64,000 nt of DNA. It comes from Dendrophyllia cribrosa. Lineage: Eukaryota > Cnidaria > Anthozoa > Scleractinia > Dendrophylliidae. Each line of letters starts with the position of its first letter. Position 1 is the first letter of the stretch. Below are positions 1-64,000 of the stretch, piece after piece. The translations under genes were made by a program, and so were the position numbers. The notes under the pieces were generated by a model that was given only the letters and a program-made list of their open reading frames with translations, was not told the DNA's origin and ran no database searches. Location of the stretch: NCBI GenBank assembly GCA_024195265.1, contig JAJLRJ010000007.1:7089058-7153057 (forward strand), in the 5' to 3' direction.

Positions 1-1
1 G

Positions 2-1435
2 TTCATCAACACTCCCAGCTACAAGTTCTTGGACATCATGAATTATTTGGCCCCAGGCATCACGTACGACAAGTGGGTCAAGACGTATGGAGCAACACAG
101 ACCAAGTCCTGGCTCCCATACGAGTGGTTTGACAGCGCTGACAAGCTGGATTACCCGGGGCTTCCTCCATACGAGTGCTGGTACTCACAACTCAAAAAAG
201 CCTTCGTTCTTTCTCCCAAGGAGCACGAGGAATGCAATCGCATCTTCCACGAGAAAGGCATGAAGACATTCGGAGACTGGCTGAAGTATTACAACAATCT
301 AGACGTGTCTCCCTTTCTCGAAGCTCTCCAAACGATGAAGGCCTTTTACACGGGCCTCGGGGTGGACATCTTTAAAGACGCGGTCTCCTTGCCAGGGGTA
401 TCAATGCAATACGTCTTGCGAGGCTCATTGAGAGGAGGGCGCAATGCTCCAGAGCTATACGCCCCCGGCCCAGAAGCTTACGCCATGCTGAAGGGGGCTG
501 TGGTTGGCGGCCCAAGCCTGGTCTTCACCTGCAAACACTTGCGCGGCGAAACCAGCATCCGTTCTCACAAATACGACTTAGCTCCCCTCACGAAACGGAT
601 TGTTGGGTTCGACGCTAACTAACTTTACCCAAGCACGATGCTGCAGGAGATGCCCTGTGGTAAAGAGAAGGTTGTGAATTACAATTTCCCGGTGCTGACG
701 GCAAGATCTCTCAAAACGAATCTGCATGCAGGCAGGTGGTTCGGGTTTGCGGAAGTGGACATCGAAGTCCCCCGAGAGTTGTGGGAGAAGTTCGAAGAGT
801 TTCCCCCGCTCTTCATCAATCAACCAGTGCCTGACGAATTTGTCCCACAGCATATGCACGATTACCTCCAAGAAAGTGGCCGAACCCGCTTTCCCGACCA
901 GAAAAAGCTTCTGGGTGTGTTGTCAGCAAAAAAGATGCTGATCTATGCACCCCTCTTGAAGTGGTATCTCAACATCGGGCTCAAGATCACGGCAGTCTAC
1001 CGCACGATCGATTACATACCCCAAAAGCTCTTCGACTGGTTCGTTCGCGAGGTCGCCGACAACCGAAGGAAAGGCGACGCTGACAGGGAGAAGGCACTGC
1101 TTGCTGAAGTGTTCAAGCTTCTTGGCAACGCCGCTTACGGCAAGTTCATCGAAGCTGTGGAGCGCCAGTTAAGAACGATGTACACAACGGACGAGGACGA
1201 GGTCGACAAGAACCTCCGCTCACCCTTGTTCGAGGATCTTGAAGAGATCGGAGATGCTTACAAGATCGAGCTGCGCAAGCCAAAGGTCACAATCGACCGC
1301 CCTTTTCAAGTTGGCATTGTTGTGTACCAACTTGCCAAGCTTCGCATGCTGGAGTTCTATTACGACTTCCTAGATTACTTCATCGACAGGCGTGACTTCG
1401 AGCTCATCCAGATGGACACGGACAGGTTTGTGTTC
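2..1435 (+). pseudogene. Protein-primed type B DNA polymerase, broken and truncated
   Basis: Replicative polymerase of the virus. The frame is open from base 2, so the N-terminus and exonuclease domain lie mostly outside the window. The first part has the family block YYNNLDVSPF and the pre-motif-A stretch ending VGFDAN. A TAA at 620-622 then replaces one codon inside motif A, and the same frame resumes at once with LYPS. Motif B (KLLGNAAYGKF, near 1110-1150) and motif C (MDTDR, near 1412-1426) follow; the usual DTDS is DTDR here. Polymerase similarity stops at about 1435, directly after motif C. The final 150-250 residues expected for the family are missing and replaced by sequence resembling a virus promoter, then low-complexity sequence. 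The family is clear; the state is pseudogene. Confidence 0.85.
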
Positions 1436-1461
1436 AGTATACATATGATTTTTATTTTTTC
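1436..1461 (-). promoter_or_regulatory. Orphan late-type promoter fused to the polymerase
   Basis: On the minus strand this AT-rich stretch ends in ATATGTATACT. It matches the promoter of the next minus-strand gene (1646-1672) and those at 2145-2170 and 2855-2885. No minus-strand gene lies to its left: it abuts polymerase coding sequence instead. I infer that a deletion removed the 3' end of the polymerase gene and the body of a convergent minus-strand gene, leaving only that gene's promoter. Confidence 0.55.
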
Positions 1462-1465
1462 TGAC

Positions 1466-1643
1466 TCAGACTCGGGCCTCGGCATCGGCCTCGGTCTCGG
1501 TCTCAGGCTCAGGCTCGGGCTCGTTGTGTCTGTTCATTGCCAATCCGAGAATTGTTTTAACGGAGGCCACGCTAAGTTTGCCCCAAAAAAGAAGCACACC
1601 TCCGATTGCAGCACCAGTCATGATCCCCTGTAAAAAAATCCAT
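1466..1643 (-). pseudogene. Small membrane protein with acidic EP-repeat tail, frameshifted near start
   Basis: The late-type promoter (TATATAC) points to an ATG at 1643, but that frame stops after 23 codons. A second ATG at 1621 opens a 51-codon frame ending at 1466-1468. It has a hydrophobic segment of about 20 residues (AAIGGVLLFWGKL onwards) followed by an acidic tail of alternating E with P, T or A. The two frames differ by one base across a run of seven A (plus strand, 1632-1638), a typical slippage site, so the original start was probably 1643. The family is not recognised. A small membrane-inserted virion component would fit the neighbours. Confidence 0.5.
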
Positions 1644-1645
1644 GT

Positions 1646-1672
1646 CCAGTATATATGTGATTTTGTTTTTTA
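1646..1672 (-). promoter_or_regulatory. Late-type promoter of the 1643 gene
   Basis: Minus-strand CACATATATACTGGAC directly precedes the ATG at 1643, with an A/T-rich stretch upstream. It belongs to the shared TATATAC class of this element. Confidence 0.55.
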
Positions 1673-2140
1673 TTCCATTTTTTTAATCCCTTGTCTTACC
1701 GGAATTCGAGATGGGGGTGTTGCAGCGGGTGGTGCAGCGGGTGTGTTTGCTGGTGTTGGTGTTGGTGTGTTTGATTTGCGACCGAACCTTTGCATTATGG
1801 CTTCGCGTTGGTAATAAACACCAGCAGCAGATACAACCAACCCTGCAACCCCCATAATATAAATGATTGAGTTGCTGTTGCTGTCACTTGTTGTGTCACC
1901 AGGGTCACTTGTTGCCCCACTTGTTGCCCCACTTGTTGAGGGCGCAGGCTTTTGCGCTTCGGCCTTTTTCTTTGCTTCACGGGCCAGGCGGTTGCGTTCT
2001 GCTAGCCTTTTGCCAAAAGCAACGCGGCCGGGGTTCTTTTCTGTTGCGGGCTTTGTTTTCGGGACCTCTGAGGTAACACGTGCAGGTGTAGGAGTTGGGG
2101 TTTGAGTTTCTTCAGGTATCGTCTCGAGTGGTGTGGCCAT
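1670..2140 (-). CDS. Basic, P/T-rich single-pass membrane protein, probable virion protein
   Basis: This intact 156-codon ORF starts at the ATG immediately downstream of TATATATACCC. Residues 1-35 are P/T/E-rich with a TPTPTP repeat. Residues about 38-65 are strongly basic (K/R alternating with A). Residues about 90-112 form one hydrophobic segment (IIYIMGVAGLVVSAAGVYY). The tail is again P/T/A-rich with a TPTPTP repeat. The layout resembles small core or membrane proteins of adeno- and polinton-like viruses, but I cannot name a family. It lies in the minus-strand cluster of structural genes. A role in binding DNA or linking it to an inner membrane is only an inference from the basic stretch and the single membrane segment. 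Confidence 0.6.
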   Translation of the reverse strand: MATPLETIPEETQTPTPTPARVTSEVPKTKPATEKNPGRVAFGKRLAERNRLAREAKKKAEAQKPAPSTSGATSGATSDPGDTTSDSNSNSIIYIMGVAGLVVSAAGVYYQREAIMQRFGRKSNTPTPTPANTPAAPPAATPPSRIPVRQGIKKME

Positions 2141-2170
2141 CGTGGGTATATATATGATTTTTTAATTTAT
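2141..2170 (-). promoter_or_regulatory. Late-type promoter TATATATACCC
   Basis: Minus-strand TCATATATATACCCACG lies directly before the ATG at 2140, after an A/T-rich run. Confidence 0.6.
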
Positions 2171-2188
2171 CTTGTGATACGTAAGCTG

Positions 2189-2231
2189 CCAGGTTCCAGC
2201 CAGGTTCCAGCCAGGTTCCAGCCAGGTTCCT
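2189..2231. repeat. 11-bp tandem repeat (CCAGGTTCCAG), about 4 copies
   Basis: Four near-perfect head-to-tail copies fill the gap between two minus-strand virus genes, just past the stop of the upstream one. Degenerate AGGTTCC copies continue to about 2245 and form the last codons of that gene. Confidence 0.85.
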
Positions 2232-2852
2232 TCAAGGTTCCTGCGAGGTCTGCACAGGTCCCAGCCCAACTTCATCAAAGCCCTCAAGTGGGTAACCTTC
2301 ACTGTCTCTGGTTGGATGTGTGGATTGATCTTCCAAAACAATTAAGTCAGCCTTGTCAGTATCTCGGTCAAACTTGATGTGGTTTGTTGTGATGAGAGCA
2401 GCATTGGCAAGCGCCAGCCATCGCTCGCATCGCAGGGCAAGGCCCCCAGCAAGCTTTGCCAGCTCCTGGTTGATGATGTAGTTGTTCTTGAGTTCTTGCT
2501 GCAACTCCTTAACATCATCAATCGGGGCCGCCATACCAACGCCTTTGGTCACGAGCGTGATGGCTTAATCAATTAGGGATTCGGTCGTCTTGTTACCGAC
2601 GTAGGCCTCGTACCTTTTGCAGTACTTCTCAACGTCCTTATCTGACAACCGCGCCACATGAGCATGTGTGAGCTGCACGCCGATAGCTTCCTTTGCCTTG
2701 CCAGTTGAAACAAGGATTGCAAGACTCTCACGTTTGGCAGGAATGCCATTGTCACCAACTAGCCCTGTTGGAGGTGCGGCACCAGGGGTGGCCTCCATCA
2801 TCTGCATTACTTCGTTCAAGTCGAGCTGGTCTTCAGCGGCTTCTGCCATCAT
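2232..2852 (-). pseudogene. Conserved element protein of unknown function, one in-frame stop
   Basis: The ATG pair at 2852/2849 follows the late-type promoter TATACCCTG. The frame runs 95 codons to an in-frame TAA at 2565-2567, then continues in the same frame for another 110 codons to 2232. Both halves read as ordinary protein. The first half has an acidic helical start (AEDQLDLNEVMQMME) and a charged block KDVEKYCKRYEAYVG just before the stop. The second half has a helical stretch ending LAKLAGGLALRCERWLALAN. I believe this two-part protein recurs in polinton-like elements, but no function is known to me. It is predicted soluble and mainly alpha-helical. The stop lies where a serine-type codon is plausible, so a single C-to-A change could explain it. 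Confidence 0.6.
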
Positions 2853-2885
2853 CAGGGTATACATATGTGTTTGTTTTTTATTTTT
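2853..2885 (-). promoter_or_regulatory. Late-type promoter ATATGTATACCC
   Basis: Minus-strand CACATATGTATACCCTG directly precedes the ATG at 2852, after an A/T-rich run. Confidence 0.6.
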
Positions 2886-3117
2886 CAATAATTCTCTTGA
2901 TGTCGGGCAAAAGGGTTTCAAGCTCACGTATAAGCCCCGCCATGGTGTCTGGCATAGAATTCAACCGCAATGGATATCTGGCCAGAAGCATGAGGCGCAG
3001 ATCTTCCTCGCCAGCAGCTTTGATAATTTTGTTTTGCGCATCAAGTGTGTGTTTGTGCAATTCATCCAAAAGCTGTGAAAGCACACACAGTTTGTGTAGG
3101 CTGGTTGGCGCATTCAT
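2878..3117 (-). CDS. Small helical protein (79 aa), unknown function
   Basis: This intact ORF begins at the ATG immediately after the late-type promoter TATATACC, the tightest spacing in the element. It is leucine- and charge-rich with no membrane segment. The pattern suggests two or three amphipathic helices (for example LSQLLDELHKHTLDAQNKI and the C-terminal LIRELETLLPDIKRIIEK). It overlaps the promoter region of the downstream gene, as expected for a compact virus genome. I do not recognise the family. Its place among structural genes and its promoter class suggest late expression. Confidence 0.55.
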   Translation of the reverse strand: MNAPTSLHKLCVLSQLLDELHKHTLDAQNKIIKAAGEEDLRLMLLARYPLRLNSMPDTMAGLIRELETLLPDIKRIIEK

Positions 3118-3135
3118 GGTATATATGTGTGTACT
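3118..3135 (-). promoter_or_regulatory. Late-type promoter TATATACC
   Basis: Minus-strand CACACATATATACC abuts the ATG at 3117. Confidence 0.6.
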
Positions 3136-3237
3136 GTATATTTGTGTGGCTGTGTGGCTGTGTGCGGCTGTGTGTGGCTGTACTCAATTCCATACGGGTG
3201 CCTGTGTGTGGCTGTACTCAATTCCATACGGGTGCCG
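3136..3237. repeat. 34-bp tandem duplication plus GTGTGGCT-rich run
   Basis: A unit containing TACTCAATTCCATACGGGTG occurs twice head to tail (about 3180-3237), with a TGTGTGGCTG-rich stretch to its left. The duplication forms the last codons of the packaging ATPase and appears to have replaced its natural C-terminus. Confidence 0.8.
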
Positions 3238-3804
3238 AAGGGAGAAAACCAGGTGGGAGAACTTGCGGGATTTGAGCCTTGCAATAAGCTCTTTGTACTC
3301 CTCGTGGGAGAGCTCGCCGGCATAGTCTTCGAAGATGGCTTTGGTGGTCTTGCTGGAGGGCGTGTAAAAGAGCACGATCGCTGCAATGTTATCGCGATAT
3401 GGCTTGGCAATGCTGGTGATCTGCTGGGTCAAGACCCACACGGATATGCCGTCATGCCTTGCGCTGAACCCCAGATTGACCAGCTGACTCGTGCGGCCTT
3501 TGACATCTTTGGAGGCGGCGCAGTCATCGAGAATGAATAAAGTGTTGGTGCATGTGAAAAAGAAGCTCGCCAGCTTCAACCAGGCTTCGATCTCATGCTG
3601 TTGGCAGACAATCACAAAGATGTGTGGATCGCGGTCCACGAAGCCATCGTATGTCTTGTTCTTAACAAATGTGGGGCAGAATAAAACGATGTAATCAAAA
3701 CAACCCCTAAAGGGGCCTCGCAGTTGGTTTAGAAGATACTGTGTCTTGCCAGAGTTAGTGGGGCCCACGATTAGTGCGTTGAATGGCAGCTTTCTTGGGT
3801 CCAT
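3184..3804 (-). CDS. Genome-packaging ATPase (FtsK/HerA, A32-like)
   Basis: Motor that pumps viral DNA into capsids. From the ATG at 3804 (206 codons) it shows Walker A GPTNSGKT at about residues 13-20 and Walker B LFILDDC near residue 90. An LTQQ sensor-type motif lies near residue 128. Size and motif spacing fit the ATPases of polintons, virophages and poxvirus A32. The late-type promoter lies not here but 160 bp upstream, before the 69-codon ORF at 3755-3964, which overlaps this start in another frame. The real protein therefore probably began at 3964, with a one-base frameshift near 3805. The C-terminus ends in residues encoded by a 34-bp tandem duplication. Family assignment is firm; N- and C-termini are doubtful. 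Confidence 0.85.
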   Translation of the reverse strand: MDPRKLPFNALIVGPTNSGKTQYLLNQLRGPFRGCFDYIVLFCPTFVKNKTYDGFVDRDPHIFVIVCQQHEIEAWLKLASFFFTCTNTLFILDDCAASKDVKGRTSQLVNLGFSARHDGISVWVLTQQITSIAKPYRDNIAAIVLFYTPSSKTTKAIFEDYAGELSHEEYKELIARLKSRKFSHLVFSLRHPYGIEYSHTQAPVWN

Positions 3805-3964
3805 AACCAACCGCTATATTAGTTGGTTTGTAAACTGGTGGGGAGGGGGCCTTTGCCAGAAGTCTTTGTATTTCATGGTGTGATAATGGTCTGGTGGATG
3901 GCAGGGGAGCCGGCTTGGCATAGAAGTTGATCTTGTTATTTGTGGTTTGTTGTTTTGTGGCCAT
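3755..3964 (-). CDS. 69-aa ORF with PPxY motif, likely split N-terminus of the ATPase
   Basis: The ATG at 3964 follows the late-type promoter TTATATACCC by 12 bases. The peptide is basic and P-rich and contains PPVY, a PPxY motif of the kind that recruits WW-domain ubiquitin ligases. Its last 17 codons overlap the start of the packaging ATPase in a different frame. Since the ATPase lacks its own promoter, I read this as the ATPase N-terminus, detached by a single-base frameshift near 3805. A genuine separate small gene with an overlapping start is the alternative. Confidence 0.5.
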   Translation of the reverse strand: MATKQQTTNNKINFYAKPAPLPSTRPLSHHEIQRLLAKAPSPPVYKPTNIAVGYGPKKAAIQRTNRGPH

Positions 3965-3995
3965 GGGTTGGTGGGTATATAATGTGTGTATAATA
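3965..3995 (-). promoter_or_regulatory. Late-type promoter TTATATACCC
   Basis: Minus-strand CACACATTATATACCCACCAACCC leads to the ATG at 3964. Confidence 0.55.
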
Positions 3996-4024
3996 TGTGC
4001 TTGTGCGTGCGTGTATGCGTTTAC

Positions 4025-5274
4025 TTAGTACTGTACAGATTCCAGCTGCTTGCCCAAGATGTTCATCTGTGAGTCTGAGATGGTGAAGATGTGGCAGTTT
4101 GCGGTTCCCGAGCCTTTACCGTCTCGTTCGATCTCGAGTTGCACGCCATCCTGTGTGTTGACAAGCCGTTGGCCGTTGCCGTGCAGGGCTGTGTCAGCCA
4201 TGGACCGCAGGTCAATCCAGAGGCCAAACTTGTTGCCTGTGAGATATTTGGTCAAGTTCATGTTGGGCCTGCCGTCCGTGTGTGGGGTAAAATGCCGGGT
4301 TATCTCTCTCCACATGTCAGTACCACTGATGCCCTCGTTGTAGATCCTGTTTGGGACCCCGTTGAATGTGACCTTCACTTTGGTGATGTCGGGGTTGAAA
4401 TAGCTCTCAGAGTCCCTGGCACCCGCTACATAGGGATTGATGAACAGCAAGAGGATGCCCTAGAGAGACCGGCGCTGTGGGTTAACCCGAAGATTCAGCC
4501 GAGTGTCAACGCCTTTTGTGAAGGGATGCACCCGATCTCGCATTACGAGGTCATAAGCGAACTCCTTACCGCTAGTGTAAGCGCTTGTTGCTTCGTCGGC
4601 CAGACTCTTACTTCTGATAGTCTCATACTCCAGCTGGAGGTTTTCCAACTTGTACACGAGCTTGCTTGTGTCTGAGCCCCGGACAACTTGGGTTGCGGGG
4701 GCGAGGGTTAGTTCGAAGATCAGATCGTTATATAACGCTTGAGGGTATATGATCCCATGATCAGTCAAGATTTGGTGATCCAGTTTGATGCGATACTTAT
4801 TCTTGTATATTGTCTCCAGCTTGTTCTCTGCATCCACGCTGGAGGTCTTCTTGTCGCCAGCACCAGAGCGAATCTTACACAAATCCACACTCTGGATGCC
4901 CTCCATAAGCATATTTTCCCGCTCATCGATTGATTTGAATAAGTCTTCGAAGATCTTGTAGATGTCGTACCCAACCGTGTCCTGGACAGTGGTGGCGGCA
5001 AACTTTACAACGAACCTGTCCACCAGGGCCCGAGAAACATTTTGCACGAGATAATTGTTAGCGTGGCCACCGGAGAGATTAATGTTAAACACCAGTGCAA
5101 GTGAGTCGGACACAATGACATTGGCTCGCCCAGCTTGGGCAACGAGACGTACAGTGTTTCGCCGATATTGGCCTCAGATGGGTTGAATGTGATGCGCTTG
5201 ACGGTTCGCTCTGCCTTCATGGCGCCCAGCGTCTTTTCACTGTGAGATGGAAGTAGATTCGGTTGCACAGCCAT
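4025..5274 (-). pseudogene. Double-jelly-roll major capsid protein, broken by a frameshift and one stop
   Basis: Probable main shell protein, about 416 residues. The ATG at 5274 abuts the late-type promoter TATATACC. The first 50 codons are in one frame, then a one-base deletion near 5128 shifts to the frame that carries the rest. A TAG at 4460-4462 interrupts that frame, which resumes immediately and runs to 4025. Recognisable blocks include SGGHANNYLVQNVSRALVDR, YDIYKIFEDLF, ERENMLMEGIQS and HQILTDHGIIYPQALYNDL (the loop-and-strand pattern of jelly-roll capsid proteins). RVNPQRRS precedes the stop, and NLTKYLTGNKFGLWIDLRSM follows it. The total of 1250 bases is one short of a whole number of codons, consistent with one deletion. 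The capsid call rests on pattern memory of polinton-like capsid proteins and genome context. Confidence 0.7.
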
Positions 5275-5315
5275 GGTATATATTTGTGTTTTTAAATTTA
5301 TATTTATATACCCCG
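5275..5315. promoter_or_regulatory. 41-bp divergent promoter for capsid (-) and coiled-coil protein (+)
   Basis: Both strands have the TATATAC motif within a few bases of the respective ATG: AATATATACC before 5274 on the minus strand and TTATATACCCCG before 5316 on the plus strand. Two late genes share one tiny AT-rich region. Confidence 0.6.
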
Positions 5316-6764
5316 ATGGCAGAAGGCGGATATGATCCAACTGAGATAACTGACAGAGACCCTCTCCCCCCAGGCACAGGGGATGACGGTGATGACGATG
5401 ACGAGGCTGAAGTTATGTGGAATCAAATGTCAGAAGAAGAACGCCGCCGATGGACCCAAGACACCGGCCCCAACACCACGCAACCCTTTGAACCAGGCGG
5501 TGTATCCACCCCATATCGTCCTGGCGAGCATATTGCAATGCATACATTGCCTAGCGAAGAAAGTGGGTTGCCAGGTTACCCTGAAACCGTCCCTCTGCTT
5601 GGAGAAATCATAGACGGAAATGAAAAAGCAGAGAGACTCGATAAAGCCATGGACTGGATCAAAAAGAAGTTTCCAAAAGTAAACATCCAGAAATTAGGCC
5701 CAATTGGTTTTGGTAAAAAACCAGCAAATGATGGCAAAATTGTTTCCTTTGGGCCAAAGGGCGGCGAATCTCTTATTTTCAAGCAAGATGAGAGCTTTCT
5801 TAAATCGTTCACAGACAAGTTCAAAACATCCCTTGGCCCAAGCGCTGAAGAGCTTCTCTATGAAAAGAATGCATCAATAAGGGAAGAAAGACAAAGATTG
5901 AAGGAGGCAGAAAAACAACGGAAGGAGAATGAAAGGGTTGCTTTGGAACTACAACAAGCACAAAATGAGGAGCAAAACCTCAGAAACCGAATCGAGCAAG
6001 AACAAGCGAGGATTGACGCCCTGGAGCAGGAACACGGTTCAAGCATTGAAAATCAAGCAGAGATAGACCGCCTAAAACTGCTGAAAAAGAATCTTCAACG
6101 AGATCTTGAAAACCAGAAAAAAGAATCAGTAGCCCTGCAAAAAATACAAAAACAACGATCCCAAGAACAGGCAAAGGCGAACAAAATCATAACACGCCTT
6201 TCTGCTGAGGTGAAGGAAAGAAATGAAGTTGAAGCAGGGCTAAACTCAACTAAACCCCTTGATGAGCTAAACGAAAGAGAAGCCGAGCTTGAACGGCAGA
6301 ACGCTGAAGACAAGCGCGTCATAGAGGATGAGAACACGTCTCCCTCTGAAAGAGAAGCCGCGGAAGACCGGGTTACTGAAAGAGAAGAAGAACTGGCAAG
6401 GCTCAGAACACAGGTTCAAGAAAGGGAACAAGCCCTGTCTTTGAGAGAGAGGGTCAGAGAAATCTTCAAGAAATACGGATGGACCCTGCAAGCGATTGTT
6501 CTGGCAGCTGGAATCACCATCAGCGCTGTGGTACTCGCCACCTTGAACGGCCTGGCAAAGGCCACCAAGGCTATTGGCAATGGGCTTAAATAGCTTGGCA
6601 AAAAGGCAGCCAGCGCACTGCCTGGCCTCATTGGCTCAATTGTGGGCTTCATCTTCAAAGCGGCTGGGTCGGTCATCTCCTTTCTGGGTGAACACGCCTG
6701 GCTGCTCATCCTTGCCGTGGTGGCCTTCCTTGTTGAAAGGATCACCAAGCGGGCGAAGTCTTAA
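5316..6764 (+). pseudogene. Long coiled-coil membrane protein, one in-frame stop near C-terminus
   Basis: The ATG at 5316 follows TTATATACCCCG. The frame runs 425 codons to a TAG at 6591-6593, continues in frame and ends at TAA 6762-6764 (483 codons in all). Residues 1-45 are acidic, with a run of D. Residues about 175-390 form a highly charged E/K/R/Q coiled coil. A hydrophobic segment follows (QAIVLAAGITISAVVLATL). After the stop come two more hydrophobic segments (GLIGSIVGFIFKAAGSVISF and WLLILAVVAFLVE) and a basic end. The hydrophobic tail behind the TAG resembles the C-terminus of such proteins in polinton-like elements as I remember them. That makes the TAG a probable nonsense mutation rather than the natural end. 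Likely virion or membrane-anchored protein; exact role unknown. Confidence 0.65.
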
Positions 6765-6878
6765 CTCTCTTGGGAGCACTTTTTTGAGCTCTAAAATTGG
6801 GCCCACTCTAGGGGGCGGAAAAATCACCAGGGTTACCGCCATTTTCGGCTACCTTTTTCAGGCGCTCAAAGGAGGGAT
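6765..6878. other. Convergent 3' gap
   Basis: Short non-coding interval between the coiled-coil gene (+) and the 605-aa gene (-). No clear terminator or polyadenylation signal was recognised. Confidence 0.4.
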
Positions 6879-8696
6879 TTATCTTAACCAAACGAAAACA
6901 CCTGCCAAAGCAAGCGCACCCACATCAATGAGTGCCTTGGAGACGTGATGTGAGTCTGGCTGTGGCGTGGGTGTGGGTGTGGGCGTGGGCGTGGGCGTGG
7001 GTGCGGGTGTGGGGGCTGGTTGTGGTGCGGCTGGGGCGATGCCCTGTGCCTGTGTGGCCTGTTTATGTATCGGGTTTGATGGGTGACTGTTTGGTGGATT
7101 GATCTTTGTTGGGCCACCGTCCATGTGGCGAAGGGAGGCTTTTTTTGTGCCCAGATTAACACCACTGTTCACGCCCAGCTTCATCCCTTGCGTTGCCTCC
7201 TGTAGATTGTTGTTATACCCGATCACGCTCTCTGTGTTGATAATCATGCGTGATGGCATGAGCCAACTTCCGGGGGCTGTCGCAAAGTCTAAGCGCACTT
7301 TCGTTGCTTGGATGGCAAGCTGGTAACGCTGTACGCTTGTTGTGATGTCGTTCAGTATTATGGCCTCCTCTAGATGGGTGAGGAATACTCTCTGCGTTTC
7401 GAACGCCCGGCCTCCTCTTCCAATGATGCTGCTGCGGGTTTTGGCTTGTGAACCAAGAATGCAGTACACAAAGGCCTCGATTGATTGGTTCATACGGGCG
7501 AGCCCTGGCTGTGTTAGCCCCTTTGCGTAATTTGGCACAAAGAGCTCGAACTGGGTGTCCGCCCCTTGGTCGTTGCGGACGAAAGATATTCCATTGGCGC
7601 GATAGTTGGGGTCGTTTCTGTCAGTCACGCGCTCATCATTGAACAGAGCTAGATCGGGGTCTGGATAATCGTAATCGGTAGAGATGATGCCCTCTCCATA
7701 AGCCCCAATGTAGACATTCCCAAGACCGTGGTTCTTGCCGTACGTGTAACGGAAGTCAGAACTTGGGTCGATGCCAAACTCTATGCAAATCTTCTTGTAC
7801 GCGTCGATGTTGTACTTGTTGTCTTTCTGGGAAAATGGAGGGTCGTCTGGCAAAGCACTCACGCTTTGCTCTCCGCCCATCTGGTAAAGAATTCGCCTCG
7901 TTGTGAAATAAACGTGAAACCGGTAAAACGACCGGAGCTGTGGGGTTAGAGATAGACTGGAGTTCTTATCGAATAGAATGTCACGCGAGATTCCACAGCC
8001 GGTTGTTGCACACCACAGGGAGAAGGAGAGTTGTTGCAGCCAAAAACTCATGTGCGGCCCACCGAGCCACTTTCTGCCGTATTTCGCGGTTGTGAATGAA
8101 ATCTGCGTGTCCCTGAAGATATTTCTGTATTTCGTTGTGAAATAATCAGTTGGCGTGACATAAATCTTTTGCTCTTTGTCGTTTAAGATTGCGCCAATCA
8201 TCATGTCTTTGTCTATTGTGGTGGTGAAAGCAACAGCCGGGATTGATAACATTTGTTGCCCCAACGATAACTGATAAGGGAAACCACCGTCATATACAAG
8301 GCCAAGAGCGTCTCTTTCGGCGCCAGTCCAATCTTTGTGGGCTATTTCTGTGATAAGTGCAAATGAGCCAGGGCCCTCTTTGTAAAGCAGTTCCCCTGTG
8401 GCGGTTTTGTGATCGTCGCCAAAATCTACTTGAACTTCAAAGTGAGACATATCGGCGCGAGGGAAACGCCTTTTGAAGTCTGAGATCGCCTTGGCCTTGG
8501 CCGCAGCAGAGAGCTTGGCAGCCTCCGGCGAACTCAACCAAGCAATTTCAGGATTAGGGGGTGGTGGCTTTGGCTTTACATGGGTATAGGCGTTTGGAGG
8601 CGAATAAAAAGGCGGTGGGGGTCCGTAATTGTGGCCGCCGATGTTTATACCAAGATTTGAATTAGGATTAAATCCACCAGGCCGTCCGCCAAACAT
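6879..8696 (-). CDS. 605-aa P-rich virion-type protein with PPxY motif, unknown family
   Basis: The largest intact ORF of the element. The ATG at 8696 follows TTATATACAATC. The N-terminal 60 residues are G/P/N-rich and contain PPPPFY, a PPxY motif as seen near the N-termini of some adenovirus penton and internal proteins. Residues about 80-520 form a globular region with no motif I can name; blocks include YVTPTDYFTTKYRNIFRDT and TATGELLYKEGPGSF. Residues about 545-590 are a proline/threonine repeat (6-bp minisatellite in DNA, plus strand 6960-7015). The protein ends with one hydrophobic segment (ALIDVGALALAGVFVW). Size, late-type promoter and lack of stops point to an abundant structural protein, for example penton, spike or tail-anchored minor capsid. 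This is inference only. Confidence 0.6.
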   Translation of the reverse strand: MFGGRPGGFNPNSNLGINIGGHNYGPPPPFYSPPNAYTHVKPKPPPPNPEIAWLSSPEAAKLSAAAKAKAISDFKRRFPRADMSHFEVQVDFGDDHKTATGELLYKEGPGSFALITEIAHKDWTGAERDALGLVYDGGFPYQLSLGQQMLSIPAVAFTTTIDKDMMIGAILNDKEQKIYVTPTDYFTTKYRNIFRDTQISFTTAKYGRKWLGGPHMSFWLQQLSFSLWCATTGCGISRDILFDKNSSLSLTPQLRSFYRFHVYFTTRRILYQMGGEQSVSALPDDPPFSQKDNKYNIDAYKKICIEFGIDPSSDFRYTYGKNHGLGNVYIGAYGEGIISTDYDYPDPDLALFNDERVTDRNDPNYRANGISFVRNDQGADTQFELFVPNYAKGLTQPGLARMNQSIEAFVYCILGSQAKTRSSIIGRGGRAFETQRVFLTHLEEAIILNDITTSVQRYQLAIQATKVRLDFATAPGSWLMPSRMIINTESVIGYNNNLQEATQGMKLGVNSGVNLGTKKASLRHMDGGPTKINPPNSHPSNPIHKQATQAQGIAPAAPQPAPTPAPTPTPTPTPTPTPQPDSHHVSKALIDVGALALAGVFVWLR

Positions 8697-8746
8697 GATT
8701 GTATATAATTATAATTATAAAAAAATATATATTTATATACACAATC
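8697..8746. promoter_or_regulatory. 50-bp divergent late promoter
   Basis: Almost pure A/T, with TTATATACAATC before the ATG at 8696 (minus) and TTATATACACAATC before the ATG at 8747 (plus). The two halves are near mirror images. Confidence 0.6.
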
Positions 8747-9418
8747 ATGGTTGTGTTAACAATCGTCACGGCTTCGAACCCTCACACGATCTACTTCGAT
8801 CACCCACTGCCGAAACCGAGTTATATCCGGCTTGTCTCTTGCTCAATTTTCAACTCGTGGCATAATTTGAAAGAAGAAGCAAAGATTTCACCAACAAACC
8901 CTCCCCCTAATGGTTCATCACGTGACGTGACCTTACTTCAAGGCCATTACACTATTGAACACTTAGCGAAAGACTTTGAAAGTCTAAAAACCCATGACAG
9001 CTGTTTAAATCTAACAATTGAAACAAACTCACCATACGGAGCCATGGTCATTCATAATAACAGCAGCAGTGTGACGTTTAGTGGCAATCTGGCAGAATTG
9101 CTTGGCATAAGGCCTGTATTGATGTTTATAACCTTCGTCAAGCGTTAAAGGGCACCAAGCACTTATTTCATCCACTGTGATCTGATTGATAAAGAACAAA
9201 ACCTCCTCAATGGTAAGCCTTCGACAGTTTTGGCTCGGTTTGATATTCGTGGAAAAGCTTTTGAGAAGGTTTATTACGAGACAACACAACAGAACGTCTT
9301 GCGTGACGTATCGGCCGGTGATTATGTAAACAGCATAACACTGTCAGTGAGGGATGAGAACAATGACCTCTTCAACTTCAATGACGCGCCTTTGGAATTT
9401 GAAGTTGAGATAAATTAA
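8747..9418 (+). pseudogene. Minor structural (penton/mCP-like) protein with two compensating frameshifts
   Basis: The ATG at 8747 follows the late-type promoter. The frame encodes a normal-looking protein to about codon 120 (NLAELLGI, near 9108). For roughly 55 bases the neighbouring frame then reads better (IDVYNLRQALKGTKH). From about 9163 the original frame is right again (YFIHCDLIDKEQNLLNGKPS through SITLSVRDENNDLFNF to TAA at 9416-9418). A missing base near 9108 and an extra T near 9163 explain this, and the whole is 224 codons. In the unshifted frame a TAA at 9146-9148 cuts the protein. The C-terminal block resembles one recurring in polinton-like elements, which I take to be a minor capsid or fibre protein; the specific role is uncertain. 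Confidence 0.6.
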
Positions 9419-9441
9419 AAAATATATATATACCCCACGCC
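9419..9441 (+). promoter_or_regulatory. Late-type promoter TATATATATACCCC
   Basis: AAATATATATATACCCCACGCC leads directly to the ATG at 9442. Confidence 0.6.
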
Positions 9442-10125
9442 ATGAGTTCTGCCAATGTGCTTCCATCGGCCCCCGAATACAGCGAGACACAACAGCTATA
9501 CCCTATGCGTGAGATCACTCAAATCAATGCAGAAGACTTCCGGCCCAAAAAGATCTCTTACTTGCTGAAGGAGTTGTCTGACGAAGCCGAGCATTACAGG
9601 CAAGTCGCAAAGAAATACAAACGAACCCAATCATTGGTTCATTACTCGGCGGTTGGCCTTGGGTCGCTTTCTGTCGGGCTGTCATCAGGGGCCCTTGCCA
9701 CTGCATTAACTGGGTTCGGAATTGTTGCAAGTCCAGCACTCGCCGGCGTCGCGACCCTCTGTGGGCTGTCCTCTGTTGGCTTTACAGCTCTCAACAAGAG
9801 GCTAGAGCGTAAAGTGACCAAACACGAGAATATCTATACACTGGCACTGGCTAAACGCAACACTGTCAATGAGCTAATCTCAAAGGCTCTGGAAGACAAG
9901 AGGATCAGTGATACAGAATTCACCATAATCACTCGTGAGTTGGAAAAATATCACGAACTCAAAGCTGCAATCAGGGATGGTGTAAAGGCATCAAAAAACG
10001 TTGCCACTCAAGCACAAACACCAGACCTCGAGAAACTCAAAAAAGAACTTCGCAAGGAAGTCAAACAAGAGTTTCAAAAAAAGATACTTCTCGCCACAAC
10101 ATCCAAATCCGATTTGAGAAACTAA
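9442..10125 (+). CDS. Membrane-associated virion-type protein with two hydrophobic helices (227 aa)
   Basis: Intact ORF with a late-type promoter. Residues about 45-65 are charged and helical (LKELSDEAEHYRQVAKKYKR). Residues about 70-118 are two long hydrophobic, glycine- and alanine-rich segments (SAVGLGSLSVGLSSGALAT onwards, then VASPALAGVATLCGLSSVGF) likely forming a membrane hairpin. A basic stretch with KLERK-like spacing and further amphipathic helices follow, ending in a lysine-rich coiled coil (LEKLKKELRKEVKQEFQKKI). I recall similar charged-helix / hydrophobic-hairpin / VTKHE proteins in polinton-like elements of invertebrates, where they are unnamed. A role in an internal membrane or in host-membrane interaction is inference. 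Confidence 0.65.
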   Translation: MSSANVLPSAPEYSETQQLYPMREITQINAEDFRPKKISYLLKELSDEAEHYRQVAKKYKRTQSLVHYSAVGLGSLSVGLSSGALATALTGFGIVASPALAGVATLCGLSSVGFTALNKRLERKVTKHENIYTLALAKRNTVNELISKALEDKRISDTEFTIITRELEKYHELKAAIRDGVKASKNVATQAQTPDLEKLKKELRKEVKQEFQKKILLATTSKSDLRN

Positions 10126-10422
10126 ACTCTGGCTTTAACCTACAAATCTTGAGGGAAAAATACCGCCACACATAGGCCCCTAAATTCCGAAGCGCCCCCG
10201 AAAAAAATTTTCAAAAAAAAAATTCCGAAGCGTTCCGTTTTATTTTTTTCAAAAAAATAAATTCCGAAGCGCCCCAACTTTGTTGAAAAAAGTTTTTCTG
10301 GGGCGCTTCGGTATGTTCGAGAAGCTTCGAAAAGTTGTAATTTTCTAAATGCGGCCTTTACACAACAATACCGGAAATCACGGGAAACCCCCAATTGAAA
10401 ACTGTAATCTCTAAATATAAAC
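10126..10422. repeat. Intergenic CCGAAGCG repeat array
   Basis: Three copies of an approximately 38-bp unit, with ATTCCGAAGCG starting at 10184, 10222 and 10261, are separated by A/T homopolymers. An inverted copy of the core (GGGGCGCTTCGG) follows at about 10299-10310. The array separates the late structural genes from the VLTF3-like gene. It could be a regulatory or replication site. A similar unit recurs at 13373-13506. Confidence 0.75.
10400..10422 (+). promoter_or_regulatory. Putative non-late promoter (TCTCTAAATATAAAC)
   Basis: The VLTF3-like gene start is preceded by TCTCTAAATATAAAC instead of TATATACC. It is AT-rich but lacks the TATATAC core found before every structural gene, which suggests a different expression class. 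Confidence 0.4.
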
Positions 10423-11085
10423 ATGACTGAGTTTGACGCACGGCTCAATGAACTTGACAAAGAATACAAATTCGCCCTCCTTCGCTCGCTATACGGCAGC
10501 GATTACAGAAAAGAAATACACCGCTTGGGCCTGCCGGAAAAACTTTATCGGTTATACAAAGATATGGGGTATGCAGAGATTGGGGAGCAATATCTACAAA
10601 AACATTACAAAGACATGGAGCTCGAACGCTGGGCCCGAAGACTCCCGTCTTGTTATGACTGCGGTGGCTCATTTTTACAATCAATCGAATCTTGTGAACT
10701 TTATTGTAAAAAATGCGGCCGTGTGGAAGTGGTCGATGATGCTCCGGCATGTACACATCAAAACAATTTCCACAGACAAAGCCATCGGCCTAGACGAAGT
10801 TATGCGTTTGGTTCTGCTTTGAACCGGCTTATCAAAAAGCTCAAATTTCTGCCTGTGCAGTTGACTCTCGATCAAATCCATAAAACGAAACGTATCTTCA
10901 AACAAATAGAAGATCAGCTCCCGAGAATATCTTATACGTTTGTGATCTACAAAATCCTGGGCATTATAACACCGCTTGAAGCCCCGCAACGGGCGATTGT
11001 AAATTGTCTGAGACAACGGATGTCAAATGCTATGATAATCAAAAACGAACATTTATGGGATAATGCATTCAGAACTTTGGAGTAA
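10423..11085 (+). CDS. VLTF3-like (poxvirus A2-type) late transcription factor
   Basis: Intact 220-codon ORF. Residues about 66-89 form a four-cysteine zinc ribbon (CYDCGGSFLQSIESCELYCKKCG: CxxC then CxxC). It is followed by a basic/His region and a helical C-terminal domain with an ISYTFVIYKILG block near residues 168-180. Zinc ribbon, spacer and IS/NFxSYxxVxYKxL-type block are the signature order of the VLTF3 family, which activates late promoters in poxviruses and other large DNA viruses. It lacks the late-type promoter, as expected for a factor made before late genes. Its last 17 bases overlap the convergent YqaJ gene. The family is remote, so I hold this with moderate confidence; a generic zinc-ribbon transcription factor is the alternative. 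Confidence 0.6.
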   Translation: MTEFDARLNELDKEYKFALLRSLYGSDYRKEIHRLGLPEKLYRLYKDMGYAEIGEQYLQKHYKDMELERWARRLPSCYDCGGSFLQSIESCELYCKKCGRVEVVDDAPACTHQNNFHRQSHRPRRSYAFGSALNRLIKKLKFLPVQLTLDQIHKTKRIFKQIEDQLPRISYTFVIYKILGIITPLEAPQRAIVNCLRQRMSNAMIIKNEHLWDNAFRTLE

Positions 11086-12181
11086 GCCTTGCCACTTGCT
11101 CCATTAGAAAGGCTTCCAAAACGGCCTTGTCATCGCCTGTGTTTGGAATTGTGGCAGAGTCCTCAGTGTAAGTATAATTTCTGATTCTTCCTTTCAATTT
11201 TGATAAATTGTCATGAAAGCATTCAACCGATCTTTGAATGTCACTCAAGAAATCTGGGTTTTTAAACTCCCAAATTTCAGTGAGATCGAGCAATTTCCAA
11301 GCGAACATTGCGACAGGTTTCGGCCATTCTCTACGCGGGTTAGAGAACGCTTCTTTCATGTAATTAAAACGTAAAAATTCGTCATTTTCGTCACGGGCTG
11401 TGAACTCCATTCGTATTTTGCCATGAGAAAGCCAAACATCTTTAGTGGCTATTAAACCCATGACATGTTCAAACAAAGCAATTGTTTGTGTTGCACCAAG
11501 ATCAATAAGTTCGGCTTGGTTGCTCTTGATGTTTTGTTTACTGAATAGATAACAGACCCCCCAGGCAAGAGTTGAATTGTTTTTTGTCTTGTATGTTTTC
11601 CCGGCGTTGAGAAAAGAATTGTGAGCTAAACTTGGTTCAAGCTGATTTAAAGAACACATTCTGAAATAGCCGTCAACAAACAAGCCTTTGGAGACCATGT
11701 CGCCACTCAAAGCAAGCCCTGTTTGTATCTGATCGCAATAATAGCTAGGAATCTTGTTCATAGCTATTTTTCGCTTGAACGGGCATTTAAACTCCAAAAG
11801 AATTAAGCTGCCGTCTTTATCCTTGAAATATCCGTCTGGGCTTCAAGTGACCTTTCGATAAAGCTGATGCTCTCTTGCAAGATTAAGAGATATGCTGTGG
11901 CCAAAAACGGAAACAGAATGTTTTTGCTCAAAATACTTGCGTATAATCGGCTCGAACAGATTGCCCCAGGTACAAGCCGTATTGTTGAGCATGTGTGTTG
12001 GCTGAATTTTCTTCATGAGCAAGCTGTGCCGTGATTCAAACGGCGACGATCCTGTCAAGGCAGAAATCTCTGATGCCCCAATTGTATATTGTCTGGCTGA
12101 GAGCCAGTCGGCGCTCTTTTGTTTCAGGCCAGTGTGTCTCGATTTGAGAAAGTTCATGAACTCTTGTGTTGCCGTCATCAT
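11069..12181 (-). pseudogene. YqaJ/lambda-type exonuclease (viral recombinase), one in-frame stop
   Basis: The start is the ATG pair at 12181/12178, overlapping the stop of the zinc-finger gene as ATGA. The N-terminal part carries WLSARQYTIGASEISALTGS, the typical N-terminal motif of YqaJ-type nucleases. The frame meets TGA at 11843-11845 and continues in frame with SPDGYF and, 10 residues on, LLEFKCP. Together these are the D...ExK catalytic core of this PD-(D/E)xK family, so the stop sits one codon before the catalytic block. The full frame is 371 codons, ending at 11069. Such enzymes resect DNA ends for single-strand annealing recombination and replication in phages and large DNA viruses. 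An upstream TATACC lies inside the zinc-finger gene. Confidence 0.75.
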
Positions 12182-12738
12182 TGGTATACAAAGTCCGTGC
12201 GTTTTTTCAATTGGTGATAACCACACAACTCTGTTTGAAAAGCTGCGAGTGGTGTCTTGCCTTCGATGAAATCAGAAACAAAGCTCAAATCTCGGATCCT
12301 AGGTAAGGGATTGAGATCCTCCAGGCTTAGCTCTTCAAGACATTGTTGTTCTTGCTCGTCAAGCCAGACATTCAGCTCATGCTGGTTAATGTTTGCAAAA
12401 ACATCTCGAACAACCTCACGCTGTATAAAAATTCGAGGGTTGTTTTTCGCGGGAGGGCAACCATTTCTTAAGTGTCTGGCAACCGTTTGTCTAGACAATC
12501 TTCGATTGCATCCGAGACAAAGCTCCTTCGGTCGTGGTTCTGTTCGCAGATTCTTGCAAGCGTATTTTTGATGCTCAACAAGAGAATGCCCTTGGGTGAA
12601 GTTTAAACCACAATGTCTGCAAGGGTTGTATTCGAACGTCCCTTTGTTCTTTGCGTATAAGTCATCACCTTCTTTAAACACAATTCCCCTCATTTTCAAA
12701 AACGCAACGGCAGTCATTGGTTCGTTGACGAGGGGCAT
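12178..12738 (-). CDS. Two-zinc-finger DNA-binding-type protein (186 aa)
   Basis: Intact ORF from the ATG at 12738. It has two Cys/His clusters: CRHCGLNFTQGHSLVEHQKYAC (residues about 41-62, C2H2-like plus an extra C) and CLGCNRRLSRQTVARHLRNGC (about 75-95). An acidic helical region follows (LDEQEQQCLEELSLEDL). I do not recognise a named family. Its stop codon overlaps the start of the YqaJ gene (ATGATGA), so the two are likely expressed together, probably as an early replication/recombination pair. The upstream region has CCATATAAAGGTGACA, a TATAAA-type box about 10 bases before the ATG, unlike the late TATATAC motif. Confidence 0.65.
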   Translation of the reverse strand: MPLVNEPMTAVAFLKMRGIVFKEGDDLYAKNKGTFEYNPCRHCGLNFTQGHSLVEHQKYACKNLRTEPRPKELCLGCNRRLSRQTVARHLRNGCPPAKNNPRIFIQREVVRDVFANINQHELNVWLDEQEQQCLEELSLEDLNPLPRIRDLSFVSDFIEGKTPLAAFQTELCGYHQLKKRTDFVYQ

Positions 12739-12760
12739 TGTCACCTTTATATGGGGGTTT
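12739..12760 (-). promoter_or_regulatory. TATAAA-type promoter of the zinc-finger gene
   Basis: Minus-strand CCCATATAAAGGTGACA precedes the ATG at 12738. It is of a different class from the TATATAC late motif. Confidence 0.45.
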
Positions 12761-12859
12761 GGATTTCTCCAATTGGTTATGCCTCACTTGCCGTTGCGGG
12801 AGAGGTCGGGAAAAACGCATTTGACCCCCTCTTGCGGGGTTTGAGGGAGGGGTATCCAG

Positions 12860-12986
12860 AGTAGTGTAAAGAGTGGCGCGTCAAATACGGTTTTTTAAAA
12901 CCCCTAAATAAGCGGGCCGAACGCGTGAGGCCCGCTTATTTAGGGGTTTTAAAAAACCGTATTTGACCGCCACTCTATACACTACT
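12860..12986. repeat. Near-perfect palindrome, ~58-bp arms, 10-bp loop
   Basis: Arms 12860-12918 and 12929-12986 are reverse complements with only one or two differences. The outer ends read AGTAGTGTA and TACACTACT. It lies just beyond the last virus gene, so it could be a hairpin terminus, two fused element ends, or an unrelated foldback element inserted at the boundary. Confidence 0.85.
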
Positions 12987-13372
12987 GCTTTTGATGCTTG
13001 TTTATGAAATACAAGGTCACCCAACGAGGCTATTTAGTGAACTTTTTATATTAATGACAAACCCTGGATATCCGTTTCATTCATCATTAATTTTATCTGT
13101 CATTTGCAACTCAAAATGGCGGGATACCAGTTTCTAGAAAACCGAATTGTTTGTTCATAATACTTAAGCTTAAAATTGCACTTCAACATCGCATATTTCA
13201 TTTGTAATACACAATCTTGCTACAGGGAATGTTGAAGTTTTTGCTGCATAGAACATTGAGCTCCATGTTTAAAAACTAATTCATATGTTTTGGGTGCATC
13301 ACATTGAACTTGACAGAGTCTAAATAATGGGACTTTCCATTTTCTATCCGCACCCCCCCTAAAGATGGCAGG
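12987..13372. other. Non-coding, nothing recognised
   Basis: AT-rich sequence with no convincing ORF or repeat. Host or outer element DNA. Confidence 0.4.
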
Positions 13373-13506
13373 AATCCGAACCCTCAATTTATTGTCGGCG
13401 CCCTTTGAAAAATGAAATCCGAAGGGTTGATTTTTCTGTCGGCACCTTTCAAAAAAAAATCCGAAGGCTCCAAATTTTGTCGGCTTCTTTGAAGAAAAAA
13501 TCCGAA
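13373..13506. repeat. Tandem ~42-bp repeat with TCCGAA cores
   Basis: Four degenerate units with TCCGAA at 13375, 13418, 13460 and 13501. Each is preceded by a TTTGAAAAA-type A-run, with GTCGGC between units. The design resembles the 38-bp CCGAAGCG array at 10184-10310 inside the virus. Confidence 0.7.
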
Positions 13507-13536
13507 CCCTTCTTTGCAAAACATGTCCTTCTTTAG

Positions 13537-13578
13537 GCGGGGGGGAGGGGGGGGGGGGGGGAGGGGGGGGGGGGGGGC
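13537..13578. repeat. Poly-G tract
   Basis: About 40 bases of nearly uninterrupted G on the plus strand. Possible G-quadruplex, and a likely place for sequencing error. Confidence 0.9.
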
Positions 13579-15407
13579 GGCTAAAAAGTGGAATGTCCCA
13601 ATGGTCGCAGGCACCATGCTTACAATTTACAATTTACAACTTACAATTTTTTTCTTTACAAGTGGTAAGTTCTTCTGTTCTACTTTTAGTTTTACATTTG
13701 GGTGAAATTAATATTAATTTCTAACAAAGATACATTTTACTGTTCCAACAGTATAAACTAATAACATTTTCAGATCAGATGCCCAATAAAGACAGTTTAT
13801 TAAAAAGTCATGTAATTAAGCTTATATTATTTGATTTTCCAGCAACCTCCCATTAAATTGGACACTGTGCTTTGTTTCATATCTTGGTTTTTCTTTTTGC
13901 AAGCACAATGTTATAATTGCCTTAGTATGTTTATTTAAAAGTAATTAATTTTATGTGTAAACAGGCATGAAAATTTGAAGAGCAAAGATGTCTTGCTGGG
14001 CTGCGTTGTCAAGTCAGCTTGCCGTTGGCAGCTACACGTGTCTGGTTCTTCAATCAAAGAATGCGATGATCAGAAGACCAAAGAAGTAAATATTTCTCTA
14101 TAACTTTCAAGAGTGTAAAGAGCCACTGAACAGATCATGCTTAAACTCAAGACACTTTTCAGGTTCCATTAGAACGAGTGAACATATTAGCCACCCTTTC
14201 GGTCCCAAGAATGCTTGATTATTTTATAAGCAGCAGTTAACGAAAATCATTACGAAAAAATCAGTTAATTTATTAATACTTAAAAAATTAAAATTAATGA
14301 AAAATGATTAAAACAAATATACAGGTAAAGGAAATGATGTAAGTTAAGAGAATCGCTTGTCATACTTCCACATTCAAAAAATAATTCAAGCTTCAAGAAA
14401 TGAATGGATGTACAGTATCGCATCGAGCATACGTAAACAATCATGTGAAAACACGACCTTTATATTTTGGTATAAAACATGCCATGATTGTTCAAACAAA
14501 TATGTGTGACTTAGCCTGTTCACAATCTGAGAACTTTAATTTGCATTCAAAGTGATTATAACTTAAGTTTGAAAGAAAAGACAAAAAAGCGGCTGTAAAT
14601 GCATAGATAACATTTTCAGGGCACAAACAACTTCAACTGACATTGCAATTAAAATGCATGCCTGTTTGCCGAACTCATTTCTGATCTAGAGTCAGGTGAG
14701 ATTAGGTTCACCTAATGCATAAATTATGTTACAGTCACACCACAATAGGCCATTTCCGAGTTGCCTTTAGCCTCTCTATCAAAGCGAGGCTAGGTGCGAA
14801 GCCTTTCATATGAAAATGAGTTTTCATTCACATGCAAATAAGTTTTATTTGCATGTGAATGAAAACTCATTTTCATATGAAAGGTTTCGCACCTAGCCTC
14901 GCTTTGATAGAGAGGCTAAAGGCAACTCGGAAATGGCCTATTGAAACCTACTTCACAGTCATGTTTTCATGCCACATGTGGTCTTGAAAAGATGCAACAA
15001 ACAGTATATTGTCTTTTCTTCAACTTTATAACAAACTAACTATAATGCATGTGTAATTTTGTAATGATTAACAAGTGGGCAGATGACAAAATGTGTTGTC
15101 ATCTCAGTGAAATTCATCTCCTGTAAAAAATTCTTGTCATGGAAAACATTATTTCATTTCAGCACCTGAAATATGATCTTATGTATTGATTTCGTGAAAG
15201 CCGAAATTTGACACTGAAAATCCACAAAAAAAAGTACTTGAATTTTACCATAAACGTTCATATAGTAGTTAATTAATTTTTAAACTTTTTAAACATAGCT
15301 GTGGCTCATAACTTGTTATATGTATGACTGATATACATGGCAGTACAGTTACTTGGCAGGAATGAGTTATTGTTGGCTTTCGATTGCCGTCAGCAACCAT
15401 GTAGCAA
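13579..15407. other. Host non-coding DNA with one palindrome
   Basis: AT-rich, with no coding evidence. Contains ACAATTTACA short repeats (13619-13650) and the palindrome listed at 14744-14942. Confidence 0.5.
14744..14942. mobile_element. Perfect foldback MITE (199 bp)
   Basis: Arms of about 97 bp are reverse complements over almost their whole length. It begins AATAGGCCATTTCCGAG, ends CTCGGAAATGGCCTATT, and is centred near 14843. Non-coding, non-autonomous DNA element. Confidence 0.85.
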
Positions 15408-16593
15408 TTAAGGAGGCTCGTACCCATTTCTCAAGTCCACACCCTTTCAATTTTAATGGGCCATATCTTTTGTTGTTGCGCATAAAAAGACAGGCCACTT
15501 TGCATGAAAACACACAATACACTGAACTTTATGTGAGTATAGGATTTGTTTACATGGGTGCTTCCATGGCAACAGAATGGTGATCCTCCGAAATTCACAA
15601 GTTGCGGAGTTTCTCTAGATCGAGAGAATTTTTTGTAAAACCCGCTACTGGACTAATTAATTAGACCATGGGCTTCAACTGGACAAAGTTTAAAAGAAAT
15701 GTATGAGAGCGTTCTTGAAATTTTGGGGGATGAAGTTTTGGGGATTGTAAATACAGTGAAAAACATACTATCGACCTTATTGGCTAATATCTAAAGAAAA
15801 CGACGCGCGATGGGAATGCAGTTTCATCTCAAAATAGTTTGACTCCATTTGAAATAGTGTGGGAAAAAGTGAGGGGGTTGCTTTGGCCGATTGCGAGAAA
15901 GAAGGATTTGATTAGCGTGCGTTCAGCTGCTCATTGTTGCCATTTTTGTATGTAATTTGGTCTACGCCTACAAATGTGATGATAATTTGGAAACAGCGAG
16001 ATAATTTTTTTTTAAAATTGACAATCTGGGGCCGGATTCACGAAGCCCTCCTAAGTTAAGACATATCCTAAGTATTGTTTCTTAACAATAGCCTATTGTC
16101 ATTCCAACAATTAAATTAATTATCAATTTATATGGCCTGCAAGTTTCAAGGGCACTGAAGACATTCAAGGCAATAATATAGGGCCCCCAATGTACCAATT
16201 TACTCCCGCAGATTTTGAGTTTACAAGTGAGAGTCCTCATTATTCACGAGTATTGTTTTAAAGTTTCATATGCACGTGCAAAACTTTAGCAAAAAATTTA
16301 TTTGCATCGAACAGAACGCTCGATTGCTTTCCGAAGAATTTTCCGAAACATGCTAATAACTGGCTTGCGTTACGAATAGCAATGACAACAGTACTGATGA
16401 AGACAACGTCGGAAACGTCACGTTTAATTTCATCAAGTGGGATGCAGAAATAACACGCTTTGGCAATGGTTTATGATTGTCTCACTCTGGTTATTTGTTG
16501 CAATCGGCGTAGCATCTGTTACTTATTTAGATATAATATAGCGCAAAGCAAAATTCTCAGCTAAAATATAAAATTGTCACACTGTTCTTGCGT

Positions 16594-17129
16594 TAGGCTC
16601 AGTCTCCAGCCGTGGGTGTCTCGATGCGCCCGCGATATCTCCCCACCTCACGGCTGGGCGCACGGCTTTGGTTGCTTGTCCATGACGTCATTACAATTAT
16701 GCGGAAAATGGACACGTCATTTACATAATACAAAAGATTGATGCGAACTTTGCTTTCCTTCGAAGTGATCCAACACTAGTGGAAAAGCTTGAAAAATTAA
16801 GGATTTACCCGAACCAGTCGGTAGAATGACAAATGCATCTCGTCCCAAAATAAGTTTCTTCATAGCAAGACTCTGTTTCTCCCTGAAATTATCAAACCCA
16901 AACTTCTGAAGCGCGTACGAGCAAGCATTTTCAAACCCGCCTGTTAAAGCTTGCATAGTCCGCCATCTTTGTTTATTTATGCAAATACCCGCTAATTTAT
17001 GCCCCGCAAATTTCGGCGGGTTCGTTTCTGATTGGTCAATGTAAACAATAACCAAACCCGTGCGCCCAGCCGTGAGGTGGGGAGATATCGCGGGCGCATC
17101 GAGACACCCACGGCTGGAGACTGAGCCTA
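16594..17129. mobile_element. 536-bp long-TIR element with 9-bp TSD and a captured helicase exon
   Basis: It begins TAGGCTCAGTCTCCAGCC and ends with the exact inverse; the terminal inverted repeats run about 80 bp. TTCTTGCGT stands immediately before (16585-16593) and after (17130-17138), a 9-bp target duplication. Long TIRs, 9-bp TSD and a captured gene piece are the hallmarks of Mutator-like (Pack-MULE type) elements. Confidence 0.65.
16717..16956 (-). pseudogene. Captured first exon of a RecQ-like helicase
   Basis: 79 codons from the ATG at 16956 to a stop at 16717. They encode the RecQ N-terminal signature: the Q-motif region FGFDNFREKQ, then LGRDAFVILPTGSGKSLIFQ with an intact Walker A. 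All later helicase motifs are absent. Upstream on the minus strand is a CCAAT box (GACCAATCAG, complement of 17031-17041), so a promoter and first exon seem to have been captured together. It lies wholly inside the long-TIR element 16594-17129. It cannot be a functional helicase. Whether it is transcribed is unknown. Confidence 0.6.
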
Positions 17130-17996
17130 TTCTTGCGTGGGACATAAGAAGCACTGTTTCTGTATTTCGTTTATAAATTTGCAAATTGGGATATGTTCTT
17201 CTTGTCCTGCAATTTTACAGAGACCCTAGGTACGGCTGCATTACAGCGTAATTGCGCGGCATCGAGTGCGTAATGTTATTATAATTCTCAAGCCAGTTAT
17301 TAGCATGTAACGGAAAATTCTTCGGAAAGCAATCGAGCGTTTTGTTCGATGCAAATAAACTTTTTGCTAAAGTTTTGCACGTGCATATGAAACTTGAAAA
17401 CAATACTCGTGAATAATGAGGACGCTCACTTGTAAACACAAAGTCTGTATGAAAACATTGGTACATTGGATCAAGGCCCTATTTTATTGCCTTGCATGTC
17501 TTTAATGCCCTTGAAACTTGCAGGCCATATAAACTGATGATTAATCTCGAGGTTGTCAATTTAAAAAAAAAAATCTCACGGTTTCCAAATTATCATCACA
17601 TTCGTAGGCGTAGACCAAATTACATACAAAAATAACAACAAGAGCAGCTGAACGTGCGCTAATCAAATCCTTCTTTCTCGCAATCGGGCAAAGCAACCCC
17701 TTCACTTTTTCACACACCATTTAAAATGGAATCAAACTACTACGAGATGAAACTGCATTCTTATCGCGCATCGTTTTCTTTAGATATTAGCCAATTATGT
17801 CGAAGGTATGTTTTTCACTGTATTTACAATCCCCAAAACTTCATCCCCCAAAATTTCAAAAACGCTCTCATATATTTCTTTTAAACTTTTATTGTCCAGT
17901 TGAAGCCCATGGTCTAATCAATTGGTCCACCAGCGGGTTTTACAAAAAATTCTCTCGATCTAGAGAAACTCCGAAATTTGTGAATTGAAACTGAAA

Positions 17997-18322
17997 CATT
18001 TTTAACACGTGTTTTTTCATGTTTGAAATAAAAGTGGTCATTACATTCCATAGGTCTCACAAATTATCATTAAATTACCAAAGAAAGTTCCTCAGACTTA
18101 AATTATTACTCCCTGCAAATAGCTCTGACTAACTCCTCGGCAATAAAGAGATTGAGCTTTTCATTCAAATGCAGTTTTTCTTGACGTTTTCCCTCTTTTT
18201 AAACTGCACTTGAATGATAGTCTGAGTAAACTTTCTGTGATAATTTAATGATAATTTGTGAGACCTATGAAATGTTTTGACCGCTTATATTTTAAACATG
18301 AAAAAACACGTGTTAAAATGTT
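17997..18322. mobile_element. Foldback MITE (~325 bp)
   Basis: Diverged arms of about 100-150 bp share AACACGTGTTTTTTCATGTTT and ATAGGTCTCACAAATTATCA, inverted at the other side. Non-coding. Confidence 0.75.
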
Positions 18323-19129
18323 TTAGCGATTCAAAATCAAACAGTTTAATATGTTTGAAATTTTCCCATTTAGTGTGCTACACTGTGTAGATTATAGCGC
18401 ATATATTCGCTTGTCGCGGGTAGCTCCAAAATCGAAAGATATTTAGGAAAAACTGTTTTTCGCCATATTCGTTTACTGTTGCTATGGAAACGCTGATTAG
18501 CATAAAAAGAGCATCATCCAAAACTTTCATCTTAGCCTAACAGCTGATATCAAATTCAGATTCATTGAGCTAAAGTAAGATTAGGTATAAGCGCATTTAA
18601 AAAGGGAAGTGTGACCCCCCCCAAAAAAAAAACTACTTGGAGCCACCTTAAGAAAATTATTTTGAAGTAATCTTTTGGTCCCGAATCGCTGATCACACGT
18701 GTGAGCGTTAGAAAAAGAGAAATTTCTTAGCCTTGCAGTATAAACAAATAATCCAAGCGGCTCGTAATATTTTGGGACAATTTTAAAATATTACTCGAGG
18801 TATTTATACCCCAAATACCCCTTGAAACCATTGTATTACCTTTAATTTGCTTCTTATTAGTACTACTGCATGATAATTTTGTGACACATTTGTACACTAT
18901 TGCAGTTAAGGCCTCATTAATTAATTTTTAATTCAACCATGTATTTTCTGATACTATTTGAAACAGTTTTATGGCACTTTTAATTTAGTAAAGAGTGTAT
19001 TCTGCTTTTGACATCATTAAAATTGAATTTTTAAAACAGTCATCATGGCCTGTATATTTATCATAATGAATATTGCTGACGTAACACCACTATTTTTTAA
19101 TGATTTAATTTAAATTTCTAAAAGTGGTC
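18323..19129. other. Host non-coding DNA
   Basis: AT-rich; no ORF or clear repeat except the TTAA-type element end at 18639-18651. Confidence 0.4.
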
Positions 19130-19770
19130 AAGATATTTGACACACTTTTCACACCAATCGTAGACAATGTGATTACGCCTTGGACAAACCTTTGATAGTG
19201 GACAAAATAAAAGCGAATTGAATATCACCTTTAACTTGCGTCAAAGGCATATGTCAAATATGTGGTAAAGATGGCCTTTTGTCACCTTAACCACTATATA
19301 AAGGCGGGATCAAAGATGGCCTTTGACGAGTGTCAAATGTGTGTAAATCACATGGCAAAGACGATTCACCTTTGACAAGCCTTTGACACAAGTCTCAGAC
19401 ATATTTGACTACATCTTTGATCAGCCTTTGACACGCGTCGCAGACGGATTTGACCAAACACCTTTGTTCAACCTTTGACACGCGTCACAGACGGATTTGA
19501 CCACACGCCTTTGATCTACCTTTGTCACAAATCACAGACGAATTTGACTAAACCTTTGACAAACCTTTGATAATGGACAAAGGTGAATCAAATGTAATCT
19601 TTGACGCGCGTCAAAGGTATATGTCAAAGATGTGGTAAAGACGGCCTTTACCACCTTTACCACTATGCATGTCAAAGGCGACATCAAAGATGATCTCGAC
19701 GCGCGTCACAGGTGTGGAAAGATGTAAAGGAGGTCTTTGATACGCCTTTCACCACACATTTGATCGTCCG
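19130..19770. repeat. TTTGAC-rich complex repeat block
   Basis: A diverged direct duplication of about 150 bp (about 19183-19330 and 19558-19700) shares GACAAACCTTTGATA.TGGACAAA and TATGTCAAA.ATGTGGTAAAGA. Between them lie three to four ~57-bp units with CCTTTGACACGCGTC and CAGACGGATTTGAC. The hexamer TTTGAC or its complement recurs throughout. No coding potential. Confidence 0.7.
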
Positions 19771-20204
19771 CAAAGGCGATTTTTCGTGCAGTGATATATT
19801 CCTCGTTCTAAAAGCGTGTTTCGCAAAAGGTATATGGAATACATATACATCCCTCGTTCTAAACGCGAGTTATTCAAAAGGTTAATGGAGTACGTTGTAA
19901 TCGCGCAGGCCTGTGACCTCCTATTTACACACTTTGATTGCTTATCTGACAGGCCCCACCCCTCGTAGTGATAACACGTAGATTGCGGTTATTCACCGCA
20001 AACTGAACATATACTGAGCAAACCATAGAAAACAACATCATTCTAAACAAAGAAAACAGCCAAAACACAACCGCACAAGTATCTTACAGGCTGTAAAACA
20101 AAACGACAATTCATGAGAACCATTTCATGCCGCTATAGAACAAGCCAGTATACAGTAAAAATAATACATATTAGCCACTGAAGAAAACACAACAGCAAAC
20201 TCCA
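19771..20204. other. Non-coding, nothing recognised
   Basis: Includes a short partial repeat (CCTCGTTCTAAA at about 19802 and 19852). No gene evidence. Confidence 0.4.
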
Positions 20205-22046
20205 CTAACAATAGACTGCAAAACAGTCATTTTTTTTTCGCTGGCTCGCTCGCAAAGGCGCGAAGCGCCAAAAGCGTCTGAAGCGTGGATACCCGCGCGC
20301 GAAGCACGCGAGCCTCACACGGGCGGAAAAAAAACGACTGTTTTGCAGTCTATCTGCGGCCTTGACCAGGTACATCGGTAGCTCGGCTTTTAATGACTGG
20401 ATCAAGTTATCGTCGAGGAAAGGTATCGCAGCTACCCGGTCGATGTCAGCAGCGTTGGCCCTGGACACCTTCACAAACTTAGGAGTGAAAAGCTGTGCTG
20501 CCCTGAACACACGGATAGAACGCGTTACCACTGCATCATTCGCCGCCGTTTGGTAGTAATACTGAAATGCAGGCATCAGGCTCTCACAGAAACCATACTG
20601 GTACCATCTTCGTTGTTCAGCAACATTCATGGAGAACAGTTCCTGTACAACCCGTGACAGAGTAGTGAAGTTCTGCACATGGATAAATTCTCTGAGCTCC
20701 TCCAGCTTCTCAAATGCAATGAGCACCAGGGCGCCGTCTCCCTCCAGGGTATATGTTGCTTGAACAAACTTCTCCAGCTCTATGAGTGCTGCGAACTCAA
20801 CTCGTAGCTGAACCGGATTCTGGGCTAGTGTGTCAGTGAGTTTCCGTCTGGATGCTTGCGCAAATTCTGTATCATGCACCAAGAACTCAGGAACGTGTCT
20901 CCACTCTTCAAATACAACCTTGGCGCAGTCCCATAGGCTCCACCATCCAGTTGAGCTGTACCGCGGCATGACTCGTCCCGTCAGATTCTTCCAGACTCGT
21001 CTTCCTTTCATGCTGGTACTGAAGATCACGTTCCACGCGGACATAAATGGAATCAGGACTGGAGTGACTGACTTGACCCCCATTTGATCGAGAAAGTGTG
21101 AAATACAACCCACATCTAGCATGTACGGATATAAAACGGACACTGTTCCAAGAGCCTTGGTGTTTACTGCGGCTCTGTCCCGCATTGCAGCCAACAGCTG
21201 ACCTTGTAACACATCAAGCTTTCGGTGGAGCACTTCGATGATAATGCGTGCTAGCTCATCTCCATTAACTGAGCTCTGTGTCAGTTAAAAACGGACACTG
21301 AGTCTCACTTTAACCACCCATTCATACACGAATCGAACCAGCACTACTAGCGCTTCACCATCTCTGGTGGTGCCATTAAAGATGATACCGACATCCTTTA
21401 CTTCCTTTGCGAGGGACTTGAACTCTTCTTCTTGAATGAAGGGGATCAGTTGACGTATATAAGACTGTGACATCAGAGTCATACCCGCTTCTTCAAAAAC
21501 ATCTCGGAATAACTCGATACGATTCAGAGGGGTGCCACTTTTCAGGAACGCCTGCACTACCTTCACCCGAAACACCCTTGTTGATGTTGGAAGTGTCTAT
21601 CCTTTGGGGTGGTTTTTCTGGTCGTACTTCTGCAGAGCTTTTGCAATGTCCTGTTCTCGTCTGGTCGTCTTGTTGAGTTTCTCTTTGTTTAGCTGGTGTT
21701 TCTTGCTCGATATGTGGGCCATCAGGTTTGACTTTTTCACGGCCACTACTTCCTTACAAGCTTCGCAAAAGATGCTATCATCATGCGCCATAAAGGTTTC
21801 CTCTCCGAACTCCTTTACTCTTTGCTTCTCAGAAACTTTTGGCTCGTAGGAAGCCGACTTCTCCATTGATATTCGCCGATTTCCTGGGTTGACAGAAAGT
21901 TTTCTTTTCCTTGCTTTTTCACTGGCACTTGGGGCCTTTCAAACATCTAGGATGGTCTGCACTTCTTTCTGTCTTTCTTCACTTAAGTTTGGCTCTCTTA
22001 ACTCAACCAGTTCAGCTGCTTCAGCAAACTCGACTGAGTCCGCCAT
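20205..22046 (-). pseudogene. hAT-like transposase with BED/CGGBP1-type zinc finger, three in-frame stops
   Basis: One frame is open from the ATG at 22046 (MADSVEF...) to 20205 except for TGA 21939-21941, TAG 21597-21599 and TAA 21285-21287; no frameshift is needed. Near codon 90 is a BED-like finger (CEACK...HISSKKH). Further on is the hAT core with DRAAVN, the block YPYMLDVGCISHFLDQMG and YSSTGWWSLWDC, matching the hAT pattern (DRASxN, DxGCxSHxLD, YSxTRWWSxWE). The last ~48 codons come from a MITE at 20211-20353, so the dimerisation end is lost. The protein is a dead transposase or a decayed domesticated relative. No TIR or 8-bp TSD was found. Confidence 0.65.
20211..20353. mobile_element. 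143-bp MITE inside the hAT-like pseudogene
   Basis: Perfect ends ATAGACTGCAAAACAGTC and GACTGTTTTGCAGTCTAT. It is G/C-richer in the middle, and supplies the last ~48 codons of the transposase reading frame, thus replacing its C-terminus. Confidence 0.8.
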
Positions 22047-23090
22047 TTTGAACTTACAGCTTACAAGAATACAAGGCATGCTGGGTGCATAACTTATATG
22101 CCAAACCGCTGACCGACATTGTGTGCCCTGTGGGGAGGGCTCTGGGCAGTCTGGGGGAGAGAGAGACTTAAATACCGCTTATGTTAACACGTTATTGGTT
22201 GGAATTTTTTAATCTTAATAATTGTTATGAGATTTCTCTTTAAAAAGCTCATAAATTTCTAAAAATCTTTTTCTTTTCTAAAAATCTTTCATTTTTCTAA
22301 AAATCCCGTTAGGCTCTAAAAATGCTAAAAAAATATCCGGATTTTTTGTAGCTAGGCCTATCTCCAAAACACTTGAAAATCCCGGAGGAGGACTCTCATA
22401 TAAAAATGACGGCAGTGCTCATCGAGATTCAAGTACCTTTTAGTGTGTTTTTCGAAAATTTCCGACGAGCACCCCCGTAATTTTTTTTATTTGTGAGTCC
22501 CCCCCCCCCGGGGGTTTCATTGATTGTCAATCAAATTTGTTTTTCAACCTTTTCACCCGTTTTAATCTATTAATACCAACTACTAGAAATACGTGTCTCC
22601 CAAAACCTCTTTAAACGCTCACAAGACGATTCACCCTTCATCCTTTCCTCCCACACCCCTATAAACAAATACCCTTTCACAAACAACCTTTTAATCAATT
22701 TATTAGCCCACGCACATCCCCATTTACTTCTCCTACACCACCTATTAATTTATCTACTCAAAAATCTCCAAAATCCGGGGGAGGGGGACTCCCACTCCCA
22801 TATAAAATTTCGAATTAGTAGCTATTAGGGATAATAATAATAATAATAATAATAATAAACTTATATAGCGCTATTTACCAGAGGCTCAATAGCGCTTTAC
22901 AATAATTTAAAATACAGGCTACAGCTAAGATCAAATAAAATAAATCAACATAAAACTTCTATTCAGCCATGCCAATCTAACGAGATTCCGAAACAGTACC
23001 CCTGTCATTTTTATATGGGAGTCCCCCGGAGTGTCAATATGTGACTACCCGGAAACACCGTTCATTTTATGTATCACGCTAGCTTTTGGG
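22047..23090. other. Non-coding DNA with (ATA)n and LINE-like 3' tail
   Basis: Contains an (AAT)n microsatellite at 22830-22857. It is followed by TTATATAGCGCTATTT and AATAGCGCTTTACAA, a motif pair often seen at 3' ends of invertebrate retroelements. A C-run lies at 22500-22509. No gene. Confidence 0.5.
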
Positions 23091-23960
23091 AAAAAGCAAG
23101 CCAGCCCGATCAATAATAATCCATCGCACTAAGAAACCGTTGGTATCAGTGGAGACGATATATCGATGTGTTCTCCCTCTAGAACAAACAAAGAGGAAGA
23201 CAACACCTTCATTGAACAAGCGAACAGATATGACTATACAATCAAATTTACAGCTGGAATTTACAAAGAAATTACTTTTCCAGCACGCGCATTTAAAAAG
23301 GCGCAAGATTCGAAAAAAAGTCTATCCTTGATATGCGCACACATTTTTAAACCCACTGACACGTTTCAATACACCATCACTTTAAATCTTGTCACCCAGC
23401 GGGAGTCAAGAAAGGTTTTGTCAAAGGAGAAGCCATGCATGCTGAGACTCGTGCTCCGAACGAACTTCTCAAAGGAAACGTTCGAGGAAAACGTCAATAA
23501 ATTCAAATAACACCTACGGCTAAGAGGCTACCCAAACAGTCTAATCGAGAAAGTCATGCTCTCAGCTGTCAAATAAATGAGTTACCAGTAATCGGATACT
23601 GGTTGTACTCAAAGAATTCTGGAATCGCCAGGGAGCAAACATCGCAAGTCGCTAGAAGGAAATGTACGCTGTAAAGTTGTTTCTTTGTCTAAGACTTCGA
23701 TTTTGGGAAGAGAATACAGCCGGTACGCTTTTTCGTCGTTATTTGTATCAGATATGGAGTTGATACGTGTAAAGTGAAGTTTTTGTTTGAATAATGTTAT
23801 TTTATTGTAATTTTTTGAGGACCTTTTTGTAAACCACGTGTAAGTGAAGAAGGCTTCCCCTTTAAATATTAAAGTTTTATTATTATTATTATTATTATTA
23901 TTAAAATCTATCGATAAACTCTCTTGCTTGCGTAAGGTTGATTGTGAACCGTTGAAATTT
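23091..23960 (+). mobile_element. Penelope-like retroelement remnant, copy 1
   Basis: Shares long blocks with 26363-27040 (ATCCATCGCACTAAGAAACC, GAAAGGTTTTGTCAAAGGAG, CTATCGATAAACTCTCTTGC). Translated pieces (SKETFEENVNKFK, then LRLRGYPNSLIEKVMLSAVK) match the region just after the reverse transcriptase in Penelope-like elements. Frames are broken by stops. A (TTA)n tract lies at 23876-23902. Confidence 0.55.
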
Positions 23961-25061
23961 CCGTCAAGAGAAAAATTGTTTTCTTGCAAAATTCCTAAGA
24001 AATGACAGCTCGTTGTGTACGGTAAACGATATCTCTTCATTTTCGCCCGTGAGATTGGCGACCAAAATCTAATTTGCTTAACTTGCATGGGCAAGACAAG
24101 GAACCTCACCTTTCCCACGTTAAATCAAATGGAAGCCACCACTTCAACCATCATTGGCCCTTGAGAGCTATTTAAAAGAGTTTAAAACACAACTCGCAGA
24201 TCGAAGTAACGCTCACAAAGCCTAAAAATAACTTGCCGCTAGCTGAACGGAAGGCACTAAATGCTTTATTGTAATCACAGACTGTTTAAACATGCAACAA
24301 GAATTGAAGTTCCCCTTTTTTCAATAGTACGGCTTGTTTCTCTTGAGTTCGTAATAGTGGGAGATTGCAATCGCCGTCTGTTAAAACAACAAGACGTTTA
24401 TTTTTTCAACGTAACAGTACCTTGTTTCTCTTGAAGTTTCGTAAACAACAAGGAGAGATGGCTAAAACACATGCTTTCAACAAACAAAGCTTAGATAAAC
24501 TAGAAACATCGTCGGAGTCGCGATTTAATATCTTTGAATCGAAACGCTGAAATCGTTTAAAAAATGCTTCTTGAAATGCTTGCTTTGACATTGAAATTCA
24601 CAGCAACAAAATTATAATAAAAATTATAGAGTGAATTGCACCAAATAAAAACTTCTACATTTGCACAAAATGATAAACTTTAACAGAAAAATCATGACCT
24701 CTCTTGCATACTATTGCATAATCAAACCACCACAAGCAGGCCAATAAGATCGTGACAACAATATCCTTGAATTGAATTCCTTAGAATAACACCGGCGGCT
24801 TCTAATTACACAGTACCCAATTGTTTTAGAACAATATTTCATTACCTTATGCGTGCTTTAGTAGAAATATGATTCTAAGTAAAGACAGATCGATCACAAT
24901 TTTGAGAGTACGTATATTTAGCATTTTGTTTCACCGCTGCAGATAGAGACGAGCTCTCGTCAGACTCACAGTAGCCGTGGGTCGTTGTAGGTCGTTTGCT
25001 GGTGTATGGTGTAAAAAGCATATTGCGCCAATAAGGACCTATTCAAAAAGCCTTCTCTTCA
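23961..25061. other. Non-coding upstream region of the vWA gene
   Basis: AT-rich with no coding evidence. It must contain the promoter of the downstream host gene if exon 1 is correct, but no clear TATA or initiator was identified. Confidence 0.4.
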
Positions 25062-25212
25062 ATGATGGTAGCCATCTACAACTTCTCTATGGCTTTTCGC
25101 TTGCTAGTGTTGTTGTTGTTTCTTCTTCTGAATGTCGTGCACGCCCAAGATGAAGGTGACGGCGAACCAGAAAGTGGTGGTGGAGCCGGAGGCGGCAATG
25201 GTGGTGATGGAG
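25062..25212 (+). CDS. Exon 1 of vWA-vWA-ShKT gene (signal peptide)
   Basis: The ATG at 25062 opens 50 codons plus one base. After a short start comes a strongly hydrophobic core (FRLLVLLLFLLLNVVHA) with a likely signal-peptidase site after HA. An acidic, glycine-rich linker follows. The exon ends at a consensus donor (GGAG/GTAAGA) in phase 1. Exon 2, the next convincing exon, is 12.3 kb away and also begins in phase 1, so the link is by phase and protein logic; exons in between cannot be excluded. The product is predicted to be secreted. Confidence 0.6.
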
Positions 25213-26159
25213 GTAAGACTAAAGTCTAGTTTCAGGAACGCTTTTGTTATAAGCACCCAAGAACCAAAACAAAACACCACATAAAAGGACTGACATAGTA
25301 AAGTACTCTTCGAGAGATTTTATATTCTCACAGCTGCATCCGGGCAAATTAAAAGTTAGAACCATATTGTCACTCGAGGAGTTGCTCTAGGAGCGAAAGG
25401 GTTGTTACACTTTTTGGTACGTGGAACATTTACAAGTCTTCAGCTTGCAACGAACACCGTTTTACCACTGTTGAACGATCATCAAAGGCGTCCGAGACAA
25501 ACAAAATCATAACCGAAATGATCGGACGCTGTCGAAAATCTCACTGCATATCGATTCGCTATCTTTACTCTGCGCAATTCACCTCTAGGTACAATAAAGC
25601 TTTATTGTTGTCGTTGTTGTTGTTGCGCAAAGAATTACTGCAATACGTTTTTTAAAATACTATTTACAAGGTTAAACTAACAGTTGAATAGTAAGTAGTA
25701 TTTAAAATCTTAAAGCGAATATTATGGACATCAATAAGTTTTTTTTCATAATATGTCATAATTTATTGTGAAAATATTTCCCGCACAAGACTGATGGTGC
25801 AAAAAATAATTCACGCACGTACAGTGGGCTGGAAAAAAAATATTGTAAGATGTTCCCTGGCCGACACATTGAACTTTATCAGCAGACTGTTGTAAGATTT
25901 TAGCATCTGGGTAGCACAATAATGTGTCGCCGTCAAATGGCTTTTTCTTTACATTTATAACACCAAGATCACGGCCAGCGTTGTGATTTGAAGAACAATT
26001 CTAAATCAAGTATGCCAGAATAGCTGTTGCAACATGAAGTAAACTCTAATATCTATATATTTGATACAAATTTGCAAAGATAAAGTTCTTTCTTTACTCA
26101 TAAAAATTATTTCAACTGTAAACAACTTGTGACTTTGCAAAGGCTATAGAAAAGGTATG

Positions 26160-27040
26160 TAAGTTCCGAAAAACACTATCCTTGTTTCAATGGACGTAAC
26201 AAGTCTGTACACCAATAAATACCACAGGATAAAGGAATTACGACGATATACAAAGCATATATGACATACTCTACACAAACAACCCTCCGATAGGCAACAA
26301 ACTATTTGAGAGAAATGCCCAGGCTCAGAAACTCAAAAAAAGCCCAGGCTGAATAGGGTTAATAATCCATCGCACTAAGAAACCGTTGGTATCAGTGGAA
26401 GACAACACCTTCATTGAACAAGCGAACAGATATGACCATACAATCAAATTTTATAATACAGCTGGAATCAGTACAAAGAAATTACTTTTCCAGCACACGC
26501 ATTTATAACGGCGCAAGATTCGAAAAATAGTCTATCCTTGATATGCACACACATTTCAAACCCACTGACACGTTTCAACATACCATCACTTTAAATCTTG
26601 TCACTTACCGGGAGTCAAGAAAGGTTTTGTCAAAGGAGAAGCCATGCATGCTGAGACTCGTGCTCAGAACAAACTTCTCAAAGGAAACGTTCGAGGAAAA
26701 CATCAATAAATTCAAATAACACCTACAGTCTAATCGAGAAAGTCATGCTCTCAGCTGTCAAATGAATGAGTTACCAGTAATTGGATACTGTGTTATACGC
26801 AAAGAATTCTGGATTCGCCAGGGGGCAAACATTGCAAGTCGCTAGAAGGAAAGGAACGTTGTAAAATTGTTTCTAAGACTTCGATTTTGGGAAGAGAATA
26901 CAGTACGCTTTTTCGCCGTTATTTTTACCAGATATGGAGTTGATACGTTTAAAGTGGAGTTTTGCTTTGGATAATGTCATGAAATCTATCGATAAACTCT
27001 CTTGCTTGCGTAAGGTTGATTGTGAACCGTTCGAATTTTT
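26160..27040 (+). mobile_element. Penelope-like retroelement remnant, copy 2
   Basis: Starts with a reverse-transcriptase motif A segment (ILVSMDVTSLYTN at about 26179-26217), the Penelope form of the catalytic-Asp motif. From 26363 it follows the same sequence as copy 1 with substitutions and small indels. Heavily broken. Confidence 0.6.
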
Positions 27041-27689
27041 CTCAACAAAAATATGCGTTGATATAAAGGTAGCAACTAGTAAATACGAACCCGGCAACTG
27101 ATGAGGTTCGATAGGAGAATTGTCTAAATGAAATCAGTTAGTGGCATAAAGAAAACAGTCGCTAGACTGTCAAAACTGCCAACAGAGAATTATAAACATC
27201 GAGCTCCACGCAGCTATAAAGCCAAGCGAATGGATGCTTTATAATAAATCCTGACAGCCTTGACTGAGGCAAACTTCCATGCAAGTGAGAGTGGCTATTC
27301 GTACGGCACCCGTCCCGGCTGCTTGAAAATTCTTTAAAACTCCGCTTCTTCGAAAGAAACAGCCCCGCATTGAAGAAAAAAATGTATGAAGTTTTGGTCG
27401 TTTAAAGCTCTCCGTTTTCTCCACCAGATTTTATCGTGCCATAATTTAGTTTATAGAATAAAACATTCATGTAACAGATGGATCTATAAAGTGGAATGCG
27501 AATACAGCCGCCTCTCATCTCCCCCATGTTTCTGGCCAACAAAAGCGTTCACATTTTTCTTAAAACGGAAATACATCGGGGTTAATTGACAGGAATAGAT
27601 GAGCGGGCGGATCAAAATACAAAGAGGCTGACATTTGGTGTCTTTGTAGTTACCGAACATGTGCTGACGTATACGTAATTGTGGTCAAC

Positions 27690-27871
27690 CGTAGCCTGTG
27701 AACAGGCTTCTTATTTGGGGAATTGGGTTAGGTTAAAATCGGTGAGTGAAGCGAGCCGAGCGCGGACTGGGGAAGAGGGAAGGGGCGGCCATTCCCTCTT
27801 TCCCAGTGCTCGCTTCTCTCGCCGATTTTAACCTAACCCAATTCCCCAAAAAGAAGCCTGTTCACAGGCTA
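27690..27871. mobile_element. Foldback MITE with TAGCCTGTGAACAGGCT ends
   Basis: Arms of about 60 bp (TAGCCTGTGAACAGGCTTCTT, then GGGGAATTGGGTTAGGTTAA) are inverted at 27815-27871. The middle is G-rich. Confidence 0.8.
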
Positions 27872-27883
27872 GGTCAACCGTAG

Positions 27884-28000
27884 CCTGTTCCAGGCGTTCA
27901 GATAGTGGGGAAAGTGCGAATAGTTGGGGAAGGCGCGAAGAAAAGCGAGCGAAAAAAATGCGTGGAGACTAGGGAGAGGAGGCGAGGGAACGCCTGTAAA
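27884..28000. repeat. Dispersed repeat, inverse copy at 31838-31951
   Basis: Contains CCTGTTCCAGGCGTTCAGAT and ends GGGAACGCCTGTAAACAAAC. The reverse complement lies 3.9 kb to the right, so the two could fold together. Confidence 0.7.
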
Positions 28001-28053
28001 CAAACGTATTAAAACTAGTAGTAATCATAGATTATAGTGCGTCTCCTTATACC

Positions 28054-28173
28054 ATAGCCTGCGTAGCTGGCGGTTTTTTTGTTGGCGCGCGCGATAATTC
28101 GCGAGTGGCGAAGGCGCGAGTTTCGAGTTTCGGGCGGCGAAGCCAACAAAAAAACCGCCAGCTACGCAGGCTA
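28054..28173. mobile_element. Foldback MITE (~120 bp), TAGCCTGCGTAGCTGGCGG ends
   Basis: About 34-bp perfect inverted arms containing CTGGCGGTTTTTTTGTTGGC surround a G/C-rich centre (CGCGCGATAATTCGCG). Confidence 0.85.
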
Positions 28174-29238
28174 CTTATACCATAGCACCTCGTCTTGACC
28201 TACCTCAGTTTTAGCCACTGTTGAAAGGGGCTATGTCATGAAATATGTCACGCAGGTAAAAACGTCGGACCGACGTCAAACAAATTCACGCTATCGCCGT
28301 GGAAAATCCTTTAATTCTGCCGTGCTGTGTACTCCGAAAGATCTCAGATTTTTCCGACATAAATAGTATATTTGTCTTGATTTCATTTCGGTTTATATTT
28401 CTCCGATTCTGAAGTGATACGCCTCAGTACTTGGTGTGATATCCGCAAGGATTTTACCGACTAAATAAATGTAGATATCTCAATGTCTGGAAGTTGCATT
28501 CAGCATACGTTTAATCAGTTGAGCATGGACAAAGGTTCTTCTCCGGGGCTTATTGCTGTGAAATCAACCCAAAAGATGTCATAGTTTTCTCTCTTCTGCG
28601 AAAGTAGTGTGCTTTCAATGCTGTCACGTAATTTATAATAACACGCGCAAGCGATCTCAAGTAAGGTCAAGCTACATGTAGGTCACGTACGCGAACAGTA
28701 TTAGCTGCATTAGTTGTTTTGATCTGTTTTGAATGAAGTCCAGAAATTTTCATTGCGCTCTCTCAAGCGAATATTAATCCTTGCAATGAGACAAAGGACG
28801 ATTCAGTTGAATTCTTAGATGGGCAGGCGTTCACCTGGCGCGGCCGGCAAGACATACAGCGAATCGCTCCATAGAACATCGCCAAGAAACGACGTCAGTA
28901 TTTAGGTGAAAGCTTTCCAAATCAGGCAAAGAACAACAGAAAAATAAAGTTAGAGCATTCAAAACAAACAAGAACAGTGCTAGAAGCGAGGAAAATCCAA
29001 TAACGTCTTGTTTGATTCCAAAGAGACTCAACAACTAACTTGGTCCGAAGAAGAACCTTCGTCCATTTCCACTGTGTACTTTTAGACATTGAGATATTGA
29101 GCCGTACCGTACGATTTTAAAATCGGGAAAATATCCGAAACTAATTCAAGACAAATAGGTTATTTACATTTGACATTTCGGAGCACTCAGCTCCCCAGGA
29201 TTGAATGGATTGTGCCTGATTTCCACGCGCTGGAAAGG

Positions 29239-29414
29239 CTGGATACTATTGTGACGTTTCAAGATGGCGCAGATTTGGTACCGACACTTTTCTCGATTCG
29301 TTCCGCCTAGACCACGCGCTAAGCATGCTGGATGCTATTGTGACGTTTCAAGATGGCGCAGATTTGGTACCGACACTTTTCTCGATTCGTTCCGCCTAGC
29401 CGACAAGATTAGGA
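29239..29414. repeat. 88-bp direct tandem duplication
   Basis: GCTGGAT(A/G)CTATTGTGACG through TTCTCGATTCGTTCCGCCTA occurs twice with an 88-bp offset and only a few differences. Confidence 0.85.
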
Positions 29415-31466
29415 AGCGTCTCCTTCGTCGACGCAACAAAAGGTTGTTCCGGTATACCGGATTCCGGTATACCCTCTAATTGGTCAATTATGACACTTTC
29501 TGTTAACACTCGAGCGCTGATGAGAAAGGCGATATGGCGGAAGAAAGACAGTTGTCATCGAGTCACGCTGAGATCGAAATCGTTGTAAACAACTTACTCA
29601 AAGACTTCCCGAATATCGTATCTCTTCTACCCTGGGTGCCAGAGGTTTTTCTTTTTAGTACAAACCGGAGAGTTTGAGCGGCGAAGCCGCGATAACGAGT
29701 CTTCTAACCGTTTATGCGGTTAATTTCACTCGTGATATTCAGAGAACGGACCCCTGGATCCAGGGTGTACCTTTTCGCGATGCGATCGAAGAACAGAAAG
29801 ATTGCTTGAATAACCTTGTTCCCTCGTCTCCCAGCATTTTTTTTCGCCAAGTGTGTGGGATTTTTTTCGCGTCGTTAATGGGGGCCACTCCAAGCGAATT
29901 TTGGTCCTCATCGGAGCTTGCAAGAGCGAGAGAACGTCGCGATTTTGCAGTTGTTGTCGTTTCTCTGGCGCTGTCAGCCGTCGGCGCACGCTTCGCTGAG
30001 AGAGTATGTCCTGTCAGCGACCTTGTGTAGGTTTGTCGCTTCCCCGATTTCTGCTATTCACAAGTTTCCCCCGAAAATAATTTAGAAATGTTGGCATGAA
30101 TTTTTGCCAATGTTCAGCAGCTAACATCATGTTCACTTTTATCCAATTCGTGGCCTAACGAGCGAGCAATGTCGGCCAACACCAAACTGTTCGCTCCAGA
30201 ATATCCAACTTTATTTTTTTCCAAGAGGGCACGGTAACGAATCCTGCAATCTGATTGGTTCTTTGGGCGGTCCGGATTTTCCTATCTCTGCCCACGGGCA
30301 CGGTAACGCTTTCGTGAGCCTTTCGTGAGCCTTTCGTGAATGATGTGACTCCGTTGTTTTTTGCTTGTAAGCCCTGGTTTTACTGAATTTTCCCGTTAAT
30401 TATGGACCCAGACGAAAGCTACCAAAGCGAACGTGAATTTTATTGGCCAGATAAAATATTTAACGACACAAAGTTTCACCATGCATGGCTGATCGGTTGG
30501 TTGACATATAAAGCTTACAAAGATCCGAAAACACGCTAAAGACGAGGTTTAAAAAAGACTCAATGAAGAAAGAGAGATTAAACTACTGGGTGGAAGGAGA
30601 AATCAGCCGTAAAATTAAAGGTCAATGTTATTCCTAAAAAAGGCGAGTACAAGTTTGGATTTTTGATTTCATAGTTTGTTCGGCGTTTGTTGTTGTTGTT
30701 TTTATTTTTACAAAGCGGCTTTGGGCTTAAAAAATACTGTAATTAGACAATCTTGAGCTTGTTTACAAAGTTTTTGACTCCATTTGATTCAAGTGTTCTT
30801 ATTTTTCCGTTTCTTTTTTCTTCTAATCGAGATTCTGCCAATTTTCATTAAAAAGTCTTGCTTAAATTTCTCATTTGAGTCTAGTTTTGTACAAGCTTGT
30901 TGTCAACATAAATTTTAATACACGCAATTTCGCGATCGGATTTTACGAGTTGGACTTTCACTACATTGCTTGGTTTGAATGCTTTTATTTCGCATTTGTT
31001 ACCTTCTTTTATCTAAATTCTGTAAGTTTTTATTCAAGAAAATACGATTTTTAAATTAGAATAGCTCAGTTTAAGCTTTCGCACTGCTATGAATGAATTA
31101 CGCTCGTCTTGCTTTTATACAAAAATTTGAAAAGTTTTTAAAGTTAATCTTCAGCTTTCCACGGCTTCGCTGTGGTCAAGAACATTTCTCTAACCTCACC
31201 GGAAGCAAACACAACAGCCGTTTATTCTACCGAGAGACATAAACTACAATGTAATAGAAATGAGTTCACTTTGCAAAGTAAGTTCTTTTGTTTATGAAGG
31301 GAAAAGTTTTGAAGATTACCGAGTTTAATAATTTAGGTTTTGCACGCGTTGTATTAGTTTTGCTTGACGCGGCGCGTAAAGACATGATTTCTTGGAAAGC
31401 TGTACAAGTGTATCACGATTTTCTCTTCAAATCGCTGAATTGAAGTAGGAAAAAAATAAATAAGTT
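29415..31466. other. Non-coding intron DNA; possible 45-codon ORF at 30402-30539
   Basis: Mostly AT-rich, with a short tandem CTTTCGTGAGC repeat (about 30312-30341). A plus-strand ORF from the ATG at 30402 (MDPDESYQSEREFYWPDKIF...) to a stop at 30537-30539 has protein-like composition but no recognised family. It may be a fragment of a transposon gene. Confidence 0.3.
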
Positions 31467-31584
31467 ATTTACCGGCCTTGGTCGGTCCGTATAGGAAAAA
31501 ACTGTGCCCTCGGTCTTGAGTACGGCCCTCGGCCTGCGGCACAGTTTTTTCCTATACGGACCTCCCGGCCGGCAAATAACATAT
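31467..31584. mobile_element. Foldback MITE, GTTATTTACCGGCC / GGCCGGCAAATAAC ends
   Basis: Inverted arms share GGTCCGTATAGGAAAAAACT and GTGCC, mirrored on the right side, around a G/C-rich centre. Confidence 0.8.
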
Positions 31585-31837
31585 AATATCCTAAGGGACA
31601 GGCGAAACTTTGGTTCCTGAACACTTCACATTTTTCTGACAAAACCTACAACACGTTGAAGGATGAACTGGCAATTCGTTTGCAGAAGAACGTACACAAC
31701 GATCAGTCATCGAAACGCAGACCGAGATATGAAATAAGAGAGAATTTGCCAACGTGGAAATCTAATCCGGTTGTAATTGACATATGATTGACAACTGAGT
31801 TGGCGGTCTAAACGTGGGCAGAAGGACTTTTTGTTGA

Positions 31838-31951
31838 GTTTGTTTACAGGCGTTCCTTCGTCTCCCCGCATTTTTTTCGCTCGCTTTTTTTCGCGCCTTC
31901 CCCAACTATTTGCGCTTTCCCCACTATCTGAACGCCTGGAACAGGCTAGGT
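31838..31951. repeat. Inverse copy of the 27884-28000 repeat
   Basis: Reads TTTACAGGCGTTCCTTCGTC to GAACGCCTGGAACAGGCTAG, the reverse complement of the left copy with some divergence. Confidence 0.7.
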
Positions 31952-32084
31952 CAACCGAAAAACGATTTTCCAAAACTGTCCGCCAAAAACTGGCAGTCAT
32001 CAGTACGTCTCTGTTTAACAGTAGGACCCCAGTAGCGTTGGTTTTAAATAGTTTTCAAAATAGGATGTACGTGAATTTTTATAG

Positions 32085-32700
32085 AATCAATCAATCAAAG
32101 TTTATTAGCATTCCATATACATACATGGTATTGCCTATAACACTAACAGATTAAACTAGAATACGGTGATTGCAGTCCGTGCTAACAGAGTGTTTCGTCT
32201 CTCTGAGGATTCGTCAGAAAGTGACCCAGCTGTTTACATATGAAGATCTATGAAGGGGTCAACATTATTAAAAAAGAAATTAATTCTATCTGTATTTTGC
32301 AGATGCAAAAAATTTTTACAATGTTTGCTAATTTCATTGAATAGTGAATTTCTTAGGTCAGAATATGAAACACAGTCGAAAAAGAAATAAATTTCGTCTT
32401 CAACGTCATTTGATAAGCAGCATTCGCAGTACCTCAGATCTCTTGGAATTTTTGGTCTTGCATGCATGTCTACCTGTTTCTATACGTAGGCAATGATTTC
32501 CTGTTCGAAACTTAGCCAGTGTTCGTCTGTGTTTCATAGTTTTTATTACGTCATAACAGTTACTAGAACTTCCTGTGTCATTTGTGAATTTAGAATAAAA
32601 ATTAAGTTTGATGTTTAGTTGAACAAGCTTTATTTGATGTACCTTAGATTCTGATTCTTTTTTCTTAATAATTCTATTTAAGAAATATTTCTTGGAAAGT
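32085..32700 (-). mobile_element. LINE 3' fragment (non-LTR retrotransposon)
   Basis: Minus-strand pieces read LAKFRTGNHCLRIETGRH and then LRYCECCLSNDVEDEIYFFF.C, with CxxC and a later C. This is the C-terminal end of many non-LTR reverse transcriptase proteins. The 3' end carries TTGATTGATT repeats (plus strand ATCAATCAATCAAAG at about 32087-32101), a typical tail. At least one frameshift; heavily 5'-truncated. Confidence 0.6.
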
Positions 32701-33394
32701 TTCTAAAATTTTGTTTATTGAGGTCATAAAACTCGGATTGTCATGTGATGCAAGGGTATTTGATATGGATAGGCACCAGGCGGTGTGCGTCACGAGATTT
32801 GACCAATAGCAAGCCGTTGTTTAAAACAGTAGTTCTCGCGGCAAACAAGAAGAAATTTCAGCGCGTAGAGTTAAAAAAATTGTTCATTTTCAAGAATTTC
32901 AGCGATAACAATTAAAATATTTTCAGGCGGAATGAAAGAGAAATATCCCTTCTTCCTCGTGGCTACTATGAAATGTTACATTCGAGCTCAATGACTGCGT
33001 TAGCTGATCTCAAAGTAAACCTACTCGGTTGAGTTGCCACGCTGTCGTAAACTGAACTTTCACACCTTTTCTTTGACTTCTCACTCTTTAACACGTTTGG
33101 TTTTCATCCATAATTTGGGACATACAGTTAATTAAGCCTTTCATCTTTTAGAATTTAGGGCTCTACCCGGGTCTACCCCTTTTTATCCCCTGTAAGTTAA
33201 TGTTTTACTTACAGGAGTATAATGTGGTCTAACATGCATTCTTTGTGCATTTTTGTTAGCAACATTTTTGTTAGATACTATTAATAGACTTTTTAGTGAA
33301 TTTGTGGGGACATTCTTGTTGCATTTTTGTTAGCACATTTTTGTTAGATACTATCAATAACAACACAAGAGTCGAGTAGCATATTTTGTGAAAG

Positions 33395-33684
33395 CGGTTT
33401 ATTATCGAGCGCACTGGGCCTGACAAAGCGATATATTTATACGTTGATGATTTAGTTAACTAAGATTTAAGAGAACGTTAGAAGAGAGAGCAATTTATTT
33501 GGCCGTATTTTATCAAAAATTCAAGCTCTCGTTATTTTTTTTTTCTGAATTAGAGTGATTTATTTGTAGCGCACGTTTGTGGTCTGACAAAGCCATATAT
33601 TCATAGCTTGATTTAGTGAACTAAGACTTCAGACAACGTTCCAAGAGAGCAATTTATTTGGATGTATTTTATCAAAAATTCAAG
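33395..33684. repeat. Two direct ~125-bp repeats
   Basis: GGTCTGACAAAGC.ATATAT, TTAGT.AACTAAGA.TT and AGAGCAATTTATTTGG..GTATTTTATCAAAAATTCAAG occur at about 33395-33525 and 33557-33684. They directly precede the left GCGAGTT array. Confidence 0.7.
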
Positions 33685-33709
33685 AGTTCTTGAGACGAGT
33701 TAAGCTAAG

Positions 33710-33850
33710 TTGCGAGTTGCGAGTTTGCGAGTTACGAGTTTGCGAGTTGCGAGTTGCGAGTTGCGAGTTGCGAGTTGCGAGCTTGCGAGTTGCGAGTTTG
33801 CGAGTTGCGAGTTTGCGAGTTGCGAGTTTGCGAGTTGCGAGTTTGCGAGT
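33710..33850. repeat. GCGAGTT array, left
   Basis: About 19 head-to-tail copies of TGCGAGT/TTGCGAGT (7- and 8-bp units). The inverse array lies at 35595-35733, with a SWIM-type ORF between. Confidence 0.9.
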
Positions 33851-34468
33851 CTCATACAAATAAAGTGAAAACTGGGTAACATAACACAACATAACATAGT
33901 GCAATGAAAACTCGGCACTGATAACAGGAACTACATAAAGGAGCCATGTCATGATATTTCAAGTCATATTGTTCTGATGCACAAACTTGATTTCAAATTA
34001 AAAGAAACCTAAAAAATGATATTTTAAGGAAGGGGAAACGTCAAGTGAGTAATAATAACCCGAACAGACTGAACCAAGGATGGTTTCGGCTGAGTTACGA
34101 ATTGATCGAGAAAATTACTGTCCGTGACGTAGCTCCTTTAATGCTAACTAAAAACGACCCAAAAAACAACACGTGGGCTACAAACGCACATTAGCTTTCA
34201 GTTTTAGTTTTTAGCACGTGTACGGAAAGCCGAGAAGTCCGAACGACAACCAGTTTTGAGATCCGAGTCATGTAAAGCCCATGTCAATCTTAGTTGGAAA
34301 CCCTCTACAGAAGTAAGTTTTTAGGTTCAGTATCCTCGTGCAGATTCTTTTCAAATGTTTCATTTCATTGTTCAAAGTTGTTAAATTTTCAGATCGAATA
34401 TACGATACAAGTTTTCTCTAACAATTCGGTAATTGTGTCGATTCTCCAACGATTCATAACAAAAGCAT

Positions 34469-35476
34469 TTACACCGTAATGTTAAAATGTTCACTTAAAT
34501 ATACTTTGTGTTCCTGTTTAAGAGAGGATTTTAAATCTGTTGGAACGACAAGCATGCTTTTTTGAAAACTTGGATTGTTCTCTTGAATGCATGCAATATC
34601 AGCATGATAATAAGCGTTTTGCGGAGAGGAACTGCGATGAACCTGTCCGTTTGCTCTCCACTGACGAATCTCGCGATGACAAACGACAATGTCGTATGGA
34701 GGATCTGGTGCGATATCGTTGCATCTAAAGGTATTATTGGGATGTGGGCATCCAGCGCACACTTTAACATTTGATTCCAAATACTTAAGAAGAAAAGGGT
34801 TGGCATTTCTAGCTTGACTTACTGGTAGATACTTCGATTCACCAGTGCTGAAGGATGACCGATCTTCCGGGCTGGCATGCTCATTAACAAAAGAGGAAAC
34901 ACGTACTTCTGAAGATACGGATGTTGATTTCTTCAGCATCGTTTTAACTTCCTCTGTTGTAACGTAAACTTGCTGAAGCAAGGGGCTGGAATCGGCGAGG
35001 CCTAAAACGAACATGTAAATCCAGAGGATGTGTTTGCAGACATTTTGTCTGAGTTTGAGGTCTTCGGGACACGAGCAGGAAGGTTTGGTACAAATATTGA
35101 CTTCATAGGCCACTGAATGATCTTGTACTTGAGCAGAAGTTACAGTGTACTTCCGATGACACCCACTGACATTTTCAGACGACAGTACTGAGATTCTTGT
35201 TCTCTGAGTTTTTGCTTTCTCCAAATTTTTGTGAAACTGCTTGCTTCTGTTCTTTCTGTATCTCCCACCTCTTGCTGACGATTTTCCACCTTCGCTAACG
35301 TCCTTTTGAGAGTCGCCCTCCTCTGGACTGCTCTGGGATAAACTTGACGGGCTCGAAGCACTTCCTTCATATGCACTCTTAGAACTTGCTCTACGATTCC
35401 TACCGTCTCCATTCTTTGCTCTTTTATCATGCCTATGGGTGCAATTTGGATCTACCTTGAAAGGGTTGGCCTCCAT
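34469..35476 (-). CDS. SWIM zinc-finger protein (335 aa), probable transposon cargo
   Basis: Single-exon ORF from the ATG at 35476. Residues 1-95 are basic, serine-rich and low-complexity. Around residues 125-150 is a SWIM finger: CSC, then 11 residues on C.H (SCSCPEDLKLRQNVCKHILW), the CxCx(n)CxH signature. The C-terminal third carries NPFLLKYLESNVKVCAGC and a YHADIACIQENNPSF block that I recall from multi-copy invertebrate SWIM proteins. No DDE transposase core is seen, although SWIM fingers are typical of MULE transposases. It sits between two inverted GCGAGTT arrays inside a host intron and on the opposite strand, suggesting a mobile unit of about 2 kb. Confidence 0.6.
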   Translation of the reverse strand: MEANPFKVDPNCTHRHDKRAKNGDGRNRRASSKSAYEGSASSPSSLSQSSPEEGDSQKDVSEGGKSSARGGRYRKNRSKQFHKNLEKAKTQRTRISVLSSENVSGCHRKYTVTSAQVQDHSVAYEVNICTKPSCSCPEDLKLRQNVCKHILWIYMFVLGLADSSPLLQQVYVTTEEVKTMLKKSTSVSSEVRVSSFVNEHASPEDRSSFSTGESKYLPVSQARNANPFLLKYLESNVKVCAGCPHPNNTFRCNDIAPDPPYDIVVCHREIRQWRANGQVHRSSSPQNAYYHADIACIQENNPSFQKSMLVVPTDLKSSLKQEHKVYLSEHFNITV

Positions 35477-35594
35477 AGCTACTCAGTGAAAAACAGGAGT
35501 GCCGCTAGTATGACATACCTCTTTTCATCGTGGATGCCATTGTTGCAATGAACAGCGGACCATCTGGTCAGCGGCATATTCGGTGAACGCAACC

Positions 35595-35733
35595 CTCGCA
35601 ACTCGCAACTCGCACCTCGCAAACTCGCAAACTCGCAAACTCGCAATTCGCACCTCGCAAACTCGCAATTCGCACCTTGCAAACTCGCAACTCGCAACTC
35701 GCAACTCGCAACACGCAAACTCGCAACTCGCAA
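35595..35733. repeat. GCGAGTT array, right (inverted)
   Basis: About 18 copies of AACTCGC in 7- or 8-bp spacing with variants (ACCTCGC, AATTCGC). It is the reverse complement of the 33710-33850 array. Confidence 0.9.
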
Positions 35734-37530
35734 AATAGCCCTGTACTTTATGTTGTTTTGCTTTATTATTTAAATCTTATATTCATGAAAGCAAAGTTGT
35801 TAATAGGCAATGTCGGCAATTATTATCTTAAAAAAACTAAAGTAGGTTGTTCAACCAATCGTGAAGGTGACATTTCTGCTTGGATGACTTAAGATCAAAT
35901 CCGTGCAAAAATCAAACATTACACGGCTTTACATATTTTGAAAGATCGTCAACTGTAGTATTGTCATTCTTAATATTACGAAATTCTGAACAAAGGCACC
36001 GTTTTACGGAGCACGGGAGAGCCATAAGCTTTTGACTTCCCTTGAATACTTAGATTAATCTAATTTTTATGAAATCATGGTGTTTAGACTACGACAAGTT
36101 GTACAACAAATTAGAACTATGACAGCTTTTTCTAGCGCAGTAATTGTGATACGCGAGTCGAGTGAATCATGACTTATTTCAACCCTGTTTGCATGTGGTT
36201 GTGATCGCCAAATTGTGCCCTGAGTTGATAACGACTTTCTTCGTTTTTCTCGGCAACAAATAGATATTTCAAGGAAAAAACTACATGGCATTCATATACT
36301 TACTATAGACTATCTATATGCAAAAGAGGAGCGAATTTGATTTTTTTCAGCTTTGCCGAAGATTTGCGATTTTGTTTGATTCTTGCACGGATGTGCTCTT
36401 TAAAAATTGTCTGAGAAAAGCTCGAGTTTTTTAAAAAGATGGGTTTTATCACGAGTCTGCCTTTTGATCAAAATTGTGCTATACTTATTGATAAGTAGCG
36501 TAACTCATGCACAAAATTCTTTGAAAGTCAATAGGAAGACATAAAGTTAATTATAAAAAGGAGAACAAACCAAAGCCATTTTCATCGATATTTAAAGCCA
36601 CAGTTAAAAATTTTGAAAACTTAAGCCTAAATTTTTCAAGTTGCAATCTATTTCCATCCTGGCCATCCGCAGCCTATTGGACAAATATTAATAGCTTGAA
36701 AACACTAAGATAATACTTGTTAACAAATCTGGACCATTATTTTTAGGCTTTCGTTTATACATTTATTTCTTTTAGCTTTTTATAAAAGTGATACAAACAG
36801 TAATTAAAAACTCAGTTGGTCACATAGCCCCTTTAGTGGTCGATTGCAATGTTTTGTTTAGTTGTTTCATTCTTTCATGTACATTACACACCAGTTTCAG
36901 GGTTTAAAGTTGCAATGACAAACATATCGGTCGTCTTTAGTTCAAATTTATAGCTGTATCGTGTTATATTAAAATTTGTACTTTTCCACTCATTTTTCTT
37001 CCGCTGGTCACCTCCTGGTCGGGGTGATCACGGCCTAGGCATTCTTGTGGCCTTCTGACAAACATCTTGTTCTTGTAAAAAGTTCTCCCGCACTTCATTT
37101 TTTAGATCATCCTTTACGTACTATAGGTAAACCCTTGGCCAGTCCAATCTTTTCCAATGCTGTACACCATGTATCTGTAAAGGACGTACCAGACTTTTCG
37201 TTTATACTGGACTCTGAACAATAGAATAAAAAGCATATCTGAGGCAATCGAAATTGTTATTTTGTCTTTAGTATGAGAATATTACTTTCACAATTACAGA
37301 CCATCGTACTCCTTTGACTTCTTCTTCTGGCTCCGCTTTTGGCAACATTTATTCAATCTCACTATCACATCAAATAATCTGCGAAGTTTGGTTTTGTCCA
37401 ACTAAAATATTGGTCAATTGAAACACATGTTTAGCCGTTCGATCAGCCTTGCATTTTGTTTAAAGTTTGTTAAATAAGTCCATTGCTGATTAAGAAGTCA
37501 CTCACTAAACTGTGGCTATCCTTATTTCAG

Positions 37531-37587
37531 CAACTTCACATCCTGCGAACCCAATTTTTCCCCAATCTGACAGCCAGGAAGATGTTG
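37531..37587 (+). CDS. Exon 2 of vWA-vWA-ShKT gene
   Basis: Acceptor CTTATTTCAG, donor GTTG/GTATGT; 57 bases, phase 1 to phase 1. Encodes a short P/S/N-rich linker (SHPANPIFPQSDSQEDV) joining the signal-peptide exon to the first vWA domain. Small exon; the call rests on splice sites and phase. Confidence 0.6.
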
Positions 37588-38221
37588 GTATGTTTTTAAA
37601 CTTATGTTGTAGCAAATTTTGGAATAGTTTAATTATAAAGAAATACTAAAAAGCACCTAGCTATGCAAACTACAGATTAAAAAATAAATACGAAATACGA
37701 AACTTGGCTTTTGTAAAAATAGTTTAAGGTGGCTCCTTTGCAATTTCGGACGCACTCGTCCGTGACAAACTTTGGGTCATAACGTTTTTGTCTTAAACGC
37801 GACGGCTTGAAAACTTTGGGAAAACTTATACCTTTTGAATAAAATCGCACATAATAAAAACTTTTGCCGTTATATTTTTGTTAAATTTCTGGAATCAGTT
37901 TATATTGACTTAATACATACCATAACCAAGTTTCAGCAAAATCGGTGCAGCAGAAATGCGGACCCATATTGAGACTCATATCAAGTCAGCGGTAGATTTT
38001 TCATGGTATACCACTTGAAACTATTGCATACCTATCAAGTAGAAGCATTCTAAAAGGATAAAGGGGATTCTTAATTCAACAAGGGTGTGATAAAAGCTTC
38101 TTTTACGACAATAACTCGCCAACTTTGTAACTTTGCAAGTTTTTCTAAACTATGTAGGAGTTGAAAAAAAAAGAGGGGAAAGTGATCGTCATCTTCCATT
38201 CGAATCTTCTCTTTAATTTAG
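37588..38221 (+). other. Intron 2
   Basis: AT-rich and non-coding. Contains a TTTAAGGTGGCTCC transposon-end sequence at 37725-37738. Ends in a weak acceptor (TCTTTAATTTAG). Confidence 0.5.
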
Positions 38222-39437
38222 AAACACCGCCATGTGATGCTGATGTGGACGTGGCATTCATCATAGATGCTTCGACAAGCGTGGTATCAGAAGATTTTAA
38301 AAAAGAAAAAGGCTTCGTGAAAAAGGCAGCTAAAAAGATGGCAGTAGAACCAGGTAAAAGTCAAGCAGCTGTGATACAATTCGCTACCGATGCTAAAATA
38401 GAGATTAAATTCCAAAACACTGCAACCTTGGATGAGTTCATGAGTGCTGTTGACAACATTACACAAATGGGAGGTAATACTCACATCGATAAAGCTCTGG
38501 ACAAAGCAAAAGGATTGTTCAACAGCGTTTCGGGAGAACGACTTAAGGACGTTCGCGCTAATTGTTTATGCGCATCCTTACTGCGCAAGCAATTCATGTC
38601 GCAACGCCATGCTTCGTCATGCACGAGCGCGCGCGCAAGAGAAGAAAATCTAAGCACATAAAGGGCTGATAGCGGTTGCGTTAACTTTGCTTTGATTTAA
38701 CTCGCTTGGATGGTCGGTGACCCCCAATTTTTATTTCATAGATAATTTTCTTTGCCAATTCTCGACAGATTGTGAAAAAATGAACAAAAAATCAATGTAG
38801 GAAGTTTAAATTTTTTCCATTTTTCTACCCGCGCGCCATCGAATCCTGCCAACTTGCGGCTGTCAGAGTTTGCAAATGCTGTCGTTTAAAGATGAAATTT
38901 AGTTCAAGAAACGTCACCAGTTGAATGAATTAGCTGAACAGACCGACTAGCATAAAATTTGGGAAAGAAAGTTGCATTTGAGAGATTCATTTGCAATATT
39001 TTTAGACTAACAGACATTCGGATCACATCCCGTGAGGAAGACCAATTTTTCAAAATTAGGGTCGCCTTTCAGATAGCTTATCTCAGTAACGAAGTCGGTG
39101 ACCCCCTCATTTTTTTGCATTTCTGACACGAGTAACTCATAACCTAGCTGTAGCAAAAGTTTTATAAAAAAATCAATGTTAGAAGATTTTCGCGCGAACG
39201 TCCTTAAGCTTCTCGTTTTACTAACTGATGGATCGCAAACAGGTTCAGATGCAGAATTGGTCACATTGTCCTCACAATTGCGCAATGAAAGTGTCCGGGT
39301 GTTTGCTGTTGGTATTGGCAATAATGTGAATGAAGAGGAACTGAAGCGTATTGCAGGGGACAAGAACCGCGTGATATCTGCTTCCGATTTTGACAAACTG
39401 GACCAAAAGATTACCCAGTTGATAAATAAAGCTTGTG
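38222..39437 (+). pseudogene. Exon 3: first vWA domain, split by a transposon
   Basis: Encodes von Willebrand factor A domain 1: CDADVDVAFIIDASTS (MIDAS DxSxS) at the start, GGNTHIDKAL (MIDAS Thr), then, after the insert, LLVLLTDGSQ (MIDAS Asp) and VFAVGIGNNVNEEELKRIA. The coding sequence stops making sense at 38547 and resumes at 39209; between lies a 655-bp element plus one 6-bp duplication. Without these 661 bases the exon is 555 bases, exactly 185 codons in phase 1 to phase 1, ending at GCTTGTG/GTAAGT. As assembled, reading into the insert hits a stop at 38659-38661, so this allele would lose the rest of the protein unless the insert is spliced out. Confidence 0.75.
38548..39202. mobile_element. 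655-bp DNA transposon inserted in the vWA exon
   Basis: Ends GACGTTCGCGC...GCGCGAACGTC with the 6-bp duplication CTTAAG on both sides (38542-38547, 39203-39208). The left ~290 bp match the sequence at 42037-42335 and 49435-49733 (TTCGCGCTAATTG, GGATGGTCGGTGACCCC, TTCTCGACAGATTGTGAAAA). Non-coding, non-autonomous. Confidence 0.8.
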
Positions 39438-40812
39438 GTAAGTACTTGAAGTTTGATGTCAAAAACGCTTTTGTTTCAGAATACACTCTTCAAGAAGCTG
39501 CTGATTCCGCTTAATGAGTCTTGGTCGAGTTTAGCAGATTCAGTTGCAGTTAAAGTGCCACTACGACGAAAATTTTTGCATTTCTTTTCCGCTTTTTTTA
39601 ACGCAAATGTATCCAATAGGTTTAGACAAATGCGAATTGCTATAAATTAGATTGATATATTCTTACACGGCCCAGAAATAGCTGGCCGAAACCCCAACGA
39701 AAATCACGTAAAATCCGTCCGCCATTACTCCGTTCATAAATCAGAGCCCACGTTCTACTGGTTTGCGATCTGGTACACGTGACTTGATTTGTGACGTCAA
39801 TGACTCAACGCGGTTCCCTCTGGGACACAGACAACAAAGCCAAAAGGCACGTGTTGAATCATTGACGTCACAAAATCTTTAGGCCAACTCGATCCAACTC
39901 TCAGGATTCGGTCCCGGTCATTTTTGAATTGAGTAATAGCGGCAAGCCGAATTCGAAATGTAAAGTTAAAATAATAGCACATCCCGTACGAGTTTTGACT
40001 TGAAACTTCGCAAGGTAAGTAACGAGGACTTATATTTTCAAAATATGAAGAGGACAGAAAATGCATATTTTTGATCATAGTGGCACTTTAACGTTGTTAA
40101 TTCTATTTTTGTACTGATTTTCTTCAATTATATATTTGCTTCCACTTCTGTATTTATTGAAAGTAAGGTCTATAATAAGACTGAAATTTTAGTTTATGAA
40201 TCTTTTTAAGGGTACTATACAGCCCCGGCTGCCGTGCATTGATCTTATTTGACTTGAACAAGCCGGAAAATGTTTTATGAGACTCACACGATGGAATGTC
40301 AATCGACCTTCCACTTTGATGCAGCCGAACATCCGATGAATCGGTCTGTCTGATCTCTGCTTCAGCACCACTTCTTTTGAACTCATCGACAGTAGAATAG
40401 AAGCTTATTTTCACAGGCTTTTTCCGCATCCATAGTAACGGACATTATATCAGTTCCTAGCTTGACACCTTTTGTAATCTTGTATAGACTCTATAGCCTC
40501 CTCAATTTTAACCATCACCTGAGTAACAGTCCTTGGAAGGCTAACTCGAAAACTAATACTCACATTAATAAATTGGACTGTATTTTTATATGTAAAATAC
40601 TGTAAATTTTAAGATAGAGGGCCACAGGTTTGTTAGTGAAAACTGTTATGTGTTACCTACCCTCTAGTTGACTTACTTACTTACTTACTACATACAAAAG
40701 TGACGGGGAAGCTCGTCGTACCATTGAATGATACAAATGGATTTTTTGTGCTAAATATATCCTCTTCTGTATATAACGGAATGTTTGCTTTTATCTCTTC
40801 CTTATTTGTCAG
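39438..40812 (+). other. Intron 3
   Basis: Non-coding; ends TTATTTGTCAG. A minus-strand ORF at 40154-40429 has no recognisable family and is probably chance. TTAC repeats occur at 40671-40690. Confidence 0.5.
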
Positions 40813-41373
40813 CATGTCCAGTGGATGTGGCGTTTATCATGGATACCTCGGGAAGTCAGGAAAATGCATTCATCAACGAGAAGGAGATTGTCATCACTTT
40901 AACGAAGAATATGTCCATTGGTGCAACAAAAGAAAATAGCAGAGCTGCACTGTTGCACTTTGGTGCTTTAGCTGAAGTAGATGGTCTGTTTGGAACGTAT
41001 GCTACCGCAGCTGAATTTCAGACAGCTGTAACAGGTCTGCCCTTCCTTGGAAAACAAACACGAATCGACAGGGCCCTGGAACTAGCTTCCCGAGAGGTCT
41101 TCAAGAAAAGCTCCAGTAGCCGCCCTCAGATTGCCATAATTCTCACTGATGGCATACAGCATTCAGAGAGCCAGGAAGTCCCGAAAGGCCTAATAGAAGC
41201 CTCTCGACCCTTACGAAACAAAGGTGTTCGGGTAATCGCCGTGGGTATTACCGCTAATACAAATGAAAAAAGGCTCAGGTTGATGACAGAAGGGAATACA
41301 GATGATGTTGTGGTGGACAAGAACAAGAATGTTGTGATAAACAAGGTGAAACTGCTGCTCAAAGACGCCTGCA
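40813..41373 (+). CDS. Exon 4: second vWA domain
   Basis: A 561-base exon (187 codons), phase 1 to phase 1, between TTATTTGTCAG and the donor TGCA/GTGAGT. It encodes a complete vWA domain: CPVDVAFIMDTSGS (MIDAS DxSxS), a TRIDRAL block (MIDAS Thr), AIILTDGIQ (MIDAS Asp), and GVRVIAVGI near the end, closing with a cysteine as the first domain does. vWA domains bind protein ligands through a metal ion and are common in secreted matrix or adhesion proteins, including coral skeletal matrix proteins. The domain looks intact, unlike the first. Confidence 0.8.
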
Positions 41374-42030
41374 GTGAGTATCAGTATTAGTTTGTGACTG
41401 ATGTAATAATAGCCTTGTGTTTCGGTTACGGTTTTCAAAGGGCAAAACCAAAGTAGTTACTCTGGCAAATCATAACAGAGGCAGACAATGCAATGAATCA
41501 ATCAGAATTCAAAGCAAATACATTATATTCGGGACTGGCGCCTTGCGCGGGAAAACGCGTGCGAACAAGTTACAATTGGTTTTGGTGGCCTTACTTCTGA
41601 TTACATACGAACGTGGTGCGAGAATTTTCGGCTACTCACAAAGCACAGCAATGCAAAACCCGAAAGCAACCGCGAAATCTCTTTCCACACTCAATTCAAA
41701 ACCTTTAAATTTAAAAAGAATGTATTACCCATGAGGTATTTTTTATATCTTTTCTCCTAGCTTTACTTGCACACTAACCATTTTTCTAAGCCTTTGGCGT
41801 CATTTTACCCAAGTGTAACAGGGGTCGCAACTTTTTGAGAAACAACGATATGCTACAAATATATAAAATCACCTCATTTACACAGAGGCTCCTTGGTTAT
41901 TCTGGTACTCGGCCACATGGGGAAGGGTAGTTTCCTGGGGCCAAAAAATCGTATAAAACGTCTCTGCAAACGAAAGTTGTATCTATCATCAAATTAAAAG
42001 TGTCTAACAAAAGTGACTCTCCAATTCGGG
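41374..42030 (+). other. Intron 4, left part
   Basis: Non-coding DNA before the duplication unit starts at 42031. No feature recognised. Confidence 0.5.
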
Positions 42031-42383
42031 GGTTTTACAACGTTCGCGCTAATTGTTCATGGCTTTATGCGCATCCTTACTGCACACGCAATCCATGTTG
42101 CAACTCCATGCTACGCAATGTAAGAGCACGTGCGCCAAGGAAGAAATTTATCAGCACAAAGGGATGGTAGCCGTTGTGTCAATTTTGCTTAGACGTAACT
42201 CGCTGGATGGTCGGTGACCCCTACTTTGTTTTGGATAGATAATTTTCTTTACTAATTCTCGACAGATTGTGAAAAGATGAACAAAAAATCAATGAAGAAC
42301 GTTTAAAAATTTCCCATTTTTTGCCCACGCAACATCGTTCTTTTTATTACGTCAATGTAACCTTGCCTACTTTGATTTCACAG

Positions 42384-42419
42384 AGCCACTGCCAAGAAAG
42401 GTTCCCGGAATTAGCACGG
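42384..42419 (+). CDS. Exon 5 (linker), copy 1
   Basis: Between TTTGATTTCACAG and GTATGT; 36 bases, phase 1 to phase 1. Encodes a short basic, proline-containing linker (PLPRKVPGIST). It joins exon 4 to the ShKT exon in frame, which supports the call despite its size. An identical copy lies at 49782-49817. Confidence 0.6.
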
Positions 42420-43571
42420 GTATGTATAGCTAAGTGTATCTTTTCTTTTCTGTTTTGAATTTTAATAGATCTTATGTTAACTTACAGGTAGACTACTTTG
42501 TAAAAGCTGCTGAGGGTTTCTTTATTCTAGCACTTTTCAATATATATTCGTATATTACGTTATGACAGAAACCCATAAGTGGGTTCACTGAACATGCAAC
42601 TGTCTTTTGTACGCTTCAAAACAAGCTTCCGATTATTCATTTTGCTAAGAAGTTGTTACAGCCATATTTGGGAAATCAAGATAAAAATATTAACCAATCA
42701 ATTCGCTAGAACAACTTGCTTTCAATCTCGAGGGAACGAGGGGTTTCCAAATATGGTACTAAGCAAAAAATGAATGTTCCGAAGCTGTGAATGCGTGTTA
42801 CACGTTTCGACCCACTAATGGGTTTCTGGTTATGAGAAATAAATATTCATTAATTCATTAACAAATAGATTTTAGTTGACCATCATATGTCCTCTGATAA
42901 ACAATGTTTGACGTCATAGCATGGTCAAAACAGAGTGAGGAATCACGAGTGGAAGCCAGTAATTCCGCAACCGTTTTTACCATGCCATTTTATATGGCGT
43001 GAAACATTCTTTATCAGAGGACATATAATGGCCAACTCAGTAAAATCTATTTGCTTTTTATCATAACAAAAACATTTTACTTGGAACCATCATGTGTAAT
43101 TTGGCCTAAAAACCCTGAGAAATGAACGTAAAAAGGCATCGAGCGCATTGAATCTTTGAACATCACGGAAACTTTTGATTTCACAGACAAGAATACGAAG
43201 TAAACTTTCAAGTCATTCGTTTATTTACCTTTCTTTCCACTTCATAATGAGCGTATTTTCTCCTGTGGCAGTGACGAAAATTTGTTAAATGAAGTCTAGC
43301 GTTTCGCGTCCTCTTTCGACTTGAATAGCTTAAGTTTGCCAGGTTATCGAAGACCTCGAGTCCTTTATGTTTATGGCTTTATGGCTTTATGTAGGTATTT
43401 GATCAGTTTTAAACATCCCTAGCTTGTCATCTAACATTATTCAAACATAAAAACGTTAGAGGTTATGGGTGCCTCATACAAAAGCAATAATGACAAGACA
43501 TTCTCAGATTGTCGGTGATCTGTTAAAGCCTAATGTGTAATCACAGTATTTCTCTTTGCTCTATTTTACAG

Positions 43572-43702
43572 ACTGCAAAGATAAACTTCGGCATTGTGCT
43601 TCTAAAGCTGCTAAGCCGAACTACTGCAAAAACCATCCAGACTACATGGCAGAAAACTGTCCTAAGTCATGCAACTTTTGCCCCCCCGACTTACTGAGGT
43701 AA
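43572..43702 (+). CDS. Exon 6 (last): ShKT domain, copy 1
   Basis: After TCTATTTTACAG, 131 bases ending in TAA (43700-43702). It encodes one ShKT domain with six cysteines in the family spacing (DCKDKLRHCASKA ... YCKNHPDYMAENCPKSCNFC). The fold is named after a sea-anemone potassium-channel toxin but occurs widely as a module in cnidarian and nematode secreted proteins. With two vWA domains in front, this is more likely a matrix or enzyme-like secreted protein module than a venom peptide. With exons 1-6 the protein would be 496 residues. Confidence 0.75.
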
Positions 43703-44560
43703 ATACGATGTTTTATTTTCAGCCACTTGACACGTCGAAACGCGCGCGTAATCCTAGTGCTTAAGCACGTGACTTGGTGATACTTGCCAATATGAACGAG
43801 AGAGGCTCCGTCCAAAAGGATGCCTTTTTCGCTCCCGTAGTATATGAAACAGTGGAGACATTTGAAGTTTTAGTATTTGGAAGGTCGAAAAAATGGAGTG
43901 GGAACTGAAAGGGTAGCAATTGAAAAGGATAGCAAAAAGATGACAGAAATAACACGCAATTATTCTGAAACATTACGCTTGCCAACGAAAAAATATACCT
44001 CCTGTTTCACACAGCGTTTATGTGGCCCCGCGTATTTGACTTATCGTTGAGGTATAAGAAATAAATATTTTTCATGTATGTGAAAAGGGTATCATTACAA
44101 TAGATGTTCGGAATGTGACAGAGTAAGGGGTTGAACTTCCGGCGGGAGCCTCCCGAATGAAACACACTGAGTAACCACCCCCCCACCCCCCTCTCCCCCC
44201 CTCCTCTCCTCTCCCCCCTCTTCTTGGCAATCCAATTGCTCTTTACATAAGGTTTGCTTTCAAGTAACTATTTTCGCTTTCTAACTTGGTTTTTCACTTC
44301 ACTTATGTTTAAACCTCTTGGGGCTACTATTATTAAAAATTACACCAAAAAAGAAATCAAGTTTTTGCCTACCACAGTAAGCTAGCTAATTATCCGCATA
44401 CTTTTTTTTCGTAGCGACCAATAACTTCACGACAACGAGATTCAATGCAGGATATGACAGAACCAAGGAACTGATCTATGACGGATAACAAAAAAGCAAA
44501 TATAAGACAATCCATGTCAGATGTTTGCTTAGTATATAAAAATAATAGGAAGGGTAACTA
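43703..44560. other. 3' flank of the vWA gene, copy 1
   Basis: Non-coding; C-rich tract at 44176-44220. An AATAAA polyadenylation-type signal lies at 44061-44066 (AAATAAATA), about 360 bases after the stop; its use is not shown. Confidence 0.4.
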
Positions 44561-44682
44561 AGGCCCGGTTCAAACGTCGAACTTCACATGTGCCGAATCT
44601 AATGCAAATGAGCAAAATCCATTGTTCTTGCTCATTTGCATTAGATTCGGCACATGTGAAGTTCGACGTTTGAACCGGGCCT
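44561..44682. mobile_element. Foldback MITE with 55-bp arms, loop orientation A
   Basis: AGGCCCGGTTCAAACGTCGA... is mirrored as ...TCGACGTTTGAACCGGGCCT. The 12-base loop at 44616-44627 reads AATCCATTGTTC; in copy 2 it is the exact reverse complement. Confidence 0.9.
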
Positions 44683-45076
44683 AAAGGGCTGTACCAAGCA
44701 AACTATTGTAGGATTAATAATTAATAAAGTGAAATAAAACAAATTAGCTTAATATTGTGGAGTCGACTTAAATTCTTCTATTGTATTTAATTTTAGTTGT
44801 ATGAAGGAGTTTGACTCTTACAATCAACAAAGCCTTTTCGATTCGACAAGCTAGTGATGAAATCCTCAATTGACCAAGTGTCAAAAGCTGTTCAGCAGTT
44901 CAATTTTTGTGTCCACTGCACATGTGCGTGTAGACACTACGCTATCGACGGTGTCACAGGAAGTTTGTTAACCTAAAATGTGTTAACTTTTGCTCTATGG
45001 ATGAAATCCTAGCGATAACTCTATTGAAGATTATTGGAAAAAATGTTCCTGGAGAGTTCTAAAGGAAACGAAGTCT

Positions 45077-45238
45077 TGTCAACTTGATAAGAAATAAATC
45101 ACAAACAGCGGTGATAAACATGGCAAACCAACGCATTTTTATAATAAACTTGACGTTTCGTATGCTAAGCTTATTATAAAAATGCGTTGGTTTACCATGT
45201 TTATCACCGCTGTTTGTGTTTTATTTCTTATCAAGTTA
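45077..45238. mobile_element. Foldback MITE (~162 bp), copy 1
   Basis: Arms of about 68 bp share AACTTGATAAGAAATAAA, ACAAACAGCGGTGATAAACA and CCAACGCATTTTTATAATAA, inverted at the right. Repeated at 52475-52636. Confidence 0.85.
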
Positions 45239-45709
45239 CGATGGCCTAAGAACAAGAGTTCTTAATATTAACTTGTTTTATAGAAGATGAGAAGATTGCT
45301 CGGAGTTCGTGCTTGTCCGTCAGTTAATCTGGATTTCTTTACGTTTTTCTTTCTATTTTTACATTCGCATTATATTGGGTCGGTCAACCAATCAGACTTA
45401 AAACTAGAACCAATCGTGACTTGCTCAGCCGCGTTTTCCCGCGCTTGACGTCACCTCACAGGTAGCCCAAGCTATATGTGTCACAGTAACCGTTACGAGC
45501 GAAATTATAAGGATTTGTATGAGAAAAAACGGTCCATTCTAGGAGCTAAAAAATACGAACAAGATTTCAATAAAAATTGCCTACCTTACTTCGCTTGTGT
45601 GTTTCCTTGTCTCCTGTGTGGTTTTTGGGGCGATTTAGAGCGTTTCCAGTGACTTTTAGTTCCATTGCTTTCTCTATATGACATGAACTGAACATGGGCG
45701 ATTATCACG

Positions 45710-45908
45710 ATCTAGACTGCTAGCTGTCTCTTTTCAGTCAATCGAGCGGCGCGCTAATCACAAAAAACAAGCTCGGCGAGACTGGAGCGAGCGAACGAGC
45801 CCAGAGCCCCAGAGCCCCAGAGCCCCCTCGGTTCGCTCGGCACTCAATCGCCGATTGCGTATGTGCTCGCCCGCTCGACTATCTAGAGAGGGACTGCTAG
45901 CAGTCTAA
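45710..45908. mobile_element. MITE with TAGACTGCTAGC / GCTAGCAGTCTA ends, copy 1
   Basis: Imperfect inverted ends around a G/C-rich middle containing three AGAGCCCC units. Its end sequence resembles that of the MITE at 20211-20353 (AGACTGC...GCAGTCT). Repeated at 53108-53306. Confidence 0.65.
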
Positions 45909-46109
45909 TCACGATCTTTATTTGAAAACTGATGTGTGTTTGCTAGGAGATGTTTTTGAAGAATTCAGGAAAGTCTGCATGGAAAACTATGATTTAGATC
46001 CTGCTTGGTACTATACAGCTCCTGGTTTGGCATGGGATGCTGCCTTGAAAGAAAGTGGGGTTGAATTAGAATAGACCGCAATTACGTCACATACTACAAC
46101 TACCAGCAT

Positions 46110-46180
46110 TCCTTGCGCATAGCGTGGGAGTCTCGCGCGAACCTTTGCGCGAACCTTTGCGCGAACCTTCGCGCAAAACA
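46110..46180. repeat. GCGCGAACCTT triple repeat, copy 1; inverse at 59170-59225
   Basis: GCGCGAACCTTT occurs three times. The block with CATTCCTTGCGCATAGCGTG recurs inverted near 59.2 kb, so this is a dispersed repeat family. Confidence 0.75.
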
Positions 46181-46611
46181 CGAACACTAGCAAAATAAAC
46201 ATGGCGGCCACTTCCGATACGAAAGTAGAAATTGAAAATAAAAATCTAAAATTTAAAACCAAACCACAAACCACTAAGAACAAGAGGCTACCAGTAGCCT
46301 ATACTCATGCGCTTGCATAAGAAAGTTTTATGGGTTATTTTTTAACGGGTCACGCACCCCTCCTCCCTCAACGAATTTTGCGTGACACACATTGCACCAC
46401 CACTCAAGACATGTTGATTGAAGCTACCAATTTTTCTGTACTCGCTTTTAATATTTAATTTATTGATTCCCGATCAAACCCACACTAGTCTAATACTTCC
46501 CAAACCGTGAATTGGGTTATTCCAGAAAGAATCCACCCCCAACCCCCACCGACGGATGGCAAGATTGTTTGACCCCTCCCCCTCCACCCGAATTTCCTGG
46601 CCCGCTAGAAT

Positions 46612-46638
46612 CCCCCCCCCCCCCCCCCCCCCCCCCCC
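46612..46638. repeat. Poly-C run, 27 C (28 in copy 2 at 54010-54037)
   Basis: The one-base length difference is the only indel seen between the two 7.4-kb copies. Confidence 0.9.
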
Positions 46639-47658
46639 GCTGGATTTCCAAGCCCAGAGACCCCTCCTCCTGCCCGGATTTCCAATAAATTTTTCGAATA
46701 CATGTAATCGGATTCAGTAGATTCTGCTTTTATAATATCAAAACTGTGATGATGAGTGCTATAAATCGGAAACATTTTAAAAATAAATATTGCGTGACGC
46801 ATCACGAAAAAACCCCCGTGATTTCAAGACCAAATCGAAATGCAATTTTTCTATAAAGCTTGTTCCTTAAATAACTGCTTTGATTTTGCCATGTATTAGT
46901 TTTTACCAGGCTTCACAGTTTCTTCAAAGTGTTATCGCAAATACAATTCTTTCATATATGCAAATTTCGTGTGAACTGTAATTCGATCGCGTGTGTTTCA
47001 TTCACGATCATGAATCCAAAATATTTGTTTTAAAGGTCAAAACGTTTTAATGAAACTCGTATTTCCTTGAATGAAAATGTCTTTCCCTTGAATAAAAGAG
47101 TTAAACACTTATCAGAATTCAGTGATTTCTGCTTCCGGAAGGCTTGGCGATCCTAATTGCAGCGTGCAGCGCTAGCGTCTGCGAATTTAATATATTATAA
47201 ACATCACAAAATAATATTTAAATTCAGCAACCTGCTTTATTTATTATAACTAGTGTTTTCTAAAATTTCCGACTTTTCCTGTGTATATAGAATGCCATTC
47301 TTATCCGTAAAGATGATTCGCATAATGTTTTCGCGAATCAAAAAACCTTGAAAGCAAACTTTATTTCAGAAAGCGCAATTTAATTATATTTACTAGCGTG
47401 CCTTTACCGAAAACATTCGAACAAGTTTAATCGCAATTTGCCTTTACACAGGAAAAAGGACAACGAATTCTCTCAGTTGCAAGTTTTATTCAAATATCTA
47501 TAAGTTTAGTCTCAAGAGCAAAACGCGTTAAATTATCGCATCGAGGAAACCGTGTCGGCAACGCAAGCAAATTTGTTTACTGACTGACATGTTGAAGAAT
47601 TTCTCGTGTGGTCGAGTTTTCTAAATATTTCTGAATAACCACTGATAACACAGACAGT

Positions 47659-47877
47659 CTATGAAATGTTTCTTACAAAGTAAATGGACATTAAAAAAAT
47701 GTTATTTTCTTTACCGTAGTTTTCCAGGAATGCTTGAAAATTCTTAGTAAAGTCTGCCGCTTCGCGCTTCGAAGGATTCAAGACAACGATGTCCCGCTTT
47801 GTGATAAATGAATGCTGATCCTCACAGGAATATTCCATCGCTTTCAGCTCTCTAACCGCCACTTCAGAGGCATACAA
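47659..47877 (-). CDS. Possible exon of an unrecognised gene, copy 1
   Basis: An open minus-strand stretch with protein-like composition (MEYSCEDQHSFITKRDIVVL...) runs to a possible donor (AACTACG/GTAAAG) near 47718. There is no recognised domain and no convincing acceptor upstream. An identical copy is at 55058-55276. It could be an exon of a host gene or chance; low confidence. Confidence 0.25.
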   Translation of the reverse strand: MYASEVAVRELKAMEYSCEDQHSFITKRDIVVLNPSKREAADFTKNFQAFLENYGKENNIFLMSIYFVRNIS

Positions 47878-49211
47878 ATCGTCTTAAGGACTTTTTCTTT
47901 CCATAACGAAGTCTTAAAAGGCGTGTTTACATTCTGGTAATGGAAAATGAACGTCTGAAAAATTGAAGTGTGGAGTACAGAAGCGGTCATATTTGTTTGA
48001 AATCTGATGACAGTCTTCTCCGAGTGACAAACTGGTTCTCTCTAGTCCCCCCTAAAACCCAGACATGTCGGCAGTAGACGGATTTTGATTGGTTTAACCT
48101 TCCTGAAGCCTTCTATAACAATAGGAGACAAATATAACTTTCTAGGGGAGGCAGGGGCGAGTTCGCGTACACTAAAATATGCGTGCATAAATTTGCATGC
48201 AAAATCGTGACACAAAAAAGAAAAAAAAGAAAAACGAAGGCCTTTTTATAACTCTTGCGCTTTGCGCATGAGTAATAAGGAAGAAAAGGAAAGAAAAAGG
48301 AAGAAAGAGTAAGAGAAGAAAAGAAAAATATACTTGATCACACGACTTGAACGAAAAAAGGCGCGAAAAATGTTGCCGTTTGTCGCTGTTCACCTTGGCA
48401 AAGCTGTTCAAATGCACGGTGAAACCGCTCGATCTGTAGAAAACGAACGAACACATTTTTAATTTGTGAAAATGCCTTCTTTTAATTGGCTTTGAAATAT
48501 GGTATCAGATGCTTTATACTTCCTCGAAATTGTTCCTAAACATTGTTGTTTAAAACGGATTGAAACCGAAAGATCTCACCATTACGGCTGTAGGAGCTAA
48601 AATGAGCAACTTTGTAAGCTTATCTTTTCGCACCGTGGGCTGTCATCAGTGCGAGTTTTGTCGAACTCAGTGGAGAAATTATTTATGAACTGGAACAGAG
48701 ACTCTCTGCAGCTCAAAAGCCGTTGTTAATTGAGGAAAGAACAGCTTATGTTTGGTCTAAAGATGCGGGTTCTTATAGCGAATGGTCGATGTCAAAACAA
48801 CAAGAACAATTCAACGTTTAAAATTAAAAACATGGTTTTTGGAAAGGTTGGTGCTAAAGTAGACTGAAAAGCCACATCGAGTGCAGGTAACAATTTAATT
48901 TATTTAACATTTATTTGTGTCCAAATGTATTAATTTTTGTAAGACTGCATTGATGGTAGATCTTTTAAATCGGACAGCTTTTCGCTCTGTTCAGCTGTAT
49001 ACTTGTTCAGTTTGTTTTTCAATTCTAATTGAACTCCACGATTCTCTGCCATTTTATAGCTGTATTTTAAAGTCTGTCGCTGTTTTATAATAGGTAGACT
49101 TTTTGTAGAACACCTCGGTTTGTGAAATACTGTTTATAATAATGTTAGTCATTATTCAGATTATTTAAGAAATTGTAAGCTTAAACACATTGCGCCGGAA
49201 AGATTAGAAAC
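47878..49211. other. Non-coding, copy 1
   Basis: Contains a purine-rich GAAAAGGAAAG tract (about 48205-48330). No gene recognised. Confidence 0.4.
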
Positions 49212-49428
49212 TTTTTTTTATTTTTATTTTTTTTTTTTATTAATCTTCATATAGTGATATTAACATACATACATATAGTGCTATACGATACAATATAATA
49301 CACACAAAACATACACAAAAGGTCATACAGAGTAATTTAGTATGCAGTTAGAGCATTCTATGTTTTACATTGCTTATGTATTGTATATTTGTAGATATTG
49401 TTAATATAATGTATTATGTATTTCGTGA
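49212..49428 (-). mobile_element. LINE 3' end, cut by the duplication junction
   Basis: A T-rich tract at 49212-49239 (poly-A on the minus strand) followed by the LINE 3' sequence also found at 56611-56827. The LINE body is missing here because copy 2 of the duplication begins. Confidence 0.7.
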
Positions 49429-49781
49429 GGTTTTACAACGTTCGCGCTAATTGTTCATGGCTTTATGCGCATCCTTACTGCACACGCAATCCATGTTGCA
49501 ACTCCATGCTACGCAATGTAAGAGCACGTGCGCCAAGGAAGAAATTTATCAGCACAAAGGGATGGTAGCCGTTGTGTCAATTTTGCTTAGACGTAACTCG
49601 CTGGATGGTCGGTGACCCCTACTTTGTTTTGGATAGATAATTTTCTTTACTAATTCTCGACAGATTGTGAAAAGATGAACAAAAAATCAATGAAGAACGT
49701 TTAAAAATTTCCCATTTTTTGCCCACGCAACATCGTTCTTTTTATTACGTCAATGTAACCTTGCCTACTTTGATTTCACAG

Positions 49782-49817
49782 AGCCACTGCCAAGAAAGGT
49801 TCCCGGAATTAGCACGG
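49782..49817 (+). CDS. Exon 5 (linker), copy 2
   Basis: Identical to 42384-42419, with the same splice sites. It could serve as an alternative 3' part of the vWA gene if transcription runs through copy 1. Confidence 0.5.
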
Positions 49818-50969
49818 GTATGTATAGCTAAGTGTATCTTTTCTTTTCTGTTTTGAATTTTAATAGATCTTATGTTAACTTACAGGTAGACTACTTTGTA
49901 AAAGCTGCTGAGGGTTTCTTTATTCTAGCACTTTTCAATATATATTCGTATATTACGTTATGACAGAAACCCATAAGTGGGTTCACTGAACATGCAACTG
50001 TCTTTTGTACGCTTCAAAACAAGCTTCCGATTATTCATTTTGCTAAGAAGTTGTTACAGCCATATTTGGGAAATCAAGATAAAAATATTAACCAATCAAT
50101 TCGCTAGAACAACTTGCTTTCAATCTCGAGGGAACGAGGGGTTTCCAAATATGGTACTAAGCAAAAAATGAATGTTCCGAAGCTGTGAATGCGTGTTACA
50201 CGTTTCGACCCACTAATGGGTTTCTGGTTATGAGAAATAAATATTCATTAATTCATTAACAAATAGATTTTAGTTGACCATCATATGTCCTCTGATAAAC
50301 AATGTTTGACGTCATAGCATGGTCAAAACAGAGTGAGGAATCACGAGTGGAAGCCAGTAATTCCGCAACCGTTTTTACCATGCCATTTTATATGGCGTGA
50401 AACATTCTTTATCAGAGGACATATAATGGCCAACTCAGTAAAATCTATTTGCTTTTTATCATAACAAAAACATTTTACTTGGAACCATCATGTGTAATTT
50501 GGCCTAAAAACCCTGAGAAATGAACGTAAAAAGGCATCGAGCGCATTGAATCTTTGAACATCACGGAAACTTTTGATTTCACAGACAAGAATACGAAGTA
50601 AACTTTCAAGTCATTCGTTTATTTACCTTTCTTTCCACTTCATAATGAGCGTATTTTCTCCTGTGGCAGTGACGAAAATTTGTTAAATGAAGTCTAGCGT
50701 TTCGCGTCCTCTTTCGACTTGAATAGCTTAAGTTTGCCAGGTTATCGAAGACCTCGAGTCCTTTATGTTTATGGCTTTATGGCTTTATGTAGGTATTTGA
50801 TCAGTTTTAAACATCCCTAGCTTGTCATCTAACATTATTCAAACATAAAAACGTTAGAGGTTATGGGTGCCTCATACAAAAGCAATAATGACAAGACATT
50901 CTCAGATTGTCGGTGATCTGTTAAAGCCTAATGTGTAATCACAGTATTTCTCTTTGCTCTATTTTACAG

Positions 50970-51100
50970 ACTGCAAAGATAAACTTCGGCATTGTGCTTC
51001 TAAAGCTGCTAAGCCGAACTACTGCAAAAACCATCCAGACTACATGGCAGAAAACTGTCCTAAGTCATGCAACTTTTGCCCCCCCGACTTACTGAGGTAA
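50970..51100 (+). CDS. Exon 6: ShKT domain, copy 2
   Basis: Identical to 43572-43702, including the stop. Because that stop ends the reading frame, joining both ShKT copies in one protein is not possible without skipping; this copy is spare unless exon 4 splices to it. Confidence 0.6.
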
Positions 51101-51958
51101 ATACGATGTTTTATTTTCAGCCACTTGACACGTCGAAACGCGCGCGTAATCCTAGTGCTTAAGCACGTGACTTGGTGATACTTGCCAATATGAACGAGAG
51201 AGGCTCCGTCCAAAAGGATGCCTTTTTCGCTCCCGTAGTATATGAAACAGTGGAGACATTTGAAGTTTTAGTATTTGGAAGGTCGAAAAAATGGAGTGGG
51301 AACTGAAAGGGTAGCAATTGAAAAGGATAGCAAAAAGATGACAGAAATAACACGCAATTATTCTGAAACATTACGCTTGCCAACGAAAAAATATACCTCC
51401 TGTTTCACACAGCGTTTATGTGGCCCCGCGTATTTGACTTATCGTTGAGGTATAAGAAATAAATATTTTTCATGTATGTGAAAAGGGTATCATTACAATA
51501 GATGTTCGGAATGTGACAGAGTAAGGGGTTGAACTTCCGGCGGGAGCCTCCCGAATGAAACACACTGAGTAACCACCCCCCCACCCCCCTCTCCCCCCCT
51601 CCTCTCCTCTCCCCCCTCTTCTTGGCAATCCAATTGCTCTTTACATAAGGTTTGCTTTCAAGTAACTATTTTCGCTTTCTAACTTGGTTTTTCACTTCAC
51701 TTATGTTTAAACCTCTTGGGGCTACTATTATTAAAAATTACACCAAAAAAGAAATCAAGTTTTTGCCTACCACAGTAAGCTAGCTAATTATCCGCATACT
51801 TTTTTTTCGTAGCGACCAATAACTTCACGACAACGAGATTCAATGCAGGATATGACAGAACCAAGGAACTGATCTATGACGGATAACAAAAAAGCAAATA
51901 TAAGACAATCCATGTCAGATGTTTGCTTAGTATATAAAAATAATAGGAAGGGTAACTA

Positions 51959-52080
51959 AGGCCCGGTTCAAACGTCGAACTTCACATGTGCCGAATCTAA
52001 TGCAAATGAGCAAGAACAATGGATTTTGCTCATTTGCATTAGATTCGGCACATGTGAAGTTCGACGTTTGAACCGGGCCT
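51959..52080. mobile_element. Foldback MITE, loop orientation B
   Basis: Same arms as 44561-44682, but the loop at 52014-52025 reads GAACAATGGATT, the reverse complement of the copy 1 loop. Confidence 0.9.
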
Positions 52081-55000
52081 AAAGGGCTGTACCAAGCAAA
52101 CTATTGTAGGATTAATAATTAATAAAGTGAAATAAAACAAATTAGCTTAATATTGTGGAGTCGACTTAAATTCTTCTATTGTATTTAATTTTAGTTGTAT
52201 GAAGGAGTTTGACTCTTACAATCAACAAAGCCTTTTCGATTCGACAAGCTAGTGATGAAATCCTCAATTGACCAAGTGTCAAAAGCTGTTCAGCAGTTCA
52301 ATTTTTGTGTCCACTGCACATGTGCGTGTAGACACTACGCTATCGACGGTGTCACAGGAAGTTTGTTAACCTAAAATGTGTTAACTTTTGCTCTATGGAT
52401 GAAATCCTAGCGATAACTCTATTGAAGATTATTGGAAAAAATGTTCCTGGAGAGTTCTAAAGGAAACGAAGTCTTGTCAACTTGATAAGAAATAAATCAC
52501 AAACAGCGGTGATAAACATGGCAAACCAACGCATTTTTATAATAAACTTGACGTTTCGTATGCTAAGCTTATTATAAAAATGCGTTGGTTTACCATGTTT
52601 ATCACCGCTGTTTGTGTTTTATTTCTTATCAAGTTACGATGGCCTAAGAACAAGAGTTCTTAATATTAACTTGTTTTATAGAAGATGAGAAGATTGCTCG
52701 GAGTTCGTGCTTGTCCGTCAGTTAATCTGGATTTCTTTACGTTTTTCTTTCTATTTTTACATTCGCATTATATTGGGTCGGTCAACCAATCAGACTTAAA
52801 ACTAGAACCAATCGTGACTTGCTCAGCCGCGTTTTCCCGCGCTTGACGTCACCTCACAGGTAGCCCAAGCTATATGTGTCACAGTAACCGTTACGAGCGA
52901 AATTATAAGGATTTGTATGAGAAAAAACGGTCCATTCTAGGAGCTAAAAAATACGAACAAGATTTCAATAAAAATTGCCTACCTTACTTCGCTTGTGTGT
53001 TTCCTTGTCTCCTGTGTGGTTTTTGGGGCGATTTAGAGCGTTTCCAGTGACTTTTAGTTCCATTGCTTTCTCTATATGACATGAACTGAACATGGGCGAT
53101 TATCACGATCTAGACTGCTAGCTGTCTCTTTTCAGTCAATCGAGCGGCGCGCTAATCACAAAAAACAAGCTCGGCGAGACTGGAGCGAGCGAACGAGCCC
53201 AGAGCCCCAGAGCCCCAGAGCCCCCTCGGTTCGCTCGGCACTCAATCGCCGATTGCGTATGTGCTCGCCCGCTCGACTATCTAGAGAGGGACTGCTAGCA
53301 GTCTAATCACGATCTTTATTTGAAAACTGATGTGTGTTTGCTAGGAGATGTTTTTGAAGAATTCAGGAAAGTCTGCATGGAAAACTATGATTTAGATCCT
53401 GCTTGGTACTATACAGCTCCTGGTTTGGCATGGGATGCTGCCTTGAAAGAAAGTGGGGTTGAATTAGAATAGACCGCAATTACGTCACATACTACAACTA
53501 CCAGCATTCCTTGCGCATAGCGTGGGAGTCTCGCGCGAACCTTTGCGCGAACCTTTGCGCGAACCTTCGCGCAAAACACGAACACTAGCAAAATAAACAT
53601 GGCGGCCACTTCCGATACGAAAGTAGAAATTGAAAATAAAAATCTAAAATTTAAAACCAAACCACAAACCACTAAGAACAAGAGGCTACCAGTAGCCTAT
53701 ACTCATGCGCTTGCATAAGAAAGTTTTATGGGTTATTTTTTAACGGGTCACGCACCCCTCCTCCCTCAACGAATTTTGCGTGACACACATTGCACCACCA
53801 CTCAAGACATGTTGATTGAAGCTACCAATTTTTCTGTACTCGCTTTTAATATTTAATTTATTGATTCCCGATCAAACCCACACTAGTCTAATACTTCCCA
53901 AACCGTGAATTGGGTTATTCCAGAAAGAATCCACCCCCAACCCCCACCGACGGATGGCAAGATTGTTTGACCCCTCCCCCTCCACCCGAATTTCCTGGCC
54001 CGCTAGAATCCCCCCCCCCCCCCCCCCCCCCCCCCCCGCTGGATTTCCAAGCCCAGAGACCCCTCCTCCTGCCCGGATTTCCAATAAATTTTTCGAATAC
54101 ATGTAATCGGATTCAGTAGATTCTGCTTTTATAATATCAAAACTGTGATGATGAGTGCTATAAATCGGAAACATTTTAAAAATAAATATTGCGTGACGCA
54201 TCACGAAAAAACCCCCGTGATTTCAAGACCAAATCGAAATGCAATTTTTCTATAAAGCTTGTTCCTTAAATAACTGCTTTGATTTTGCCATGTATTAGTT
54301 TTTACCAGGCTTCACAGTTTCTTCAAAGTGTTATCGCAAATACAATTCTTTCATATATGCAAATTTCGTGTGAACTGTAATTCGATCGCGTGTGTTTCAT
54401 TCACGATCATGAATCCAAAATATTTGTTTTAAAGGTCAAAACGTTTTAATGAAACTCGTATTTCCTTGAATGAAAATGTCTTTCCCTTGAATAAAAGAGT
54501 TAAACACTTATCAGAATTCAGTGATTTCTGCTTCCGGAAGGCTTGGCGATCCTAATTGCAGCGTGCAGCGCTAGCGTCTGCGAATTTAATATATTATAAA
54601 CATCACAAAATAATATTTAAATTCAGCAACCTGCTTTATTTATTATAACTAGTGTTTTCTAAAATTTCCGACTTTTCCTGTGTATATAGAATGCCATTCT
54701 TATCCGTAAAGATGATTCGCATAATGTTTTCGCGAATCAAAAAACCTTGAAAGCAAACTTTATTTCAGAAAGCGCAATTTAATTATATTTACTAGCGTGC
54801 CTTTACCGAAAACATTCGAACAAGTTTAATCGCAATTTGCCTTTACACAGGAAAAAGGACAACGAATTCTCTCAGTTGCAAGTTTTATTCAAATATCTAT
54901 AAGTTTAGTCTCAAGAGCAAAACGCGTTAAATTATCGCATCGAGGAAACCGTGTCGGCAACGCAAGCAAATTTGTTTACTGACTGACATGTTGAAGAATT

Positions 55001-56610
55001 TCTCGTGTGGTCGAGTTTTCTAAATATTTCTGAATAACCACTGATAACACAGACAGTCTATGAAATGTTTCTTACAAAGTAAATGGACATTAAAAAAATG
55101 TTATTTTCTTTACCGTAGTTTTCCAGGAATGCTTGAAAATTCTTAGTAAAGTCTGCCGCTTCGCGCTTCGAAGGATTCAAGACAACGATGTCCCGCTTTG
55201 TGATAAATGAATGCTGATCCTCACAGGAATATTCCATCGCTTTCAGCTCTCTAACCGCCACTTCAGAGGCATACAAATCGTCTTAAGGACTTTTTCTTTC
55301 CATAACGAAGTCTTAAAAGGCGTGTTTACATTCTGGTAATGGAAAATGAACGTCTGAAAAATTGAAGTGTGGAGTACAGAAGCGGTCATATTTGTTTGAA
55401 ATCTGATGACAGTCTTCTCCGAGTGACAAACTGGTTCTCTCTAGTCCCCCCTAAAACCCAGACATGTCGGCAGTAGACGGATTTTGATTGGTTTAACCTT
55501 CCTGAAGCCTTCTATAACAATAGGAGACAAATATAACTTTCTAGGGGAGGCAGGGGCGAGTTCGCGTACACTAAAATATGCGTGCATAAATTTGCATGCA
55601 AAATCGTGACACAAAAAAGAAAAAAAAGAAAAACGAAGGCCTTTTTATAACTCTTGCGCTTTGCGCATGAGTAATAAGGAAGAAAAGGAAAGAAAAAGGA
55701 AGAAAGAGTAAGAGAAGAAAAGAAAAATATACTTGATCACACGACTTGAACGAAAAAAGGCGCGAAAAATGTTGCCGTTTGTCGCTGTTCACCTTGGCAA
55801 AGCTGTTCAAATGCACGGTGAAACCGCTCGATCTGTAGAAAACGAACGAACACATTTTTAATTTGTGAAAATGCCTTCTTTTAATTGGCTTTGAAATATG
55901 GTATCAGATGCTTTATACTTCCTCGAAATTGTTCCTAAACATTGTTGTTTAAAACGGATTGAAACCGAAAGATCTCACCATTACGGCTGTAGGAGCTAAA
56001 ATGAGCAACTTTGTAAGCTTATCTTTTCGCACCGTGGGCTGTCATCAGTGCGAGTTTTGTCGAACTCAGTGGAGAAATTATTTATGAACTGGAACAGAGA
56101 CTCTCTGCAGCTCAAAAGCCGTTGTTAATTGAGGAAAGAACAGCTTATGTTTGGTCTAAAGATGCGGGTTCTTATAGCGAATGGTCGATGTCAAAACAAC
56201 AAGAACAATTCAACGTTTAAAATTAAAAACATGGTTTTTGGAAAGGTTGGTGCTAAAGTAGACTGAAAAGCCACATCGAGTGCAGGTAACAATTTAATTT
56301 ATTTAACATTTATTTGTGTCCAAATGTATTAATTTTTGTAAGACTGCATTGATGGTAGATCTTTTAAATCGGACAGCTTTTCGCTCTGTTCAGCTGTATA
56401 CTTGTTCAGTTTGTTTTTCAATTCTAATTGAACTCCACGATTCTCTGCCATTTTATAGCTGTATTTTAAAGTCTGTCGCTGTTTTATAATAGGTAGACTT
56501 TTTGTAGAACACCTCGGTTTGTGAAATACTGTTTATAATAATGTTAGTCATTATTCAGATTATTTAAGAAATTGTAAGCTTAAACACATTGCGCCGGAAA
56601 GATTAGAAAC

Positions 56611-58800
56611 TTTTTTTTATTTTTATTTTTTTTTTTTATTAATCTTCATATAGTGATATTAACATACATACATATAGTGCTATACGATACAATATAATAC
56701 ACACAAAACATACACAAAAGGTCATACAGAGTAATTTAGTATGCAGTTAGAGCATTCTATGTTTTACATTGCTTATGTATTGTATATTTGTAGATATTGT
56801 TAATATAATGTATTATGTATTTCGTGAGAGGTTAATCTGAAAATTAAGGCGAGACCATTTCTGTGCAAAAGGCTTTGGATCATTATTATAACATGCAATT
56901 TGTTCTTCTATTTCCATTGAGTTTATAACTAGTTGTATATACACCTGCAGCTTAGGAAGCTTGTTTCCAAGTTTGCAGGTGTATATATAGTGTCTAGATA
57001 TAAGGAGTAAATGATGAAGGAGAAAATCTTTTGTGTTGTCAATAAGACCAAAACAAAGAGACAAAGAAGGAGTAACATTTTCTAAATCCTTAACGTTTTG
57101 GGAAATCCACTCGAAGATGCTCTTCCAGAAATGTTGTGTATGTTTGCAGTTCCAAAATAGATGAATAAGGGTTTCTTTTTCTCCCTCGCAGAAGGAGCAG
57201 GAATCTCTTTGTTTAATGCCTATCTTGTACAAAAAATCATTTGTAGCGATTTTTCTGTGAAGAAATTTAAATTGGAAGACCCTGAGCTTTGACTCCCTTG
57301 TACACAGAAATGGCAGACAGTACGTGCTTTTCCAATTTACTGTTATATTAGAATTACAAAATAAGTCTCTCTCTTCCAACCACTTACCCTGACTCCTAGA
57401 TGGCATAGAAGCTTTGTTATTTATTAATTGTTCATATATTTTTTTGGAGACTTTGGTATAAGACAGAAGGTTGTCAACTTGGTCCTTTGGAGTTACATTG
57501 CTGCAAGCCGTAAAGTATATCTTCTTGTAATGAACTACGGCTGATATCACTTTGTAATATTCGAGATAATTGGTTTTGATTCTGTATTTATCAATAAAGG
57601 CATTGTAGGTTAGAAACTTCTGGTCATTACCTAACAAATCTCTAATCTCCTTTATTCCCGTACTCAACCATGATTTGTAAAAGAATGGACGGTTTTCTAT
57701 TCTAATGTGAGAGTTATACCATATACATGTGGATGCAAAATCTAGATTCTCATCTCTGTAGTTGAATTTGGTCCAATGCTGTATGATTTCATTCAAGAAC
57801 GGGTCCTTGAGATTGAGCAGTGTAGTATCTTGTTGTTTTAAATTACTTCGAAACAATAGTTTACCGCCATATTTCTCTAAGTAATGTTCAAAAAAGAGTT
57901 TCCACTTCCCTTTATTTTCTTCATTTAGATATCCTTGAATCCATTTCATTTTCAAAGCTTCGTTAAAGCTTTGAATATCTAACATCTTAAGCCCTCCATT
58001 CTCATAATTATTTATTATTGTCGTTCTTTTGATTTTATCGCCCTTATTGTCCCAAAGGAAATCATATAATATGGAGTTGATTTTCTTGATTATGTCAGGA
58101 GGTGTTGGAAGAGATGACAATATGTAGACGATTTGTGATACGGCTAAGGTTTTTATAATTGTAATTTTACCCAAGAGGGTTAGTCTTCTGGCCGACCAAT
58201 TATCTAATATACTCTTTATTTTTTCAATTTTCTCAATAAAGTTTAAATCTAGGGAGCGGTCTTCTGAAGTAGAGAACCAAACTCCCAAAGCAAAGACCTT
58301 CTCATCAGCCCAAATTATAGGTTTGCTTGAACAAAAGGTAAAGTTAGAACTTTTAAGGGCGCCGATCCAGAGGGCTTCAGTTTTGTCATAGTTAACTTTC
58401 AAACCAGATATGGAGGCAAAGGCATCGAGTAAGTACAAAGATCTTGAAAAGGAGGATTCAGAGCCATCTAGAATCATAGTCGTGTCATCTGCGTATTGGG
58501 ATAACTTACACTCAGTGTCGAGAATTTTTATTCCACGGACCTCCTTATCATTTCTCACTGCATTACCTAGTATTTCAGCGCAAAAATAAATAAATATGGG
58601 GATAGCGGGCATCCATGTCTCACACCACGATCTAAGTTGAAAAAGTCCGAAGACCAGCCGTTGTTCAGAACACAGCTGCTGATATCAGTATAAAAAACCT
58701 TTACCCAAGAAATCAGAAAAGTTCCAAAGTTATAGTACTTCAGTGTTTTTTCTATAAAAGACCATTCAATACTATCAAAGATTAGAAACTTAGCTTTTTG
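56611..58800 (-). mobile_element. LINE (L1/Tx1-like non-LTR retrotransposon), 5'-truncated
   Basis: A poly-A tail on the minus strand (T-rich 56611-56638) marks the 3' end. A 599-codon frame (56813-58612) encodes the second half of a reverse transcriptase, with YADDTTMILDGS (the catalytic YADD box), a thumb region and a C-terminal zf-RVT domain (CSFCEGEKETLIHLFWNC..T). Upstream, in another frame, is GVRHGCPLSP (the RQGCPLSP-type motif, about 58592-58621) and further RT sequence to about 58800. One frameshift near 58600 therefore breaks it. The endonuclease and ORF1 are absent. No target duplication was identified. Clade assignment is by general look only. Confidence 0.75.
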
Positions 58801-59491
58801 GCATTCAGTCGCAGTTTTTACCTTACTTACTATGGCTTAAAATTCTTTATAAAAGTTCTTACAAATCTTATTGAAAACCACGTCATGCGAAGGTAAAACT
58901 AATACGTTCCAGTATCTAAATATAGTGTGAAATTGTAATTAAAACTGTCAAAAATAAGCCACCCGATTCGTGAAACTTCGATTCGTGAAACACGTACGCG
59001 TCACAACACGAAAGCGTGAAAGACGTAAAACTTATCTTGAAAACTAGGCTTTTCAATCAACTCAGCTTATCTAAAAAACAACAAAGTTCTTTTCTTCTGG
59101 TTCTTTTCCTTTAAATGACGCCCAAGGCACGTCTTCTTCAGAAAGTCTGAGAGACATTTCGCTATAAAGGTCACATATTTTGCGCGAAGGTTCGCGCGAG
59201 ACTCCCACGCTATGCGCAAGGAATGCTGGTAGTTGTAGTATGTAACGTAATTATGAAAACGGTCCATAGAGTGTGTGCGCTCACGTGACCCTTGAATTAC
59301 CGTCCGCCATGTTGGAGGACCACTTTGATGGGTTTTCCCTGTGTTTACCTTCTAGAGAGCGGGCAGTGCGAGCGCTTTCGAAATCATAACTCGTGTTTCC
59401 TTCACCGTTATGAATTAAAATCGAAAAGGTAGCTGATGTACAGTGCTTTTTTGTTATTTGTGCTAATTTAAATCCCAAAACCCCTTTTCTT
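58801..59491. other. Non-coding DNA with dispersed repeat
   Basis: Contains the inverse copy of the GCGCGAACCTT repeat at about 59170-59235 and a GATTCGTGAAAC short direct repeat (58968-58991). No gene. Confidence 0.5.
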
Positions 59492-60184
59492 TAAGGTGGC
59501 CGAATACAGTTTTGAGGGACAATAAATTTCCTTACGCGCGCGTGTCACGCAAGCAATACCGCGCGAGCAAACAACAACGAAGCTCTGATCTCGTGCACGC
59601 AGTTAGTAATGTGCGAGCAGCCGCGCGCGCAGAAGTGAATGGCCGTGGTGTACGCAGTACTGCGCATGCTCGGAGATCGTACTAAACGTTTTTTTGGTCG
59701 TGAATTTCTCGAAATCTAGCCGTACGACCTATGCTCAATTTTTGATATTTTTAAATATACATCAACATCGATCTGCAGACAATTTTTTTTCAAAATCTGT
59801 AAGACAGATTTTAAAATATTTTTCGAAATTCCTATTTTTGATATTTTCGTTGATACGCGAAAAACTCTCTTACAGATTTTTGTTTTAACTTGTAAGAACG
59901 TTTATTTTTACCCAAAGTTTAAATGGTAAGATTTTGAGGTAGGTTCGTACGGGTGATTTTTGAGTAAAACGTCCTCATAGAATTAGAACCCAGTCTTCTG
60001 ACAACCACTCGGTCGCTTGTTTTAAGCCACTTCTAACCAGAGGATGGTGAAATTACAAACACCCACTGTCTTGTACGATGGTTTTGACTTTGTAATTGTT
60101 GCTTGTTCCCACAAATAATCACCTGTGATCGATATTATCGGAAGCATCTGGTGACCCCTATAAACTGTAGTAAGCCACCTTAAA
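59492..60184. mobile_element. Possible TTAAGGTGGC-ended element
   Basis: TTAAGGTGGCC at 59492 and the inverse GCCACCTTAA at about 60175-60184 could be the ends of a TTAA-targeting non-autonomous element of about 690 bp. No ORF. Confidence 0.45.
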
Positions 60185-60408
60185 TAATTAGGGCCGTATT
60201 TGTTTCGATCAATTCAATTTGCTGATTCGCCGACCAACCCAAATTCCCTGAAAATCAACCGTACCTTTTGCTTTCCAACCGAAAATACCGGTTTTCTTGG
60301 CTAAATAGTAAGCACCCGGGGAACAAGTTCTCCACAGAAACCTGACTTCGAAACAAAATTTCGTGCAAACAAATTGCGGCGTGCAATCAAGGAACCGACA
60401 AACTAGCT

Positions 60409-61241
60409 AAGGCCCAAATCGCAATTGGGACAATTTTGTACATTTTTATCGAATTTCAATTTATTTAAGTGTCTGACTTGGCAAAGACAAGTGCGACCTA
60501 CACTTTTCAGAGAAACGAACTGGGCAGACAAATAAAACTTTAAAAACACCGCCGCCCGCTGATTGGTCCACGTTGCACGTGCAATTCGTTCGTCATTATA
60601 ACGGAAAATCACCGCAAAGACAAGTGCGACCTACTTTTGCCAAGTCGAAAAAGTTTCGACAAAACAGCCGAATTTTCAAAGGAGCCGAAGTCCTGCCTCC
60701 TGGCAGGACAACACGCTTGTCCGATACATTCCAACGCACCCGCGAATCCAGATAACAATGCCTTCTTGATTAACCATTGTGCTCTTCCTTGAGAAAAACA
60801 AATCAATATGCAGCACGTTTCTTTTTATTCAAATTTATCACGGCAAATCGCAATGTGCAAAAACAATTTAATCACTAAAAGTAGAAAAACCCTTGAAAAG
60901 GCTTAGAAATAAAAAAATACTTTGCGTTATTTTTTAATCGAATCATGTTTAGCAGTGTTCAATGACGGTGTTCAATGACAAGCCAGTTTCATACTGCATA
61001 AAATACATACTAATGAGATTAAAGCCACGTGCGCTTTGAAAAGGCTTGATGCTCAGATTGAAAGTCGAAGTGCTCCACACCTTTAAAATTGTTTCCCATA
61101 CCGCAATGTGCAATTTTCGTATTGTCTTGCAAATTTTAGCTCCGAAATTGACAAGTTGTCTCGGACAATTTTGTATACCAATTTCTGTCCAAATTGTCGC
61201 GGACAATTCAAAAGTTGTCCGCAAGTGCGATTTGGGCCTAA
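60409..61241. mobile_element. Non-autonomous element with TAAGGCCCAAATCGCA ends
   Basis: AAGGCCCAAATCGCA at the left and TGCGATTTGGGCCTA at the right are inverted. Inside, GGCAAAGACAAGTGCGACCTAC occurs at about 60479 and again, near-identically, at about 60613. No coding capacity recognised. Confidence 0.65.
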
Positions 61242-61496
61242 CTTGAGACGCGCTACAAGACTGATTCTACGATTTGTCGCGACCATGAAAATGATTCCAT
61301 TTTATAAGAAATATTGTTGACGTAAAACCGATTTCATAAGTGTGGCTGATTTTCTACTCTGTGATAATGTTTTCAAGGTTTACACAAATCGGGAACTAGT
61401 GGAAAACCTTCAGCGATTTTTAATAGTAGCAGCCGGGCACGGTCTTCAAAAATGCCTCAGAAATTCTCACAGAATTCTCACGAAAAGCTTCATTTA

Positions 61497-61757
61497 AACC
61501 TCCTAAGAGTATTCTATCTTTGTTTAGAAATGCCAAGCGCTTCGAAAAATTATTTTGGTTTTGTAGTTGACGAATTCTCCGAGCTTGTGCATACTATAAA
61601 ATCGCTGTCTTCTCGACACTTAGAAAATCTGCGCGTCGAGAACATAGCGATTTTATAGTATGCACAAGCTCGGAGAATTCGTCAACTACAAAACCAAAAT
61701 CATTTTTCGAAGCGCTTGGCATTTCCAAACAAAGATAGAATACTAACAGGAGGTTTC
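61497..61757. mobile_element. Foldback MITE (~260 bp)
   Basis: Long arms share GACGAATTCTCCGAGCTTGT, ATACTATAAAATCGCT and AATGCCAAGCGCTTCGAAAA, inverted on the right, with the centre near 61625. Confidence 0.85.
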
Positions 61758-61934
61758 TGAATGAGGCCTTCGAGATTTTAGCACATTTGACAGCATCGGA
61801 GGCTCAAGTTGTGTTGTTTCAGTCACCATTTTGATTACGTCAGTCCTCCAACATGGCCGCCGGTAAGTTTGTGACGTCATCCGCACACACGGATCCAGAT
61901 ATGTTGTTGTTTTTTGAGCAAGGATCCAGAGGAG

Positions 61935-63190
61935 GAATTTCCATGATTACGCATCGACATGAGCAGGCAAATAATAAATATATGGGGGATAGGTTTTATC
62001 CAACAAAACCATGAAAATATATCCCCTATCTAAATGCAAATAATCTTTATGGATGGGGAATGTTGCAACCACTTCCAGTTGGAGATTTTGAGTGGATGGA
62101 CGAAGAAGAATTAAAGAATTGGAAAAACATTCCTTGTGTATTGGAAGTTGATTTAGAATATCCAGAAGAACTGCATGATTTACATAATGAATATCCTTTA
62201 GCCCCATAAAGATTAGTTATTGATAAAGTTGAAAAACTTGTGCCTAATCTAATGGATAAAAAGAAATATATATTACATGGGAAAAACCTAGCGTTATATG
62301 AAAGCCTTGGGCTGATTGTGAAAAAGATTCACAGAGGAATAAAATTCAGAGAAAAAGCTTGGTTGAAAAGCTATATCCTGAAAAATACGAATTTAAGAAT
62401 GCAAGCTAAAAATGCTTTTGAAAAAGATTTCTTCAAGTTAATGAACAATTCAGTGTTTGGAAAAACAATGGAAAAATATCAGGAAAAGAGTAGATATCCA
62501 TTTGCTGAATGATGAAAAGAAAGCAAGAAAACTTGCATCAAAACCTAACTTCCATCATATGACGATATTTGATGAAACCCTTATTGCATATGAAAAGAAC
62601 TCGTTTAAGATTTATTAAACCCATTTATTGTGGAATGTGCATTTTGGATTTATCCAAGTATTTGATGTATGACGTCCATTATAATTACGCCAAAAAGAAA
62701 TGGCCAGATGCTAAATTATTATTTACAGATACGGATAGCCTTGTTTATGAAATAGAAACAGAAGATTTCTTTGCAGATATAAAAGATGATGTCGATGAAA
62801 TGTTTCATACAAGCGATTTTCCCAAGGACAAATAAAAACAAGAAAGTTATTGGGAAAATGAAGGATGAAGCTGGAGGAAAAATAATAGAAGAATTTGTTG
62901 GACTGCGATCAAAGTTGTATAGCTATAAGATGTTTGATGGCAAAGAAAATAAAAATATGTAAAGGCATCACAAAGGCTGTTACCAAAGGAAAGATTAGGC
63001 ATGAAGATTATAAAAACTGTTTATATTATTAAACAATAAAAAACAAATGAGAAAAATGAATGTTATCAGAAGCCATAAACATGAAATATTCTCAGAAACA
63101 GTTTATAAAGTGGCATTATCCGAAGATGATGATAAAAGATATATCTGTGAAGATGGAATATCTACCTTTGCTTGGGGGCATAAAGATTTA
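61935..63190 (+). pseudogene. Second DNA polymerase B (Polinton/linear-plasmid type), decayed
   Basis: A different polymerase lineage from that at 2-1435. Pieces in changing frames read, in order: motif A (YLNANNLYGW, with N at 62033-62035 where the catalytic D is expected), an in-frame TAA at 62207-62209, motif B (MNNSVFGKTME, about 62441-62473), a frameshift near 62490, motif C (LFTDTDSLVYEI, about 62726-62761), then [18 protein letters not shown] and a C-terminal block with VALSEDDDKRYICEDGI...FAWGH. Order and motifs fit DNA_pol_B_2 proteins of Polintons and linear plasmids. Several frameshifts and stops make it inactive. AT-rich composition differs from the GC-richer virus at the left. 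Confidence 0.75.
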
Positions 63191-64000
63191 AAGAATGAGG
63201 GGATGAATACTGAGTAAGTTTACAAGAACTAGATTTCCACCTGAAACAGATTTTGCCGATAAGATTGATGATGATCCCAATAATGAAAACAGAGAACAAA
63301 GTTGTAAAGAATTTTACTTGAAAGGAGGAATGAAACTTCTTCGCAGAATGAAAGCTAAATCACATTCATTTAGTTATTTTTAATAAAAAGGATGCCGGCT
63401 GAAGATTAATTGCAGAGAGCTCTTGATGCTTTATATCCCATGTAGAAATGAGATTTCAGTAAGTAAAACATGTTATATTCGAAAGAAAAGAAAGGAGAAC
63501 TCTTAAGAAAAAGCCATGGGAGATCCTGAAAATAAGGAACGTGATCAGTTAGATACTGTAGCTCCGTCTGCTCAACATAGCGATGAGCAGGATATAAGTG
63601 AAGAAACACAATACAGTGAACTGTTTGGTTGTTTTAACCCATGTTGAGATAACAATCACCAAGGGAACAATCTTTTAAGTAATGCTGGAATTTTTTCTAC
63701 AGCAAATGATAATGAAAAGCTGGTAATTAATCGTATGGATGATAACAGTTATAGAGAACTTGTTCAATCTTTTAACAGAGAACAAATGGATTTTTTTTAC
63801 CATATGTTACTCTCTGTTAAAAACGACGAGAAGCAATTGACACTTTTTAAGTAGTGGCGCGGGTTTAGGGAAGGCAACAGTAACACAATGTTTGTATGAG
63901 GCTCTTGATAATAAACCAGGTGAAAATCCAGATGAGTTGAAGGTACTGAAATTTGCTCCAGACACAAGACGAGGACTGCATAACCATTACCAATTACATG
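63190..64000 (+). pseudogene. PIF1-like helicase, decayed, cut by window end
   Basis: Directly follows the second polymerase. Recognised pieces are CRELLMLYIPCRNE (about 63405-63446), FNREQMDFFYHMLLSV (about 63772-63819), and, after a frameshift near 63855, SGAGLGKATVTQCLYEAL, a Walker A of the PIF1 type (GGAGVGKS in intact relatives; here the final Ser/Thr is Ala). KVLKFAPDTRRGLHN follows and corresponds to the next helicase motif. A TGA at 63646-63648 interrupts the frame opened by the ATG at 63516. It continues past the window. A PolB plus PIF1 pair indicates a second large DNA transposon or virus remnant. Confidence 0.65.

What the first reader, a model, noticed from the sequence alone, without database searches (positions are those of the whole stretch)
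1..12990. Endogenous virus combining Polinton-type genes with a VLTF3-like factor and a YqaJ recombinase in an animal genome
Seen: polymerase B, packaging ATPase, jelly-roll capsid-like protein, VLTF3-like zinc ribbon, YqaJ-type nuclease and zinc-finger gene in one 13-kb block next to clear metazoan DNA. Known: VLTF3 is a hallmark of nucleocytoplasmic large DNA viruses, while the remaining set is Polinton-like. No integrase or adenain-type protease is visible. Inference: a lineage bridging polinton-like viruses and large DNA viruses that infects or once infected cnidarians.
Basis: partly seen in the sequence, partly recalled or inferred. Interest (0 to 1): 0.88.

Follow-up and report, generated by a model that had tools for sequence, protein, structure and literature searches.

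The report
Dead Polinton-type virus with giant-virus genes
A 15-kb dead copy of a Polinton-type DNA virus sits in an animal-like genome and seems to carry a late-gene switch and a DNA-processing enzyme usually seen in giant viruses, with a matching promoter signal at its structural genes but no detectable integrase.

Summary
Mostly confirmed, and now bounded. Window 1-12,986 is the right 86% of a 15,124-bp element. Its left end lies in the flank (L012), with 224-bp inverted repeats (220 of 224 identical), terminal palindromes and a 5-bp target duplication. PolB starts 22 bp inward of the left repeat. Pfam finds no integrase or adenain in the unit. ATPase (Pox_A32, 1.7e-14) and YqaJ (6e-10) are firm; PolB is sound but broken; no search confirmed the capsid. 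VLTF3 stays below Pfam's cut-off (best E 0.02; 15.0 against 25 bits), with support from a zinc ribbon, a second VLTF3-YqaJ pair in the genome, and a promoter split: TATATAC lies 1-10 nt before an ATG at 9 of 9 element sites and 0 of 9 host sites, and is absent at PolB, VLTF3 and the zinc-finger gene. Six genes carry an in-frame stop, so this copy is dead. Published neighbours: a Stylophora coral Polinton, and Amoebidium elements pairing VLTF3 with adintovirus-like PolB. Best reading: a new variant of Polinton-type virus with a giant-virus-like late switch. A bridging lineage and a cnidarian host were not shown.

The parts
12763..12986 (.). right terminal inverted repeat, 224 bp; mate at L012 7863-8086 outside the window
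   Evidence: 220 of 224 identical, no gaps
12860..12986 (.). terminal palindrome, arms 59/58 nt, 10-nt centre
   Evidence: the same sequence matches the left end in both orientations
12987..12991 (.). right copy of the 5-bp target site duplication GCTTT; left copy L012 7858-7862
   Evidence: abuts both termini exactly
2..1633 (+). PolB, C-terminal part in two same-frame pieces (2-622, 638-1633); N-terminal 630 aa in L012 8109-9998. In-frame TAA at 620-622; low-complexity DNA after about 1447
   Evidence: Pfam DNA_pol_B_2 2.4e-4 on 638-1633; tblastn to other genome PolBs, E down to 7e-21
1670..2140 (-). 156-aa protein, function unknown; TATATAC 5 nt before its ATG
2232..2852 (-). unknown protein in two same-frame pieces with an in-frame TAA; TATACCC 2 nt before its ATG
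2878..3117 (-). 79-aa ORF; TATATAC 1 nt before its ATG
   Evidence: no NCBIfam hit
3184..3964 (-). A32-type packaging ATPase; ORF 3184-3810; N-terminal part apparently upstream in another frame, from an ATG at 3964 with TATATAC 10 nt before it; 34-bp tandem duplication at the 3' end (3168-3236)
   Evidence: Pfam Pox_A32 1.7e-14, over its cut-off
4025..5274 (-). candidate major capsid protein, broken: 4025-4450 and 4460-5113 in one frame with a TAG between; N-terminal piece (ORF 5005-5340) in another frame
   Evidence: ORFs, stop; capsid identity recalled from motifs only, no supporting hit
5316..6948 (+). coiled-coil protein with hydrophobic segments (ORF 5247-6593), in-frame TAG at 6591-6593; end uncertain
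   Evidence: relative P0114 reads antisense through 6305-6691 at 59%
6879..8696 (-). 605-aa conserved protein, intact ORF, fold unknown
   Evidence: 1671 relatives among the 7993 candidates scored; best 120 at 54-60% identity
8747..9418 (+). possible fibre/vertex protein, in-frame TAA at 9146-9148
   Evidence: no family or PDB hit; identity is a guess from recall
9442..10125 (+). 227-aa SLATT-like protein (weak)
   Evidence: NCBIfam SLATT_1 0.0015, under its cut-off
10423..11085 (+). VLTF3-like factor, 220 aa, intact; CxxC...CxxC zinc ribbon
   Evidence: Pfam Pox_VLTF3 E 0.12 whole, 0.02 last 77 aa, under its cut-off; degraded relative beside YqaJ in L019
11069..12226 (-). YqaJ/lambda-type exonuclease, in-frame TGA at 11843-11845
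   Evidence: Pfam 6.4e-10; 189 relatives among 296 candidates; profile best PDB match R354 6.9e-8
12178..12744 (-). zinc-finger-like protein
   Evidence: weak C2H2 matches

Best explanation
It is a dead, fairly young insertion of a Polinton-type (Preplasmiviricota) double-stranded DNA virus, complete from end to end at 15,124 bp. Shown: inverted repeats, terminal palindromes, 5-bp target duplication, gene order, broken genes, the promoter-like motif. Inferred: in life, a Polinton-type PolB copied the linear genome and the A32-type ATPase filled a capsid; early genes without the motif (PolB, VLTF3-like factor, zinc-finger gene) came first; the VLTF3-like factor then switched on the structural genes through TATATAC(C) sites lying 1-10 nt before their start codons, an almost leaderless arrangement unlike ordinary host promoters; the YqaJ exonuclease processed or recombined the palindromic ends. 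The target duplication implies integrase-type insertion, yet no integrase gene is recognisable, so the enzyme was probably supplied in trans by another element, or belongs to an unrecognised family.
For: Both ends and target duplication. ATPase, PolB, YqaJ. VLTF3; at E<=1 it was hit by 1 of 17 element ORFs and is not among the 25 families shown (of 28) for 24 host ORFs. A degraded VLTF3-like stretch (28 of 69 identical; E 3.1e-6 in the search of 28 loci) lies convergent with a YqaJ gene (60 and 73% for its two pieces) in L019. TATATAC: 9 of 9 element sites are 1-10 nt before an ATG, 0 of 9 host sites in the window (16-78 nt; four of these are two sites seen twice in a duplication) and 0 of 3 in the left host flank. 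TATATACC: 6 of 6 in the element. 0 of 5000 random sets of 9 element ATGs shared a 6- or 7-mer as widely as the nine starts tested. In 5 of 5 relatives of the 605-aa protein with residues before MADYN these end in IYM, compatible with ATATAC-ATG. 605-aa and YqaJ relatives share 15 contig lengths (115 and 110 distinct, best 120 of each list) against a mean of 0.008 for shifted lengths.
Against: VLTF3 never reaches Pfam's cut-off. The L019 relative alone gave no VLTF3 hit (0 of 1). No VLTF3 relative in the protein database (116 candidates, none at E<=0.001) or IMG/VR, although the 605-aa and YqaJ proteins have many in the protein database, so the gene may not be general in the family. The motif was found after looking, some of the nine starts were chosen with the upstream DNA in view, and sets of AT-rich ATGs reach the observed sharing in 5 of 3000 (6-mers) and 1 of 3000 (7-mers) draws (that pool of 44 may include true starts). 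YqaJ has a bare TATACC at its start and fits neither class cleanly. Shared contigs are mostly long (13 of 15 over 150 kb), so they show the same genomes more than the same element. Capsid identity is unproven. The 220-aa structure model (mean pLDDT 45.9) is not usable. Neither transcription nor virions are shown.
Confidence: 0.68

Rival explanations
1. An ordinary Polinton whose 220-aa zinc-ribbon protein is not VLTF3: an unrelated small regulator whose helices resemble the VLTF3 profile by chance.
For: All VLTF3 scores are below the 25-bit cut-off; no relatives found; another zinc family scores about as well (PF25080 at 0.031-0.074); the L019 relative has no VLTF3 hit.
Against: The claim was made before any search, so for this one profile the chance is about 0.12/24736, near 5e-6, for the whole protein; the helices follow a zinc ribbon; the gene lacks the motif found at the structural genes.
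Confidence: 0.27
2. A non-autonomous deletion derivative: a longer Polinton with integrase and adenain lost these genes and moved with a sister's integrase. This can be true together with the best explanation.
For: 5-bp target duplication without a detected integrase gene; at least 159 DNA_pol_B_2 matches in the genome, some of them two parts of one gene, so helpers are likely.
Against: PolB starts beside one inverted repeat and the zinc-finger gene beside the other, without visible remnants; no sister copy was compared end to end.
Confidence: 0.4
3. Insertion by the virus's own unusual route: YqaJ exonuclease and hairpin ends replace the integrase.
For: 127-bp terminal palindromes; YqaJ present; no integrase found.
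Against: An exact short target duplication is the usual mark of integrase-type strand transfer; YqaJ-type nucleases are not known (recalled) to make one.
Confidence: 0.12
4. A chimera in the assembly or genome: a giant-virus fragment (VLTF3, YqaJ) landed beside or inside a Polinton.
For: G+C falls from about 0.50 on the left to 0.40-0.46 in the right third.
Against: One pair of inverted repeats encloses everything; YqaJ and 605-aa relatives share contig lengths; the motif reaches the 227-aa gene next to VLTF3.
Confidence: 0.03

Closest known systems
Stylophora coral adintovirus / polinton (PMC11071308; abstract, section 11 and passages seen)
   Same: Polinton-type PolB virus-like element in an animal genome
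   Different: There the terminal protein is a separate gene. Its full gene list was not seen, so VLTF3, YqaJ and ends could not be compared
Adintovirus-like elements of Amoebidium (PMC11244446; passages seen)
   Same: VLTF3 together with adintovirus-like PolB and capsid proteins in one compact endogenous element
   Different: About 30 kb, with a Dam methylase, in an ichthyosporean; the paper is not among those listed for YqaJ with polinton (4 of 5 listed); terminal palindromes and a late-promoter motif were not in the passages seen
Stony-coral polintoviruses (Stephens 2024, PMC11131425: not held; title seen in a reference list; content recalled)
   Same: Abundant Polinton-type elements in corals (recalled)
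   Different: Could not be compared here
Mriyaviruses (PMC11253617; passages seen)
   Same: Small viruses with VLTF3, packaging ATPase, capsid and a PDDEXK nuclease
   Different: 35-45 kb; [quoted passage not shown] they carry an HUH endonuclease. The paper states that VLTF2/3 homologues were not detectable outside Nucleocytoviricota
VLTF3 copies in Exaiptasia (PMC5294986; passages and table rows seen)
   Same: VLTF3 in a cnidarian genome, grouped there with Asfarviridae
   Different: Described as isolated among metazoan genes; the present element suggests another reading, untested

Membership tests
Polinton / Polintoviricetes | protein-primed family B polymerase | tested here: inconclusive
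   PolB family match; terminal-protein and vOTU regions judged by eye and recall only; N part has only weak zinc-finger and Vsr matches
Polinton / Polintoviricetes | A32/FtsK-type packaging ATPase | tested here: met
Polinton / Polintoviricetes | double jelly-roll major and single jelly-roll minor capsid proteins | tested here: inconclusive
   no supporting profile or PDB sequence hit; no fold obtained
Polinton / Polintoviricetes | long terminal inverted repeats and short target duplication | tested here: met
   224 bp, 98.2%; 5 bp rather than the 6 bp recalled for Polintons
Polinton / Polintoviricetes | retrovirus-type integrase | tested here: not met
   no Pfam hit in 17 ORFs (E<=1), 89 stop-to-stop frames (E<=0.1) and the PolB N part (E<=1); a strongly diverged one could be missed
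Polinton / Polintoviricetes | adenain-type protease | tested here: not met
   same calls
Adintovirus | Polinton PolB with integrase in an animal-associated virus | tested here: not met
   no integrase found; definition recalled, founding paper not held
Nucleocytoviricota | VLTF3 | tested here: inconclusive
   below cut-off
Nucleocytoviricota | D5 helicase, RNA polymerase, large genome | tested here: not met
   15.1 kb; no such Pfam hit

The most novel reading that the evidence does not exclude
A lineage of Polinton-type animal viruses has its own giant-virus-like late transcription system: a VLTF3 factor, itself under a different promoter, that switches structural genes on from almost leaderless TATATACC promoters, and hairpin-ended genomes handled by a YqaJ exonuclease instead of the classical Polinton integrase and protease set.
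Probability: 0.3. Interest if true: 0.85.

Novelty: new variant of a known kind. Interest (0 to 1): 0.62.

Why it matters
VLTF3 has been treated as diagnostic for Nucleocytoviricota (PMC11253617, passage). If Polinton-type viruses of animals carry it with a matching promoter class, it cannot be used alone to call giant-virus insertions in animal genomes, and isolated VLTF3 genes such as those in Exaiptasia may be remnants of small viruses. It also makes a question testable: how a virus without a detected RNA polymerase uses a late factor, with host polymerase II or with that of a co-infecting giant virus.

Tried and rejected
IMG/VR scans with the ATPase, the 605-aa alignment, PolB and the 220-aa protein found no relative. 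A DNA pattern for a VLTF3 motif recalled from memory found 3 loci; the frames there did not look like VLTF3 by eye and were not scanned. That a VLTF3 pattern found none suggests the collection is poor in such viruses, so these absences weigh little. A scan of prokaryote genomes with the YqaJ alignment found no relative. tblastn against phages gave RecE-like nucleases for the YqaJ piece (175 records) and chance matches or nothing for VLTF3, ATPase and PolB. The model of the 605-aa protein is poor (pLDDT 41.3) and had no match at E<=0.001. The single-sequence model of the 220-aa protein (45.9) was not searched. One-codon recoding of the in-frame stops was considered and rejected: TAA three times, TAG twice, TGA once. 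The terminal palindrome as a separate small insertion was rejected when the same sequence turned up at the left end.

The genome search was answered once; 29 other requests did not complete because the machine was busy, so a genome-wide count of VLTF3, of the 605-aa protein and of the inverted repeat is missing. From the PolB places listed, 20 downstream stretches were fetched: 1 of 20 (L019) held VLTF3- and YqaJ-like DNA; none of 28 loci searched (these 20 and L004-L011) held the inverted repeat. They were picked from the stronger PolB hits, whose PolBs are only about 25-43% like this one where they match, so the low count says little.
Full report
What is there. The window is bases 7,089,058-7,153,057 of contig C20 in an unnamed 627-Mb genome of 22 contigs. 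Its first 12,986 bases belong to one element. The left end was found in the flank L012: L012 7863-8086 is the inverted copy of window 12763-12986, 220 of 224 bases identical. The outer 127 bp are a near-perfect palindrome, and that sequence also matches the left end in both orientations. GCTTT abuts both termini, a 5-bp target duplication; the chance of an exact 5-mer there is about 1 in 1000. The whole is 15,124 bp. PolB begins at L012 8109, 22 bases inward of the left repeat, so no further gene is hidden on that side.

Genes. ATPase and YqaJ are firm. YqaJ has 189 relatives at E<=0.001 among 296 candidates. The profile of an alignment of the window piece with 26 of them matches the solved chain named R354 best (6.9e-8), ahead of another exonuclease (3syy, 1.2e-4) and lambda exonuclease (0.0026); that R354 is a mimivirus protein is recalled. 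PolB matches other polymerases of the same genome and DNA_pol_B_2 below its cut-off; the genome gave 159 DNA_pol_B_2 matches, a lower bound in which one gene can count twice. The 605-aa protein is a strongly conserved family: 1671 of the 7993 candidates scored at E<=0.001, the best 120 at 54-60% identity, on contigs of up to 3.5 Mb. Its fold is unknown. In relatives, frames that run on past this gene match the window antisense into both neighbours: P0114 into the coiled-coil gene (59%), and six (P0001, P0002, P0022, P0034, P0035, P0053) across the divergent start at 8.7-8.9 kb (36-42%), so this neighbourhood is conserved in some relatives. The capsid candidate is named from recalled motifs alone; no search supported it.

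VLTF3. The Pfam score is 12.5 bits for the whole protein, 13.2 and 13.7 trimmed, 15.0 for the last 77 residues (E 0.12, 0.072, 0.053, 0.02; cut-off 25 bits); the trimming was chosen after the first hit. Because VLTF3 was predicted before searching, the relevant chance is that of one profile among 24,736, about 5e-6 for the whole protein. A second, degraded VLTF3-like stretch lies beside a YqaJ gene in the same convergent order in L019 (28 of 69 identical); by itself it has no VLTF3 hit. I hold VLTF3 as likely, not proven.

Promoter-like motif. TATATACC occurs 6 times in 64 kb, all 6 in the element. TATATAC occurs 18 times: the 9 in the element are 1, 1, 4, 4, 5, 5, 6, 8 and 10 nt before an ATG; the 9 outside are 16-78 nt away, and three more in the left host flank are 56, 144 and 263 nt away. 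Eight of the nine element sites precede an ORF named here; the ninth (1655 -) precedes no ORF of 60 aa or more. Genes with it are the 156-aa, 79-aa, ATPase, capsid-candidate, coiled-coil, 605-aa, fibre-like and 227-aa genes. The gene starting at 2852 (-) has TATACCC, YqaJ a bare TATACC. PolB, VLTF3 and the zinc-finger gene lack it. Random sets of element ATGs never reached the observed sharing (0 of 5000), AT-rich ones rarely (5 and 1 of 3000). This is the split expected if VLTF3 serves late structural genes; that step is inference.

Decay. Six genes show an in-frame stop between two same-frame pieces: PolB, the 2852 (-) gene, capsid candidate, coiled-coil, fibre-like, YqaJ. That the pieces belong together is backed by relatives for YqaJ and the coiled-coil gene, by frame and spacing for the others. 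Capsid candidate and ATPase also seem to change frame near their starts. With 4 of 224 bases different between the repeats this fits neutral decay after a fairly recent insertion (inference). The 605-aa, 227-aa, 156-aa, 79-aa and VLTF3-like frames are open.

Integration. No integrase or adenain domain was found in 17 ORFs at E<=1, in 89 stop-to-stop frames at E<=0.1 (of 94 listed, five left out) or in the PolB N part. A highly diverged or broken one could be missed. The target duplication suggests an integrase acting in trans.

Literature. Mriyavirus authors state that VLTF2/3 homologues were not detectable outside Nucleocytoviricota (PMC11253617, passages). Against that, VLTF3 with adintovirus-like PolB is reported in Amoebidium (PMC11244446, passages) and isolated VLTF3 in Exaiptasia (PMC5294986, passages). 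Cnidarian Polinton capsid genes fall outside the main Maverick-Polinton cluster (PMC10120064, section 9). A Polinton of Stylophora is described in PMC11071308 (abstract, section 11, passages). Most listed papers were not opened, and the stony-coral polintovirus paper is not held, so the novelty claim goes no further than that.

Noticed in passing
window 42031-49428 and 49429 onward: Apparent tandem duplication with a 7,398-bp step, identical over the 300-nt pieces reported; recent duplication or assembly artefact.
   Followed up: no
window 62210-62512 (+): Fragment of another family B polymerase: DNA_pol_B_2 at 6.7e-5 was matched by one of the 24 host ORFs; that it is this ORF is read from its sequence. 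Perhaps a second Polinton-type relic.
   Followed up: no
window 15592-17986: Large inverted-repeat structure around a DEAD-helicase fragment.
   Followed up: no
window 1655 (-): A TATATAC site 5 nt before an ATG without an ORF of 60 aa or more, where the PolB 3' part is missing: perhaps the start of a lost gene.
   Followed up: partly
window 5274-5316 and 8696-8747: Two divergent gene pairs share short AT-rich promoter regions with the motif facing each gene.
   Followed up: partly
L019 3170-4973: Second VLTF3-YqaJ convergent pair in the same genome, VLTF3 degraded; part of the fetched stretch is masked.
   Followed up: partly
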